A stretch of DNA of 64,000 nucleotides from Heliocidaris tuberculata (taxonomy: Eukaryota; Echinodermata; Echinoidea; Camarodonta; Echinometridae): NCBI GenBank assembly GCA_025618425.1, contig CM046849.1, positions 33,096,336 through 33,160,335 on the forward strand, written 5' to 3'. Under the pieces are notes generated by a model. It ran no database searches and was not told the DNA's origin. It saw only the letters and a program-made list of their open reading frames with translations. Positions 1 through 64,000 of this stretch are shown one piece after another (within the stretch, counting starts at the first letter, position 1; every line of letters starts with the position of its first letter). Both the position numbers and the translations under genes were made by a program.

Positions 1-522
1 TTTACAAAAAGTTTCATTAAAATTGGTTATAAAATGAGAGAGTTATGGAAGTTTGAAAAGTCTCGTTTTACTTTCTATGGGGATCCTCAAATTGGCAAAA
101 TTGCTTCAAAATGGCTGATTTTGTGAACAACTCTCCATTTGTTTTGTACACAGATTTTCAGATTTTCCCCATTATCTTTCAAGGTGCAGTTAATCTCCTT
201 CTGAGCTCAACATATATAATGGGAAAATGTATTTTACACCACATATGTCGAGTTCAGGAGGAGACAAGGAGCACCCTGACAGATAATGGGGAAAATCTGA
301 AAATCTGTGTACAAAACAAATGGAGAGTTGTTCACAAAATCAGCCATTTTGAAGCAATTTTGCCAATTTGAGGATCCCCATAGAAAGTAAAACGAGACTT
401 TTCAAACTTCCATAACTCTCTCATTTTATAACCAATTTTAATGAAACTTTTTGTAAAGTGCTTCTCTGAATTTTCACTTTCCAATAACATTGATTCTCTC
501 CTTGGGTTTTGGTTTCCTTTAA
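1..522. mobile_element. TTAA-flanked foldback element, subfamily A, left end cut by window
   Basis: The two halves are near-perfect reverse complements: the text from about 1 to 235 returns inverted from about 237 to 475. The right end reads into GGTTTTGGTTTCCTTTAA with TTAA at 519-522. The left terminus is outside the window. The same sequence occurs complete at 26742-27330 and internally rearranged at 32239-32713. No transposase is encoded; the short open frame from 111 to 371 arises because both arms lack stops and has no family resemblance. TTAA target choice is known for piggyBac-type transposases, so mobilisation by such an enzyme is inference. Confidence 0.85.
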
Positions 523-1180
523 GATGTACTGCTAAATTTTACGAGTCGTATAAGGTACAGTGAATGCTAATATGTATTTTTCAACCTTTCATTCCATTAT
601 TACAGTTACATGTACATAACATGTGCAAACAACTCTGTACATGTACATACATAGTTGAAACACGTATGTGAACGTGATGAGTGAAGACACTTTTAACCCT
701 TTCATGACAGGAATTATTTAAGGGCTAAATTGATCACATTTTGTTCCTCGAATTGGCAGTAATATTTTTCTTTTAATGCTATGTGGTTCTTATAAAATGT
801 AATGTCTGTGAAAACAATATACATATATGATTAGGAACTTTGTTGCAGGGGCAGCGGAGCGTTTTTGAAAGTGTGGGGGGGGGGGGCTGATTTGAGTTCA
901 CTCATTAATGACAATTTTCGAACCTTTTTTCCAAGGTTTATGACACGTGTCTACTCAAAAAAGTGGGGGGCTGCAGCCTCCCCAGCCCCCCCCCCCCACC
1001 CCCGGGTTCCGCGGCCCATGTGTTGAAAAGTTGAAAAACTTGCCAATTTTGATTTAAAAAAAAAAATGATTTTGAACCTCTCAATGTGTTGCCAATGAAA
1101 GGATTTTGAAGCTTATTCTCCTTTTTAAAAATTCCTGGCATTAAACGCAATATGGTCATGCCACAAAAATGGACACAGTA

Positions 1181-2414
1181 GGTGCATCTCCATCAGCCCG
1201 AGTTTGCCCAAGCTTGAGATTCTGGCCCGATCAGCGCTTCTCGAGAAAAAAGTCCGAGTTTGAAAAACCCCATCTCCATCAGCCCGAGTCGAGCGATTCC
1301 AGCTCGTTCTTGGAATAAACTCGAGCTGCTGAGCATGCGCACTTTGAAGATGCAAAATTAAAATAAAATACATAGGATAAATGAAAAGAAGAGAGCAAAG
1401 AAATACATAAGGAAAACATTAAAAAAAAGAAAAGGAAAAACAAAGAAATACATAAGAATAGAAAGAAGAATAGATAATGGGAAAAACAAAGAAATATATA
1501 AGGAGAAAAGGAAAGAAGGAAAAACAAAGTAATACATAAGAAACAAAGAAATACATAAGGAAAAAGATAAAATAGAAAAACAAAGAAATATATAAGGAAA
1601 TATGAAGAAAAGAGGATAGAAAGAGGAACAAAGAAATACATAAGAATAAAAAGAAGAATAAATAATGGGGAAAACAATAAATACAAAAGGAGAAGAAAAG
1701 AGAAGGAAAAACAAAGTTATACATAAGAAACAAAGAAATACATAAGGAAAAGGATAAAATTAAGAGAAAAACAAAGAAATACATAAGGAAATATAAGGAA
1801 AAGATAAGAGAGAAGGAAAACAAAGAAATATAAAGGGAAGAGGATAAAAAAGAAGAACAAAGAAATACATATGGATAGATAGAAAAGTAGACAATGGGAA
1901 AACAAAGAAATACAAAAGGAAAGGATAAAAAGAAAGAAAAATAAAGAAATACATAAGGAAATATGAAGAGAAGAGGATAGAAAGAAGAACAAAGTAATAC
2001 ATTAGAACAGAGAGAAGAATAAATAATGGGGAAAATAAAGAAATATGTAAGGAGAAAAAAGAGAAGGAAAAACAAAGTAATACATAAAAAAAAAATATTT
2101 AAGGAAAAAGATAAGATAGAAAAACAAAGAAATGCATTAGGAAATATAAAGAGAAGAGGACTGAAAGAACAAAGAAATACATATACAAAGAAAAGAGGAT
2201 CGAAAGATCAAAGAACAGAAAATTGGAAAAACAAAGAAATACATAAAGTTGACTTGGGTTTGTAAGCTCGAGAGTCGAGATGAAACCCACGAAATAGCCA
2301 GCTATTTGCCTCTTCATTACAAACTAGCTCGAGCTAGCTCTGCATGATCGGGTTAGTTTCCCCAGATCAGAATTAGCGGGCTATTTTGGAAACTCGGGCT
2401 GATGAAGACGGGCC
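1181..2414. mobile_element. Nested TA-target inverted-repeat element carrying a minisatellite
   Basis: The termini are imperfect inverted repeats of about 28 bp sharing the core CATCAGCCCGAGTTT (1191 onward) and AAACTCGGGCTGATG (about 2390-2404). The element is bracketed by TA at 1179-1180 and 2415-2416. The family C copy at 32997-33412 shows the same site without an insert and with a single TA, so the boundaries are supported by an empty-site comparison. TA duplication is typical of the Tc1/mariner superfamily. About 900 bp of the interior is a purine-rich tandem array; no transposase is visible. Confidence 0.8.
1370..2250. repeat. Purine-rich minisatellite with AAAGAAATACATAAGG-type units
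   Basis: Dozens of imperfect units built around AACAAAGAAATACATAAGG alternate with AGGAAAAG/AGAAGAGGATAG spacers of varying length. The array lies wholly inside the nested TA element. Long minus-strand open frames rich in Phe, Leu, Ser and Tyr arise from the repeat and are not credible genes. Confidence 0.85.
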
Positions 2415-2564
2415 TAGTGCATGCAGCAATTTTTGCTCTTTCTACTCATGCATCTTATATATTTGTAAGGGCTCTGAATCAGAAGTTATTGAACCAAACC
2501 ACAAACTGTGGAATGTTGTCACTCAACATTCCACATTTTGTGGTTTGGCTAGTGAAAGGTTTAA

Positions 2565-2954
2565 ATGCTCGACTGCTGGTACAAAACTACAATGTAGCTG
2601 CATGGCTGCACTACTGTATGCTGTACATACAGTATGTTTCAAGGTGTTCATATGGAATTTGTAAAAGTCAGAAAAAAGAGGGTGTATGCTATTTCTCAAA
2701 ATTGTTCGGAGACTTCAAATTTTGGGGTTTTTAAATTTTCCTGAGGCGGATATCGTATGATTATATAGTTACTGTATCATCACTTTTAATACACTTTTGA
2801 TGCAAGATTGTACTCAAACTATTTTAACTGTACACGTGCTACATGTATATTGTTTATACTTTGTCCAGTGTTGTTGTTGTATTAGATGATACAGGTCAGT
2901 ATTTGATGGTCCCTTAAGTTATGTATATTATATGCCCTATTTATTGTTGTCATC
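2565..2954. other. No gene seen
   Basis: AT-rich unique-looking sequence between two transposons. I see no splice-bounded exon, RNA gene or repeat boundary here. Confidence 0.5.
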
Positions 2955-2957
2955 TAA

Positions 2958-3466
2958 GGGTGTGTTTATCGGGGCGATTCTACCTTCTAATCGGCGACTC
3001 AAGTCCCTGATTAGCTTACCAGTTACCGGCCGTAACCCTCGATAAACACGAACATGACTTGATTACCTCATTAGCTTACCAGACTTGAGTCCCGCAAAAA
3101 GGTGGGATTTGATTACCGTTTGAGCCAGATAAACGACTCTAGTACCGGCGATAAACACAACGCGATTTGATTCGCGAATACATTTCGCAACTTCACACTC
3201 CCGTTTCCGGTTAGGACGAAAGCGCGCGCCTACTAGCCTACTAGCTAACTAAACAGCACAGTACATGTGTCGCCAGAATTGACCTTTACTTCCTAGGTCA
3301 TTTAGCTGGATCCTGCGCGATGCAAAGCAATGGGCTATCCCAGTTTTGAGTCGCGACGATAAACACAGCATCCTGAGAAACCGCATTCATGGGCGCGATC
3401 GTATTCGCGACTCTATTCGCGAATCAAGTACCCTTTTCTAATTTCTAGAAAACGATAAACACACCC
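2958..3466. mobile_element. Harbinger-like non-autonomous element, 509 bp
   Basis: Perfect terminal inverted repeats GGGTGTGTTTATCG and CGATAAACACACCC are bracketed by the 3-bp direct repeat TAA (2955-2957 and 3467-3469). Three-base TWA-type duplications with G-rich termini fit the PIF/Harbinger superfamily. The interior is GC-richer than its surroundings, with repeated CGATAAACAC and TTCGCGA motifs, and has no open frame of note. Confidence 0.75.
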
Positions 3467-3469
3467 TAA

Positions 3470-3932
3470 GATACAATGACATGTAAAGGTGGGTTCTTAT
3501 CAGAAGATGGAGATTATAGGTGCGTAATTATTCAGAAATCAAGATTTTGAAATACAATGTAAGATCATGATGAAGAGGAATTTGAGATTGGAATCCTACG
3601 TCCATGTAAGAGGGTTGGATGAAAGCTACTCAATTGCCTGCCTTCATCCAAATCAAATATCTCTTTCATTCTCAGTAAACATTGAGTAAGGGTTGCTATG
3701 TATTCAAGACCTGTTCCTGTTTGCTTCCTTACTGTATTGTACACAGTAAGCAAAGCTGTGTAAATCCTTGACTTCCTCAGCACCTCACCATGTAAATGAG
3801 TAAAGTCAACCCTGGTGCCACATATTAAGTTCTGAAAACCCCGCCAAACCTCTATCTCAGGGTTGTTATAACAAAGCCTTTATTGTGCATGTTCTGTGGA
3901 AGCCCACTTGTACATTGGAATTTGTCCATAGT
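3470..3932. other. No gene seen
   Basis: A 72-codon minus-strand open frame (3565-3783) lies here but shows no recognisable domain and no splice context. I see nothing else. Confidence 0.4.
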
Positions 3933-3977
3933 TGTCCCCGCCGAACGAAGTTCGCGAGGGGACTATGAAACGGGCTC

Positions 3978-3983
3978 CGTACG

Positions 3984-4038
<55 letters not shown>

Positions 4039-4056
4039 GTCCGTCCGTCCGTCCGT
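3978..4056. repeat. (GT)n followed by (TCCG)n microsatellite; LINE target
   Basis: About 25 GT units run into about five TCCG units, ending at 4056. The TCCG tract resumes at 8111-8128 after the LINE poly-A tail, so it doubles as the target-site duplication of the LINE. Confidence 0.9.
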
Positions 4057-4072
4057 GGTGGGTAATCAAGGA

Positions 4073-7000
4073 ATGTTAATGAACATATTGTCTTTAAATG
4101 TTAAAGGTTTAAGGGACTCAAAGAAGAGAGGTTCGATTATTAATTGGAGTAGACAACGAGGAGATGTAATATTTTTTCAGGAAACATTTAGTACTATTGA
4201 TGTTGAAGACAAATGGGAAACAGAATGGGATGGAATTAGTCTTTTCAGTCATGGAACCAATCATAGTAAAGGGGTTTGTGTATTGATTAAATCAAAGTTG
4301 CATTTTAAGGTATTAAAAACTAAATTAGATTTGGAAGGGCGATATATATTAATTGATGGTGAAGTTCAGGGGACCCGTCTTGTGTTAGGAAATGTTTACT
4401 TTCCAAACAGGGATAAAGAAAATCTCCAATTAGCTTTTCTTCGCATTTTAGAGAGAAGTCTTGAAGAATTTAATAATGAAGGCCATCCTATCATTCTTGG
4501 AGGGGACTTTAACATGATTCGAGATTTTAATTTAGATTGTTCAAACAAAGGGAGAAGAATAGGACAGGCTTTTAATTTAGAATTTGATGATTTTCAAGGG
4601 AAATTTGATTTAATTGATATTTGGAGAAAGAAGAATTTGGAAAAAAAACAATATACGTATAGACAGAAAAATCCTTTAATTCAAAGTAGGTTAGACTATT
4701 GGATAATAAGTAGTGGATTAGAAGAGCGAGTGAACGGTTGTAAAATCGTTGCTTCGGTAGCCCCCGATCATTCGGCTATTGAGTTAGAACTAAAACTTGC
4801 ACATGAAATATTTAAACGAGGACCATCCTATTGGAAGTTTAATAATAGTCTTTGTTTAGATTCAGAATATACAAACGGCATGAAAAATGAAATAACGTGC
4901 TTGATAGAAGTGTTAAGAAAAGAAATTGTAGATAACAGGATTTTGTGGGACTTTGTTAAAATGAAAGTAAGAGATTATACAATAAAATATTCTAAAATTA
5001 AGGCACGAGAAAGAAAGTCACTTATGAGTAAATTGCAGGATGAAGTGCAAAAATTGGAGGAAAATTTGGCTTTAGATGGCGATAGAAATACACTAGAAGA
5101 GTTAGAATTAAAAAGAGCAGAGTTAAATGGGATATACGGACATGCTTTAAGTGGTTTGAAAGTTAGATCTCGGGCTAAATGGTTTGAAGAAAGTGAAATT
5201 AATGATAGATACTTTGAACAATTGTTAAAAGTAAATAGTAATAAAACTTTTATAGGAAAAATAAAATCTAATGGCGAAATGGTAACATGTCAACAAAAGA
5301 TTTTGAAAGAAATAAGGAAATTTTATTCAAGTTTATATTCACAAACTAATCAGAAAGATAGATATGAATCTGGACAAGAATATTTTTTCAGTGATATTCC
5401 GATGATAAAGGAAAGTAATAAGAAATTATGCGATGAAAAAATAAGCACAGGGGAATGTTTCTCCATTTTAAATGAGATGCAATTAAATAAAACCCCCGGT
5501 AATGACGGTTTGACTGTAGAATTCTATCGAACATTCTGGTCATTGATAGGAAAATTAGTTATAGATTCCTTTAATACTTCCTTTCAAAAGGGGGAACTGT
5601 CTTCGTCACAAAAACAGGGGGTTATAACTTTAATTGAAAAAGAAGGTAAAGACCCTCTTTTGATAGAAAACTACAGGCCCATTTCATTATTGAATGTAGA
5701 TTATAAAATTTTGTCTAAAATACTAGCAAGCAGGATTAAAAAAGTTTTAGATGAAGTAATTCATACAGATCAAGTAGGCTATATGAAAGGAAGGAATATA
5801 GGAGAAGCAGTAAGATTAATAGACGATGTTATATTCCATTCGTCTACATTTAATATAAACGGTTTCTTGTTAGCTATCGACTTTGAAAAAGCGTTCGACT
5901 CCGTTTCGCATTCATTTTTGAAGAAAATATTAAGTTTGTATGGTTTTGGCCCTCATTTTCGTAAGTGGGTTGATATTTTATATTTTAAAGCAGTTAGTTG
6001 TGTTATGAATGGTGGACACTCCACTGGTTACTTTGATGTGGGGAGAGGAGTACGTCAGGGGGATCCATTGTCTCCGTATTTGTTTCTTTTAGTTATAGAA
6101 GTGTTAGCACTTGCAATTCGTAAAGCACATAATATAAACGGGATACAAATAGGACATACTGAAGTGAAGTTAACTATGTATGCAGATGATATGACTATGT
6201 TTTTGAAAGATTTAGAATCAATACAAAATCTAGAAAAGGTGTTAAATACGTTTTGGAGATTATCAGGATTAAAAGTGAACAAAAACAAAACAAAGATATT
6301 GATGTTAGGTCCTCGTAAAAGTATAAGAAATACGTTTTCACTGGGAAAGCAGGTAGAAGTTGTTAAAATACTTGGGATATATTTTTCTGTAGACGTAAAT
6401 ATAAAGGAGGAGATGAATTATAAAGAAATATTAAGTAAAATCAAAAGATTATTAGGCTGGTGTAAACAGCGCGATTTGACCCTTACTGGTAAAATACAAT
6501 TGTTGAAAGTATTTGCCTTATCTAAACTTATATATGTCTCTTCTGTATTATTGGTACCAACTTGGGTTTATAAAGAAGTTGAAAAAATTAGTTTTGATTT
6601 CATATGGAGAGGTCATGATAAGATTAAAAGAAATATCCTTTATTTGACTTATAATCACGGAGGTTTAAAAATGATGAATTTTAGAGATATGATTAAGGCA
6701 CAAAGAATAATGTGGATTAAGAGACTAATCTATGAAGACAGTAATATGAAATGGAAAAAATATTTTGACTATATATTCCAGTCAATTGGAGGAAGATTTA
6801 TATTTTTATGTGATTATGATATGAAAGATTTTCATATTCAGGCGCCTCCATTGTACTTGGAATATTTGAATATTTGGCATGACTTAAGAAGGAACAGAAT
6901 TATTACTAGTAACTTAGGAAATCAAATGATTTTTAATAATACTTTAATCTGTTTTGGCCGGAAAACGCTATTTAATAGGAAACTATTTGAGGCTAATATA

Positions 7001-7837
7001 TATCAAATTAAGCATGTTGTAGATAAAGAAGGCCATTTAAGGCCAGTTAGCTATTTTTTACAAAAAGGTCTTGATGCCAACGATTTATTCTACATTAGTA
7101 GCATTTACTCATCATTGCCGATGAATTTGAAAGAGAAAAGGAAAAAAGACGAAAAGATAAATGACACGATCGATTACTCGGAATTAATGTATAAAGTAAG
7201 CGATAAAATAATACCATATGAAGGACTGACTTCTAAATTATGTTATAAAATCTTTATAGATAATATAAAGGAAACCTTTGCGTTTAGACACGCGGAAATA
7301 GCACATTTAAATACTACATCTGGAATTGCGACTTCCTTTTTGACCCCGAGATTATGCACTTTAGATGGTAAATTACGTGAATTTCAGTTTAGATTATTAC
7401 ACAGTATCCTATATTGCAATGATAAACTGTATCAGTTTGGCTATATATCATCTAACTTATGTTCTTTCTGTGGAAAGGAAATTGAGGTATACAACCACTT
7501 ATTTATGAATTGTCAATTTGTTAAAAAATTGTGGCAAGAAATAGGGGAACAAATGAAATTGATGCACTTAGATACTTTAAAATGGGAGGAGATTTTGGTT
7601 GGGTTAGATGGAAAATCAGAAAAGCACATGTATATTAACCACTTAATTATACTCATAAAATATATGATATACAATGCGAGATCAAAAGGAACGCCCCCAA
7701 CAAAGAAAGAAATCTATAATGCACTTTTAGAAAGTAAGGATAATGAACATAAAAAGGCAATAGCTCGAAATAAGTTAAGTCTACATCTAAAGAAATGGAA
7801 TTATTTTGAATGTTGGACGGAAGGAGGACATACATGA
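4073..7837 (+). CDS. LINE ORF2: endonuclease and reverse transcriptase
   Basis: A 1254-residue product if the ATG at 4073 is used; the in-frame extension upstream to 3932 is translated microsatellite and was rejected as the start. The N-terminal apurinic-type endonuclease is complete: QE at 36-37, GGDFN at 143-147, SRLDYW, and PDH at 231-233. The reverse transcriptase follows, with NYRPISLLN, the first catalytic Asp at 603 (AIDFEKAFDS), RQGDPLSP, and YADD at 703-706. The C-terminus has a CX2C-X8-H-X4-C zinc knuckle (Cys1130, Cys1133, His1142, Cys1147), usual in L1/Tx1 proteins. It would nick target DNA and copy its own RNA there. No internal stop or frameshift was found. Clade assignment to L1/Tx1 rests on motif style, not on a tree. 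Confidence 0.93.
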   Translation: MLMNILSLNVKGLRDSKKRGSIINWSRQRGDVIFFQETFSTIDVEDKWETEWDGISLFSHGTNHSKGVCVLIKSKLHFKVLKTKLDLEGRYILIDGEVQGTRLVLGNVYFPNRDKENLQLAFLRILERSLEEFNNEGHPIILGGDFNMIRDFNLDCSNKGRRIGQAFNLEFDDFQGKFDLIDIWRKKNLEKKQYTYRQKNPLIQSRLDYWIISSGLEERVNGCKIVASVAPDHSAIELELKLAHEIFKRGPSYWKFNNSLCLDSEYTNGMKNEITCLIEVLRKEIVDNRILWDFVKMKVRDYTIKYSKIKARERKSLMSKLQDEVQKLEENLALDGDRNTLEELELKRAELNGIYGHALSGLKVRSRAKWFEESEINDRYFEQLLKVNSNKTFIGKIKSNGEMVTCQQKILKEIRKFYSSLYSQTNQKDRYESGQEYFFSDIPMIKESNKKLCDEKISTGECFSILNEMQLNKTPGNDGLTVEFYRTFWSLIGKLVIDSFNTSFQKGELSSSQKQGVITLIEKEGKDPLLIENYRPISLLNVDYKILSKILASRIKKVLDEVIHTDQVGYMKGRNIGEAVRLIDDVIFHSSTFNINGFLLAIDFEKAFDSVSHSFLKKILSLYGFGPHFRKWVDILYFKAVSCVMNGGHSTGYFDVGRGVRQGDPLSPYLFLLVIEVLALAIRKAHNINGIQIGHTEVKLTMYADDMTMFLKDLESIQNLEKVLNTFWRLSGLKVNKNKTKILMLGPRKSIRNTFSLGKQVEVVKILGIYFSVDVNIKEEMNYKEILSKIKRLLGWCKQRDLTLTGKIQLLKVFALSKLIYVSSVLLVPTWVYKEVEKISFDFIWRGHDKIKRNILYLTYNHGGLKMMNFRDMIKAQRIMWIKRLIYEDSNMKWKKYFDYIFQSIGGRFIFLCDYDMKDFHIQAPPLYLEYLNIWHDLRRNRIITSNLGNQMIFNNTLICFGRKTLFNRKLFEANIYQIKHVVDKEGHLRPVSYFLQKGLDANDLFYISSIYSSLPMNLKEKRKKDEKINDTIDYSELMYKVSDKIIPYEGLTSKLCYKIFIDNIKETFAFRHAEIAHLNTTSGIATSFLTPRLCTLDGKLREFQFRLLHSILYCNDKLYQFGYISSNLCSFCGKEIEVYNHLFMNCQFVKKLWQEIGEQMKLMHLDTLKWEEILVGLDGKSEKHMYINHLIILIKYMIYNARSKGTPPTKKEIYNALLESKDNEHKKAIARNKLSLHLKKWNYFECWTEGGHT

Positions 7838-8110
7838 TAATATCACAAACAGTTTTAAAGAAATTATATTCATTATTACAATTGCCCTATATACTTTGAA
7901 TTTGCACCTATCAGGTTTTAATCTATACCTTGTTCAGTTAAATTGTACTATTGTTGTTTATTTATGGATGGCACGTAATGGAAATATATAATTTGTATTG
8001 TGTTTATTGCCATGTTGAATTATATTGTGTAATTAATGCTCAATTTGTAATTATTCGTTTTGAAAAACTGAATAAGGAATAAAAAAATTATGAAAAGAAA
8101 AAAAAAAAAA
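7838..8110 (+). other. LINE 3' UTR and poly-A tail
   Basis: An AT-rich stretch with overlapping polyadenylation-like signals (GGAATAAAAAAATT near 8070) ends in an A-rich tail before the target sequence resumes. In L1-type elements this region is recognised for target-primed reverse transcription; that role is inferred here. Confidence 0.75.
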
Positions 8111-8145
8111 GTCCGTCCGTCTGTCCGTGTGTGCTCAAATGTTAG

Positions 8146-8434
8146 AAAATGCTACTTCTCCGTCATTTCTTGGCCGATTTTGATTCCGATTGTTTTATCT
8201 GATAGGGCTGGGTGGGGGCTTCCAAACTTCTACACAGAATTTTGAAATTCATTAATTATGCAAATTTATGCAAGTTTATTCAAAATCGACGAAAAATGCT
8301 ACTTCTCCTCTATTTCACATCGGATTTTGATTCCGATTGTTTTATCTGATAGGGCTGGGTGGGGGCTTCCAAACTTCTACACAGAATTTTGAAATTCATT
8401 AATTATGCAAATTTATGCAAATTTATTCAAAATG
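8146..8434. repeat. 147-bp tandem duplication
   Basis: Two consecutive copies beginning AAAATGCTACTTCTCC (8146 and 8293), each containing GATTCCGATTGTTTTATCTG and ending in an AATTATGCAAATTTATGCAA stretch. They differ mostly in the first 40 bases. The duplication is part of the older host element of the LINE. Confidence 0.85.
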
Positions 8435-8606
8435 GCTGAAGGTTCATAATGTTTTCATGTTTTATATTTCAGTTGTATACATGCATTGTTGGTATTCTCT
8501 TCTTTTGCATGCAGTAACATTATTATTTTATTCACTAAAGTTTTTCACTGAAGTTTTAAGGTTCAGGCTAGTTAATTTCCACAGATCTGCACTTTCGGCG
8601 GGGACA

Positions 8607-8900
8607 TTTATTACGCATTGCGTAATTTACTCATTCACTTGTTTAGTTTGTTATTAGGTACAGAAGTGCATAATGAAATGCATTAAAATGCATGTAGCCC
8701 CCCCCCCCCCCATCCTCTCTAGGTCCAAGAAATAATATTTATCCAGTTACTTTCAAGACTGTTTTACCATTTGTGAAAATTAGCTGTGCAGTTTTTATTA
8801 GCATTTGGTAAAAAGAGTAATCCTCACAAAAGAATATCAGCTAAATTGATGCAGCACCTAAAACTTGTGAGAGAAGATTTACAAGGCAGTCTCCAGGAAC
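8607..8900. other. Probable CERS intron, no exon recognised
   Basis: Includes a poly-C run at 8699-8711. I searched for the missing N-terminal CERS exon (first membrane span, Trp/Pro-rich start) and did not find a convincing one here or further upstream. Confidence 0.4.
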
Positions 8901-9281
8901 CCTGATAACCTCTTGAGAAATCATGAAGAACATTTGATTTCTTGTCTCTTTTTCAGTATTGCGATATATATCTCTTGGTCATTTACATGTAGTTGGGATC
9001 AAATCAAAGAACCAAAGTGAGGCAGCCCCCAGCACCATCCTGGAGAAGGTCTACAAGTCTTTCTCCAAGAACATGGACAATCTCTTGGGAAATAATTTAG
9101 AATTTTCCATTTTTTGTCTCTTTTTCAGATGTATTGCCACTCCTCTTGGTCAAGTTGTGGGGATCATATCTATGAGGCAGCACCCAACACCATCCTTGAG
9201 AAAGTGTACAAGTCTATCTCCAAGAACACTCACAATATCTTGGGAAGTCATTTAGAATTTTCCATTTTTTGTCTCTCTTTC
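8881..9281 (+). pseudogene. Tandem decayed half-copies of the CERS homeodomain exon
   Basis: Two copies of the acceptor plus the 5' half of the homeodomain exon precede the real exon, with acceptor AG at 8955-8956 and 9127-9128 (the real one is at 9282-9283). Copy 1 still reads GIKSKN, then EAAPSTILEKVYKSFSKN. Copy 2 has a 10-base deletion after GGGGATCA that breaks the frame. Both run straight into intron-like sequence where the recognition-helix half should be, and neither has a usable donor. A still older scrap (AGGAACCCTGATA) lies near 8897. The spacing is 172 and 155 bp. They could act as decoy acceptors. Confidence 0.8.
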
Positions 9282-9283
9282 AG

Positions 9284-9520
9284 ATGTATTGCCACTCCTC
9301 TAGGTCAAGTAGTGGGGATCAAATCCAAGAACCATTATGAGGCAGCACCCAACACCATCCTGGAGAAAGTTTACAAGTCGGTCTCCAAGAACCCTGATAG
9401 GAAACGGCTAGAGGGACTAGCCAAACAGCTGGACTGGTCAGTTAGGACAGTTCAGAGGTGGTTCAGACGAAGACGAAATCAAGACAGACCCAGCATGCTT
9501 GTTAAATTCACAGAAACATG
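9284..9520 (+). CDS. CERS: CERS exon: homeodomain-like segment
   Basis: It starts after TTTCAG with one base of a split codon and ends with TG before GTGAGA, giving 78 complete codons. The product begins CIATPLGQVVGIKSKN and contains PNTILEKVYKSVSKNP, then the recognition-helix region WFRRRRNQDRP, which is nearly invariant in vertebrate homeodomain-bearing ceramide synthases. In that family the domain is truncated and its DNA-binding role is doubtful, but the basic end is needed for activity. The split Cys codon (TG plus T of the next exon) confirms the join. Confidence 0.93.
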
Positions 9521-12500
9521 GTGAGATCTTCTTGAATAATTCCTTCTGAGTTCGTTAGAACCGATTAAAGTCCTGAGCCCTGTTTTGTATTATGGAACTA
9601 TATCATAAAATCCTAAATCTACCGAAAGTCAGTAGACCCAGTACTTATGAGGTTTTGCAAGTTGATACACATCAATTTAGATGGTTGAGTTAGATCAATT
9701 GCAAGTTGTTATAAGATGGGGACTGGTGTTCTGGAAATAAGGTTGGATTCTCTATGAAGGTCTTTATGAAGGGTTCCTGAAATGTTTGAAATTAAAAGCT
9801 TTGGGAATTTATAACATGATATCTGTAACCTACATGTCCATGTATGGCGGTAACAATACGTAGCTGTGGCTTGGTATGTATGGCTAATAGAACTATATGA
9901 GATGTGTGTAGTGAAAATGAGCACCAACTCTAAAACCTGAACATACCAAATAGTGTCTGCTACGAGGGTGCCTTTAGACCAGACCAGTCCAACAAATGGA
10001 TTGATAAATTCCTCTCATTATAAAAGTGACATACATGTACATACATGTCTCTCTATGAAGTTGATTGCTCTGTGTGTAAGGATCATGAATAATGAAATCC
10101 AATCTAACTAAATCAGCTGTCTCTACTCAGCCATGATGCATGAAATTCAGTTAGATATTCGTGTTCTTTGTGAAGTATACAGTGTGAGTCAATAAAAAGG
10201 AAACCCATGTTCAATCCCATCTTCAAAACTACATGTATGCATGTACATGTTTTACCTGAAAATCGCTGAAATGTATTATAATGGTATTATACACTGTAGT
10301 TGGTAATGTCTTCTTTAATTTAATATGCTGTTCATCAAAATCCGATCAGGAATGACTGAGCACTTGCCATTAAAAAAAAAAGTTTCAAAATTGTCTTTGC
10401 CCAAGTTAGGGCTGAACAGAAGTTACTCTCATTGTGTGTGAGTGCAATTCAACTGGAATGGAGATCATTCAACTGACCTTTGATTGACTGTCCATGTACT
10501 GCTGACTGTCCTTTTCATTCACAACTTGGGCAGAGGCAAATTTGACATGAATCAGGAAAAATGTTACTGTTCAGCTGTCCATGGTCAGATTTTGTTGATC
10601 AAGGTGTCAAATTAAAGGAGACATGATAGGCTACAATATCAGTATCTTTTATTAAATCTACATGTATATTTGGGCCATTCCACCGTTACGGACGTTACAC
10701 ATTAGAGGTCAAAATTGAAATTCAAACTTGCCTGTACTGAACCTTGATTATTTTTAAGATTTCTGATATGGATATGATCAGTGTTATAGCTAGGAACTTT
10801 TTAGTGGTGGTTCAAATTTCACTGACTTGACAAGCAACAAGTCGTTCCAAAGAGATCGATGGTATATGGCGACAGTATAGCTGTCAGAACAGCAGCTTCC
10901 GGTATACGCTACGTAAAACATGATATCTGTATGTACGTGCAAATTACGGACCGTAGTACAGTATAGTGCGTAACAAAAGACAATAAAACTCGGCAAATCT
11001 TTAGTAAATAATCATTTATTGTCAAATTGAAAGCATGATTATCGTAAAATTGCAAATAAAACACGATTAAAGATGGAAATATGAATGTAAGTACCACGTT
11101 TCTTCACAAACAGTTACGTTGAATGCAGTTTCTTATGTGAAATTAGTGCCGGTCGGAAGCAGTGTTTTTCACCCGGAGTGGTGGACGGAAATCCCCCGTG
11201 CTGGACGGGCCCGTCCACCGCCGACCACCGTAGCTATAACACTGGATATGATGATGATACAGGTGATTACCATTAATGACATAATAATAGCAAAGTTCAC
11301 ATTATTATCAAATTGTAGTATTAAGAGGATAAAAATCTGTTATGGAAGTTACAGAAAAAAAGACATGCCTGACATGGGTTTTCTGTCTTGTCAACATTAT
11401 CCCAAATCCCTGTGAATTTATTTCCTCCATGGAAAGGCTTCCATACAGTTGTATACATGTACATGTATGTATTATTGAAAGATACATAAGCTCTCATATG
11501 ATTATGATGTATATCAACCATAATTTAAGATATTTTATTGCCTGTACTGTTAGGATTTACTGTTACGGACATTACAATCCACTTTTAGGGATGTTACACT
11601 TGCTGAATTGATAGTCATTTTTCCATTAAAAAATTGATCAAAGTTTGAAAAAATGTATACATGTAGTCATTTCCTAGTCATTTTATCTAATTTCATCCCA
11701 TTTACAATATCCAATGGGAAAGTCTGAAAGTATAGAAATGATGCATTTTTTTTTCTTCAAAAGAACTGCATTCCTCCAAATGCCATTCACTCTAATGGAG
11801 CTAACAAGAATTTCTACATGTACATACTGATTGCAAAGATATCTAGGGTTGAATCTGGGTTTCCCTTTTATTGACTCACTCTGTACATGTACATGTGCGT
11901 ACATGTACATGTGCATACATGTACACTGATATTCACGATGTGCATTGTTCTGTAACACTTTATACAAAAGAATTAAAAAAAAATAAAAAGATAATGCTTG
12001 TACTTTCATGGATGATTTCTTTCTTGTTCTACATAATATACATTTTTAGGTACATTTAGGTACTCTAGTTTGTATGTATACATGTACATGTATACTCAGC
12101 AAAAAAAAGGAAGCCCCCCCCCAACTCTTTTTAACATCATTCAAGAAATATTAGATGAACTTTCTTCATTCAAAGAACATTTAAGTATGCAGAATTTTCT
12201 TACCTACGTTTTAATTGGTTATTTGTGAACAGTTGATTATGTTTTTGTAATTTTTTTTTGGTTTTTTTTTTTGCAGTATGTACAGGTACATGTAGTAGAA
12301 AAAGAGTTGCACTAATGTGTTTCCTAATGCAATGCAGGGTGTACATTGTGTACTCTATTCGCTTCTATTGTTCATGTACAGGCGTATATCAAGCAGTTAA
12401 AATTCATGAAACTGCAACTGAAAAAATTTGTTAAAAAGTGTCAGGGGCAGGGTTCTTGTTAATAGCCGGTAACCGGCTATTTTTTCCGGCTGTAACGCCG

Positions 12501-15500
12501 ATCGTAACCGGCTGTGGCCTCACACAAAAAAAAAAAAAAATAAATAAATATATATATATATTATATAAAATCAGTCTCGATTCAATTCAACAAGTCGCTA
12601 TCTCAAATTTCAGTTTACACAAGCTTCACAGCGGTGTTGTGAAAGCGGTCGTAAAGAAATGGGAAGAAACAGCTCTAAACACAGCCAATGAGCGAGAGAT
12701 CGAGAAAGCAAGAAGAAACAAAACTACGACGAGGGCTAGCGCGCTAGCGCGCGTGCGGAATAAGCATAAGTCGGGGTTGCGGGTAATACACGATGCTGGG
12801 CTTAAAAAAGCCCAAAACAAATGAAGAGTCATATATCACCAAAACTGACAATAATCTAGGGGGCTAAGGTCCTGTTTATATGATCAAAGAGAATTCATTT
12901 ACTGTTTTGTAAGTCTAAATGCTACGACATATTTTTACAAATTAATTTTGATGTTAAAATCAAAAGCCTAACTTGCGTATACATACAACCCACAAACAGG
13001 TTCATGCCGTGACACAAACCCGGCACAATTAAACCATGGTGGCAGCTTTACTCTCAATGAGGGCTACCCAAAATTCAAGTCCATTGACCAAGCAAGGAGT
13101 TATCACTGGACCAAGCAAGGCTTCGAGACGTAACGCTTGTCAAAGTAAAGATTTGTGATCGTATTATTAATCACCATCAAAATGAAAGAAAACATCACAA
13201 AACACACAATAACAATACAGATAAAGGCAAACTGATACCTTGCTTTAGAAAATATTCCTAGCTAAATCCAAGAACTATCACAGAAGTTTCATGTTTGAAG
13301 AGATTATGGCGCAAGGTTTTTCAACAAAATAATCGATCCCAAAACGTATGAAGTTTCCCCCATTTCATACCCATGCAGAGGTAGGTTCGCTCCATAGGTT
13401 CGCTCCCCCTGCTCCAGCGGCCCAGAGAGTTTGCACATTCTGCTAAAATGAGAGAATAGTCTCTGCACATGGCTTCTGCATAAATTAATTTGCATACTAG
13501 CTCAACCAATGCGCATTGGTTGAGCTAGTATGCAAATTAATTTATGCAATAGCTATGTGCAGAGACGTTTCTCTCATTTTAGCAGAACTTGCAAACTTGC
13601 TGGGCCGCTGGAGCAGGGGAGCAAACCTACCTCTGCATGGGTATGAAATGAGGGAAACTTCAAATGTTTTGGGATCGATTATTTTGTTGAAAAACCTTGC
13701 GCCATAGCTCTTCAAACATGAAACTTCTGTGATAGTTCTTGGATTTATCTAGAAATATTTTCTTAAGCAACGTATCAGTTTGCCTTTATCTGTATTGTTA
13801 ATGTGTGTTTTGTGATGTTTTCTTTCACTTTGATAGTGATTAAGATACGATCACGAATCTGTACCGTATCTGTACTTTGATAAGGGCTTGTCACGTCTTT
13901 GGAGCAAGCCTTATTTTGGTCAACGACTCAGATTCGAAGAGTTCCCCGACTTTGAAAATGAGTTAAAAAACAGGAAACAACCAATTAAAGTACAATTTTG
14001 TTTTACACTTTTCTAAATCATTTCTTTATGCTTTTGCCTCTAGATTTTGCCGTTTTGATAAGAACATGACTTGAATTTATCATGATTTTTTTATTTATTT
14101 TTTTGCTCAGGGGGTCGAAAGTTGGGGGTGCGTTTAATTTAACGACAGCGGTTTATACGTTATTTACGGTAATCCTAGCCTTTTTGTAACGCTGCAGTGT
14201 GGTAAATTTGATCATAATCATGAGAGTTCATTGTGTTCATTCACTTGTGCAAATCATATGACTGTAGGATATCAAGAATAGCTGCAGATATAAAAAAAAA
14301 TCATGCATTCACTTTCTGAACAACATGGATTTTAAATAAAATAACACCAATGTCATCTGAGCTGGCATTTTAAACCTGTTTAGTGTTGCCTTGTTCTTTA
14401 TTTAAAAGAAGTAATTTCCTTGTACATGTAGGGTCTGGAAGATTGGAAGAATGGACGATTTTACCTTATCAATTCTTGCAAAAGCTAGGGGCGCTGCCCC
14501 TGGACCCCGCTGGGGGCTTCACTGCCCCCAGACCCCTGTTGCTTTTTTGGAGTAACCGCCTGTGAATGATAAATTACCTGCTATCAGAAAAATTAGCAAG
14601 AACCCTGTCAGGGGGAAATTACATTTTTGGTTGAGTATATTTGAAATGCTAATTTACAAAAGATGTTTCATATGGCATGAATTATTATCAAGTGATAGAA
14701 ATTAGCTGAAAATTTAATGCAATAGTTTGTGTTCTGGCCTTCAGCTGTTGCAGCGACTGAACCACTTTCTGTTTGAAATTTTATGAATATATATGTTTAA
14801 AGGAGAATGAAACCCTGGGAAAAAAAATCAATTTTAATGAAGAGAGAGGATAGAAAGGAGCAATTAAAAAAAATTTCCATCAAAATTGGTTACAAAATGA
14901 AAAAGTTATTAAGGTTTGAAAAGTCTCAATTTACTTTCTATGGTGATCCTCAAATTGGCAATGTTGCTTCAAAATGGCAGGTTCAGTAGTACAACTCTCA
15001 ATATGTTTTGTACACAAAATTTCATATTTTCTCCATTATATCTAAAGATGCTGCTTGTCTTTTTGTGAAGTCAATGTATGTTGTGTCAAATACATTTTCC
15101 CATGATATATCTTGAGTTAAGAAGGAGACAAGCTGCACCTTGAGAGATAATGGGGAAAATATGAAATTTTGTGTAAAAAACATATGGAAGAGTTGTACTA
15201 CTAAACCTGTCACTTTGAAGCAACATTGCCAATTTGAGGATCGCCATAGAAAGTAAATGGAGACTTTTCAAACTTTCATAACCTTCTCTTTTCGTAATCG
15301 ATTTTGATGGAATTTTATAAAAATTGCTTCTCTCTATCCTCTATTTTCATTAAAATTGATTTTTCCCCAGGGTTTCATTCTTCTTTATATAGGATGAAAA
15401 TTGAGAGAACAAATATTCAAATGAGGAGCCTGATTGGTTAGTCATGGACAGACATTTGACAAATTTGGAAAGTTTCAAGGCCTGTAGAAAATAAGCATTT

Positions 15501-15821
15501 AATTGAAGAGAGCTATTTTATGTTTCATTGTGAAGGGCATCACTGAAGGAGGTGAAATTTGATAAAATTTGGTTGCCATGGCTGCCTACTAAAATAATAA
15601 TCCATAAAATATTTAATGTCATAGACGGAAAATGCCTACTCTTGACCGATCAGGCTCTGAGCACAAAAATTCAGACGATGGCTAATATGTTTGGTATTAA
15701 TGAATTATTACTTTTTTTCTTCATCTCTAAAGGGCTTCCTTCGCTCTCATGATCTCTCTTTCTCTCCCTCTCCCCCTCTCTTCCCCTCTTCCCCTCTCTC
15801 TCTTCCCCTCTCTCTCTATCA

Positions 15822-15876
<55 letters not shown>

Positions 15877-18800
15877 CTTCATACACTTTTTATTAATCAT
15901 CACTTATTTTGTATTTTATTCCTCGAAACTTTATTTTTGATGACCCAGTTGGAGGAGTGTGTTTTACATCGCAGCATTCAGCTATGGTGTATACAGCGTA
16001 CCCAGTGAGCCATGGTTCTGGGACCTCAGACTCTGCTTTCGTCACTTTCCATTCCATGTAAGTTTTCTTTACCTATATCAGGGGCACATCCATTTAAAAA
16101 AGAAAGGGGGGGGGGGACAGGGACACAATTCCCCCAAAATATCTGACAAAAAAAGGGCTATCACATTTTCCAGATGCATTTGGGCCGAAAATTTGAAAAA
16201 GGGGAGCACCTTTTTGGGGCTGAGTACTTATTGTATGCAATTGTATTTTTTTTCTTTCTTTTTTTCTTTCTTTCTTTTTTTTTTTTTTTGGGGGGGGGGG
16301 GCGCGGGGCTGGCTATGCCCTCTTAATCTGCCAGTGAGCTACATGTACATGTAGGGTCTATCTTATCACTTTCTATTTCATGTTTCATGTAAGTCTTTTG
16401 ATGGTCCACCACATAGAAAGAACCAAAGGGACAATAGCTACCCATAATATTGTTGGGTAGTTTTTTAGAAGTATCTGTTACCTGCATAGGCTAATGTACA
16501 TTGTACATGTAGTTTCAACTTCTGAAAGGCATAATTTTTGAAAGTCTGTGATGATTTCTAAATTGTTGGAAAACACTGATTTGAAAGATCAATCCTAAGC
16601 TGCTTTTGTTCATAATAATGGTATTGATATTTGGTTCAATTGTATAACGTCCCAAATCCCAATGTGCTTCCAAAGAGCTTTGGAGATTATTACCCCAACT
16701 TCAGCTCTAGCAAATTTTACCAGCACATGGTTCATGTCCAGGAATGATCCTGCCAGGAAGTCATGGACCCATTTATCTCACCTGGGTTGATTCCAAAGGA
16801 TATTAGTGCTGCTTCAGGGATTTGAACCCCATACCTAATGGTTGCACAGTCCGGGGACTTATCCACTAGACCACAACCTTGTTGTGTTGAAAGAGGATTT
16901 TACTTCAGAAATTTATTTCCAGGATTTTTGTGTGTGCAATGTTTGGCAAAAGCACATAGACAACTAGAGTTCTGCAAATAATTCTAAATATTTGTTGCAA
17001 AAATGTTTCCTTAAGGATACAAATGTATTTTCCACAGCTCCATAATTTCTAACTGAACAGGAACAAAAATAGATATTTATAGACTACATGTATGTCCTTT
17101 TTTTTTTTTTATTCATTTGAATATTTCCCCTCTTTTTAAAAATGTTTTTATTTATTTTAATTTTTCTTTTACAGCCAATGACATCACAGATCTACAACTA
17201 CTACATGCTAGAGATGTCCTTTTATTTCTCCCTCATTCTGTCTCTTTGTACTGATGTCAGGAGAAAGGTTAGTAAGAAATTTGATTTACTTGTACCCTTT
17301 GCCTGAGATTTTGGAAAAATGCTGTTGTCTCAGCAGTCGAGCTTCCAGTTCTTGCTCTTGTTCAAGGTTCAGTTTTTATTTCTGTACTGAAAATGAAAGC
17401 TATCAAAATGTTCATGAATTTGTTTAATCTTATACTGTGTGTTCGTTCTACATGAGTGTATGAGTGTATATACAGAATGATAAGAGATTAAGAGTAGTTA
17501 AAAGTCTTATTCTCATCAACATGTACAGTTGTAGGAACATTTTGTGAAATAATTGAAAGAAGTATTGAATGTTTTTGTACAATTTGTGCTGTGGGATAGG
17601 ATATACATGTATTTACATGTAGTACAATGATGATTTCTTTACAAGGGCACTGTTGATGAATTTCATAGTCAACTTGTGAAACTGGTGAATGACCTGTTTA
17701 ATTCCTCCTCACACAGACAGAATGATGAAAAAATCATGTTTAATGCAAACCTATTCCAAGGGCACTCACATGGCATGTTTCTACAGGAGACTCGGAAAGT
17801 AACAGAATCATTTTACCTGGAATAGTAACCTACAATCAGAATCTAAGGGGTTTGTTTCTACAGGAGCACAATAAACTGTTTATTTGCGTATTTAGCCCTC
17901 TCATGATAGGAATTATTAAAGGGCTAAATTGATCACATTTTGTTCTTCAAGTTGGCAACAAAAATATTTTTCTTTTAGTGCTGCATGGTTCTAATGAAAT
18001 GTAATGTCTTTGAAACCAACAGACATGGTTACGAACTTGTTGAAAAGTAGAAAAAAATGTCAGTTTTGACCCCCGATAACCATGACTTTGGACCTCTCAA
18101 CTGTTGTATGGCGTGTGATAAGCGTGACACCCCAGATGCCAATTTACGAATGTTAAAGCTTATTCTCCTTTTAAAAATTTCTGGCATCAAAGGCAATATG
18201 GTCATGCAACAGAAATGGACACAGTGTTTGCAGAAATTCTTTGCTCTTTCTACTCCTTCATCTGGTATATTTTTAGGGCTCTGAATCAAAAGTTATTGAG
18301 CCAAACCACAAAATGTGGTCAATTGTTTCTAAAGAGTTAATGTAATTTACTGGTTACACTTGATGCCTTGAAAGTGGGCGTTACGTGCATGATGCGTGCA
18401 TTATGCATTATGTTTTGTGTCACATGACCTTTAACAGAAATGGTAACAGAAAGGGTAACAGAAATGGTGACAGAAATGGTGACAGAAATGGTAACAGAAA
18501 TGAAGACAGAAATGGTGACAGAAATGGTGACAGAAATGGTAACAGAAATGGTGACAGAAATGGTGACAGAAATGGTGACAGAAATGGTGATAGAAATGGT
18601 GACAGAAATGGTAACAGAAAGGGTAACAGAAATGGTGACAGAAATGGTGACAGAAATGGTGACAGAAATGGTGACAGAAATGGTGACAGAAATGGTGACA
18701 GAAATGGTGACAGAAATGGTAACAGAAATGGTAACAGAAATGGTAACAGAAATGGTGACAGAAATGGTGACAGAAATGGTAAGAGAAATGGTGACAGAAA

Positions 18801-21800
18801 TGGTAACAGAAATGGTGACAGAAATGGTGACAGAAATGGTGACAGAAATGGTGACAGAAATGGTGACAGAAATGGTGACAGAAATGGTGACAGAAATGGT
18901 GACAGAAATGGTAACAGAAATGGTAACAGAAATAGTAACAGAAATGGTGACAGAAATGGTAACAGAAATGGTAACAGAAATGGTAACAGAAATGGTGACA
19001 GAAATGGTAACAGAAATGGTGACAGAAATGGTAACATAAATGTTTCTACAGAGCTGAGACAGTGAGTGTACCCATAAAAAATCCATCTCTGGAGATGTGT
19101 ATGATGGAATTGGAAATAATTGGATTATATTGTGTTTCTACAGGTGCATGTACATGTACCTGGAAATAATCCAATAGACCTGGGAAGTAAAGGTATTTTA
19201 AAATCCTGTAGAAACATGCTGAATGTAGATTGAAAGCTAATTCTGTTAATGGCACTACCTTTAGCTGTTGTCCATGAATTATTAAACTAATAATGGGGGG
19301 ATGATGGGGGTGGGGTGCACCAATGTTCTCATTTTGTTCCCAGGGAAATAAAAGGATGGATTATGTTTACCAATCCAAAATTCACCCATTAGATATATTG
19401 CTTTGCTACTCTATACTTTATTAGGTATTAGCATTGAAATGTCTCTTTCAGTTTTTTTTTTCATGTGATTGTTATGTTATTTATGCTTATGCTTTGTATT
19501 GCAAAACAAAATATTGATGTCAATGTTGATGAAGTTTCATAAAAAAGTCCCATTGTTCATAATTTCAAATTATAGAATGTGTCCTGTGCCAATCACATGA
19601 TATAAGTTACAGCATAGCATTGATATTGAAAATGAAAGAGAAATACATGTACCGCTACATTTCATAATTAGATTTTATTAATGTCAATATGCAGTGCTTT
19701 TGTATGTACCACAGAGAATTCTTTTTAAAAATGTTTACAATAGGATGTGGTGTTAACAAAGGAAATTTCTGTTTGGAAATGGCTCGGGGGGGGGGGGGGG
19801 GCTATTCATAAGCCGGGATTTTATCAAATTTCAACGCTTTCAGTTATGCCCTTCACAATGAACATAAAATAGCTCGCTTCAATTAAATACTTAATGTCTA
19901 CAGGCCTTCAAACTTTCAAAATTTGTCAAATGTCCGTCTGTGACTAACAGATCAAGCTGTATAAACTTGTTGAATATATAAAAGATGATCTCAGATTTAG
20001 AAATTGTTAAATTATTGACTCAAAGAACACCTAATGTAAGAGAAAACACTCTTTAGACCTGAGGAATAGTTAAATAAGTCATTTTGTTATTTCTTTACAA
20101 GTCTCCATGAGATCAACTAAATAGCAAGTAAGAGGGGGGAGGGGAGATGAAAAAAAGGCCTAACTACATATATCCTATTTTAGTAAAGGGCAATTCCACA
20201 TGGGAAAAACAACAACAACAAAATTTAATTTCAGATTTATACTAATGAAAATCAGTTTAATAGTCCGAAATAGGCAAATCCTTAAATCACAAGAATCTGA
20301 AAAAACTTTTCCCACATCTCAATCAGGATTCGCACAATGCATGTTTGATGCATGGAAATGAGAACTTCAAAAATGCAAGCATTTTCTGGTAATTCTGTTA
20401 CCAAAGATATATACCTCAATATAATCAATATAATCAATGTAAGTGGACACTTTTGGGTATGAACTAGTTCAGGTGAAAGAATGAGTACATCTGCAGATTA
20501 TGAATTGGTGAGAAGGGAATGGAAGTCCAAAATTATTGCATAGCCTTAAAAAATGTGAGCAAAATATCTCTCATTTGTAATTCTGTTACCATGGAATTGC
20601 CCTAAATGCCAATTGCAGAGTATTGAATGCTGTATTACTGACTATTCCCTGTGATGTCCTTGTCTTTTCTATTCAGGATTTTGTCCCTCAGTTTATCCAT
20701 CACTTTACCACTATCTTCCTGATGGGTTTCTCTTGGACGTGTAACTTTACCAGGGTTGGATGTATCGTCTTGGTAACGCATGATGTGGCTGACATCTTCT
20801 TGGAGGTAAGGATGGGAGATGGAGTTGGGGTGATCTCATAATTTGCTCCTTGACATTTGCTTCAGGCTTTATATTGGCAAAGATATAGGGTTAAAGTGTT
20901 CCAATCACCAAGAAATATACTCTTTATGTTAGAGCTTCCATGTCAGCTTCAAATATTATTCTATAAACAGATATTGCAAGTTCAAGAGCGTAAAAGCGAC
21001 TGGTGAGTAGACTACTCAATGCAGCCATACGCGCTCGCCAAGAAAAGGGCTTGCGTGGAACCCAAATCGGAGCTCTGTTCCGCGCGCGCACCTTCATGAT
21101 ATCCTTTATTTCCTTCCTACTCCTTAACTGTTGACCTATAGAATGCCAGATAAAGTTCTTGGAGCTTGATTTGCATGCTTTCTAGCAGTACAAAAATCAT
21201 TTTTTCAGGTGATTGGTACACTGTAAGGTTAGAGGTCCCATTGGGTTTTGGGTTAGGTTTAGGGTTAGGGTTAGGGTTGCCTGTAGTGTGTGGTTTAGGG
21301 TTAAAGTTAGGGCTTCCATTAGTGCAGGAACTTGACCACAGAGCAATTTTCAACTGAGCGTGTCTTGTGCAATTGTTCCTTGAGAAAGATCAGTGAGCTG
21401 AGAGAGGGATGAATTTATATGGATTGTGAAGGGGCAAGTCTAAGAAAATGGCCCATGGTATCAAACCAAAAAAATCTTAGATGAACTAGATGCACAAAGA
21501 AAAATATTTCCGCCAAATCCATGACCTTGACCAACCCAACCTGATGGAATAATCAGCTAGTTGATTGCGGCAGGTAACCATGAAAAAGAAGAGCACTGTT
21601 TAACTTTTAAGATGCTATTAGGGTCTGATAATACTTTGAAGACTAAATTTTTAATCATTAATTTAGATTATTCTACATGTATCTTTCATAAGGCCTTCAG
21701 AGGTTCTTAATATGCAGACTATGCGGAAATTGTTCTTGGTCAATGATTATCAACGAGGTGAACTATCAAATCTTAAATGTTACTCATATTAGTAGAAATT

Positions 21801-24800
21801 TTTTTTTTTTAAAACAACATTAAATCAGTTTTTAAGCTGTAAACTACAATATGCTGGCTGTGCAAAAACTTTTCTTGATCTCTAATTATCCACTAGTTGA
21901 ACTATCAAATCTTAACTTTTACTGACATAGTGGTAGAAAATATTCAGAGAGGAAAAAAACCCAAACATACTGCATTAGTATGCTGTAAACTATCTGTATT
22001 CATGTTTTTATGGCACATGTGTTAGTACGTTCAAAATTCACTGATTCATTCTTTACATCGCATTCTTTCAAAATCTCTTTCACCGTTGGAATGTTGAATA
22101 AGTATTGAGGATCAAAAGGGAATGCTTTATATCATCTTTTGTGTATAGATTGCATTGAGGCTGAGATTGGTTGAGCTTATTCAACCACTATAGCAACATA
22201 GAAGCCTCTTCTGGAAGCCATGACTCTGAAAGGAAATAATCGTAAATAGAAGTGAATGATTTATTTTGGTCCATTGAATGCAACAGCAGTGCTTGATAAG
22301 TACTAAATCAGATTTCAGGTGCAGAGTGTCATTACAATTATTGTGAGTCTTCAATGGAAAACAGATTAATAATTTTTTATTTATTTATTTATTTGTTTAT
22401 TTATTTTTTGTATTGAATGATTTTACTTGTCATAAATGATACGCTATATTTTTCCAGAGAACATAAGAACATAACATAAAAAAGTCAATTGAGGCAATTA
22501 TACATTGGAATATATAGAGATGGAACATAACTTGAACGTTATCGAAACATTCCCCTTTACACCAAACTCCCTTATCAGTTGATTTTTTTTTGCAAAGGAC
22601 TTTGCCTTAGGAAGGAAATATGTAAATATATATATAAAAACCCAAAACTGGTGTAATAGGGAGACACTCTTTGTATTTTTATATATGTGTGTATATATGT
22701 AAATATATATATATATATATATAAAAACCCAAAACTGGTGTAATAGGGAGACACTCTTTGTATTTTTTCTTTGTACTTGTGTCTCCCATACGCACCTCGT
22801 GTCTCCTGTACACAGGTCGCGCTGTCGTTGTCTCCGAAAAACGGTATCCAGTGAAATTATATATGTATACATGTTTATGTTTAAATTCCTATGTAAGGCT
22901 AAGTCCTGTGCAAAAAAAAAAAAAAATCGACTGATAGGAGAATTTGGTGTAAAGGGGTTTTTCGATTCACCATAATGTTTTGGGCACTGTGTTTTCCCCC
23001 TTTCCGTAGGGGTAGGAGGCATTGTATCTATATAAATATAGAGGGCGCCAAATTACTTATATTGCTACAAAGTTTTGTGCATTAGGGAGAACTCATTTTC
23101 TTATAATATAACATGTAAAATTTATTATCGGTATGTATAACTCCTGGGGATCTAACTTTTAATGTTTGTGAGAAAGACATTATACTGGCGCAAAGCCAAG
23201 TTAGCCAACTCATGCTGGAAACCATTATTGTACTTTGTGAGGGGTCCTTTTGATAATAAAGGGCAGAAATTGCGTAAAGCAATTGAACATTACTTCCCGC
23301 ATTTTTAGTACAAAAAATCATCTACAATTACAGTCTATTTGTGTTCAGTGTACAATAAAGGCCTTTGGCTAAATAATATGGGCAACCAGTACAGTGTTCA
23401 TATAGAACACTTGAAAAAAACATGTTTTGATGATTTATCTACTCAAGAGGTTCCAAGTCCTAACATGCCAATGTGAGAAGTGGAATATTTTTGTAGGTTT
23501 TGATTAAGCAATTATCTTTTATCATCCATCTCTTAAGAGCCATTATGTTGTGTGAGCATATTGCTCTGTCTGGCTTCTGTAGTCTGCAGATACAAACCCT
23601 TGTCATCTATAATGCAGGATTTCAACTGTCTAAACTATAATTTATGTGCTGTAGGCCTACTGATTAGTTGCTATCAAGCTTATTCAGACTTAGGTCTGTG
23701 CTGGCAGACTACATGTACATGTATTTACCTACACTGTTTACCATATTAAAGATAAAGTTGAGTTCTGGTCATGCAATTACATGTACATTGTCTCAAAGCA
23801 ATTGGGAAAGGTGGATTACCGGTATGTCTACATAAGAATTGGGGTATACTGTGAGGTTTTGAAATCATTAAAGTGTACCAACCACCTGAAAAAATAATTG
23901 TGTACAGCTAGAAAGTATAAAATCAACCTCAAAGAACTTTGTCTGGTATTCTATAGGTCAACAGTTAATGAGTATGAAGGAAATAAAGGATAACATGAAA
24001 ATGCTCGCGCGGAACCGAACTCAGAGTTTGGTTCCGCGCGAGCCTTTACCTTGGCGAGCGCGTACGGGTGTGTCGAGTAGTCTACTCACAAGTTGCTTTT
24101 ATGCTTATAGAGAGTGTAATTAAAATTGCAATATCTCTTCATAGAATTAATATTTGAAGCCCATATTTTGAATATAGTATAACGACATGCAACCTCTAAC
24201 ATACCGAGCAACATTATTTTTGGTGATTGGTACCCTTTAAAATGATAAGAAATCTCAATGAAAAGCACATGCACTGCACACAACATATCGCATGAATGTT
24301 CGGCCTGAACACTTCAGCTATTTCTTGTCATATTTCCAATATGAGTGTTTTTGAAGAGCAATCTTTTTCAGGGGACATTTCTACTACGTTGTTCTTCAAA
24401 CTGACATAAAATGAATCAGAAAGCTCAGGAATTATTTTTCACCTTTCCCAGAACTCAACCTTCTTTTTAAGTAGGATTAGAATTGAATTATAGGGGCAGC
24501 CCACCCTGATATTTAGTTGTTCTTTATAATAAAAGCAGAAAATCAGAGAAACAGTCTACAGATCAGTGAATGTTTGAAAATAAATAAGTTATGATTTTTT
24601 CAAAAGTTATAATTGATCTAGCACAATTTAAATTAGCAATACTGTGATGATGCTTTCAAAGTCCTCTCCAATTCGCTCCCTTTTTATTTATATTATTCCC
24701 CTTTCACTTTTTAATAAGTGCCCTTTTCCCCTTCTGATAGATGCCACTCACTCCTCATTTCATGACTGTTCTACAGCCCACCTGTATAGTTATACTTGTT

Positions 24801-27800
24801 CAACTCTTGTAAGATTTATGATTACATAGTTTATTTCTGTTCTATGGAACACACTACTGTACCCCTCCATGTTTGTAACGCCCTGACGGTCAATTCATTC
24901 AAATCACTTCTGAAAACATTTATTATCCAATAGTCTGTTAATTATATGATTAATTTATGTCAAATACTCTAAGTACTTACTACAATAAGATCTTAATTAT
25001 TCAACTACAGTTAACTTTGCCTAAGTCGAATCTGTTGGGACCAAAAAAATTATTCGACTTACGCAAAATTTGACTTAGGAAGTGTAAATAACACATATCT
25101 TGCATTCGACTTAGGGAAAGTTTGACTTGTGCGACTTCGAGTTATGCAAGGTTAACTGTATTATATTTTTGTGTTCATAAATACCATTCATTACTTCTTA
25201 ATTGTTAAATCATTGTATGATGTTATACATAAACTACTTGAATTATGTATTGTACATGTACATGTAGATGTATACTATTATACCTATATATTTAGATTAA
25301 TCATGTAATATTATTGTTGTATTGATTGTTACAAAACCCTGTGGAGCACATAGTGAATTTATCATTATGCACTACATGTATATAGAAATTACTTTCTGAC
25401 TTTTTTTTTGTTTTGTTTACCCAACAGGTTGCCAAAATATGTAATTATGCCACACTGCATTTGGCAGCTAATGGGCTGTTTGGAGTTTTTTCTGTTGTAT
25501 TTCTTGTTTCTCGGATGATATTCTTTCCATTTGGGTAAGTTAGATTGTCCTAGATTAATATCCAAGTGATATATGTTCACTCTTTCTCTCTCTCTCTCTC
25601 TCCCTCACTTTTTCTCCTCACTTTTGCTCCCTTTCCTCATACTTTATCTTTCTCCTTCCTCTCTCGCCCCCTTCTCTCTCTCTCTCTTTCCCTCCCTGCC
25701 TGGCCTGACTCTCTCTCTCTTTCTCCTCTCTCCCTCGCTTTTTCTCCTCTCTTTTCCTCCCCCTTCCCTCATCCTCTCTCATACTCTGTCTTTCTCCCTC
25801 CTCTTTCCTTGTTTTCCCTCTCTCTTCCCTTCATCTTTTTTTCCTCTTTTCCCCTTTCCCTCACTTCTCCCTATTTCTAACTCCTCTCCTTTTTCTCATA
25901 CTTGTATCATTCTTCCTCCTCTCTCTCCCCCTTTCTCTCTCTCTCTCCCCCCTTTCTCTCTCTCTCTCCCCCCCTTCTCTCTCTCTCTCTCTCTCTCCCT
26001 CCCCCCACCCCCTCTCTCTCTCTTTCTCTCCTGCCTGTCTCCCTTTCTCTCTCTTTCTCTCTATTGTATAATATACAGACTGGGAAGATGTTTAAATATG
26101 CACAGTTTGAGTCTGGTGCTAACTCCATGTTTGGTGTGTTTACCGCTGCGTTCTTTGCATCACGCATGGTCTTTTTCCCGTTTTGGTAAGTTTTCTCACG
26201 AATTCACTTAAGAAACACAAGCTTTAAGCCTGGGTCACATTTGACCGATAACGATAATGATAACGATATTTTTTAATTAAAGGTACACTCTACACTGCAT
26301 GGTGTGTACATGTATGTGTGAGTGTGCTTGGATTCTGTTAATAGTAGGGCAGCTCTAGAGTCTACTTTTAATGAAAAATCTCTTTATCGTTATCGGACAA
26401 ATGTGACACAAGCTTTACTTGTGTTAATAATATGTAAATGTCATTTGTATTAGGTAGCTTAGCAAAATGTGATGGCGCGTAAGAATGCGGGAAAGACGCA
26501 TATGACAAAATTATTTAAAATCATCATTTTATTCTATAGAAGCAGAACCAAAACTTGATGTGAAAACTTTTATTCAGATAAGTCTGATTGCGATTTTAGA
26601 TGCACAGACAGAACCAGCAGTTTTGCTCTTTGTGTCTTTACGCTACCTTTACTTTACCTTACTGACTCTCAAATGTCACTGTTAAAGTGGGTTTTTTTTG
26701 TTGTATTGCTGTGTTTATGGCCTTTTATATAACCTGACTCCTTAAAGGAAACCAAAACCCAAGGAGAGAATCAATGTTATTGGAAAGTGAGAATTCAGAG
26801 AAGCACTTTACAAAAAGTTTCATTAAAATAGGCTAAAAAATGAGAGAGTTATGGAAGTTTGAAAAGTCTCGTTTTACTTTCTATGGGGATCCTCAAATTG
26901 GCAAAATTGCTTCAAAATGGCTGATTTTGTGAACAACTCTCCATTTGTTTTGTACACAGATTTTCAGATTTTCCCCATTATCTTTCATGGTGCAGTTAAT
27001 CTCCTTCTGAGCTCAACATATATAATGGGAAAATGTATTTTACACCACATATGTCGAGTTCAGGAGGAGACAAGGAGCACCCTGAGAGATAATGGGGAAA
27101 AAATCTGAAAATCTGTGTACAAAACAAATGGAGAGTTGTTCACAAAATCAGCCATTTTGAAGCAATTTTGCCAATTTGAGGATCCCCATAGAAAGTAAAA
27201 CGAGACTTTTCAAACTTCCATAACTCTCTCATTTTTTAGCCTATTTTAATGAAACTTTTTGTAAAGTGCTTCTCTGAATTCTCACTTTCCAATAACATTG
27301 ATTCTCTCCTTGGGTTTTGGTTTCCTTTAATCTATCATTGAAACCCGCTGCCTAATGGAACAGGGTGATTCCCTGGGGGGGGGGGGGGGTGGGGGGGCAT
27401 GTCTCATTGAGGTCTGTACATCATCCGCATACACAAAAACGGATAAAAAGGGTACTTTTTCAGCATTAGGTGCGTAACCTGGGTTACGCGTCAAAAACAG
27501 CAAAAATCAAGAAACAGGGTATCAAATTCAAAGGTGATAGGAAGAAGATCCGCGGAAGGGGGTGGGGGATATAGTTCGGTAATATGTTCCAAATTAGGTT
27601 AAATTTCTTTTACGGTTCCTTTTTGGCTAAAAAAGGTGTGTGATGATGATAAAAATTGTAATCCTGTAATAGGATGTAAAATACCACGCAAGGTATAAAA
27701 TTGCTGTTTAAAATCAGAGATGTTAGACGGGTGTCCCCATTTAGGGTATCAAAACTACCCCTACTGCAATCCCCGTTTAGGGTGCTTTTCAGAAAGTGAT

Positions 27801-30800
27801 TTACACGGATGATGTACAGGTCTCAATGAGACATGCCACCCCAGGGGTGGCTCCTGTATTAAACATATGGCAATGAGAGAATTCAGGAGTTATCCGGTTA
27901 ATGAGAAGGTGGAGTACTGGTAAATGGGGGGGGGGGGGGGGTGAAAATATGATCTCATTGTCATCTCAGTTTACTGTCCAAACAATAGTGGGAGCACCGT
28001 GGTGAAGGCTCTTGACTCTTATAGGAGAGGTCCTGAGTTTGATCCTCACTGGTTGCTTACTTCCTTGGACAGGACATTTCACCCATGTGGCCCTCGATAT
28101 CCACCCAGGTGTCAATGGGTACATGGTAATTGCTGCCGTAATAATGTTTGTAGGCAGTGTAAAAATTAAAATTTCTTTCGTGAGAGCTACTTCGAAGTCC
28201 ACCTACTGTGTTCAGAGATTTTAAAGTAGAATTTCATTGATTTTGAATATTGATTTAATTTTTACTATTGCATAGGTGAAGCTTAGATTGAACAAGGTTA
28301 TCAAAATTCAACGCTTGGAAACATTTGAAGTAATGATTATTATCAATTATAAAATGATATAACACAGCCCCGCTATAGCACCTATAGAGCTCTTTGAACG
28401 CTGCTGAGATATGTGACGTCATACCTGGGAGCAATCCTTCCTAAGCAGACGATGCCCCATAACAGCTTATACATTTTCAGTGCCTGTTTTGTCATCTCAT
28501 CTTCACTTATTTCTCTTACTTCACTAGCGTCAGTATAAATGCTTATTTGTTGCCTCACTCTAAATTTCCTGCATGGTACTATTTTGATGAAAAATGCAGC
28601 GTTAAAAAAATAAAGGAATCAATCGCTTGTAAACAAAAAAAGATGCCATTGTATTTTCAGCTGCATGCACCGCGGCATGTCGGCGTTTCAAGAGGGAACG
28701 AATACCATCCATGCTATAATTCAGCGGGCTTTACAATTCGAAGGTGTGATTTCTTTGATTGATCATTGACCCTTATCATGACTTTTTACAAACAAAAGAT
28801 TTTAGTTACTAGAAACGGTTTCACTTCCCTTTTAGAATGATGTGAAATACGGTCATGGTGAAACAAACCAAACTCTTTATAATTTAAAAATAATTGCATT
28901 GCAGTTACGTTCACTTGATATAGGACGTCGTCTGCTTAGGCAGGATTGGCACCTGATGTGACGTCACAAAAACATTGGTATATTTCTGGCGAATCGCTCG
29001 GATATCCCAGATGCTGAGAAGTGTTTTTATTTGTGTTATTTTTTAATCATCAAACACGCAGTTAACGTAAAACTTATACGATTACCATCTGCAAGCTTTC
29101 TAGTTTCTAGAGATACATTATTGAGCATATTTGTGATTTGCTTTGAATATCTACTTTAATGCACTACATGTATGACCCATGGGCAGAAATATTATTTGAC
29201 GGTGGCTCTTTTTTCATCTACAGTGACCTTTTCAAGAGTTTCGGGGGCTAATTGCCCTTATCCCCCGTTTATTTTATTCACTGATTGTAGGGCCCTCACT
29301 CAGGAGGAACAATGGGCGATTTCATGCCCGGTGTTGGTGTTCGGTGTTAGGTTTTATTTTGCAGTGAAATCATGATCTAACATTGACTAAGAAAGGAGAA
29401 AAAAATTAGTCAGTGTTAGGTGTTGACCTCTGATTTTTTGATGTAGTTATGGTTGCCATTGTTAATTTTTGTCAAATATTTTCTGCTTAACCGAGCTTGG
29501 CAGTCGGGGTTAATTTCATGTTCAAATTTCCATTCACTGACATTATACCCCTAGGTATTAAGAAATTTTCATTTCACATTCTTTGTTTTATTTATTTTAT
29601 CTATATATTATTTATTTATGGGTATATAAAATTACTGATCAGTAGCAAGCTGAAAGGATCAGTAAATGTGGCAACATAAAAACATTAGATATATAACAAT
29701 TAATTTACAATACAAATAATAAAATGACAGAAACAAAAATACAAATGCAAACATACCTGCTCAGTAGGCAATATGACATTTAAATACATATTACACATTA
29801 AATACATAATTATAAGCAATTAAATAGTATACACATGCATAAACACACCCACAATCACACCCACTCCAACATACACACAAGACAAAAATACAAGAAAGGT
29901 AAATGTGATCAAGGAATTAGTAATATCCCGAAACATCAAATATTGCATTTCATAATCTGTCAGATTGGTTTATGGCAATAGCAACTATATCATTAATGGG
30001 TCAGTATTGGTGTTGGTGTTGCTAGCTATGGGAAATTTCGGGTGATTAATCGTGAGAAATCAAGTCAGTAGGCATCATTTGAAGTGTAATTTCACAGGTG
30101 TTATGAGGTAGTATGTTATAAGCCCACATTTGGTCCTAAAGCACACGGAAAGGAACTACTTTTGCTTTTTAATGGGCTGATGGAGTGAATAAATTATCTT
30201 CCCTTATTTTCTTTTCAGAAAGATTTAATAAATATGACGTGGTATACTCTGTAGTTAATGACTCGGAAAATCCACATTGCCGGTATTAACTAGGATGAGC
30301 TCTAAATCAACAATCCCAACGCAAAAGGCATGAAATTTCACAGCTTTATCTGAGCGGATGCCCGAAATTTGGCTGTTTGCCAGGTACGCCCTGTGCCGTC
30401 TGATCCGGTATCTAGCTGCATTAGCTACTGCAGCATTTTCGTCTGCAAGTGAGAAACTCAGGAGAAAGGAAATCTAAACTTACTGTTCCTGTCAAGACTA
30501 TCCATTTCTGAGAAGTTTCTGACCGCACTCTAGATCAAATAAGGATTACTGTTAGAATTACCAGACAATTCGTTTAATTTGACGATATTCTAGATTAATA
30601 ATTCAGTAGTTAAAAGCAAAATATTTTTCCTACGTTGAGCATGGTGCTGACGCCATTGCAAGTGTTAGGTTTTCGATGTGCTTTGTTAGGATATTGAACC
30701 TCCTAGATCCTTAGTCTTATTCTGATTAGAGATGTTGGAGCTCAAGAATTTTTGCTCTAAACACCAACACCAAACACCAACCCCGAGCATGAATTCACCA

Positions 30801-33800
30801 AATATTGATAATAAATGATAATAATAAGCCATTCTTGTATAGCGCATATCACATTATGATATAACGTCCCCGTGCGCTTCCAAAGGGTTTTGAAGTGCAT
30901 TTCAAGGAATAAATCCTGCCAGGTACCCATTTAACACCAGGGTGGAGAGTGGCAAATGTGGATTAATGTCTTGCCAAAAGACGTTAGTGCTGGGCTGAGA
31001 TTCGAACCCTCAACCCTTGGAATGAGAGTCAAGTGAATGAACCACTGTACCACGACACCTCCACTGATGATGCATTAATAGTAATTTGTGGATAAATGTT
31101 ATATACATGTATTTATTATTATGTAATATTGTATGTATTACATGTATTATTATTCCTAAAGAGGATTTTGCAGCTGAAATAAAGTGCTTTTGTGTTAAGA
31201 CACCTCTTTAACCTTGACCTAAAGAAAGTTTGTTGAACCTGACCAATATACTCTGTCGGGGAAGGCCAATATTAAAGGGATACTTTGGTAGGCCTGCATG
31301 GGCGATTTCCGATGAGAGAGGAAAATATACTCGGAGCTTCGTGTCACTTCGATACAAGGACTTCCATCGCACGTGCTAAAATATGTGATTCATATTGGAC
31401 CACCTCTGAGATGAGACTGGCTTGTGTTTTAAATTTCGCGCGGTGGGAAAGTAATCAAACATATGGAAAAGTAATTACAGAGCCAGCTCTCTGGTAGAGC
31501 CTGGGATTAGTTACGTAATCGTGGCGACAACGAGTCGCGGCAGGGCAGTGCAGAAGCGATGGCTAGACTAATCAACCAGAAGTTAACCGTGTTTTGTATT
31601 TGGAAATATTTCAGCATTACACTAAACTTGTTTGGGGGAACGAGGTTACAACCAGTTACAAGACTAAGAGCCCGGGACTGGTTAAACCCGAAGTACATGT
31701 ACATGTATTCGCCGAGCTCCAGTTCGGTCAACTTCGTGCCGTCCGATCATTTATGACCTTAGTCCGACGGCCTCGCACAACGGGCGTGCTATGTGTACAA
31801 GTAAACGAGCCTTTTGCAAATTCCGCACGATTTCATTTCCCCATGAGTTGTCATTAGACTGCCCCTTTAAACATACTGGGTACGTAGCCATGGGCTTGCG
31901 CCTAAACAATGAAGATGCCTCAAATGCAGGCTAAACAATGGATGCGCATATCAGATCTTTCGAAGTATGTGATTTCTGAAACAAAAATGGCTTGAAATTA
32001 AAATATTTGATATTGGAATAAGAATGATAATATATTTGATGTCATAATTTGGCCAATACAGAATATATTGAACTCGATATACAAACAATATTGGACTTGT
32101 CTTTGACTCGGACTTGTCCAATATGTTGTCATATCTTGTCCAATATTCCTTATATTGACCTCAGGGTCATCCGGTATTATATATTATTAGTTTTTGTCAC
32201 ATTTTTGTTCGTACTGTGGTGATATTACACATAGTTTATTAAAGGAAACCAAAACCCAAGGAGAGAATCAATGTTATTGGAAAGTGAAAATTCAGAGAGG
32301 CACTTCACAAAAAGTTTCAATAAAATTGGTTAAAAAATGAGAGAGTTATGGAAGTTTGAAAAGTCTCGTTTTACTTTCTATGGGGATCCTCCTGAACTCG
32401 ACATATGTGGTGTAAAATACATTTTCCCATTATATATGTTGAGCTCAGAAGGAGATTAACTGCACCTTGAAAGATAATGGGGAAAATCTGAAAATCTGTG
32501 TACAAAACAAATGGAGAGTTGTTCACAAAATCAGCCATTTTGAAGCAATTTTGCCAATTTGAGGATCCCCATAGAAAGTAAAACGAGACTTTTCAAATTT
32601 CCATAACTCTCTCATTTTTTAACCAATTTTAATGAAACTTTTTGTAAAGTGCTTCTCTGAATTCTCACTTTCCAATAACATTGATTCTCTCCTTGGGTTT
32701 TGGTTTCCTTTAAGGACGCTACACATACATGTACTAAACATTGTTGATACAGTGGAAACTCACTATAACGAGGACCTTGGGACCATGAAAATTTCCTTGT
32801 GGCATGTCACGAATCTCCTTATATCAGGATAAACGAAAGAACATAAAGACATGGGACCACTAAAATTACCTTGTTATATCCGAAATCTTGTCATATTGGA
32901 GCTGTTTATAGTGATTTTCTACTGTTATTTTTACTACATGTATGAAATGTCCCCGCATGTTGAAAGCTTCTCATTCAATCACTAGATATAGAGTTATTAA
33001 CCCTTTCTAGACAATAGACCACATTTTGTGGTTTGGCTCAATAACTTTTGATTCAGAGCCCTAAAAAATGTTCCAGATACACGAGTAGAAAGAGCAAAAA
33101 TTTCTGCACATACTATGTCCATTTTTGTTGCCTGACCATATTGCATTTGATGCCAGGAATTTTAAAAACAAGAATAAACTTTAAAATCCTTAAATTGGCA
33201 ACACATTGAGAGGTTCAAAATCATTGTTTTTTAACAAAATTGGCAATTTTTTCAACTTTTCAACAAAATTAATAACCATTAATATTGTTTTCAAAGACAT
33301 TACACTTTATTAGAACCATGGAGCACTAAAAGAAAAATACTATTGTTGCCAATTTGAAGAACAAAATGTGATCAATTTAGCCCTGAAATAATTCCTGTCC
33401 TGAAAGGGTTAATGTAGAACTGTTTATTTTTCAAAGTCCAACTTTCTGTTAATCTATTATTGGAAGAACAGTCTGGGTGTTGGCATAAGTCCAGTGCAGT
33501 CATATGATTTGACTCATGCTTTGAAAAGTTATTGCATTGTACATGTGCGTTAGAATGTTCTTGAAGAGCATGTATTTTTTGTAAGTGTGTGGAGGAATTT
33601 TGATTTCGGCGATAAAATTCAATTGAACGTGTTTTCAATTCCTTGTTTATTTTTTGATAAACTTGCGGATTTAACTCTTACTGTACTAAGAGGATTTGTC
33701 TGTTTCAGGAATTTACTAAACCATGAACAAAGCTTGCACTTCTCTAATTGTCTGTTAAAGTGTACCAATCATCAACAAATATTTTGCTTTGTATATTAGG

Positions 33801-36800
33801 GGTTCCATGACGCTATACTATATTAGAAATATGAGCTTCAAATGTTAATTCTATATAAAGAGATATTGCAGATTGAAAGTGGAAGCAATTGGGAAAGGTT
33901 GCTTATGTAGTACATAAGCAACCTTTCCCAATTGCTTCCAGTTTCTTTTACAATGTAATCACATGACCAGAACTCAACTTTATCTTTAGGCTTGTACATG
34001 TAGCTTGCTGCTATAAGTAGAGCCTAATATTACACAAGGTCTTACAAAGTCAGATTGAAAATTTTGAAATGTACATGTGCTTATTTTCGAGAAAGTCATC
34101 ATCGTCATCTCTCTCTCTCTCTCTCTCTACATCTATTTGTCTTTCTCTCTTTCACTCTCCCAATTTCCCTCCCTCCCTTTCTTCATCTCTCTCCCTTTCT
34201 CCCTTCCTCCCCTCTCTTTCCTTTCTCCATCTCACTTTCATCATCATCTCTCTATCTCTCTCTTTCTTCTTCCCTCCCTTCCTCCCTTCCTCCCCTCTCC
34301 TTCCTTTCTCTCTCCATCTCCCTTTCTTCATCTCTCTCTCTCTCTCTTTCCCTCTCTCTTTCTCCATCTCCCTTTCTTCATCTCTCTCTCTCTCCCTCTC
34401 TCTCTCCTTTTCTTCCCTCACTTCCTCCCTTCCTCCTCTCCTTTCCTCCCTTCCTCTCCTCTCCTTCCTTTCTCTCTCTCCATCTCCCTATCTTCATCTC
34501 TCTCCATCACCACGACACCATGGAGGTGTCGTGGTATAGTGGTTCATTCACTTGACTCTCAATCCAAGGGTTGAGGATTTGAATCTCAGCCCGGCACTAG
34601 CGTCTTTTGGCAAGACATTAATCCACATTTGCCACTCTCCACCCAGGTGTGAAATGGGTACCTGGCAGGATTTATCCTTGAAATGCACTGTGCGCTGATT
34701 ACGGCTGCTGGAGCTAAAGCCAGGGTAATAATATCCAAACCTTTTGGAAGCGCATAGAGACTTTATATCATAATGTGATATGCGCTATACAAGAACGATT
34801 TATTAGGTGGTCTGTCGTAGACAGATCACCTCTTAATTTCGTCAGAATTTTCTTTGTTTTTATTATTTATTATTTATTATTTTTATCCTCAAAATTTTGT
34901 GCGCACGATATCTCAAAATTGACAAGATCAATTTCCGTGATTTTCATACCAGTTATAAAGCCCATAACGAAGATGTCACACCAAACTTTTCAAGGTCATC
35001 AGGTCATTGTGACGTCATCCAGGCGCCATTTTGTAAAATCACATTATTGATCATATCTTCATTACAAGTCATCAAAAATGAACTATATTTGGTACACATG
35101 AACTTCAGGTCAAGGGTCAACATCACATCTCATCAAAACGCGCGCGCGCGTCATGACGCGCACGTACGCGCGCGTCAAATTTTAAAATTGCTCAAAATCA
35201 CCCAGGGACCAAACCAGAGTACGTTTCAGGTCATTTTAAGCATTTCAAAAATTTGCGCGCGCGTTTTTGTGCGTTACGCCAGTACGCAACGTAGAATTGC
35301 CGTTTTTTCGCATGGTTTGTCTTCTTGACACCATTCTTGACCATTTTCAACTATTTACACTAATTCTCGACCTTTCATAATGCCATAAGGGCGCAACGAA
35401 CTTTAAAATTCGTGCGTGCGTCAATAGGCAAAATAAAGTAAAAAGTGGTAAAAACATGCCTATCTTGAATCCGCCATAGCTCGTTAGAAAGCCTGGAGAC
35501 CCCCATTTTTTGTACATTTTCTGAAAGCCTGTAAGTTGTAAATCAGAATTCATGAATAAAATTCTCCACATGTATGTTGTGACGTCATCATATTTGCATA
35601 TAAACTCAAAAATTCGATTTTGAAAAAATGAAGTCATAAATTTTGTATTCATTCGACAATATTTCACTCATACTTGGTCAATTTTCTTCCAAATTTCGAT
35701 ATGTTGTAGGGGAGACAATTCTCTACAAGATTAGTATTCACCATTTTTCATTTTGACAAAGGCATCATGGCGTATTTTTGCTATGAAAGGAGGCATGTCA
35801 ATTTTTCACATTTTGCGTGTATTCTCTATGGGAGATGACTTTTCTCAAATCATGATTCTGCATGCCAGTCTTTTTTGAGCCGAATCTCCGTCATTTTTGC
35901 TCTATTTTCCCCAAAATTTCAGTATGTGATAGCTGAGTCTGTGTGCTACATACATACGCACACACACCTACACACACGCACATATACAGGTGTATGCATA
36001 AAGCATGTCATGATTATGCACTGACATTCTACAAGGGTAAATTTGAAAGTAACGATGGCCATAAAATGGCAGTGTGGTGGTTTAAACATGTGAAATCTGA
36101 CGAAATGTGCTTACCCCATTCAGGTACATCAATATCAACATGGAAAAGGGTCATTCACCGTTATCATAATTACCGACAGACCACCTAATTCGTCTTCAGT
36201 GACAAATTAAATTTCTAGTTATTATTATTATTATTATTATCTCCCTTTCTTCATCTCTCTCTCTCTCTTATATGATATCTACAGGATCATCCACAGTACA
36301 GTTGTTCATGGCCTTGAGATCATGAGAGATTTCCCAGCATACTACCTCTTCAATGGCCTTCTCATCATCCTTCAGATTCTAAATACTTACTGGTTCATTC
36401 TCATCATGTCTATGGTCTACAGAGCTCTTGTTCATGGACAGGTAATAAATACAAAAACAACAACAAATTGTCATATTGCTGTAACCCGACCGACCCTGAA
36501 ATTCCGTCCGACCCTAGACTTCTTAAGAAAAAAAAATTGAAGAAAATTGCAATCGATCTTTAAAAATCATGATGGCAGTGTTGATCTAGTTCACCAAAAA
36601 AATAAGATCGTAGATTTGAAATGTTTAATTATTGATGCTATTTCACAAAGAACATTTTATGTAGGAGAAAACATTCTTTAAAGCTGGTGAAAAGTTACAT
36701 TTGGTCATTTTGTTTTTTCTTCTACTCCATGAAATCAACTATATATACTCAGTAAACGACCTACCTACAGCTCTACATGTACATGTGCCCCATTTTTAAA

Positions 36801-38090
36801 TGGCCTGTTTTGCCAAAACAAGTTCGTTTTTTTGCCTAATGATGGTGATGATGATGATTATGACAGTGCTAATCATGATAATAACTGTGACAATAATCAT
36901 GAAAATGATTATGATCAGAGTTTATGAAGTGTGTTTTCTATAGGATATAAGGATATTAGTCTTTGTGGTAGAGTTCAAATTTCAGATGCACATTGAAGTG
37001 GTTGAGTCCTGTAAAACTGACAAATTGTGAACAATACAGATCTGCTCAAAGCATGATTGATTGAAGACATGAAGATTTGTTGGTGATAATAGTCATATTT
37101 GACTGATAGCCATTATAACACATACCAGTAGCAACAACAAAATCAGATTTTAAATAACTGCCTGTCCTGAGTGATCTTTTCTATATGAAGGCCATTAATA
37201 TTTAAGACTTGGCTTCACAAAAAGGCTATTATTGTTGTGGAAGGGGAGGGGGTCTTATGAGGTAGTTGTCACAAGGATAATTGTCAGGGGGTAATAGATG
37301 TGGGATAATTGTTATAGGGGCAGTTGTCCTCAGGGAGTTATTATCCTTGAGGGTATTTGACCAGGGTAGTTTAGATATTGGGTAATTTGTCCTTGATGGG
37401 TTACCTGTCTGGTTGACACTTTCAAGATAATAGATTACACAGGTTACAGAAACAATGTCATAATGCCTGTTAAGCCCACCACACACTATACAATGATCGG
37501 CCTGCGATCTGAGTTTGGAAGAAAATGTAATAGCATTTGATATAAATATATTTAAACACATAAAATATTTTTGATTCAGGCTCTGCATAGTCATATGATA
37601 GTAAAATCGAAAACATGGCCTATTGTGAGCTTTGTAGACTGAGGAAAGGCTAAATTGGCTCCGAGTCGTAGCAACGTCAGAGCAGTCCTACGATTGTCCA
37701 TGACTTTGAACTGATGTAGCCCTTATTCCGGGTATAAGGCTGACAGCTCACCAAAACTCAGTGTTTACTGTTTAGTATTCATATTATTGTTCAGAACCTG
37801 AATCAGGTAGATTTTATTTGTTAAAATGGCCATATTTAATGCTGTTGTGATTTATTTCCAAGACTGTATCGCAGTCGATCGTATAGTGTGAGGTCGGCTT
37901 TATATGTTCCATCATCTTTCATTCTTATCGTCCCCTCATGTGTCAGGTTACTAAGGATGCGAGGAGTGATGTGGAGGAAAGCTGTTCAGATACTGAGGAG
38001 GTGGAAGAGAAAAATGGCAAGATGAATCACAACCACAACTACACCAACAACATCAATGCCAACTACAAACCAGTAGCCAATCACTACTAA
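9284..38090 (+). CDS. CERS: Ceramide synthase gene (spliced; 5' end missing)
   Basis: Ceramide synthases N-acylate sphingoid bases with acyl-CoA in the endoplasmic reticulum membrane to form dihydroceramide or ceramide. The exons read in compatible phase: 9284-9520, 15949-16057, 17175-17267, 20677-20805, then either 25428-25534 or 26079-26185, then 36285-36441 and 37947-38090. Joined, they encode about 325 residues: the homeodomain-like segment, most of the TLC/Lag1p catalytic domain and the acidic tail. The missing N-terminus is typically 60-75 residues with one membrane span. The homeodomain remnant fits the metazoan CerS2-6 type rather than CerS1. Every exon has GT-AG borders. Introns total about 28 kb and are mostly mobile elements. 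Confidence 0.93.
9521..10179. other. CERS intron, no feature seen
   Basis: Unremarkable AT-rich intron with scattered ACATGTACATG motifs. The minus-strand frame at 9709-9927 has no recognisable content. Confidence 0.5.
10180..11883. mobile_element. TA-target element, family D, copy 1, with about 1.15 kb insert
   Basis: The ends are CAGTGTGAGTCAATAAAAAG (10180) and the inverse CTTTTATTGACTCACTCTG (to 11883), with TA on both outer sides. The sequence from 10180 to about 10660 and from about 11826 to 11883 aligns with the uninterrupted 515-bp copy at 56263-56777. The extra stretch, about 10667 to 11820, starts and ends near CTACATGTA motifs and contains GTTACGGAC(G/A)TTACA at both ends, so it is probably another insertion. 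No transposase was seen. Confidence 0.75.
12448..14607. mobile_element. hAT-like non-autonomous element, 2.16 kb
   Basis: The ends CAGGGTTCTTGTTAAT and ATTAGCAAGAACCCTG are inverted repeats, flanked by the direct repeat TCAGGGG (12441-12447 and 14608-14614; eight bases if one mismatch is allowed). CAGGG termini with 8-bp duplications are the hAT pattern. An open frame over 12438-12824 is rich in Lys and Arg but matches no transposase I recognise. A GC-rich patch at 14487-14545 is repeated text within itself (GGGGCGCTGCCCCTGG). The central third is the large palindrome described next. Confidence 0.65.
13108..13922. repeat. Palindrome of about 0.8 kb with no spacer
   Basis: The two arms of about 400 bp are near-identical inverted copies that meet at CCAATGCGCATTGG (13506-13519) without a loop. 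They differ by scattered substitutions and small indels such as the duplicated AGGTTCGCTC at 13382-13402 on the left. Each arm carries an ATGCAAAT octamer next to the centre. A 63-codon open frame appears in both arms by symmetry and is not taken as a gene. The palindrome lies in the middle of the hAT-like element. Confidence 0.9.
14797..15389. mobile_element. TTAA-flanked foldback element, subfamily B, copy 1
   Basis: It begins TTAAAGGAGAATGAAACCC and ends GGGTTTCATTCTTCTTTA; the right TTAA is mutated. The arms fold on each other along nearly the whole length, around a CATTTTCCCATGATATATC centre. It is related to subfamily A in the inner arms (GGATCCTCAAATTGGCA and similar) but has different outer ends. 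Other copies are at 40611-41200 and 62761-63347. Confidence 0.85.
15424..15590. repeat. Dispersed repeat, inverted relative to 19807-19965
   Basis: Shares GACATTTGACAAATTT, CAAGGCCTGTAGA and ATTGTGAAGGGCAT with the reverse complement of 19807-19965. No termini or coding capacity can be defined. Confidence 0.6.
15740..15877. repeat. CT-rich tract ending in (CT)n(CA)n, just upstream of a CERS exon
   Basis: Pyrimidine-rich low-complexity sequence on the sense strand runs to within about 70 nt of the acceptor at 15948. It may serve as an extended polypyrimidine tract. The long frames read through it in several phases are artefacts of the repeat. Confidence 0.85.
15949..16057 (+). CDS. CERS: CERS exon: start of the TLC domain
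   Basis: It follows TGACCCAG and ends before GTAAGT. The first base completes the Cys codon of the homeodomain exon; 36 codons follow, starting WRSVFYIAAFSYG and containing the highly conserved EPWFWDLR. This matches the start of the TLC (TRAM-Lag1-CLN8) domain: a membrane span followed by the short luminal or cytosolic loop with the PWFWD motif. Confidence 0.93.
16611..16880 (-). mobile_element. tRNA-derived SINE
   Basis: Read on the minus strand it begins with a tRNA-like head: box A TGGTCTAGTGG (complement of 16863-16873) and box B GGTTCAAATCC (within 16817-16830). The tRNA-unrelated body ends near CATAATAATG at 16611. The body resembles the SINEs at 30816-31063 and 34521-34805 (shared GCTTCCAAAG region). 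Such elements are transcribed by RNA polymerase III and moved by LINE proteins. Confidence 0.8.
17175..17267 (+). CDS. CERS: CERS exon: TLC domain, second part
   Basis: Preceded by TTTTACAG and followed by GTTAGT; 31 codons in phase 0 at both ends. The product PMTSQIYNYYMLEMSFYFSL aligns with the PLTSQLYYYYxxELxFYWSL signature of ceramide synthases, and it closes with TDVRRK, the conserved T-D-x-R/K-R-K junction. Confidence 0.93.
17891..18340 (+). mobile_element. TTAA-flanked element, family C, copy 2
   Basis: Uninterrupted relative of 693-2564 in the same orientation. It starts at a mutated TTTAGCCCTCTCATGATAGG and ends AAAGAGTTAA. It lies in the intron after the third recognised CERS exon. 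No gene content. Confidence 0.75.
18432..19045 (+). repeat. 12-bp minisatellite, GGTGACAGAAAT units
   Basis: About 50 head-to-tail copies of GGT(G/A)ACAGAAAT with very few other changes. Because 12 is divisible by three and the unit has no stop in several frames, 200-codon frames appear on both strands (NGDR, MVTE, VTIS, LPFL repeats). They have no non-repeat coding context, so I treat them as artefacts. The order of GGTGAC and GGTAAC variants is irregular. Confidence 0.95.
19046..20186. other. CERS intron with a dispersed repeat; no exon seen
   Basis: Contains the inverted partner (19807-19965) of the repeat at 15424-15590 and a poly-G run near 19786-19801. The sequence around 19975-20130 loosely resembles 36570-36740 (shared AGGAGAAAACATTCTTTA-like text), so it is probably an old repeat. 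Confidence 0.5.
20187..20603. mobile_element. Short inverted-repeat element
   Basis: AGGGCAATTCCACATGG at the left end and CCATGGAATTGCCCT at the right end are inverted repeats about 417 bp apart. Target duplications are not clear, so the superfamily is open. It lies 73 bp upstream of a CERS exon. Confidence 0.6.
20677..20805 (+). CDS. CERS: CERS exon: catalytic Lag1p motif
   Basis: It follows TATTCAG and ends before GTAAGG; 43 codons, phase 0 at both ends. The product has the Lag1p core: DFVPQFIHHFTTIFL with the paired His residues needed for activity in characterised ceramide synthases, then TRVG and THDVADIFLE. It joins the preceding exon as RRK-DFV, as in vertebrate proteins. Confidence 0.94.
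20891..21226. mobile_element. TTAA-flanked element, family E, copy 1
   Basis: It starts TTAAAGTGTTCCAATCACC and ends GGTGATTGGTACACTGTAA (degenerate TTAA). It is the inverted-orientation relative of 23868-24240. The middle holds a GC-rich stem (CGCTCGCC and GTTCCGCGCGCGC) that is decayed compared with the other copy. Confidence 0.75.
21240..21315 (+). repeat. Short telomere-like (TTAGGG)n patch
   Basis: Degenerate GGGTTTTGGGTTAGG leads into three uninterrupted TTAGGG units and a further GGTTTAGGGTTAAAG. It is interstitial, only about 75 bp long, and directly follows a transposon end. Confidence 0.8.
21316..22500. other. CERS intron, no feature seen
   Basis: AT-rich sequence with a (TTTA)n tract near 22378-22405. 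No exon or repeat boundary recognised. Confidence 0.45.
22540..22970. mobile_element. Inverted-repeat element with internal direct repeat
   Basis: CCCCTTTACACCAAA near 22552 and TTTGGTGTAAAGGGG near 22944-22960 are the inner parts of inverted arms that continue into T and A runs. Inside, about 60 bp containing CCCAAAACTGGTGTAATAGG occurs twice (22621-22680 and 22699-22766), separated by (TA)n. The outer limits are uncertain. The 174-codon minus-strand frame here reads through both repeats and is not credible. Confidence 0.55.
23868..24240. mobile_element. TTAA-flanked element, family E, copy 2
   Basis: TTAAAGTGTACCAACCACC at the left, GGTGATTGGTACCCTTTAA at the right, with TTAA at both ends. 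At its centre is a perfect 14-bp stem, GCTCGCGCGGAACC with GGTTCCGCGCGAGC, across a 13-nt loop (about 24004-24044). It is inverted relative to 20891-21226, and the two together bracket about 2.6 kb of intron. Confidence 0.8.
24640..25380 (+). pseudogene. 3' end of a decayed CR1/L2-type LINE
   Basis: Near 24842-24932 the translation reads LWNTLLYPSM and, after a frameshift, VNSFKSLLKTFIIQ then stop. This is the usual ending of CR1/L2-group ORF2 proteins (LWN...FKxxLKTFL). About 70 bp downstream it is interrupted by the TA element at 25008-25158. The fragment is short and the call rests on this motif only. Confidence 0.5.
25008..25158. mobile_element. Tiny TA-target inverted-repeat element
   Basis: CAGTTAACTTTGCCTAAGTC and the inverse ending GCAAGGTTAACTG, flanked by TA on both sides, 151 bp. 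A related but right-truncated copy is at 42509-42668. The pattern resembles pogo/Tigger-type elements of the Tc1/mariner group. Confidence 0.75.
25428..25534 (+). CDS. CERS: CERS alternative exon 5a
   Basis: Acceptor TTTACCCAACAG and donor GTAAGT; 107 nt, phase 0 in and two bases out. It encodes VAKICNYATLHLAANGLF and continues as a membrane segment to RMIFFPF. The two leftover bases GG join the first G of the next exon to give Gly. Vertebrate ceramide synthases have AAKLANYAKYQ at the start and PFW at the end, so 5a keeps the NYA core better, but it has Gly where the family has Trp. Confidence 0.9.
25580..26066 (+). repeat. CT-rich tract of about 490 bp between the alternative exons
   Basis: Nearly pure pyrimidine sequence (CTCTCTCT, CCCTTTCTCTCT and TTTCCTC blocks) fills almost the whole 544-nt gap between the donor of exon 5a and the acceptor of exon 5b. 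Long Ser/Leu/Pro frames across it are low-complexity artefacts. It offers many possible sites for polypyrimidine-binding splicing regulators such as PTB; that role is inference. Confidence 0.9.
26079..26185 (+). CDS. CERS: CERS alternative exon 5b
   Basis: Acceptor ATATACAG and donor GTAAGT; again 107 nt with the same phases as 5a. It encodes TGKMFKYAQFESGANSMF and continues to RMVFFPF; its last bases TG plus the next exon's G give Trp, restoring the family's PFW motif. Position by position it aligns without gaps to 5a (shared K, YA, AN, FGVF, SRM, FFPF). It is therefore a duplicated alternative exon rather than an additional one. Confidence 0.92.
26226..26415. mobile_element. Short inverted-repeat element, about 190 bp
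   Basis: AAGCCTGGGTCACATTTG followed by ACCGATAACGATAA at the left; TTATCGTTATCGG and CAAATGTGACACAAGCTT at the right. The TIR is about 30 bp. It lies 41 bp downstream of exon 5b. Termini of the AAGC...GGxTCACA style also occur at 37472-37900 and 49397-49613. Confidence 0.7.
26742..27330. mobile_element. TTAA-flanked foldback element, subfamily A, complete copy
   Basis: TTAAAGGAAACCAAAACCC to GGGTTTTGGTTTCCTTTAA, 589 bp including both TTAA. The arms are almost perfectly complementary up to a centre near CATATATAATGGG. It is the reference copy for the subfamily. Left and right arms differ at only a few bases, which implies recent formation or ongoing arm conversion. Confidence 0.9.
27369..27855. 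mobile_element. Inverted-repeat element with 35-bp termini
   Basis: The left end GGCATGTCTCATTGAGG then TGTACATCATCCG is matched inverted at 27800-27839. The outer few bases are blurred by a poly-G run (27375-27398) that faces CCCCAGGGGTGG. Target duplication is not clear. Confidence 0.7.
27981..28165 (+). mobile_element. Probable tRNA-derived SINE fragment
   Basis: The head contains a box-A-like CGTGGTGAAGGCTC and a box-B-like GAGTTTGATCCTC (28035-28046), followed by a body resembling the other SINEs here (CACCCAGGTGTCAATGGGTAC). It is weaker than the other copies and may be an older subfamily. Confidence 0.55.
28222..29159. mobile_element. TTAA-flanked element, 938 bp
   Basis: TTAAAGTAGAATTTCATTG at the left and ATATCTACTTTAA at the right, TTAA on both sides. 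Subterminal inverted segments (TGTGACGTCA plus CCTAAGCAGACGA, about 28410-28453, against 28925-28967) confirm the symmetry. They frame a less symmetrical middle with no recognisable gene. Confidence 0.75.
29160..30815. other. CERS intron, no feature recognised
   Basis: AT-rich intron with a (TTTA)-rich patch at 29585-29630. I see no exon, RNA gene or transposon terminus that I can support. Confidence 0.45.
30816..31063 (-). mobile_element. tRNA-derived SINE
   Basis: On the minus strand: box A TGGTACAGTGG (complement of 31042-31052), box B GGTTCGAATCT, a body with GTCTTTTGGCAAGAC, and a (TTA)n-type tail next to 30816. It is the same family as 34521-34805. Confidence 0.85.
31272..31870. mobile_element. 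Possible TTAA-flanked element
   Basis: TTAAAGGGATACTTTGG at the left and GCCCCTTTAA at the right; only about eight terminal bases are inverted. The size (599 bp) and TTAA flanks fit the other elements but the evidence is thin. Confidence 0.35.
32239..32713. mobile_element. TTAA-flanked foldback element, subfamily A, rearranged copy
   Basis: Same ends as 26742-27330, but the left arm jumps from GGGGATCCTC directly to CTGAACTCGACATATG, losing about 115 bp of the inner left arm. The right arm is complete and the centre is inverted relative to 26742-27330. A deletion within the hairpin is the simplest reading. Confidence 0.85.
32997..33412 (-). mobile_element. TTAA-flanked element, family C, copy 3
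   Basis: TTAACCCTTTCTAGACAATAG to CTGAAAGGGTTAA, 416 bp. It is the cleanest copy of the family and lies in reverse orientation. It provides the empty-site comparison for the element nested at 1181-2414. Confidence 0.85.
33755..33990. mobile_element. Composite TTAA-type element with a perfect hairpin
   Basis: The left part (TTAAAGTGTACCAATCATC) belongs to family E. The right part (ACTCAACTTTATCTTTA) matches the inverse of sequence at 23747-23775, a different terminus. At 33881-33939 a perfect 28-bp stem with a 3-nt spacer is present. Confidence 0.65.
34100..34505 (+). repeat. CT-rich tract
   Basis: Pyrimidine-only sequence with recurrent CATCTCCCTTTCTTCATC units. It resumes at 36240-36268 after an inserted SINE and a further element, and ends 16 bases before a CERS acceptor. 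Frames of about 160 codons through it are artefacts. Confidence 0.9.
34521..34805 (+). mobile_element. tRNA-derived SINE inserted in the CT tract
   Basis: Box A TGGTATAGTGG at 34532-34542 and box B GGATTTGAATCTC; the body has GTCTTTTGGCAAGAC and GATATGCGCTATACAAGAACG, then the start of a TTA tail. The tail continues at 36217-36240 beyond an insertion. Flanking CT sequence (ATCTCCCTATCTTCATC before, ATCTCCCTTTCTTCATC after) may be its target duplication. The first bases form an inverted copy of the head (ACCACGACACC with GGTGTCGTGGT). Confidence 0.85.
34803..36215. mobile_element. Inverted-repeat element, about 1.4 kb, inserted in a SINE tail
   Basis: TTAGGTGGTCTGTCG at the left and CGACAGACCACCTAA at 36174-36188 are inverted repeats. 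The left end contains a second inverted copy (GACAGATCACCT). The interior is rich in GCGCGC and TGACGTCA motifs and short frames without recognisable domains. About 28 bp after the right repeat still do not look like the SINE, so the exact right limit is uncertain. Confidence 0.7.
36285..36441 (+). CDS. CERS: CERS exon: last membrane spans
   Basis: Acceptor ATATCTACAG and donor GTAATA; the first base completes the Trp or Gly codon of exon 5b or 5a, then 52 codons follow. The product IIHSTVVHGLEI, DFPAYYLFNGLL and ILQILNTYWFILIMSMVYRA aligns with the ceramide synthase ending (LLLLLQxLHxFWxYLIxRM). In mouse enzymes the short loop between the last two membrane spans sets acyl-chain preference; the equivalent residues lie at the start of this exon. 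Confidence 0.94.
36442..37471. other. CERS intron, old repeat only
   Basis: The region 36570-36740 loosely matches 19975-20130. GATGAT-type low complexity occurs at 36838-36915. No additional exon recognised. Confidence 0.45.
37472..37900. mobile_element. Short inverted-repeat element, 429 bp
   Basis: AAGCCCACCACACACTATAC then CAATGATCGGCCTGCGAT at the left, and the inverse (ATCGCAGTCGATCGTATAG then TGTGAGGTCGGCTT) at the right. It ends 46 bp before the last CERS exon. Confidence 0.75.
37947..38090 (+). CDS. CERS: CERS terminal exon: acidic tail and stop
   Basis: Acceptor TGTGTCAG; 47 codons then TAA. VTKDARSDVEESCSDTEEVEEK carries the D-x-RSD-x-E motif near the C-terminus that is conserved in mammalian ceramide synthases and phosphorylated by casein kinase 2 there. 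After it comes an Asn/His/Tyr-rich end (NHNHNYTNNINANY) that I do not recognise from other species. Confidence 0.93.
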   Translation, partial: VTKDARSDVEESCSDTEEVEEKNGKMNHNHNYTNNINANYKPVANHY

Positions 38091-39640
38091 AGCATCATTT
38101 GAATTGATCCAATCAGGATGGAGCATTGAGGTGAAAGCAGTCTCAATATTCTCCACGTGCTGAATTTGTTTTACTTTACCGGGGGGGGGGGGGGATAAAA
38201 AGCCCACAGCCACTCATCATGAGGCATCGTTTGAATTTTACCAATCAGGATTCATCATGTAGGAAGAAGCAGTCTCACCAATCCACACATGACGTTGAAT
38301 AAGTAAACTCCATGAAGGAAAATTGAAAGAGGTTGAATCTACTCATTAACTGATCTTTTCCTCGTTTAGTACTTTCTGACAGGAATTGAATGATTGTTCT
38401 ATGTATTGTACTCCATTTGTCAGCAAATGTTAGTGTTGAAACACAGTCCAACCTGTCTATGAAGGCACTCCTAGGGATACAGAAAATACTTATTTACGAC
38501 TGATGAAAGTCTTCAAAATTTGAATTGTGACTGAGTGAATTGAATAACTAATTGCCTTGGTGAATTTATTGACTGATTGATTGACAGCCGTCTTCTTTTC
38601 ACAGTGCAGCCCTTTTAATATCAATTAATATTCATCTAACAGGACCTGTCTGCAATTACAAACATTCTATTGAAAACAGAGAATACAAAATTACTAAATT
38701 TCCACACAAAACTCATTGTTCGTTAAGGAGTGACTTGATCCACCACATAGGGCAGTATTATTTTTCACCCATCACATAATATTTCTCCAGAATCCTTTGC
38801 TGAAAAATATGTTTATAATGTATGGGCTTCTCTACGTTCTAGAGAAAGAGTAGTCAGTGCATTCCTGTGTAGAGTTTAATAGTAATAATTACTTCACATT
38901 TATGTAAAGCAGTCATTCGTTGATGCAAGAATAGTTTTAGTAGCTGAACCATGAGTTTTCTTATCATTAATTAATGGTTTATGTGTCTCTTGTTCAGACA
39001 CCTGGATATAGGGAGAATCTTTGCCAACTCTTTCTGTTTTATTATCATGTGAGGGCGCTATGATGACTTCTACAGCAGAGTCATCAAAGGCATAGTTTGG
39101 CCAACTTGGTTACAGTTGGACACAATATGGCCCATATTCCTTTTTTGTTTGCTTGCTCAGCAAATGCAACATATGCCTCATGTTGTCACATTCTTGGTGT
39201 TGAGGTGGCCAAACTCTGTGTGGCTTGGCATTGAATTGTGCTACCGTTTTACTGTAAAATGGATGCTGGGTTTTCTGGCTTTTTCTTTGCGCTGTAACCT
39301 CAGTCTCTATTCAGGCCTTTTCAGGCTTCACACTGTATCTATAGAACATTTGGGGCTCCAGTATTTTGGGGTCTTTTTTTCCCCCAAGCCAATTAGTTAA
39401 AAACCAACAGGTATCAATTCTATTAATGCCATTGGGGTTCTCCTGATACAGAGTGCGTGAGAGTTAATCCTGAAGTCAATCTCAATCTGAACCATGAGAC
39501 ACCAAAACCGTCATCGTTAAAAAGAGTTATCAGTTCAGCTTTGAAAGACTTGTAAACGTAAAGTTCATCTCTTTCTTGGGCTTTATTCATATGTGAGGTA
39601 GTAGACTGCCTTTCAGACTTGTTGCAGCAAAATAAAACAA
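38091..39640 (+). other. Probable CERS 3' UTR
   Basis: Sequence downstream of the stop with no other gene. A poly-G run lies at 38180-38194. The direct repeat CCAATCAGGAT (38109 and 38239) suggests a small local duplication. The extent is a guess from the first AATAAA. Confidence 0.4.
39631..39636 (+). promoter_or_regulatory. Candidate polyadenylation signal for CERS
   Basis: AATAAA about 1.54 kb after the stop codon. Other candidates exist further on, so this is tentative. Confidence 0.3.
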
Positions 39641-39659
39641 TATAAGTGTAGAGTGTTTC

Positions 39660-39725
39660 ACATTACTGTACCTTATTATTTATTTATTTATTTATTTACT
39701 TATTCATTTATTTATTCATTCATTT
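39660..39725 (+). repeat. (TTTA)n microsatellite
   Basis: Runs of TTTA and TTCA tetramers. Similar patches occur near 22380 and 48605. Confidence 0.8.
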
Positions 39726-39889
39726 AAACATATTTTGACTGGACAACACAAATGGACAGGCAATCAGTACAAGATGATAAAATATCACACAGCCAATTAA
39801 TTTAGTATGCTTCAGAACCTTGATACATACAGGTTCTGTTTTTCATGCCCACTCGCTATTTATTCACACGTAAATTGGTTTTTGCTTTG

Positions 39890-40180
39890 CCTCAACAGGA
39901 TATTTGTTTAGGGTACTTGCTGTTTTATGTCTGAATTTGTGGAACAGAACACAACTCGATATAAGGAAATCTCAGACAGAAACCTTTAAATCAAAAGTGA
40001 AAACTTTTTTGTTCTAAACATGGACCTATTTCTTTTTCATTTATACCCATGCTTTGAATCAGGTAGCATTACATGGCAGAGGCATTTAAGAGCTTTTGCA
40101 GCACATTATAATATATGTATATATACATATAGTTTATGCGCTCAATAAATGATTTTTATTATTATTTTTATTATTATTAA
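39890..40180 (+). pseudogene. 3' end of a CR1/L2-type LINE
   Basis: The frame ending at TAA 40015-40017 reads NLWNRTQLDIRKSQTETFKS and ends KVKTFLF, the typical C-terminus of CR1/L2-group ORF2. About 125 bp later an AATAAA (within CTCAATAAATG) and a (TTA)n tail close the element. The upstream part of the ORF is lost. Confidence 0.75.
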
Positions 40181-40610
40181 GGAGGCTTGAGTGAACTAGA
40201 TTGGTCTTCTAATCTCCATCTGAAATGATGCTACACAGTGCTTATCTCAAATGAAATACTTCTGATTATTCCATTTCCAAAGATTCCATCAGTCTTTCGT
40301 ATATGTATTTTGATATTGTGATAATGTTTTCATCACAGAGACTCACAATTTGATGTACAGGATCCATTCAAGCCATACAACTTGCTTTCATGTTGGCCAT
40401 CTATTCATACTCTTTGAAATAGATGATATTTCGGTAAAGGGTGTTTAGAATTTTTGATGGTAGATAAACTGGATATGGTAATGACTACTTTATTCATGAA
40501 GTCTCTGATTAATGCAGGGAGGATTATATCATGCTTGTAAGAGGACTAAAAGGCTCTGGCCGCTACATAATAAATTTTCAATTTTATTAGTTTGATATTC
40601 AAAACTACTC

Positions 40611-41200
40611 TTAAAGGAGAATGAAACCCTGGGGGAAAATCATTTTTAATGAAAAGAGAGGATAGAGAGAAGCAATTTAAAAAAAGTTGCATTAAAATCG
40701 GTTAAGAAATGAGAAAGTTATGAAAGTTTGAAAAGTCACAATTTATATTCTATGGCGATCCTCAAATTGGCAGTTTTGCTTCAAAATGACAGGTTTAGTA
40801 GGACAACTCTCCATATGTTTTGTACACAAAATTTCATATTTTCTCCATTATCTCTAAAGATGATGCTTGTCTTTTTGTGAACTCAGCATATGTTGTGTCA
40901 AATACATTTCTCCATGATATATCTTGAGCTAAAAAGGAGACAAGCTGCACCTTGAGAGATAACGGGGAAAATATGAAATTTTGTGTACAAAACATATGGA
41001 GAGTTGTCCTACTCTACCTGTCACTTTGAAGCAACATTGCCAATTTGATGATCATCATAGAAAGTAAATTGAGACTTTTCAAACTTTCATAACTTTCTCA
41101 TTTCTTAACCGATTTTGATGGAACTTTTTTTAAATTGCTTCACTCTATCCTCTCTTTTCATTAAAATTGATTTTTTTCCCAGGGTTTTATTCTCCTTTAA
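40611..41200. mobile_element. TTAA-flanked foldback element, subfamily B, complete copy
   Basis: TTAAAGGAGAATGAAACCC to GGGTTTTATTCTCCTTTAA with TTAA on both sides, 590 bp. Arms are complementary through the length with scattered differences. No coding capacity. Confidence 0.9.
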
Positions 41201-43717
41201 AAACTATGCCCAGAACACAATGTACATCTCATACTCATGGGCAGGATGTGCCATCCTCAGCGCAGAAGGACTTACTGTAAAACCAGAAATATTTACAAAA
41301 TGTCAACTACAGCAATTTTCATGGCTAGAAACATCGCGAATCGCAAAAGGGAAGTAATGTATAAGTTGTGATTAAATCATTTCTTGGCATGAAACATTTG
41401 CTAATCTGGACTACTCATAAAATTTGTGAATGTTTCATATTCCCAAAAGTTTTAGGTTTTACAGTGATAGTTTCAAAATGCAGTGGTGTTCAAAGACATC
41501 ACTGTGATTCCAAGTTCAGGTCCAGGTCCAGGTCCAGGTCTTGTTCTAGCATGATAAAGGTACGACACTGATCCAGTTCTATCAAGGAAATAGCCCAACA
41601 TGAAAGCAGTTGCTGAAGCTCCTAATGGCGCCATCTTTTAACAGGATTTGAAAAGTGTCTGTGCCTCTCACTTTCCCATCATGCCTCATTCTAGTTTGTA
41701 GAAGCTTAGAATGTATCTGTAGGCAATTTTCCACATTTGCAAAGTCAAAAATAATAGTTTGAAATATATAATGTGCCTATTGACCAAACAAGCTGTTTGT
41801 CAACATTCAAAATAAAATGCAATTAATTTTCAAATTATAATCTTAATTTAGCAGTCACTGTTAGATGGCGCTGTTCAAGTTCTACCAGTTTAATGCCAAT
41901 TTAAAGCTTATCTCGAGTTTTGGTAATAGAATCAAATTTTGGGAGAAGCTGGGTGAAAAAAAAAAAATTGTTAAAAACCTTCAAAAATTTACAGTCGCTG
42001 CAAAGCACAGCTCCTCCCATTTACACAGTATGTGAGATGGAGTGTTATGCATTTTGAAGGACTTTCTGAATTTTCCCATCTTTTTTCGCTTATTTCTCTA
42101 TTAATTTAAATTTTGTTTGATTCATTGAGAATCTGTCATTACTAGAATTTAAGATTATCTGTAAAGTACCTGTCAATTATCTCTAAATTGATTTGCCTCA
42201 AAATGAGTTTGATTCTTGAAGTGAGAGAAATTCTAATTTTGCCATGGTTTGCCATGGTTTTACAGTTTTCTTTTTGGTTTGGGTGAAAGGGTTTGGACTT
42301 GATTCACATGACTTTGGTGTGTTGCAGTGATGAGAGCTTATAATTATGAGGATATTCAAGTAGTTTTTGATGTTTCTTAAACATCGGTGGTTTAGGTTGA
42401 AGTGGAGTTTGTTATGAATATTGAGATTATCTTCATAAGTTTGATTGACTGGTCTTTATACAAAAAGTTATTAATTTTAAAATACATAGGAAGGAGTTGA
42501 AGGGGATACAGTTACCTTGCATAACTCAAAGTCGCATAAGTCGAACTTTCCCTAAGTCGAATATTTTTTTTTTACCAAGCTATGCAAAATATGTGTTATT
42601 TACATTTCCTAAGTCGAAATTTGCATAAGTCGAACTACTTTTTGTGGTCCCAACAGATTTGACTTGAATGTTACTCATAAACCCATCAAATTTTTGTAGA
42701 ACAGAGTTATTTACATACATAAGATGACTGAAGATACATGTAATGCAGTACTGAAGCTACCATTTGTGCTCTTTATGACTAAATAACCAAATGTTTTGTA
42801 ACAATACATGATTCCTCTGACAAGACAGTATTTATTTCACATTGTTGGTTGAATGTTACTCATAAACCCATCAAATTGGATGGTTTTATCTACCCGATTC
42901 ATTATCCCAAGGAACTCCTTGATTATCCTTAGAACTGCATAATGTGCGTGTGGTTAAATTTTGTCACCAGTTTTCTGCTAACTGCTCATGAAATGTGAAG
43001 GTATTCATTGAAATTCAACCGTTCTTGCTTGGGAAAAGGGTATAGATTTTATATATTTTGTGAATTTTTTTTGGTATTGTTTCTATGTTTTATTGTCATT
43101 TAAAAAAATATTTGAGCATGAAATAAGCTTGTCTTGTATAGTGAAAAAAAAAACTGTTGAAATAGGTGTTGGTTTTAGAAAAGAAATAATATGCCTTTTA
43201 AATAATGCCTAGTATTGTAAAGATTCATTTTGGATTGTGGTAAATGGAGGAATAATATTATCCTTGATACCTTACAAAATGTATAAGCATTATTGAAACG
43301 ACAAACAGATATTTTTTTGAATTGAATTCAATTTGTAGAAATATTTTGGAGGAAACAAGATGTATTCCTACAGTGGATAGAAGAAAATAATGAGGATACC
43401 TTTTATTTGATTTTATTTGAAAATATAGCCATTTTTACAACATCCAAAAAAAAGAAAAATGAACTTACTTAGATGTCTGCCTTCCAACAAAAGTGAACTT
43501 TGTTAACATATTGGTGATTTTATGCATCATGAGTCTGGCAAAGGAATAGTTTCCATGAACTTTTTTTATTTTCAGGAGCCTTTCTTGGACATTCCAGTGA
43601 ACATTAATCTTGGACCTGTTAAATACTGTATTCTCTCATTCCCTTAGACTTAACATGTGAATCATGTGGTTACCATAGGCAATAGGTAGACTGATTGTAA
43701 TCGATGTATTTTGTGAC
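41201..43717. other. Intergenic, one small transposon fragment
   Basis: Contains a short CAGGTC hexamer run (41516-41539) and the truncated relative (42509-42668) of the TA element at 25008-25158, starting CAGTTACCTTGCATAACTC. No gene found. Confidence 0.5.
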
Positions 43718-43893
43718 CATATCACCAGAAATGACTGCAATAAATATAATGAAAATGATCACATATCACCAGAAATGACTGCAATGAATATAATGAAAAT
43801 GATTACATATCACCAGAAATGACTGCAATGAATATAATGAAAATGATTACATATCACCAGAAATGACTGCAATGAATATAATGATGATTAAAC
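43718..43893 (+). repeat. 44-bp tandem repeat, four copies
   Basis: Unit starts CATATCACCAGAAATGACTG and ends GAAAATGATTA; four nearly identical copies at 43718, 43762, 43806 and 43850. There are no spacers, so it is not a CRISPR-like array. Confidence 0.9.
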
Positions 43894-44152
43894 GTATACT
43901 GATTTTTTTTTTTTTTAACAAGGTATTTAACCCACCTACAGTTATATTCCATAAATGAAATGATTATTCCAAGTGTTATAGATTAATTGTATTCACTCAC
44001 AGTGCTTTCATGATTGCAATATTGGTTTCTTACTGAGACTAAAACTACTTTCTACTGTTGTGCTTTATCGGTTGTATGACACATGCTCCGGCGACAATTT
44101 CTCTGTGTTGAATTTCATACACTAACACACTAACAGAATTCTAAACCGCAAC

Positions 44153-44737
44153 TCTGGACCGAATGCTAGACATAACTCAAACCCAAACCTGAACCCAAAC
44201 CTGAACCCAAACCTGAAACCGAGACCTGAACCCAAACCTGAACCCAAACCTGAACCCAAACCTGAAACCCAAACCTGAAACCCAAACCTGAACCCAAACC
44301 TGAACCCAAACCTGAACCCAAACCTGAACCCAAACCTGAAACCAAACCTGAAACCCAGACCTGAACCCAGACCTGAACCCAGACCTGAACCCAGACCTGA
44401 ACCCAGACCTGAACCCAAACCTTAACCCAAACCTGAAACCCAAACCTGAAACCCAAACCTGAAACCCAAACCTGAAACCCAAACCTGAAACCCAAACCTG
44501 AAACCCAAACCTGAAACCCAAACCTGAAACCCAAACCTGAACCCAAACCTGAAACCCAAACCTGAAACCCAAACCTGAAACCCAAACCTGAAACCCAAAC
44601 CTGAAACCCAAACCTGAAACCCAAACCTGAACCCAAACCTGAAACCCAAACCTGAAACCCAAACCTGAAACCCAAACCTTAACCTAAACCTGAACCCAAA
44701 CCTGAACCCAAACCTGAACCCAAATCTGAAACCCAAC
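44153..44737. repeat. C-rich minisatellite, 12/13-bp CCTGAACCCAAA units
   Basis: About 46 units alternate between CCTGAACCCAAA (12 bp) and CCTGAAACCCAAA (13 bp). The opposite strand is TTTGGGTTTCAGG, with regularly spaced GGG runs that could form quadruplexes. The 12/13 mix shifts phase repeatedly, so the long minus-strand frames ([11 protein letters not shown]) are artefacts. Confidence 0.95.
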
Positions 44738-47700
44738 TGTATCTCCTAATCATGTTGTCTATGGCTTGTCTTAACGATGTCCAATACAAAGTACATGCTT
44801 GCATGTTGCTTTCCTTACACAATGTGACCCATCTTGTCTAAAGATCTCTTTACCTATCTATGAAACAAAGTGTCCAGTATTCTGAAAAGCAGAAGTAGTT
44901 CAAGCTTGCTTAGCTTTGTCGTCTGAGATAAGGAACGCTAAATTTCAGCATCTGCATTCTATGCAATCCTTTAATTTTGTAATGACATGCATACACAAAT
45001 TAATGTCACTGTGAAATCAAGTTCTGATATTCATTGTATGACTGAATGAGTTTTGTTTGTACAAAATTGTTATAATTTAATAGTAACTTGTAAGAAATGG
45101 AGAGGTGAATATTTGACATTCCATATGAAGCTAATAACGGACCAACTTATCTTTAGTCAGGAATATGAACCTAGCCTAAACTAACTCCACTTTTGAGAGT
45201 ACCTGCCATTGTGATAGGGAAAAGGGAATTGAAAGTTTACTATATATGTACATGTTTTCGCTAATCATTCCAAAGTTACACCATTGTGTCTACTGCATAT
45301 ACCGGTATATATATTTTTCAAAGTTGTACAAAGTCATTATTACAATTGGCTCTCAATGCCTCTTTATCAGTGTAAATTCCATCCTTTTGCTTTATCTTTT
45401 TCAAATTATTATAAATAATGTCTTTTATTATGTTTATTATGTGCCATCTAGTACTCATGCCATGCTTATTTCATATTCTAAGGGCTGGAAGGACGTTAAC
45501 TCTGGTAAATGATATGATGTAACTCCCTTTGGCCTTTCAGAAGATGACATCTTATCTGTCATTATGTAAAACAATCAATTGATCATCTAATGCAGCAATT
45601 CACAATCAATACCGTTGAAAAACAAAATAACTCTTTCACAAATGCAATATATGGAATTTTAGTATTTTTCTTTGTAATAAAATGATGAATAAAATCATCA
45701 GAATGTATAACGCATGAACGAAGCCATCCTTGTAAAACAAACATTACTTTACTATGCATACATCTAATTCAAAATTCAAATAAATTATTCTATATTCTGG
45801 ATATTAAGATCATAAATGAGACATGAATACTGTTTTATAATATCAAGGGTGATAAATATCTTCTTCATTGTACTATCCTTGCATATATGAGTGTTATAAC
45901 TGGTTGTATACACTGTTAAGTGATTTTAAATGGTTCCTATAGGGGTCTAAAATATGATATTATCAACATATATATTTTTAAAAACTCTTTGCAGTTTAGG
46001 AACAGTACGAAATTGATAAGGAGGAGAATTTCATTTTATACCTTCATACACTTATCAAGATACGTATCAAGATATATTACTCTTATTTCAAGATGGACTA
46101 TTTGTGGAATGGAAAAGGAAAAAAAAAAATGAAAAGATCATTGCCTCTCATACTGAAAAATCTACTGCTCATATCTTGTTGGGAAATTTTCAGTGGGTCA
46201 ACTTTTCTGCTATGCAAATGAATATTTATGAAATGTCACCTGTATAATAGTTTTTAAATGTGATTGATTAGTTGTTGCTCTATTTCGTGATGATATCTTC
46301 CAGAACAGAATGTATGACATGTTGATGAAATCAAGGATGAATTCTCTGGAAAGATTGATAGAGAAATAGAGCAGACTATTGTTGATTGTAATACTGAAGC
46401 ACTAATATAGTGAATTACTGTATTTGTACTGTATTTTGTAACATATTTATATGCATTGCTTGTCGTGTTTTGATGAAAGTTTTTATTTTTACTCGTTCAT
46501 AGCTATTTTTGATGAAAGGTGTGTTTTTCTATTGTTCCAAAGCTATTTTCTCACCTTGCTTTTATTCTGCTTCATTAGAAAGAATACTATTTGTAATAGT
46601 AATATATATATATATTGTATTTTTTATATCTACATATCATTGATATTGTTTGCTTCTTCGGTACTGTTAAAAATAGTGGAAATAATGTGTTTTATAGGTC
46701 TAAATCATTTTCAGTGCATTAGTTTGTATTCCATAGTTCATTGTAGATCTATATTTATTATATATACTTGTATATTTTACATAATTTTTCATGAATTTCC
46801 TCTTTTTCAAAATCTGAGACTAATCCTATATGTATAGTTATTGTATTTATCAAATTGTTTGAAATTAGATTGATTGTGTGTAAAGTCATTTAGAGAGATT
46901 TCGATTTAGAGAGATTTTTGTGACTGTGCTATGTTGTATTGTAGAACATTAAACAAAAATGAGCACATCCATAACAAAAGGTTAAATATCTCAATGTAAC
47001 TTTCTACAAAGTTAGACCATGGACCTACTAGTCCATGGTTAGACTGAGGACATCTTAAGAATACCAGTCAGAAAGCTTGAGTTGACGTTCTGTGATAATG
47101 TCTACAGGCACAAAACATTTATCCCATGAAAACAGTGTTAATTTTTTAGCTTTACAATAATTTGATATAAGGATGAAAACCTGTCATATATATTTATGTA
47201 TAGTTGGTCATTCTATAGAAGTATATAGTATTCACACAATAGTATACATATTTTTAAAAATGAGTATAAAGACACCACATTAAGACATGCATGTATCACA
47301 CTTTTGTATGAAATAACATGCTAATCTTCCAGTAATTAAGCTCTTCATTTCAGTCTGTATATTCATTTTTCATCTTCCTTCTCCCCTTGAGAAATTTAGT
47401 GGTTTATTATAGTGTTTTACTTTTGACCTACATTGTAATGTCTGGTTTTTTTCATGGCTTGTTTCAAGGCTTGGTTTTTGGACTGAATACTTTGTTGAAA
47501 AGGGGAAAGATTGTGACCATGTTTGTCATGGGTTGCCTAATAGACCAATTCACAGTTAGCACATGGAGGTACAAATGACTCCAGATATGCATAGATCTTT
47601 AAATCATGGAAAGGTCCCACTTTGTGCATTTTAGAATAATTACTCTTAGAGTGATGGAGGTGCTTCGTGAATAACTTTTGTTTCCCCTTTGAAAAGAATA

Positions 47701-49396
47701 CTTCCACCTGTGTATCATGACCATATTTGTCATAGGTTGCTGAATGGACAGTGTTAATTGACCAGTGTAGTCTGTATCCGATATTATTTTGTTGTCTGTT
47801 TGATATTCAATTTATTCTTCAAATCATGTATGTACTATGTTTACCACATAATTGTCAATAGCTTTGTTTACTGATGAATTGAAATTTATGAATATTTCTT
47901 CAGAGAGCCCTTGGTGATGACCTATTCAATGCTCTTGTTTTGTAGGATGTCATTTTTATGGATGAAGCCCACCTTGCATACACTTTTTGTTACTATATGT
48001 AGGACAAGCAAACAGGAATGACTAGACTTGTTCAAGAAGTATGCATAAAATTTGAATACATTAGTAAACTGGTCTATTGCCTTTACCCACTGGTCACATA
48101 GAATAATTGTGAAAATGATGTAGAGTTCTTTTACATTTTCGGAATTATGAGCCTTCAGAATTATGAACCCTATTTCATTTTCGGAATTATGAACCCTATT
48201 GCATTTTTTGGAATTATGAACCTTCGGAGTATTGAACGAACCTTCCGAATTACGCGTACTTTCAGAAAAACGTCATGTAACGGTGAAAATCAATTGTATC
48301 CCATACAACCATGGCTATTTATGGAGTTGTGATGTCATTTTAATTCATGTAATGAAAATCTCATGTATTACTTGAATACTGTATCGTGCCTGCTTTGCAT
48401 AAAAAGTACTTGATGAAACCAATGAAAAACTACCTGATTTAGAAGTGCTTCAAAATTATGCCTTGAAATGAAATACAATTTTTATATTGATCTGTATATC
48501 CATTATCTGTACTATAATGAGGAAAATACATATCTGATTGTTTTGAGTTGTCATGAAAATGTTCGTAGGTTTCTTTGATTGTAAATCTTTATTATTATTA
48601 TTATTTTATTTATTTATTTATTCATTTATTTTTTTTTTGGGGGGGGGAGGGTGAAATTATAAGAGTTTTGCATACGATTGTCAATTATACGCAAATTGTT
48701 GATATCAGACTCAGCATTAATTACTTCATTCTTCATTCATGAATTCACTATTTTTCAGCAGTGATAGAATAATATTTCATATCATTGTCGTTTACTTAAT
48801 AACTGTATTATTATCACTTCTACGCCATTATGACCAAGACAAACTCAAAGTAATATCCCAACCAAGCTCTTTTCATCTCTCTCTCACTGCTATTACGGGT
48901 CTTTGTGAAAGTAGAAGTAGACAATCGTATGCTAGATTTGTATCATATGAAATGTTCTTCTACTCTGTTGCTGCTTATTTCTCCGTTGATCACTCCATGA
49001 ATTGCTGATGGGGGTTTTACCAAAACGAAACAATTTTATACATCGGGGATAACTTTGCAAAGATTGGTCGACTCACACAAAATGTTTTGTCAGCGAGGAT
49101 AAGGCCAATATTGTTTAAAAATTATTTCCGATGTATATGAAACTGTTAGGAAACTCGTAAATTCCCCCAAATGCATGATTTTCTCGTGATTGACACAAGA
49201 GATTGTAATCGATAATTTGCTAATGTCTTATCTCAGTCACAAACAAAATTTTCATTTCTCATTGATAAAATGTTTTCTACATCTTTCGCTTTTGTTTTTG
49301 CATGGTGTGATGTTTGATATATATGTCAATAAATATTCATTTGTTTGCTAATGATGTTGTGCTAATGATGCGTTATTATGTGTGCCTGAGTTAAGT
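44738..49396. other. Intergenic, no gene found
   Basis: About 4.7 kb of AT-rich sequence. I checked open frames over 100 codons (for example 46451-46837) and saw only low-complexity hydrophobic text without splice or domain support. A 9-bp stem (ACCATGGAC with GTCCATGGT) is at about 47026-47050. A (TTTA)n plus poly-G patch lies at 48600-48650. Confidence 0.5.
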
Positions 49397-49613
49397 AAAG
49401 CTTGGCTCACACTAGGCGTCATTTCCTGACGTTAGTACAGCGTCAGTGACTTGTACATTTGCTCGTCATGAAAGAGTGATATCATTTGAAAAGTGACTGT
49501 AAAATGAACAGTGCATACAATATTTTCAATAACTGGGTTCATTGTCTTCACAGGCTCGATTAGCGCAGCTAATGACGCAATCGAAATGACGCATCGTGTC
49601 AGCCGAGCTTTAG
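49397..49613. mobile_element. Short inverted-repeat element, 217 bp
   Basis: AAAGCTTGGCTCACACTAGG with GCGTCATTTC at the left, and GAAATGACGC with GTGTCAGCCGAGCTTT at the right. It is similar in style to 26226-26415 and 37472-37900. Confidence 0.7.
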
Positions 49614-49997
49614 GATTTTTCTTCTAGTAAGTATGTAGAAACGATTAGAAGTCATAGCTGCCAACACATTTCCTATTGCCAATAAATGAATCCCATTAAA
49701 ACGGGGAGGTGGAAGAGAGACCTCCCAGCTTCAAACTACAGTTACGAACCGTAGAATTATCTATTTTCCCTAGAACTTTCATGTGAGAAGAGTATACAAT
49801 AATACTGTTCATGTATTTCTAATTTGACTGAGTGCTTCCTATTTGTTGCTTCAGATTGTTGGCACTTGGCAGGGATTTATTTTACTGCGACATAACAATG
49901 TGGGAGAAAAGGGGAAGGGAGAAGAGGGGCTTTGGAGAGACAGAGGGATAGAGGAATAGAAAGAAAGAGATAGAAGGATACAGAAAGAGAGGAGAGA

Positions 49998-50275
49998 GAG
50001 AAGAAGAAGAAGAAGAAGAAGAAGAAGAAGAAGAAGAAGAAGAAGAAGAAGAAGAAGAAGAAGAAGAAGAAGAAGAAGAAGAAGAAGAAGAAGAAGAAGA
50101 AGAAGAAGAAGAAGAAGAAGAAGAAGAAGAAGAAGAAGAAGAAGAAGAAGAAGAAGAAGAAGAAGAAGAAGAAGAAGAAGAAGAAGAAGAAGAAGAAGAA
50201 GAAGAAGAAGAAGAAGAAGAAGAAGAAGAAGAAGAAGAAGAAGAAGAAGAAGAAGAAGAAGAAGAAGAAGAAGAA
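49998..50275. repeat. Uninterrupted (GAA)n, about 92 units
   Basis: Pure AAG triplets for about 275 bp, flanked by GA-rich degenerate sequence (49895-49997). The long Leu, Phe and Ser frames on the minus strand are artefacts. Long GAA/TTC tracts are known to form triplex DNA and to be unstable. Confidence 0.97.
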
Positions 50276-50418
50276 AGAGATGGCTGGTAGAGTAGGATGA
50301 TGGGGAGACCAAAAACAGAAACGAAAAGGACAAAGAGAAGAGAGGAATGAGTAAAAGATGATACGCCACCTTCCCCTCAATTTATTGCATTGTTCCTCTA
50401 GCATTTCATCTACCTTGT

Positions 50419-50423
<5 letters not shown>

Positions 50424-50463
<40 letters not shown>

Positions 50464-51124
50464 TGGGGGAGGAGGACATCTTGTTGAAGATGGGAAGACC
50501 AAAAAAGAAAAAAGAAAAAAAAGAAGCCGAAACGAAAAGGAAAACAAAGAGAAGAGAAAGAGAGAGAGAGAACGAATGGAATATGAAACGACACCCTCCC
50601 CTCAATCGATTGCATTATTCTTCTCGCATTTCATCCACCTATAATGAGAACGATGTCCGGGGGGGGGGGGGGCATTTCATCAAGTGTCTTGTCAGTGATT
50701 TTTACCGACAAATTTGCTCTCAGCCAATCAGATGCAAGGATTTCAAGTAGCTTTTAACAGTTATTGCAACTTGTCATTGATGACAAGTTTTATGAAACCG
50801 GGCCCTGGTGCCCCCGAAGACACCAGTGCCCGGCCACTAACCATTCTATGGCTCGGGGCCTAGCTACGCTACGCCACCGGGTATGCTCGGAAAGAAAGAA
50901 AGAAAGACAAAATTACGAAAGGGGTGATGCCCCAGTCATACATAAGAAGACCGACATCAGATCAACAGCAGACCGAGACAAAAAAAAATGACATTACCCC
51001 AAATAAAATGGCCAAGAATGGGTCGGTTTGGAGTCTGTGTATGGTCAGTGTGGAGGTGGGGCTTAGACATAAGAGGGGTGAGCTGCAAGGTACTCTTGTG
51101 TACAAAGAAGAGCAAGGAAAGAGC

Positions 51125-51174
<50 letters not shown>

Positions 51175-51440
51175 GAGAAGGAGGGAAAGAGAGAGAGAGA
51201 GAGAATAAGAGAGAGAGGTCCTAGTGATAAAAATAAAGAAGAGCAAGGAAAGAAAGAGAGAGGGGGAGGGAGAAAGATGGAGAGAGAGAGAGAGGGGGAG
51301 GGGAAGAGAGAGAGGGGAGAGTGAGAAAGAGAGAGAGAGAGATAGAGAGAGAGAGGTCATAGTGATAAAAATAAAGAAGAGCAAGGAAAGAAAGAGAGAG
51401 AGAGAGGGGGAGGGAGAAAGAGAGAGAAGTCCTAGTGATA
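50424..51440. repeat. GA-rich microsatellites with a duplicated segment
   Basis: (GA)n at 50424-50460, 51129-51215 and 51280-51430. A unit containing GTGATAAAAATAAAGAAGAG and GCAAGGAAAGAAAGAG recurs at about 51226, 51361 and 51435, so the later part is a higher-order repeat of roughly 130 bp. A poly-G run is at 50659-50671. No gene. Confidence 0.85.
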
Positions 51441-51828
51441 GAAATAAAGAAGAGGATAGGTTGTTGGAGTTTGGGGAAAGATAAAGGAAAAATAAACGGG
51501 AAGGAAAAGCAACCGACCTGTACCATTATCAAATCCACACGGATTTTCCGGTAATTCTTGATACCGGAGTCGAAATATCCGGAACACATTTGTTTAAAAG
51601 TCAGAAATTGTCACGTCTCATCCTGACAAACAGTTTTATTTTGGAAAGTAACAGGCACAAGAAAAACATATTTGTCAAGAAAGAAAATAACTATCGGGTA
51701 TCATCGGACAAAAGAAAATGTTGAAGTTGTCAGGAGTATCTTTCGTCGGGAAAACATACGAAACATTTTGATACAAACCGTACTGAAAAAAAAAAAACGA
51801 CATCTGCATATCATTATAGGACATCACA

Positions 51829-51887
51829 GCCCGGTCAGCTCAGTCGGTAGAAAATGGACGTCGTGGGTTCAAGCCCCACATTGGGCG
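51829..51887 (+). pseudogene. tRNA-Lys pseudogene lacking the anticodon arm
   Basis: The first 23 and last 24 bases match the intact tRNA-Lys genes at 54392 and 54814, but about 14 bases covering the anticodon stem and loop are missing (59 nt in total). It keeps the upstream CATCACAG and box B, so it might still be transcribed but cannot decode. Confidence 0.85.
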
Positions 51888-52134
51888 GAGCTTTTTCTTG
51901 TCAATGATTTTAGAGTAGATTTATATGGCCGTCAAGATTTTCTTCAAAGTAGCCAAGACAATAAGCTTTCAAGATATTACTAATTTAGATGTCATTTTAT
52001 CCAAACAATATGTAAGATTTACCCCAGCGTCATTCTCAAGATATCGCCATATTTCAGTATAATACTGGACAAGATAATAAAAGGAAATATATGACCTAAG
52101 AACAAACTTAAACCAATTACTACGACCACGACTA

Positions 52135-52136
<2 letters not shown>

Positions 52137-52166
<30 letters not shown>

Positions 52167-52186
52167 ACTACTACTACTACTACTAT

Positions 52187-52221
<35 letters not shown>
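52137..52221. repeat. (CTG)n(CTA)n triplet tract
   Basis: About nine CTG/TGC triplets are followed by about 17 CTA triplets with one interruption. Confidence 0.9.
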
Positions 52222-52390
52222 ACTATGAGCAAGTGTTTTCATCAGCCAGAGTTGAAATAATAAGAAATACAATTTATCGAGAAAACAAGCATGATATGGA
52301 TCCATTGTGGTTATCACTAATAAGCCATTGTATTTAAGATCATATTGATTACTCTGTTGAGTCAGATTAGCAACTCCGTATATCAACACA

Positions 52391-52462
52391 GCCCGTTTAG
52401 CTCATTTGGTAGAGCATGGGACCCTTGATCATTGGGTCGTGGTTCGAGCCCCACATTCGGCG
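52391..52462 (+). pseudogene. Degenerate tRNA-Lys copy
   Basis: 72 nt aligning with tRNA-Lys(CTT). The loop still reads CTT, but the anticodon stem has mismatches (TGGGA against TCATT), the T-stem has lost one G, and the acceptor has GTT/TTC changes. It is followed by a T10 run typical of polymerase III termination. Confidence 0.8.
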
Positions 52463-52535
52463 AACAACATTTTTTTTTTCCTTTCTGGGACAAACTAAAT
52501 CTAAATTTCTATTGACGAAAATATTGGCGCTTAGG

Positions 52536-52833
52536 GATGACAACCACTATGAACATGGCGGACAAAGAGAGTGGACAAAATAAACAACCCCCCCCCCCCC
52601 ATTCTACCCTTAACAATGGTTCTGGTAGACAAAAGAACATACCTTGACTGCTATTCTGTAAAAAAAAAAAAAGGTAAAACAGGTGTCACATGCATATTCA
52701 CCTGTTCTACTTATTTTACATAATAGCAAAGAATGGATTTTTTTTTTTTTTTACTACCAGAACCATTGTGAAGGGTAGAATGAGGGGTTGTTTATTTTGT
52801 CCACTCTATTCGTCCTTCATGTTCATAGTTATC
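52536..52833. mobile_element. Foldback element with arms of about 110 bp
   Basis: The left arm (GACAACCACTATGAACATG ... GGTTCTGGTAG) returns inverted at 52753-52833 (CTACCAGAACCATTGTGAAG ... GTTCATAGTTATC). The left arm has acquired a poly-C run. The unpaired centre is about 90 bp. Confidence 0.8.
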
Positions 52834-53289
52834 AGCCATTTGCCAAGAAGATCAAGTTGAAGACAATAAATTAAATTGTCATCTTTAATATATTTTTCCG
52901 TGGGATTCACCGCTGCATATAATTTATATAGCTATTTATGTCTGTCGCTTACAAGGAGAATAACAGAAAAGATATTTTTAAAATTAAAACACCGGCTTCT
53001 TAACACCGGCTTCTTTTAAAAGAAATAACATTTAAATGTTGTGAATCAAGATGATGATGATGTTGATGATTATCTATTTATGTATTTATTCATTCTATAT
53101 TGCAGGGCTGGCCTGCTCAGTGTTGCAAAACTGCTTGCCAAAGGCACCCTGCCGTTTAACAAATCATTCTACATGAAAATGCAAAATACATAACATTTAG
53201 GTAATATGGTAAATTACAAAAATGGAGAGTAAATTAATGCTATTATAAATTTACATATTTGAATAGCAATGTTATAATTCTGTTGAGTC

Positions 53290-54028
53290 GAGATTTAAAT
53301 CTTTGCATAGTTTTAAAAAAAAGGGGGGATTTACACGTATGAGCATTACCAGGGATTGCACAAACTGGCTCCAACACTAATTATGCAAAAGAATTTCTTT
53401 TATATTCTGTCCTTGGGCAAGGTAGTTGGTAGCTGTATCATCAGCATAAAGAGACATTTTTAGAATTTATATGCAAATTTACATTACATAATGTCATGAA
53501 TAAAGAGACAAAATATAAACGATCCCAATATAGATCCCTGTGGGACTCCTGATCTGGTCTTCAAACATTCACTAGTGCAAATTACGAATTGTCCGGTCTG
53601 TTATAGGTTTCCATCCCATTGTATCCTTAACCATAGTACACAATCTTTCCAAGAATATAATTATGTGGAATAACATCCAAAGCTTTACGTAGATCTAAGA
53701 AAATATCCCCAATAATATGTTTTGGTCTATTCTATCACACAAATAATGTGTAATTTCAGTTAAACATGTAGTAGAATAAGTTGGTCTAAACCCTGATTGA
53801 CAATTTGCAGGGAGTTTGTTTACATTTAAGTATGTATAAAGTTGATCATGCATTGCTCTTTCCAGTATTTTGGACAAAGAAGGTATCACAGAGATGAGTT
53901 TAAAACTATCAATATCAACATTATCGAAAAGGATCCTTTTTTGTGTATGGGAGTAATTCATGCTGTCTTAAATTTTTTTGGAATAATACATGTTTGTATA
54001 GTCGCATGAAATAAATGAGTCAAAGGGT

Positions 54029-54107
<79 letters not shown>

Positions 54108-54152
54108 TGCAGCCAGTGTAAGAAGGTTAGGGTGGATACCATCTACTCCCAC
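53290..54152 (-). pseudogene. Reverse transcriptase remnant of a CR1/Jockey-like LINE
   Basis: On the minus strand, in order: GVDGIHPNLLTLAA, a (TA)n insertion, HPLTHLFHATIQTCIIPKKF, ISVIPSLSKILERAMHDQLY, CQSGFRPTYSTT, a frameshift, DLRKALDVIPH, GVPQGSILG (53532-53549 complement) and LYADDTA (53431-53448 complement). These are ordered reverse transcriptase motifs with all main blocks in place. Several frameshifts and stops make it inactive. It belongs to a different clade from the LINE at 4057-8110. Confidence 0.88.
54030..54106. repeat. (TA)n microsatellite inside the reverse transcriptase remnant
   Basis: About 38 TA units interrupt the remnant between the LLTLAA and HPLTHLF segments. The frame stays open across it, giving a Tyr-Ile string in the translation. 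Confidence 0.95.
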
Positions 54153-54159
54153 TGCATGA

Positions 54160-54380
54160 GAATGATGATGATGACCACCATCATCATCATCCTGCTCCTC
54201 CTCCTGCTCCTCCTCCCCATTATCATAATCATTTTCATCATTCTCATCATCATCGTCATCATCATCGTCATCATTATCATTATCATCACCATTCTTACCA
54301 TTACCATCACCATCTTCATCATCATCACCACCATCCCCATCGTCATCATCACCACCATCATTATCACAATCATCATCATG
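54160..54380. repeat. (CAT)n-type imperfect microsatellite
   Basis: CAT, CAC and CTC triplets over 220 bp, directly upstream of an intact tRNA gene. Confidence 0.9.
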
Positions 54381-54391
54381 TTGACATCACA

Positions 54392-54464
54392 GCCCGGTTA
54401 GCTCAGTCGGTAGAGCATGGGACTCTTAATCCCAGGGTCGTGGGTTCGAGCCCCACATTGGGCG
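54392..54464 (+). tRNA. tRNA-Lys-CTT: tRNA-Lys(CTT)
   Basis: 73 nt that fold into a full cloverleaf: acceptor GCCCGGT with ATTGGGC, D-arm GCTC/GAGC, anticodon stem TGGGA/TCCCA with loop CTCTTAA (anticodon CTT), and T-arm GTGGG/CCCAC. Box A (TAGCTCAGTCGG) and box B (GGTTCGAGCCC) are intact, and a T12 run follows within 10 bases. It differs from human tRNA-Lys-CTT at very few positions. CCA is not encoded, as usual in eukaryotes. Confidence 0.97.
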
Positions 54465-54468
54465 AAGG

Positions 54469-54482
54469 TCTTTTTTTTTTTT
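54469..54482 (+). terminator. Polymerase III terminator (T run)
   Basis: A run of about 12-13 T shortly after the tRNA-Lys gene. Confidence 0.8.
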
Positions 54483-54813
54483 ATAAGTTGTGAAGGCTAT
54501 AAAACAATGACTATTACATGTAGTACACAAACGACCCCAATGTTTATCTTGTAAAAATGAAGAAGTCTCATTCTGTATATTTTTTTTTAGAATTACTGCT
54601 CCCAAAGTGAAGGAGGTCCTGTGCTACTTTTGTCTTTAAAATGTCCAATTAAATATGATGACAAAAAAATATGCGTCTACACGCAATTGCTGAACGGATA
54701 TGAAACAATAACGAACAAAATATTATCAGTTGCTTTTATCTTTATTGGGTTCGATGGCAAAACATATACGCAGTGCCATTGTCTTCACCTTGGCATCAAA
54801 TTCTAGCATCACA

Positions 54814-54886
54814 GCCCGGTTAGCTCAGTCGGTAGAGCATGGGACTCTTAATCCCAGGGTCGTGGGTTCGAGCCCCACATTGGGCG
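54814..54886 (+). tRNA. tRNA-Lys-CTT: tRNA-Lys(CTT), second copy
   Basis: Identical over all 73 nt to the gene at 54392-54464. The preceding bases CATCACA are also shared, but beyond that the flanks differ. A T4 stretch follows (TATATATTTTCCC). The identity of the mature part implies recent duplication or strong selection. Confidence 0.97.
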
Positions 54887-56262
54887 TATATATTTTCCCC
54901 CTTCGTTTCTATGTTTTCCTGGTTATCTTGTTGTTTATCTCTAGTACCAGGTAATATTCTCATGTCGAATACTGCATGTTTACACAGAACTTGCTTTGAA
55001 AAAACAAAACAAAACAGACTGGTAACTAAGCTGGATTGAAATGATATGCGACAGATAACGGCGACCATGGGGGAGGGTGTACTAGGGGTCTTATAATCTT
55101 TTCACATTTGCAGTTCCCCTCTTCCTCCCCGTCACTCTCTCTTTTCACTTTTGTTTCCCTGATTTGATGAAGGGGGGGGGGGGGGGGGGGGGTAACCCCT
55201 ATATCTTCTTATACGCCCACATGTAGATGTATGATTTTCATTATATATCTTATCAATGTTTTGCAACATTTAGAAAAACGATACCATTTATCAAATCAAC
55301 TTCAAAACAAAGAAAGGAAGATCAAAGGTGTACATGTTTCAAATACCCAAATATCAGTATACATGCAGTTAAAACATACTGATGTATTCATGAGCTCATG
55401 TTGGAGGGAAGTTACTCTAAAATTCTCAATCGTAATTATGTAGGCACCCTATCCCTTTTGTATGCCTTATGTTGTTGTATTTTAATACACCCCTCTCTTT
55501 CTTTATATCTTGTTATTATTTCTTCACTTTTCTTCTTTTCTCTGCTTCTCTACCTCTTTCACACATATTTTCTTTTTCTCTCTCTCTCCTACGCTGATTT
55601 CTCTGTTACACAACTACATAACAACTGAGCCTTTTTTAAAGTATAGTTGCATTTACATTAGAATTTGTCTTCCTACATACTCTAGGTTTAAATGTTATGT
55701 CTTTTTCGATCAAATTCGACAGTATATTAATATCATTTACTCGACTTGACGGCTACTACATGCATGTAGAGAATAGTCGTGCAGACATGCACAACACAAC
55801 CATTGTTTGCAAAATCAAAGCGTCCATTGAAACAATTTTATTTAGTTCAAATACAATTTAGTATATTTTTGGCATCAAAATATACCATCGATACTTCGCC
55901 ATCAAAACACATCTGCGTAGTTGATGTTGGCATTATTCATTGTAATTTGAAAGTACAATGACCGTGTTTCAAAACGAAACTTTCCATAACAACTTCATCC
56001 GACCAGTCACCGAGAAACTTTCAAACATGTTGTTCCATTAAAAGCATGTATCAATAACAGAGCTTCACAATATGAAGGATCAAAATCATTTTTGATACAA
56101 TATCTTTGTTTGAAAACATTTTTTTAAAGTAAAACTAAGAGAGCAAGGCGTTAATAGAGATATTTTGTTATATATTACTCATTTATAAACTTTCATATAA
56201 CGTTGATATAGATTTGAATAATTAAAATGATGTGGTACGTATAAAAAGTGCACGTGACTATA
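54887..56262. other. Intergenic, no gene found
   Basis: Contains a poly-G run of about 20 at 55173-55192 and a CT-rich patch at 55490-55600. Nothing else recognised. Confidence 0.5.
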
Positions 56263-56777
56263 CAGTGTGAGTCAATGAAAAAGAAATCCATATTAAAACC
56301 CCAATATCTTAAAAATCAAATGAAATCGCTGAAATGCATTATATTGGTACGATAGCTGATAATATATCCTTTAATTTGATAGGCTGTTCACCAAAATACG
56401 ATAAAGGATGACTGAGCACTGGCCATTTTTACAAAGCATGTCAAAATCGTCTTTGCACAAGTTTGGGCTGTGATTGGTGTTCAGGGATTACTTTCATCAT
56501 GCTCATTTTGTTAGTGCATTCAACTGGAATGGAGACCATTCAACCAACCTTGGGTTAACCATCCATTTTCATTCAAAACTTGGGCAGAGGCAAATTTGAC
56601 ATGAATCAGGAAAAATGTTACTGTTGAGCAGTCCATGGTCGGATTTTATTGATCAAGGTGTGAAATCAAAGGAAACATGATAGGCTACAATGTGATTATC
56701 TTTGATTAAATCTATATCTACTGATTGCAACGGTATCCAAGATTGAATCTGGGTTTCCTTTTTATTGACTCACATTA
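56263..56777. mobile_element. TA-target element, family D, uninterrupted copy
   Basis: CAGTGTGAGTCAATGAAAAAG at the left and CCTTTTTATTGACTCACATTA at the right, with TA outside both ends. It aligns with the split copy at 10180-11883. The length is about 515 bp and it encodes nothing. Confidence 0.85.
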
Positions 56778-56780
56778 TAA

Positions 56781-56950
56781 CACGATAAAAACTATATTCG
56801 AAAAATCAACTCAAGGCAATTTCAATTTCTTTAGAAATGTGCGAACATTACAATGGCGTATTACGTAATCCGAACCGGATTTCTATGGGCAGTACAATAG
56901 GCCTTTGAAATTGCCCTTGAGTTTATATTTCGAAAGTAGTTTTTATTGTG
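56781..56950. mobile_element. Short inverted-repeat element, 170 bp
   Basis: CACGATAAAAACTATATTCG with CTCAAGGCAATTTCAA at the left, and the inverse ending GTAGTTTTTATTGTG at the right. It abuts the previous element with only three bases between. Confidence 0.75.
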
Positions 56951-58800
56951 TTCATGGTATATATGACAAATTCAGCCTTTCCTAATTATGAAATATACAA
57001 CACAAATATAGTCTTCATGTCAAGAAATTCGGGTTTCATAAAATATGTAAAACAACCACAACGACAAAATGGACCAATAACGTAAGACCTGCTTACATTA
57101 TATAAAAAATGAGAAATCATTAGAAGAAGATCAGTAATATTTATATAAAATCTGAAATCTACCGAAAACCTATAAAACTTAAATCAAAAGAAATTTTCAG
57201 ATTTGCAAAACGATAATTCAGATCAGTTTAAGCTGTGCAAGAAGAATGGAGCAATCAATATCCATTAAAACACTATATAGTTAATATGGATTTATTATTT
57301 CGATGTTTATCTTAATCCATCATGCATCCAATAAGGCATCGTAACTTGGTGTCATTCTAATAAATTGTTTGATAAACTGTCTTTTATTTAAGGGAATTTA
57401 CAATATTACAAGCCTAGCTTCTTACTAGATTCCCTCATATTTCACGCCAAATTAGTTTGTCTTATCACAACTTTAAAATGACGGAAATATTGATCTGTCT
57501 TTTTTTCTCCTTCTTTTGTTGAAAGTTTTGAAGATATTTCCCTATATTATTGTAATAATGCAACGATCATTGTTTATGTTACATTTATGTGATTCGAAAT
57601 ATGAAATACACTCAAAATGAAACTGAAACTGAAACTGAAACTGAAACTTTGATTAATATTGGAAAATTTGAAAGCATTTACAATTCAAAAGTAAATTCTC
57701 AAGAAATGGAAAAACAACCTGAAGCTGTTGGAAATAAGTTGAGACTCATAAATTGCTTAATGCAGAAAAAACCCAACAGTTTCGTAAAGTTCAGTTTATA
57801 CTACACATCTCCTTTTATCTTCAAGATTTTTCTGCATTCACGAAAAGCCTCTTATTGAATTCCTTTTTTGTTGCTTAATTACATCACACTGATCACAGGT
57901 TTTTTTTAATAATTGTTATGGATACCTCAATTCAAATGATATTTCCTCAATTTGTTTGGGGATTCTCAACTTGCTATATGATATCATTTAGCATGGTATA
58001 GAAACAAAGAGTGATAATATCATGACCATAATTAACACGGACTTGTTTTACATTCCAATGATATACATAGAGTAGTTTCTGCTGAAAACTGTCATTTTTT
58101 GAGCCATTATTTCTACGAATTATGAGCTCCTAGCACTCCATATAGGACTGTATATTGTAAGTGATATAATTAACAATCTGTCCTCTGACATTATCTGACA
58201 TTTCCGAATAACAAATATTCGACGTTTCTACAAGTAATTTTGTCGATGACTCATTCACGTTTATATTATATCACCAAGGCTATGGAAAGCAAATTTCCGA
58301 CATTATTATTATCATATGAACAATAAAACTTGAATCTTGAATCTTATTGCTTCATAGAAGTCAACCTTTACTGCAGAAAAAAAAAGGGGTTTGAAATCCT
58401 TTTTATTTCAAGACGATTTTTTTTTTTAAACGAGATGAAAAGGAAATGAAATGATCTTTGCAATACTTTATCGTATTTCAGAGGATCCCAAAGTGCATAA
58501 ACCATTCACCTTTTCACATTTATTTACAATCTCAAAGATTTTATTTTGTCTACGTCGTCATAACATTAATGTCCTTAAGACCAGGGGCGACGATCCATTT
58601 TCAGAAGGGGGGGGGGGGGGGGCGCAAACGCTTCATTAGATACAAATTCAAAAGTGTGTCGGATGAGAGGGTAACTGCCACCTGCCCTAGAAAGATAAGC
58701 CCCTGTGTAGACTCGTGTGATGTTTGAAATAATGCATTTTAACTTTTATCTTAATATCCTCTCAAAAATCTTTATATTCTGAACTCTGTCAAATAATTTT
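56951..58800. other. Intergenic, no gene found
   Basis: AT-rich; a short (GAAACT)n run is at 57619-57646 and a poly-G run at 58607-58622. Nothing else recognised. Confidence 0.5.
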
Positions 58801-58804
58801 TTTG

Positions 58805-58810
58805 TTTATT
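58805..58810 (-). promoter_or_regulatory. Candidate polyadenylation signal for the GPCR gene
   Basis: TTTATT on the plus strand is AATAAA on the minus strand, about 75 nt after the stop codon. Confidence 0.4.
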
Positions 58811-58884
58811 AGTTCAGTCAGTCACATAATATTGTATTAATCAATTTCTATAACACTAAAGAGAGCATAAACCAAATTTTTCAT

Positions 58885-60072
58885 TTAGACAGCAGCATCT
58901 TTCAACTTTGAGTTGCCTTGGTAACTCTTATGCGCAGCAGATTTCCTATTTTTCCTCCTCGTCGATCGAAAAGAAGAACGCATCGATGAGATTGTTCTGA
59001 TGATTCCTGCTTGTTCAGGTATTTCTGTGCATTGGCATTTCAACATGAATCCAAAGACCTGCTTGAAATAAGGATGCTTGGTGGCATATATAAAAGGATT
59101 CACGCAGCTATTGAAAAGCAAGATGGCGGCTGTCCAGGGGATGGCAGGATCACTGGGAGGAATCATCAGCGAGATGCAATATGGCGACGCGCATATACCA
59201 AACGCGCAGACAACGAACAACATATTTTTGGTGATTTCTACTTGGCGCCTGTTCAGCCGCTTCTTAACCGATTTGTTTTCGTGATGCGGTGTGCCATTCG
59301 GTGATGATCGCTTCGTGTTAGTGACCGATGTGTCGGACGATTCGGACATCGTCATCGTTCTCAGATGACGTCGTGTATGGAGGAAGATCTTGACGTAGCA
59401 GACGACGATGATGACGAGAGGCACTGGATATAAAATGGCGGCTTGAAGCATGCTGTAGTAATCGGACAACGGGTGGGTGGTCTTGTGCGAGCACGTCTTG
59501 TATTTGACGGCATAACCGAGCTCGCCGAGTCCACACAGCGGCGGGATCAATGAGACACTGAATGGAACCAGCCAGCATATCGTTAAAATGATGGCAATGT
59601 TTCTTTTCGTGTAAATGGCGCGGTATGTTTTGAGTGGTCGGGTAATGATGATGTACCTATTCACAGCTATGGTGGCTAAACTGTAGAGGCTGCATCCACC
59701 GCAGGTATACAGCACCAGAGCCGCCGCTGCACACACCCAGCCAGGTAACGGCCAACCGCTGAAGCTCAACAACGCAACTGCGTTCCAAGGCAGGACGCAG
59801 CACGTCAGGAGGTCAGCGACGGCGAGGTTGACCACGAACACATTGGTGATCGTCCTCAGTTTCCTACTCAGTGCTACGGCCAGCATTGTCAGTCCATTAC
59901 CGGTGAAGCCGACAAAGAAAGCGATGATGAAGATGACGGCAAGGATGATTCGCTGGACCGGATCGTCGAAAACAAAGGTTCTACCATCGCTAACAGCCGT
60001 CGCCGCCGCCGGAGTCGAGGTCCCAGTCGATGTCTGGTTCATGAAGTCGTCAGCCATTGTGACAGTCTCCAT
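58885..60072 (-). CDS. Class A GPCR, Moody/Tre1/melatonin-receptor-like
   Basis: A 395-residue seven-span receptor in one coding exon. The N-terminus has an Asn12-Gln-Thr glycosylation sequon. Landmarks: GN at 58-59 in span 1, LAVAD with Asp87 in span 2, Cys114 and Cys194 for the extracellular disulfide, NRY at 138-140 in place of DRY, Trp167 in span 4, CASP at 294-297 in place of CWxP in span 6, and NPFIY at 325-329. The basic third loop (RLNRRQVEITKN) and Ser/Arg-rich tail suit G-protein coupling and phosphorylation. NRY with NPxxY fits the Moody/Tre1 group better than true melatonin receptors, which have NAxxY. The ligand is unknown. A splice-acceptor-like TTTTCATTCATTTTCAG lies three bases before the ATG, so an upstream untranslated or coding exon is likely. 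Confidence 0.93.
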   Translation of the reverse strand: METVTMADDFMNQTSTGTSTPAAATAVSDGRTFVFDDPVQRIILAVIFIIAFFVGFTGNGLTMLAVALSRKLRTITNVFVVNLAVADLLTCCVLPWNAVALLSFSGWPLPGWVCAAAALVLYTCGGCSLYSLATIAVNRYIIITRPLKTYRAIYTKRNIAIILTICWLVPFSVSLIPPLCGLGELGYAVKYKTCSHKTTHPLSDYYSMLQAAILYPVPLVIIVVCYVKIFLHTRRHLRTMTMSESSDTSVTNTKRSSPNGTPHHENKSVKKRLNRRQVEITKNMLFVVCAFGICASPYCISLMIPPSDPAIPWTAAILLFNSCVNPFIYATKHPYFKQVFGFMLKCQCTEIPEQAGIIRTISSMRSSFRSTRRKNRKSAAHKSYQGNSKLKDAAV

Positions 60073-60075
60073 ACT

Positions 60076-60092
60076 CTGAAAATGAATGAAAA
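60076..60092 (-). promoter_or_regulatory. Probable splice acceptor just before the GPCR start codon
   Basis: On the minus strand a pyrimidine-rich stretch ending TTTTCAG precedes AGTATGG. It suggests that a 5' exon lies to the right. The alternative is a coincidental TTTCAG within the 5' UTR. Confidence 0.5.
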
Positions 60093-60319
60093 TAGACGAT
60101 GGGGTGTTACCATTGCTATAGAAGACAATACATCAAAGACTCACGGTAATGCAATAACGATTCGTGGAAATACCACAGTTACCGTCACACCGACCGATAT
60201 CTTATCAACTAAATCTTGGTCATATAAATGATATACATGTATTCAGAGTAATTTTATTTTGTTTTGTCAATTCTCGATGTGGGGTTGGTCCCGTCGATGT
60301 GACAGGGTTATCACTCTTA

Positions 60320-60703
60320 TTAAAGGGATTCGGTAACTTTGTGGAGGCTTGATTTAATAAATATTGTTGAATTTTGATATCTGTCTTGTATAATGATGTT
60401 CAGAAGGATACATAAATAGCCAGGCATACAAAAGATTTTCAAATATATAATGCCATTATTAAGATATCTGTGACTGAATACTCGAAAGCGTATGGCCATA
60501 CGCTTTAGTCTAACACTGAGTCTATGAGGGAAAATGAGTCCGGCATTTCCGGTCACCTGCATATGTTTACTTTTGTGAAGCACACGATGATTTTGAAGTG
60601 CCTTTTTTTCCTGGGCTTTATTTTTACACCATACACTGATAGCATGCAAGGCCAGGCAGCTCAGATTTTATCAAGCCTCTACAAAGTTACCAAATCACTT
60701 TAA
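60320..60703. mobile_element. TTAA-flanked element beside its own empty site, 384 bp
   Basis: TTAAAGGGATTCGGTAACTT at the left and AAGTTACCAAATCACTTTAA at the right; inverted repeats of about 33 bp with TTAA on both sides. The flanking 50 bp is tandemly duplicated, and the second copy (60722-60771) lacks the element and reads TCAA at the insertion point. No coding capacity. Confidence 0.88.
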
Positions 60704-60771
60704 AACGATTCTGACATTACTCGTCGATGTGACAGGGTTATCACTCTTATCAAAACGATTCTGACATTACT
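60704..60771 (+). repeat. Duplicated flank, unoccupied target copy
   Basis: GTCGATGTGACAGGGTTATC, then ACTCTTA, is found at 60294 before the element and again at 60723 after it. ACGATTCTGACATTACTC follows both the element and the empty copy. Confidence 0.9.
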
Positions 60772-62760
60772 CCTGACAAACTCGTACAGTATGCTATTAA
60801 CACGGCATATAACAGCAAAATGATTTAACATGTTTAATGAACTAGGACGGCCAATGCCGTTGGCTGGCATTGCCTGATCGAAATCACAAGGCATAATAGC
60901 AAATGAGCTTATATTCCACCTACCAAAATGTGTAGAGAGGACCAGAATGAGTTACGCACCCACACCCATGAAATGTATCATCAAAAGTGCCTCTGATTTC
61001 ACCCGAAGGCCTATGAAAACACATGCCAGCATAGTAATGATCCCTCAAATCAGACTTTGGTCATTTATACTTGACGAGGAATCATATCATTCATAAAACA
61101 CGCACCCATTTTGTCAACAAATGTCTACTAAGAATAATGAGTCCAAGCACCGTCATTTCATTACTTAGAGTAAACAAAACAAATATATTTAGAAAGTGAC
61201 TAGACTCACAGACAGGAAAAACTACATGATAATAGCATGCTCATGGTTATGATTAAAACTTAAACATGCATTGTGACGTCATTCAGTTGTCCTGAGACTC
61301 CTGACGTGATAGTAGATATCGGTCAGCAACGGAAGAGTAATGAATGGATGGACTTGATGGGTTTATTTAAAAAGGTATAATCCCGATTGAAGCAAATACG
61401 CGAAGTTTAAAGATGTGTAATTAAAACTGATATCGAAATGTTTATCCTTTGTGCTCAACATTAGTTTTGAAAATGTAAGCTGGTCCAGTGATCAGCCCTC
61501 AAACCAACTCCGGCGGACGCCGATGCACGCCGCCGGTCCGAAGCGGTATCGTGTTTTTCGGATGGTGACGTTAAAGGTCGGTCTCCAGATGTAAATAATC
61601 ATATCTGATTTATAAACAAAAATAATTCAACATTACAAATATAATCTCATTTGAATAGACTAGACATGCAGGCAAGATCAAACTATTTGTACCATATGTT
61701 ACTGGCTACATCTAAAATGTTAGTATATAATGACTGCATCAAGCTAACAGCCCTCCTAAAGCTTGGATCAGACAAAATATCACTTAAAATTGTATTTTTA
61801 TGTCAATTTATGTTCATAATTCCATGATCAAATTCCTTAGTACTGGGTAGCGCATGGGACATACCTTGAACTTGCCCTTACATCATATCACAGAAACGAT
61901 ACAGCTGATTACGTAATATAAAACATAATCTGTACAGCCTTTTTTCTACCAGCTAACAAGACAAGGTTGGCATCAAACTTGACTTTGTGAAAACGAATGC
62001 TTACACAGAATAAGTTCACGAAATAATATATATTGATCAGCAAATTGTATACGAGGATTCCACACAAGTCATGTCAAGTGAGACATTCCACAAACCGTGT
62101 TGAATTCTGTATCAATGTAATATGACAGAATTTCTCGAATATTTTAGAAATTCATACGCAGTGATTTCTGTGAGTGTTACAGACATGTGATAAACTGTAA
62201 TGTGTACTTGTTGTGTCTGCAAATTTGGTCAGGCATTGATAAGGCAAGTGAACTCTGGTCGTTGTCTATATGAGTCACTGTTGGTATATTTTTTGTATAT
62301 ATGTAACTACGTTGTTGATTAAATAAGGGTTTGTTTAAGAGTATTCTCAAACCTAAGATAAGATAAATGATCTACTGGACTGATGTTGTTTTTTGTGATA
62401 AGGTAAACTTGTGAGGGATTTCATTGCTATGATTATTTTTCTTGTCTATCTTCATTGTACCTGCTTCGGAGTATAATGTGCAACGATTTATTTTCAATAT
62501 TGCTAAAAATGGTACGGATCTCAAATTCAACCTATGCCACACAAAATGCAATATATACATGTACTCATATGAAACTTCAGAAAAACGAACCTTCGGAAAA
62601 CGAGTATCCCCCACTTCTTGAGGTGCATTCCTACCATAATATTATGACCATTGTTCAAATCTATGAAAGGTTATAACAAAGATATTCGGCATCTTATCAG
62701 GTCTTATTTTCTTCCCTGGTATACAGATCGGCATGTGTTCAATAAATAGTCTATGAATGA
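60772..62760. other. Upstream of the GPCR; no feature found
   Basis: Should contain the GPCR promoter and any 5' exon, but I cannot locate either. The GC-rich patch at 61508-61546 (CGGCGGACGCCG and GCCGCCGG) can form local stems. Confidence 0.45.
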
Positions 62761-63347
62761 TTAAAGGAGAATGAAACCCTGAAAATCAATTTGAATGAAA
62801 AGAGAGGATAGAGAGAAGCAATTTTAAAAAAGTTCCATCAAAATCGGTTACGAAATGAGAAAGTTATGAAAGTTTGAAAAGTCTCAATTGATTTCTATGG
62901 CGATCCTCAAATTGATAATGTTGCTTCAAAGTGACAGGTTTAGTAGTACAACTCTCTATATGTTTTGTACACAAAATTTTATATTTTCCCCATTATCTCT
63001 CAAGGTGAAGCTTGTCTCCTTCTTAGCTTAAGATAATATATTATGGGAAAATGTATTTGACACAACATATGTTGAGTTCATAAAAAGACAAGCAGCATCT
63101 TTAGAGATAATGGAGAAAATATGAAATTTTGTATACAAAACATATTGAGAGTTGTTCTACTAAACCTGCCATTTTGAAACAACATTGTCAATTTGAGGAT
63201 CGCCATAGAAAGTAAATTGAGACTTTTCAAACTTTCATAACTTTTTCATTTCGTAACCGATTTTGATGGAACTTAAAAAAAAATTGCTTCTCTCTATCCT
63301 CTCTTTTCATTAAAATGGATACTTCCCAAGGGTTTCATTCTCGACTA
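62761..63347. mobile_element. TTAA-flanked foldback element, subfamily B, copy 3
   Basis: TTAAAGGAGAATGAAACCC at the left, GGGTTTCATTCTCGACTAA at the right; the right TTAA is mutated to CTAA. The arms fold over most of the length. Confidence 0.85.
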
Positions 63348-64000
63348 AAGACAAACAAGGCGGCTAGCTTGCTCGACAGTTTCTATCATCCCTTGTTTTT
63401 GTTATCAAACTGTCGAGAAAAGTACTAATTATATCAAGTACGCACATGGTCATTTCCACGTTACCATGTCACACTTTCTATAACCTCACCCATGTTATCC
63501 ATAGTATAATGAGTTTATTCCAGAGAACAGAAGCGAAAGAAGATGAATATTATGTTTGTTTATAAATTATCCATAGAAAGCAGCAGGATTAAAACATGAA
63601 ATAAAATCAAGCAGGGAAATCCTATAAAAAAAATCAAAATGACATAAATACTCACGACAGGAAGTGAGATTTTTATCAAAATGATTTAATGGTTTTTCGT
63701 CTAAATTTTTTTTGGTTTCACTTTGTTACACAAATATAGACGTATAAGTTTTTCCCCATTGGAGGTGGTGGTGGTGGTGGGAAGATTCGGACGTGCACCA
63801 TGATTGCCAAAGCGTTCGTTAAGCAGAAAAACAGATTTTACCAAGTGGCATAAAAGTCCTCTTTTATCATGATTATCCGACGCCCCCCCCCCCCAAAAAA
63901 AGAAGATAAATAAAAGAAACTGAATTTTGCGGACAAACAGTGATCGAATCGTGTAGCCTATTAATTTTGTAACGATTAAATGATTGTATTAATCTACATA
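63348..64000. other. No gene found
   Basis: Low-complexity GGTGGT (63765-63780) and a poly-C run (63883-63895). A 9-bp stem (CTCGACAGT with ACTGTCGAG) is at 63373-63417. Confidence 0.5.

Follow-up and report, generated by a model that had tools for sequence, protein, structure and literature searches.

The window, a stretch of 64,000 nt, contains all coding exons but the first of a sea urchin gene for a Hox-type ceramide synthase (CerS). The gene is intact and includes two alternative exons, here called A and B (Table 1). The order of domains is that of Hox-type CerS proteins, in which a Hox-like domain precedes the TLC domain. The latter (PF03798, cut-off 24.6) scores 152.8 bits when the protein is read through A and 157.6 bits when it is read through B, and the reading frame is open in either case. 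The Lag1p motif is present as IHHF and THDVAD, which align with H211/H212 and D239/D242, respectively. In addition, the DARSDVE of the last coding exon matches DxRSDxE, which the abstract of PMC8789539 describes as a C-terminal motif of CerS proteins. The position of the segment that determines acyl-chain specificity was taken from the description given in part of PMC10122649. The best protein matches of the gene are from sea urchins.

Table 1. The ceramide synthase gene: exons, the A-B intron and their location (window positions, unless preceded by C18)
Feature	Position	Strand	Content	Evidence or remark
Window	C18:33096336-33160335			position in the genome (897 Mb)
Host gene	window	+	intact Hox-type CerS, sea urchin	all coding exons except the first
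First coding exon	C18:33088961-33089130		56 codons and two bases, start MATETSWFW	7.2 kb upstream of the window
Second coding exon	9284..9520	+	Hox-like domain	tblastn; Pfam homeodomain PF00046, 31.6 bits (cut-off 22.9)
Third coding exon	15949..16057	+	TM2	tblastn match, frame
Fourth coding exon	17175..17267	+	TM3	tblastn match, frame
Constant exon before the A/B pair	20677..20805	+	129 nt; catalytic His-His and Asp pair of the Lag1p motif	tblastn; Pfam TLC match
Exon A	25428..25534	+	codes for residues 247-281, ends two bases into codon 282 (Gly282)	107 nt, phase 0
A-B intron	25535..26078	+	544 nt
Exon B	26079..26185	+	codes for residues 247-281, ends two bases into codon 282 (Trp282)	107 nt, phase 0
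Constant exon after the A/B pair	36285..36441	+	157 nt; end of TM6, specificity segment, TM7
Last coding exon	37947..38090	+	DARSDVE motif and stop codon	tblastn, frame

Other features are also found in the window. Between 8871 and 9327, upstream of the exon at 9284-9520, there are tandem partial copies, spaced 155-172 nt apart, of the pyrimidine tract, the acceptor and the start of the Hox exon. The 25 N-terminal residues of P0001, a protein model from Strongylocentrotus purpuratus, match a shifted frame of such a copy at 14/25 positions at 9172 and at 12/25 at 9017; this stretch also reaches 14/25 at one further place, and the next best score in the six frames is 9. Similar partial copies of the Hox exon are, then, probably found in S. 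purpuratus too. On the forward strand, the open reading frame at 3932-7837 encodes 1301 aa and resembles, by eye, a LINE-type endonuclease and reverse transcriptase, and on the reverse strand a single-exon frame of 415 aa (58885-60132) has, also by eye, the appearance of a rhodopsin-type G-protein-coupled receptor. Long arrays of simple repeats with open frames on both strands are located at 18364-19137, 44166-44745 and 49851-50381.

When an S. purpuratus protein was used as a tblastn query, a single clear match in the window was obtained for each of the other exons that encode the TLC part. Thus, A and B represent the duplication of an exon and not a second gene, and a tandem CerS gene is ruled out in the window. 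An exon-by-exon search of the whole genome for the TLC family returned two places at E <= 0.001, one of which is the exon at 20677-20805; this was the only exon of the present gene that the search picked up, so that single exons of other CerS genes could be missed equally. The second place is on the reverse strand at C1:48890988-48891242 (30.2 bits).

The preliminary description of this locus had proposed A and B as a duplicated, mutually exclusive pair. The positions, length, phase 0 entry and two remaining bases that it gave for each exon were all reproduced, as were their AG acceptors, their GTAAGT donors and an alignment without gaps, in which 63 of 107 nucleotides and 17 of 35 whole-codon residues are identical. 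The codon split across the downstream junction is completed by the first base of the exon at 36285, which yields Gly after A and Trp after B, as had been noted. Identity between the two exons is unevenly distributed along the codon, with 26/35, 25/35 and 11/35 matches at the first, second and third positions, respectively, and pS is 0.85 (that is, saturated) with a pN of 0.28. In a randomisation of the 43 changes along the exon, at least 24 fell at third positions in 10 of 100,000 trials, and this excess occurred together with the absence of stop codons in 3 of 100,000, although this null is a simple one with uniform changes. The third-position excess and the lack of stop codons thus indicate that both copies have been kept protein-coding since they diverged.

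The reading frame also bears on how the two exons can be used. According to the computed frames, a transcript with both A and B would reach a stop codon 116 nt before the last exon junction, and one with neither would do so 124 nt before it. Transcripts usually become targets of nonsense-mediated decay when the stop codon is 50-55 nt or more upstream of the last junction. Consequently, both aberrant forms would be targets of decay. Further evidence comes from S. purpuratus, in which ceramide synthase 6 has been annotated by machine as isoforms X1 (P0002, B-type) and X2 (P0003, A-type), each of 383 aa. The X in these names denotes automatic models. The isoforms differ at 21 positions, the first of them at 247 and the last at 282, and are identical outside this segment. 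By sequence, they come from the same gene as that of the window, with the same swap of residues 247-282 and with Gly282 in the A-type and Trp282 in the B-type, and they were compared at the level of protein records. The further model P0001 from this species belongs to the B-type. Mutually exclusive use, as proposed earlier, is therefore supported both by the reading frame and by these two isoforms. In the mechanism envisaged, the exon for residues 247-282, which comprises the end of TM5, a cytoplasmic turn and most of TM6, was duplicated in tandem, and the copies would be spliced one at a time, with the frame-shifted transcripts that carry both or neither being cleared by nonsense-mediated decay. 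It is very probable, judging from the sequences, that this sea urchin CerS gene contains a conserved exon pair whose mutually exclusive splicing is enforced by the frame.

Conservation of the pair was followed in other sea urchins. Window B shares 32/36 residues with X1 and window A shares 23/36 with X2, and the constant part of the protein from residue 57, with the swapped segment excluded, is identical to that of S. purpuratus at 238/288 positions, which marks the window as coming from a different species. A is thus less conserved between the two species than either B or the constant part, an observation that relaxed constraint and faster adaptation would fit alike. A search with the A form, from the exon at 20677 to the end, gave one match among 28 candidates, a 182-aa model from Lytechinus pictus (P0121) with 72% identity to the window protein, which is likewise from another species than L. 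pictus. Its segment is identical to window A at 24/36 positions, to S. purpuratus A at 27/36 and to either B at 16/36. Nine positions that discriminate between the two types (248, 250, 251, 257, 259, 263, 268, 270 and 282) were set from the window species and S. purpuratus; all three A sequences carry AICHALSVG there, and both of the B sequences compared carry GMFEGMTAW. The L. pictus model is A-type at 9/9 of them, including Gly282. No B-type form was seen among the L. pictus models listed, of which the other one, P0081, stops before this exon.

On these comparisons, the origin of the pair dates back at least to the last ancestor that S. purpuratus and the window species had in common, and that of A at least to the ancestor shared with L. 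pictus. The case of Diadema setosum is more ambiguous. P0004, the one sequence that represents a Diadema cluster of three members, reads AMCHPMTAW at the diagnostic positions, of which three are A-like, five are B-like and one is neither. Diadema was placed in three ways with respect to A and B; these trees differed by 0.3 log-likelihood units and none was rejected, in an analysis whose number of replicates was flagged by the program as too low. FastTree grouped Diadema with B, with weak support (0.69 and 0.72 in two runs).

The lower conservation of A relative to B could also be expected if A were a relic, that is, a duplicated exon transcribed at trace level and devoid of function. Nevertheless, A is open, has the same length and phase as B and possesses full splice sites; its differences from B follow the codon-position pattern described above; and A-type sequences that show all of the diagnostic residues occur in S. 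purpuratus and L. pictus. A is, in fact, intact in both of these species, and B is intact in S. purpuratus, so that neither exon is disrupted in all of the relatives compared; disruption of one of them throughout had been named in advance as contrary to the proposal. A relic is very improbable.

A protein search with a B-type query gave 196 matches among 462 candidates, of which 120 were listed. These were screened for other swaps of this kind, namely pairs that share at least 25 columns of the segment and at least 70 of the flanks, and in which identity exceeds 90% in the flanks but drops by over 20 points in the segment. Among the 120 matches listed, only P0003 paired with P0002 or P0001 qualified. 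Residues 240-290 of P0003, used as a query, matched P0003 itself and no other protein, from 2 candidates.

The manner in which the splicing machinery would choose one exon has been considered as well. Too short an intron is ruled out by the 544 nt between A and B, and a mixture of U2 and U12 sites is ruled out by the AG acceptors and GTAAGT donors of both exons. Another strategy is known from OGDH exons 4a/4b, for which passages of PMC7969005 report that the two exons are kept apart by mapped branch points 25-41 nt past the upstream donor and, beyond these, a giant pyrimidine tract, and propose a threshold of about 50 nt between branch point and donor. As far as that source describes them, OGDH 4a/4b and the urchin exons have in common a homologous pair in a metabolic enzyme, a long pyrimidine tract, an AG exclusion zone that begins near the upstream donor and a combined exon length that is not a multiple of three. 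In the urchin intron, bases 25575-26068 are 93% C+T, and the AG-free zone before B (25567-26076) extends for 510 nt from about 30 nt past the A donor. This gap is the largest in the window (512 between successive AGs), and the other seven acceptors of the gene are preceded by AG-free zones of 26 to 214 nt.

Exclusion might be physical, as in OGDH, if the branch point for B were too near to the A donor for A to be joined to B and the giant pyrimidine tract led the scan on to exon B; such a mechanism would work alongside frame-based decay. A candidate branch adenine at 25558, predicted within TTAAT, is at intron base 24, compared with mapped distances of 25, 31 and 36 nt in human OGDH, which are below the proposed threshold (PMC7969005, in part). 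However, when the pyrimidine tract was shuffled, 54% of the shuffles also lacked AG, which means that its absence needs no selection, and gaps of 430 and 385 nt are found elsewhere in the window. Moreover, a second predicted adenine, at 25880 in CTAAC, is in a better site and would not be blocked. In contrast to the mapped branch points of OGDH, those of the urchin are predicted and include this unblocked competitor. The resemblance to the distant branch points of OGDH 4a/4b is suggestive only, and physical exclusion of this type is somewhat unlikely.

Competing RNA structures of the docking and selector kind were considered as a further candidate in this one genome, in which the long inverted repeat of the region lies downstream of B. 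Nine pairs of inverted repeats are present in 24500-27500. The longest is perfect over 231 nt (26742-26972 and 27100-27330, with 127 nt between its arms), belongs to the intron 3' of B and resembles a recent fold-back element. Rfam gave no match at the gathering threshold in 20500-38500.

With respect to the protein, the earlier proposal had the swap change a membrane segment next to the loop that sets acyl-chain preference. This can be refined: the exchanged stretch runs from the end of TM5 through most of TM6, and the specificity segment itself is located in the constant exon that follows. Residue 282 precedes that segment by eight residues. Both exons retain Lys249, Tyr253 and Arg275, and the structure models do not distinguish between the two isoforms. 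Human ceramide synthase 6 (8QZ6, 8QZ7) has the same Hox-like and TLC architecture, catalytic residues and numbering, but a single version of the swapped exon has been described for it, whereas the urchin gene has two.

The nearest known event is the skipping of CERS2 exon 8 (residues 205-247) in breast cancer, with loss of most of the Lag1p motif, as reported in passages of PMC7876150. This is likewise alternative splicing of a CerS gene, and the 43 residues of exon 8 correspond in length and place to the window exon at 20677-20805. Unlike the urchin pair, it concerns a cassette exon that is lost, with no duplicated exon. CERS2 residue 247 aligns with the last codon of the exon at 20677-20805, and the exon border that precedes the swap appears to be shared with humans.

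Both products would be expected to fold as ceramide synthases with their catalytic residues kept. The swap would alter side chains of TM5 and TM6, among them that of residue 282, where Gly replaces Trp towards the luminal end of TM6. In this way, the swap may tune substrate preference or stability. One tentative reading, with a chance well short of even, is that splicing switches the product of a single CerS gene: A would have a differently shaped or roomier cavity and would accept other acyl chains or sphingoid bases (for instance, longer or branched ones), under tissue or stage control by pyrimidine-tract-binding factors. The cerebrosides of starfish and sea cucumbers contain normal, iso and anteiso bases, mostly of C16-C19 and up to C22, according to part of PMC8228791. 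By analogy, sea urchins may offer a similar choice of sphingoid bases. If this reading were true, the exon pair would supply part of the diversity that in mammals stems from six genes (PMC11919693, in part).

Alternatively, A could be a regulatory exon that turns the enzyme off, giving a protein that is weak, unstable or dominant-negative within the dimer, so that splicing to A would lower the synthesis of ceramide and not change its type. A lacks Trp282, which is present in 74% of the 118 CerS proteins among the matches listed, and in the comparison with S. purpuratus it evolves faster than B. In addition, passages of PMC11742613 report that, in all but one case, Ala in place of other conserved Trp residues of CerS5 removed more than half of the activity, although the residues described there are elsewhere, at the N terminus and between TM2 and TM3. 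CerS enzymes also dimerise, as stated in part of PMC11919693. By contrast, six near-invariant residues of the swapped segment are retained in A, and three species agree in nine A-specific residues, one of which is Gly282; this points to a selected function and not to decay. An off exon is unlikely. As for the reading in which splicing changes the type of ceramide, a difference in lipid output between the A and B forms can be put forward, from the sequences, as a possibility and not as an expectation.

The preliminary description knew of no precedent for such a pair in ceramide synthases. This holds in that no paper was found: the titles and beginnings of abstracts among the papers listed from the open-licence literature on CerS, exclusive exons, sea urchin splicing and sphingoid bases contain no description of it. 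Among works on exon substitution in general, 'ceramide synthase' is absent from the text of PMC9741552 and 'ceramide' from that of PMC7954323. It does not hold for public annotation, in which the S. purpuratus isoform pair is already named, and novelty is lowered accordingly.

The choice of acyl chain by ceramide synthases is usually ascribed to the gene that is expressed and to the segment between TM6 and TM7. The A and B forms would constitute a natural paired experiment on this question, as they have the catalytic residues and the specificity segment in common and differ in the end of TM5 and most of TM6, including a Trp/Gly switch at residue 282 that is kept across species. A comparison of the two isoforms would reveal the role of TM6 in the choice of substrate and, with it, whether or not lipid composition is set by splicing.
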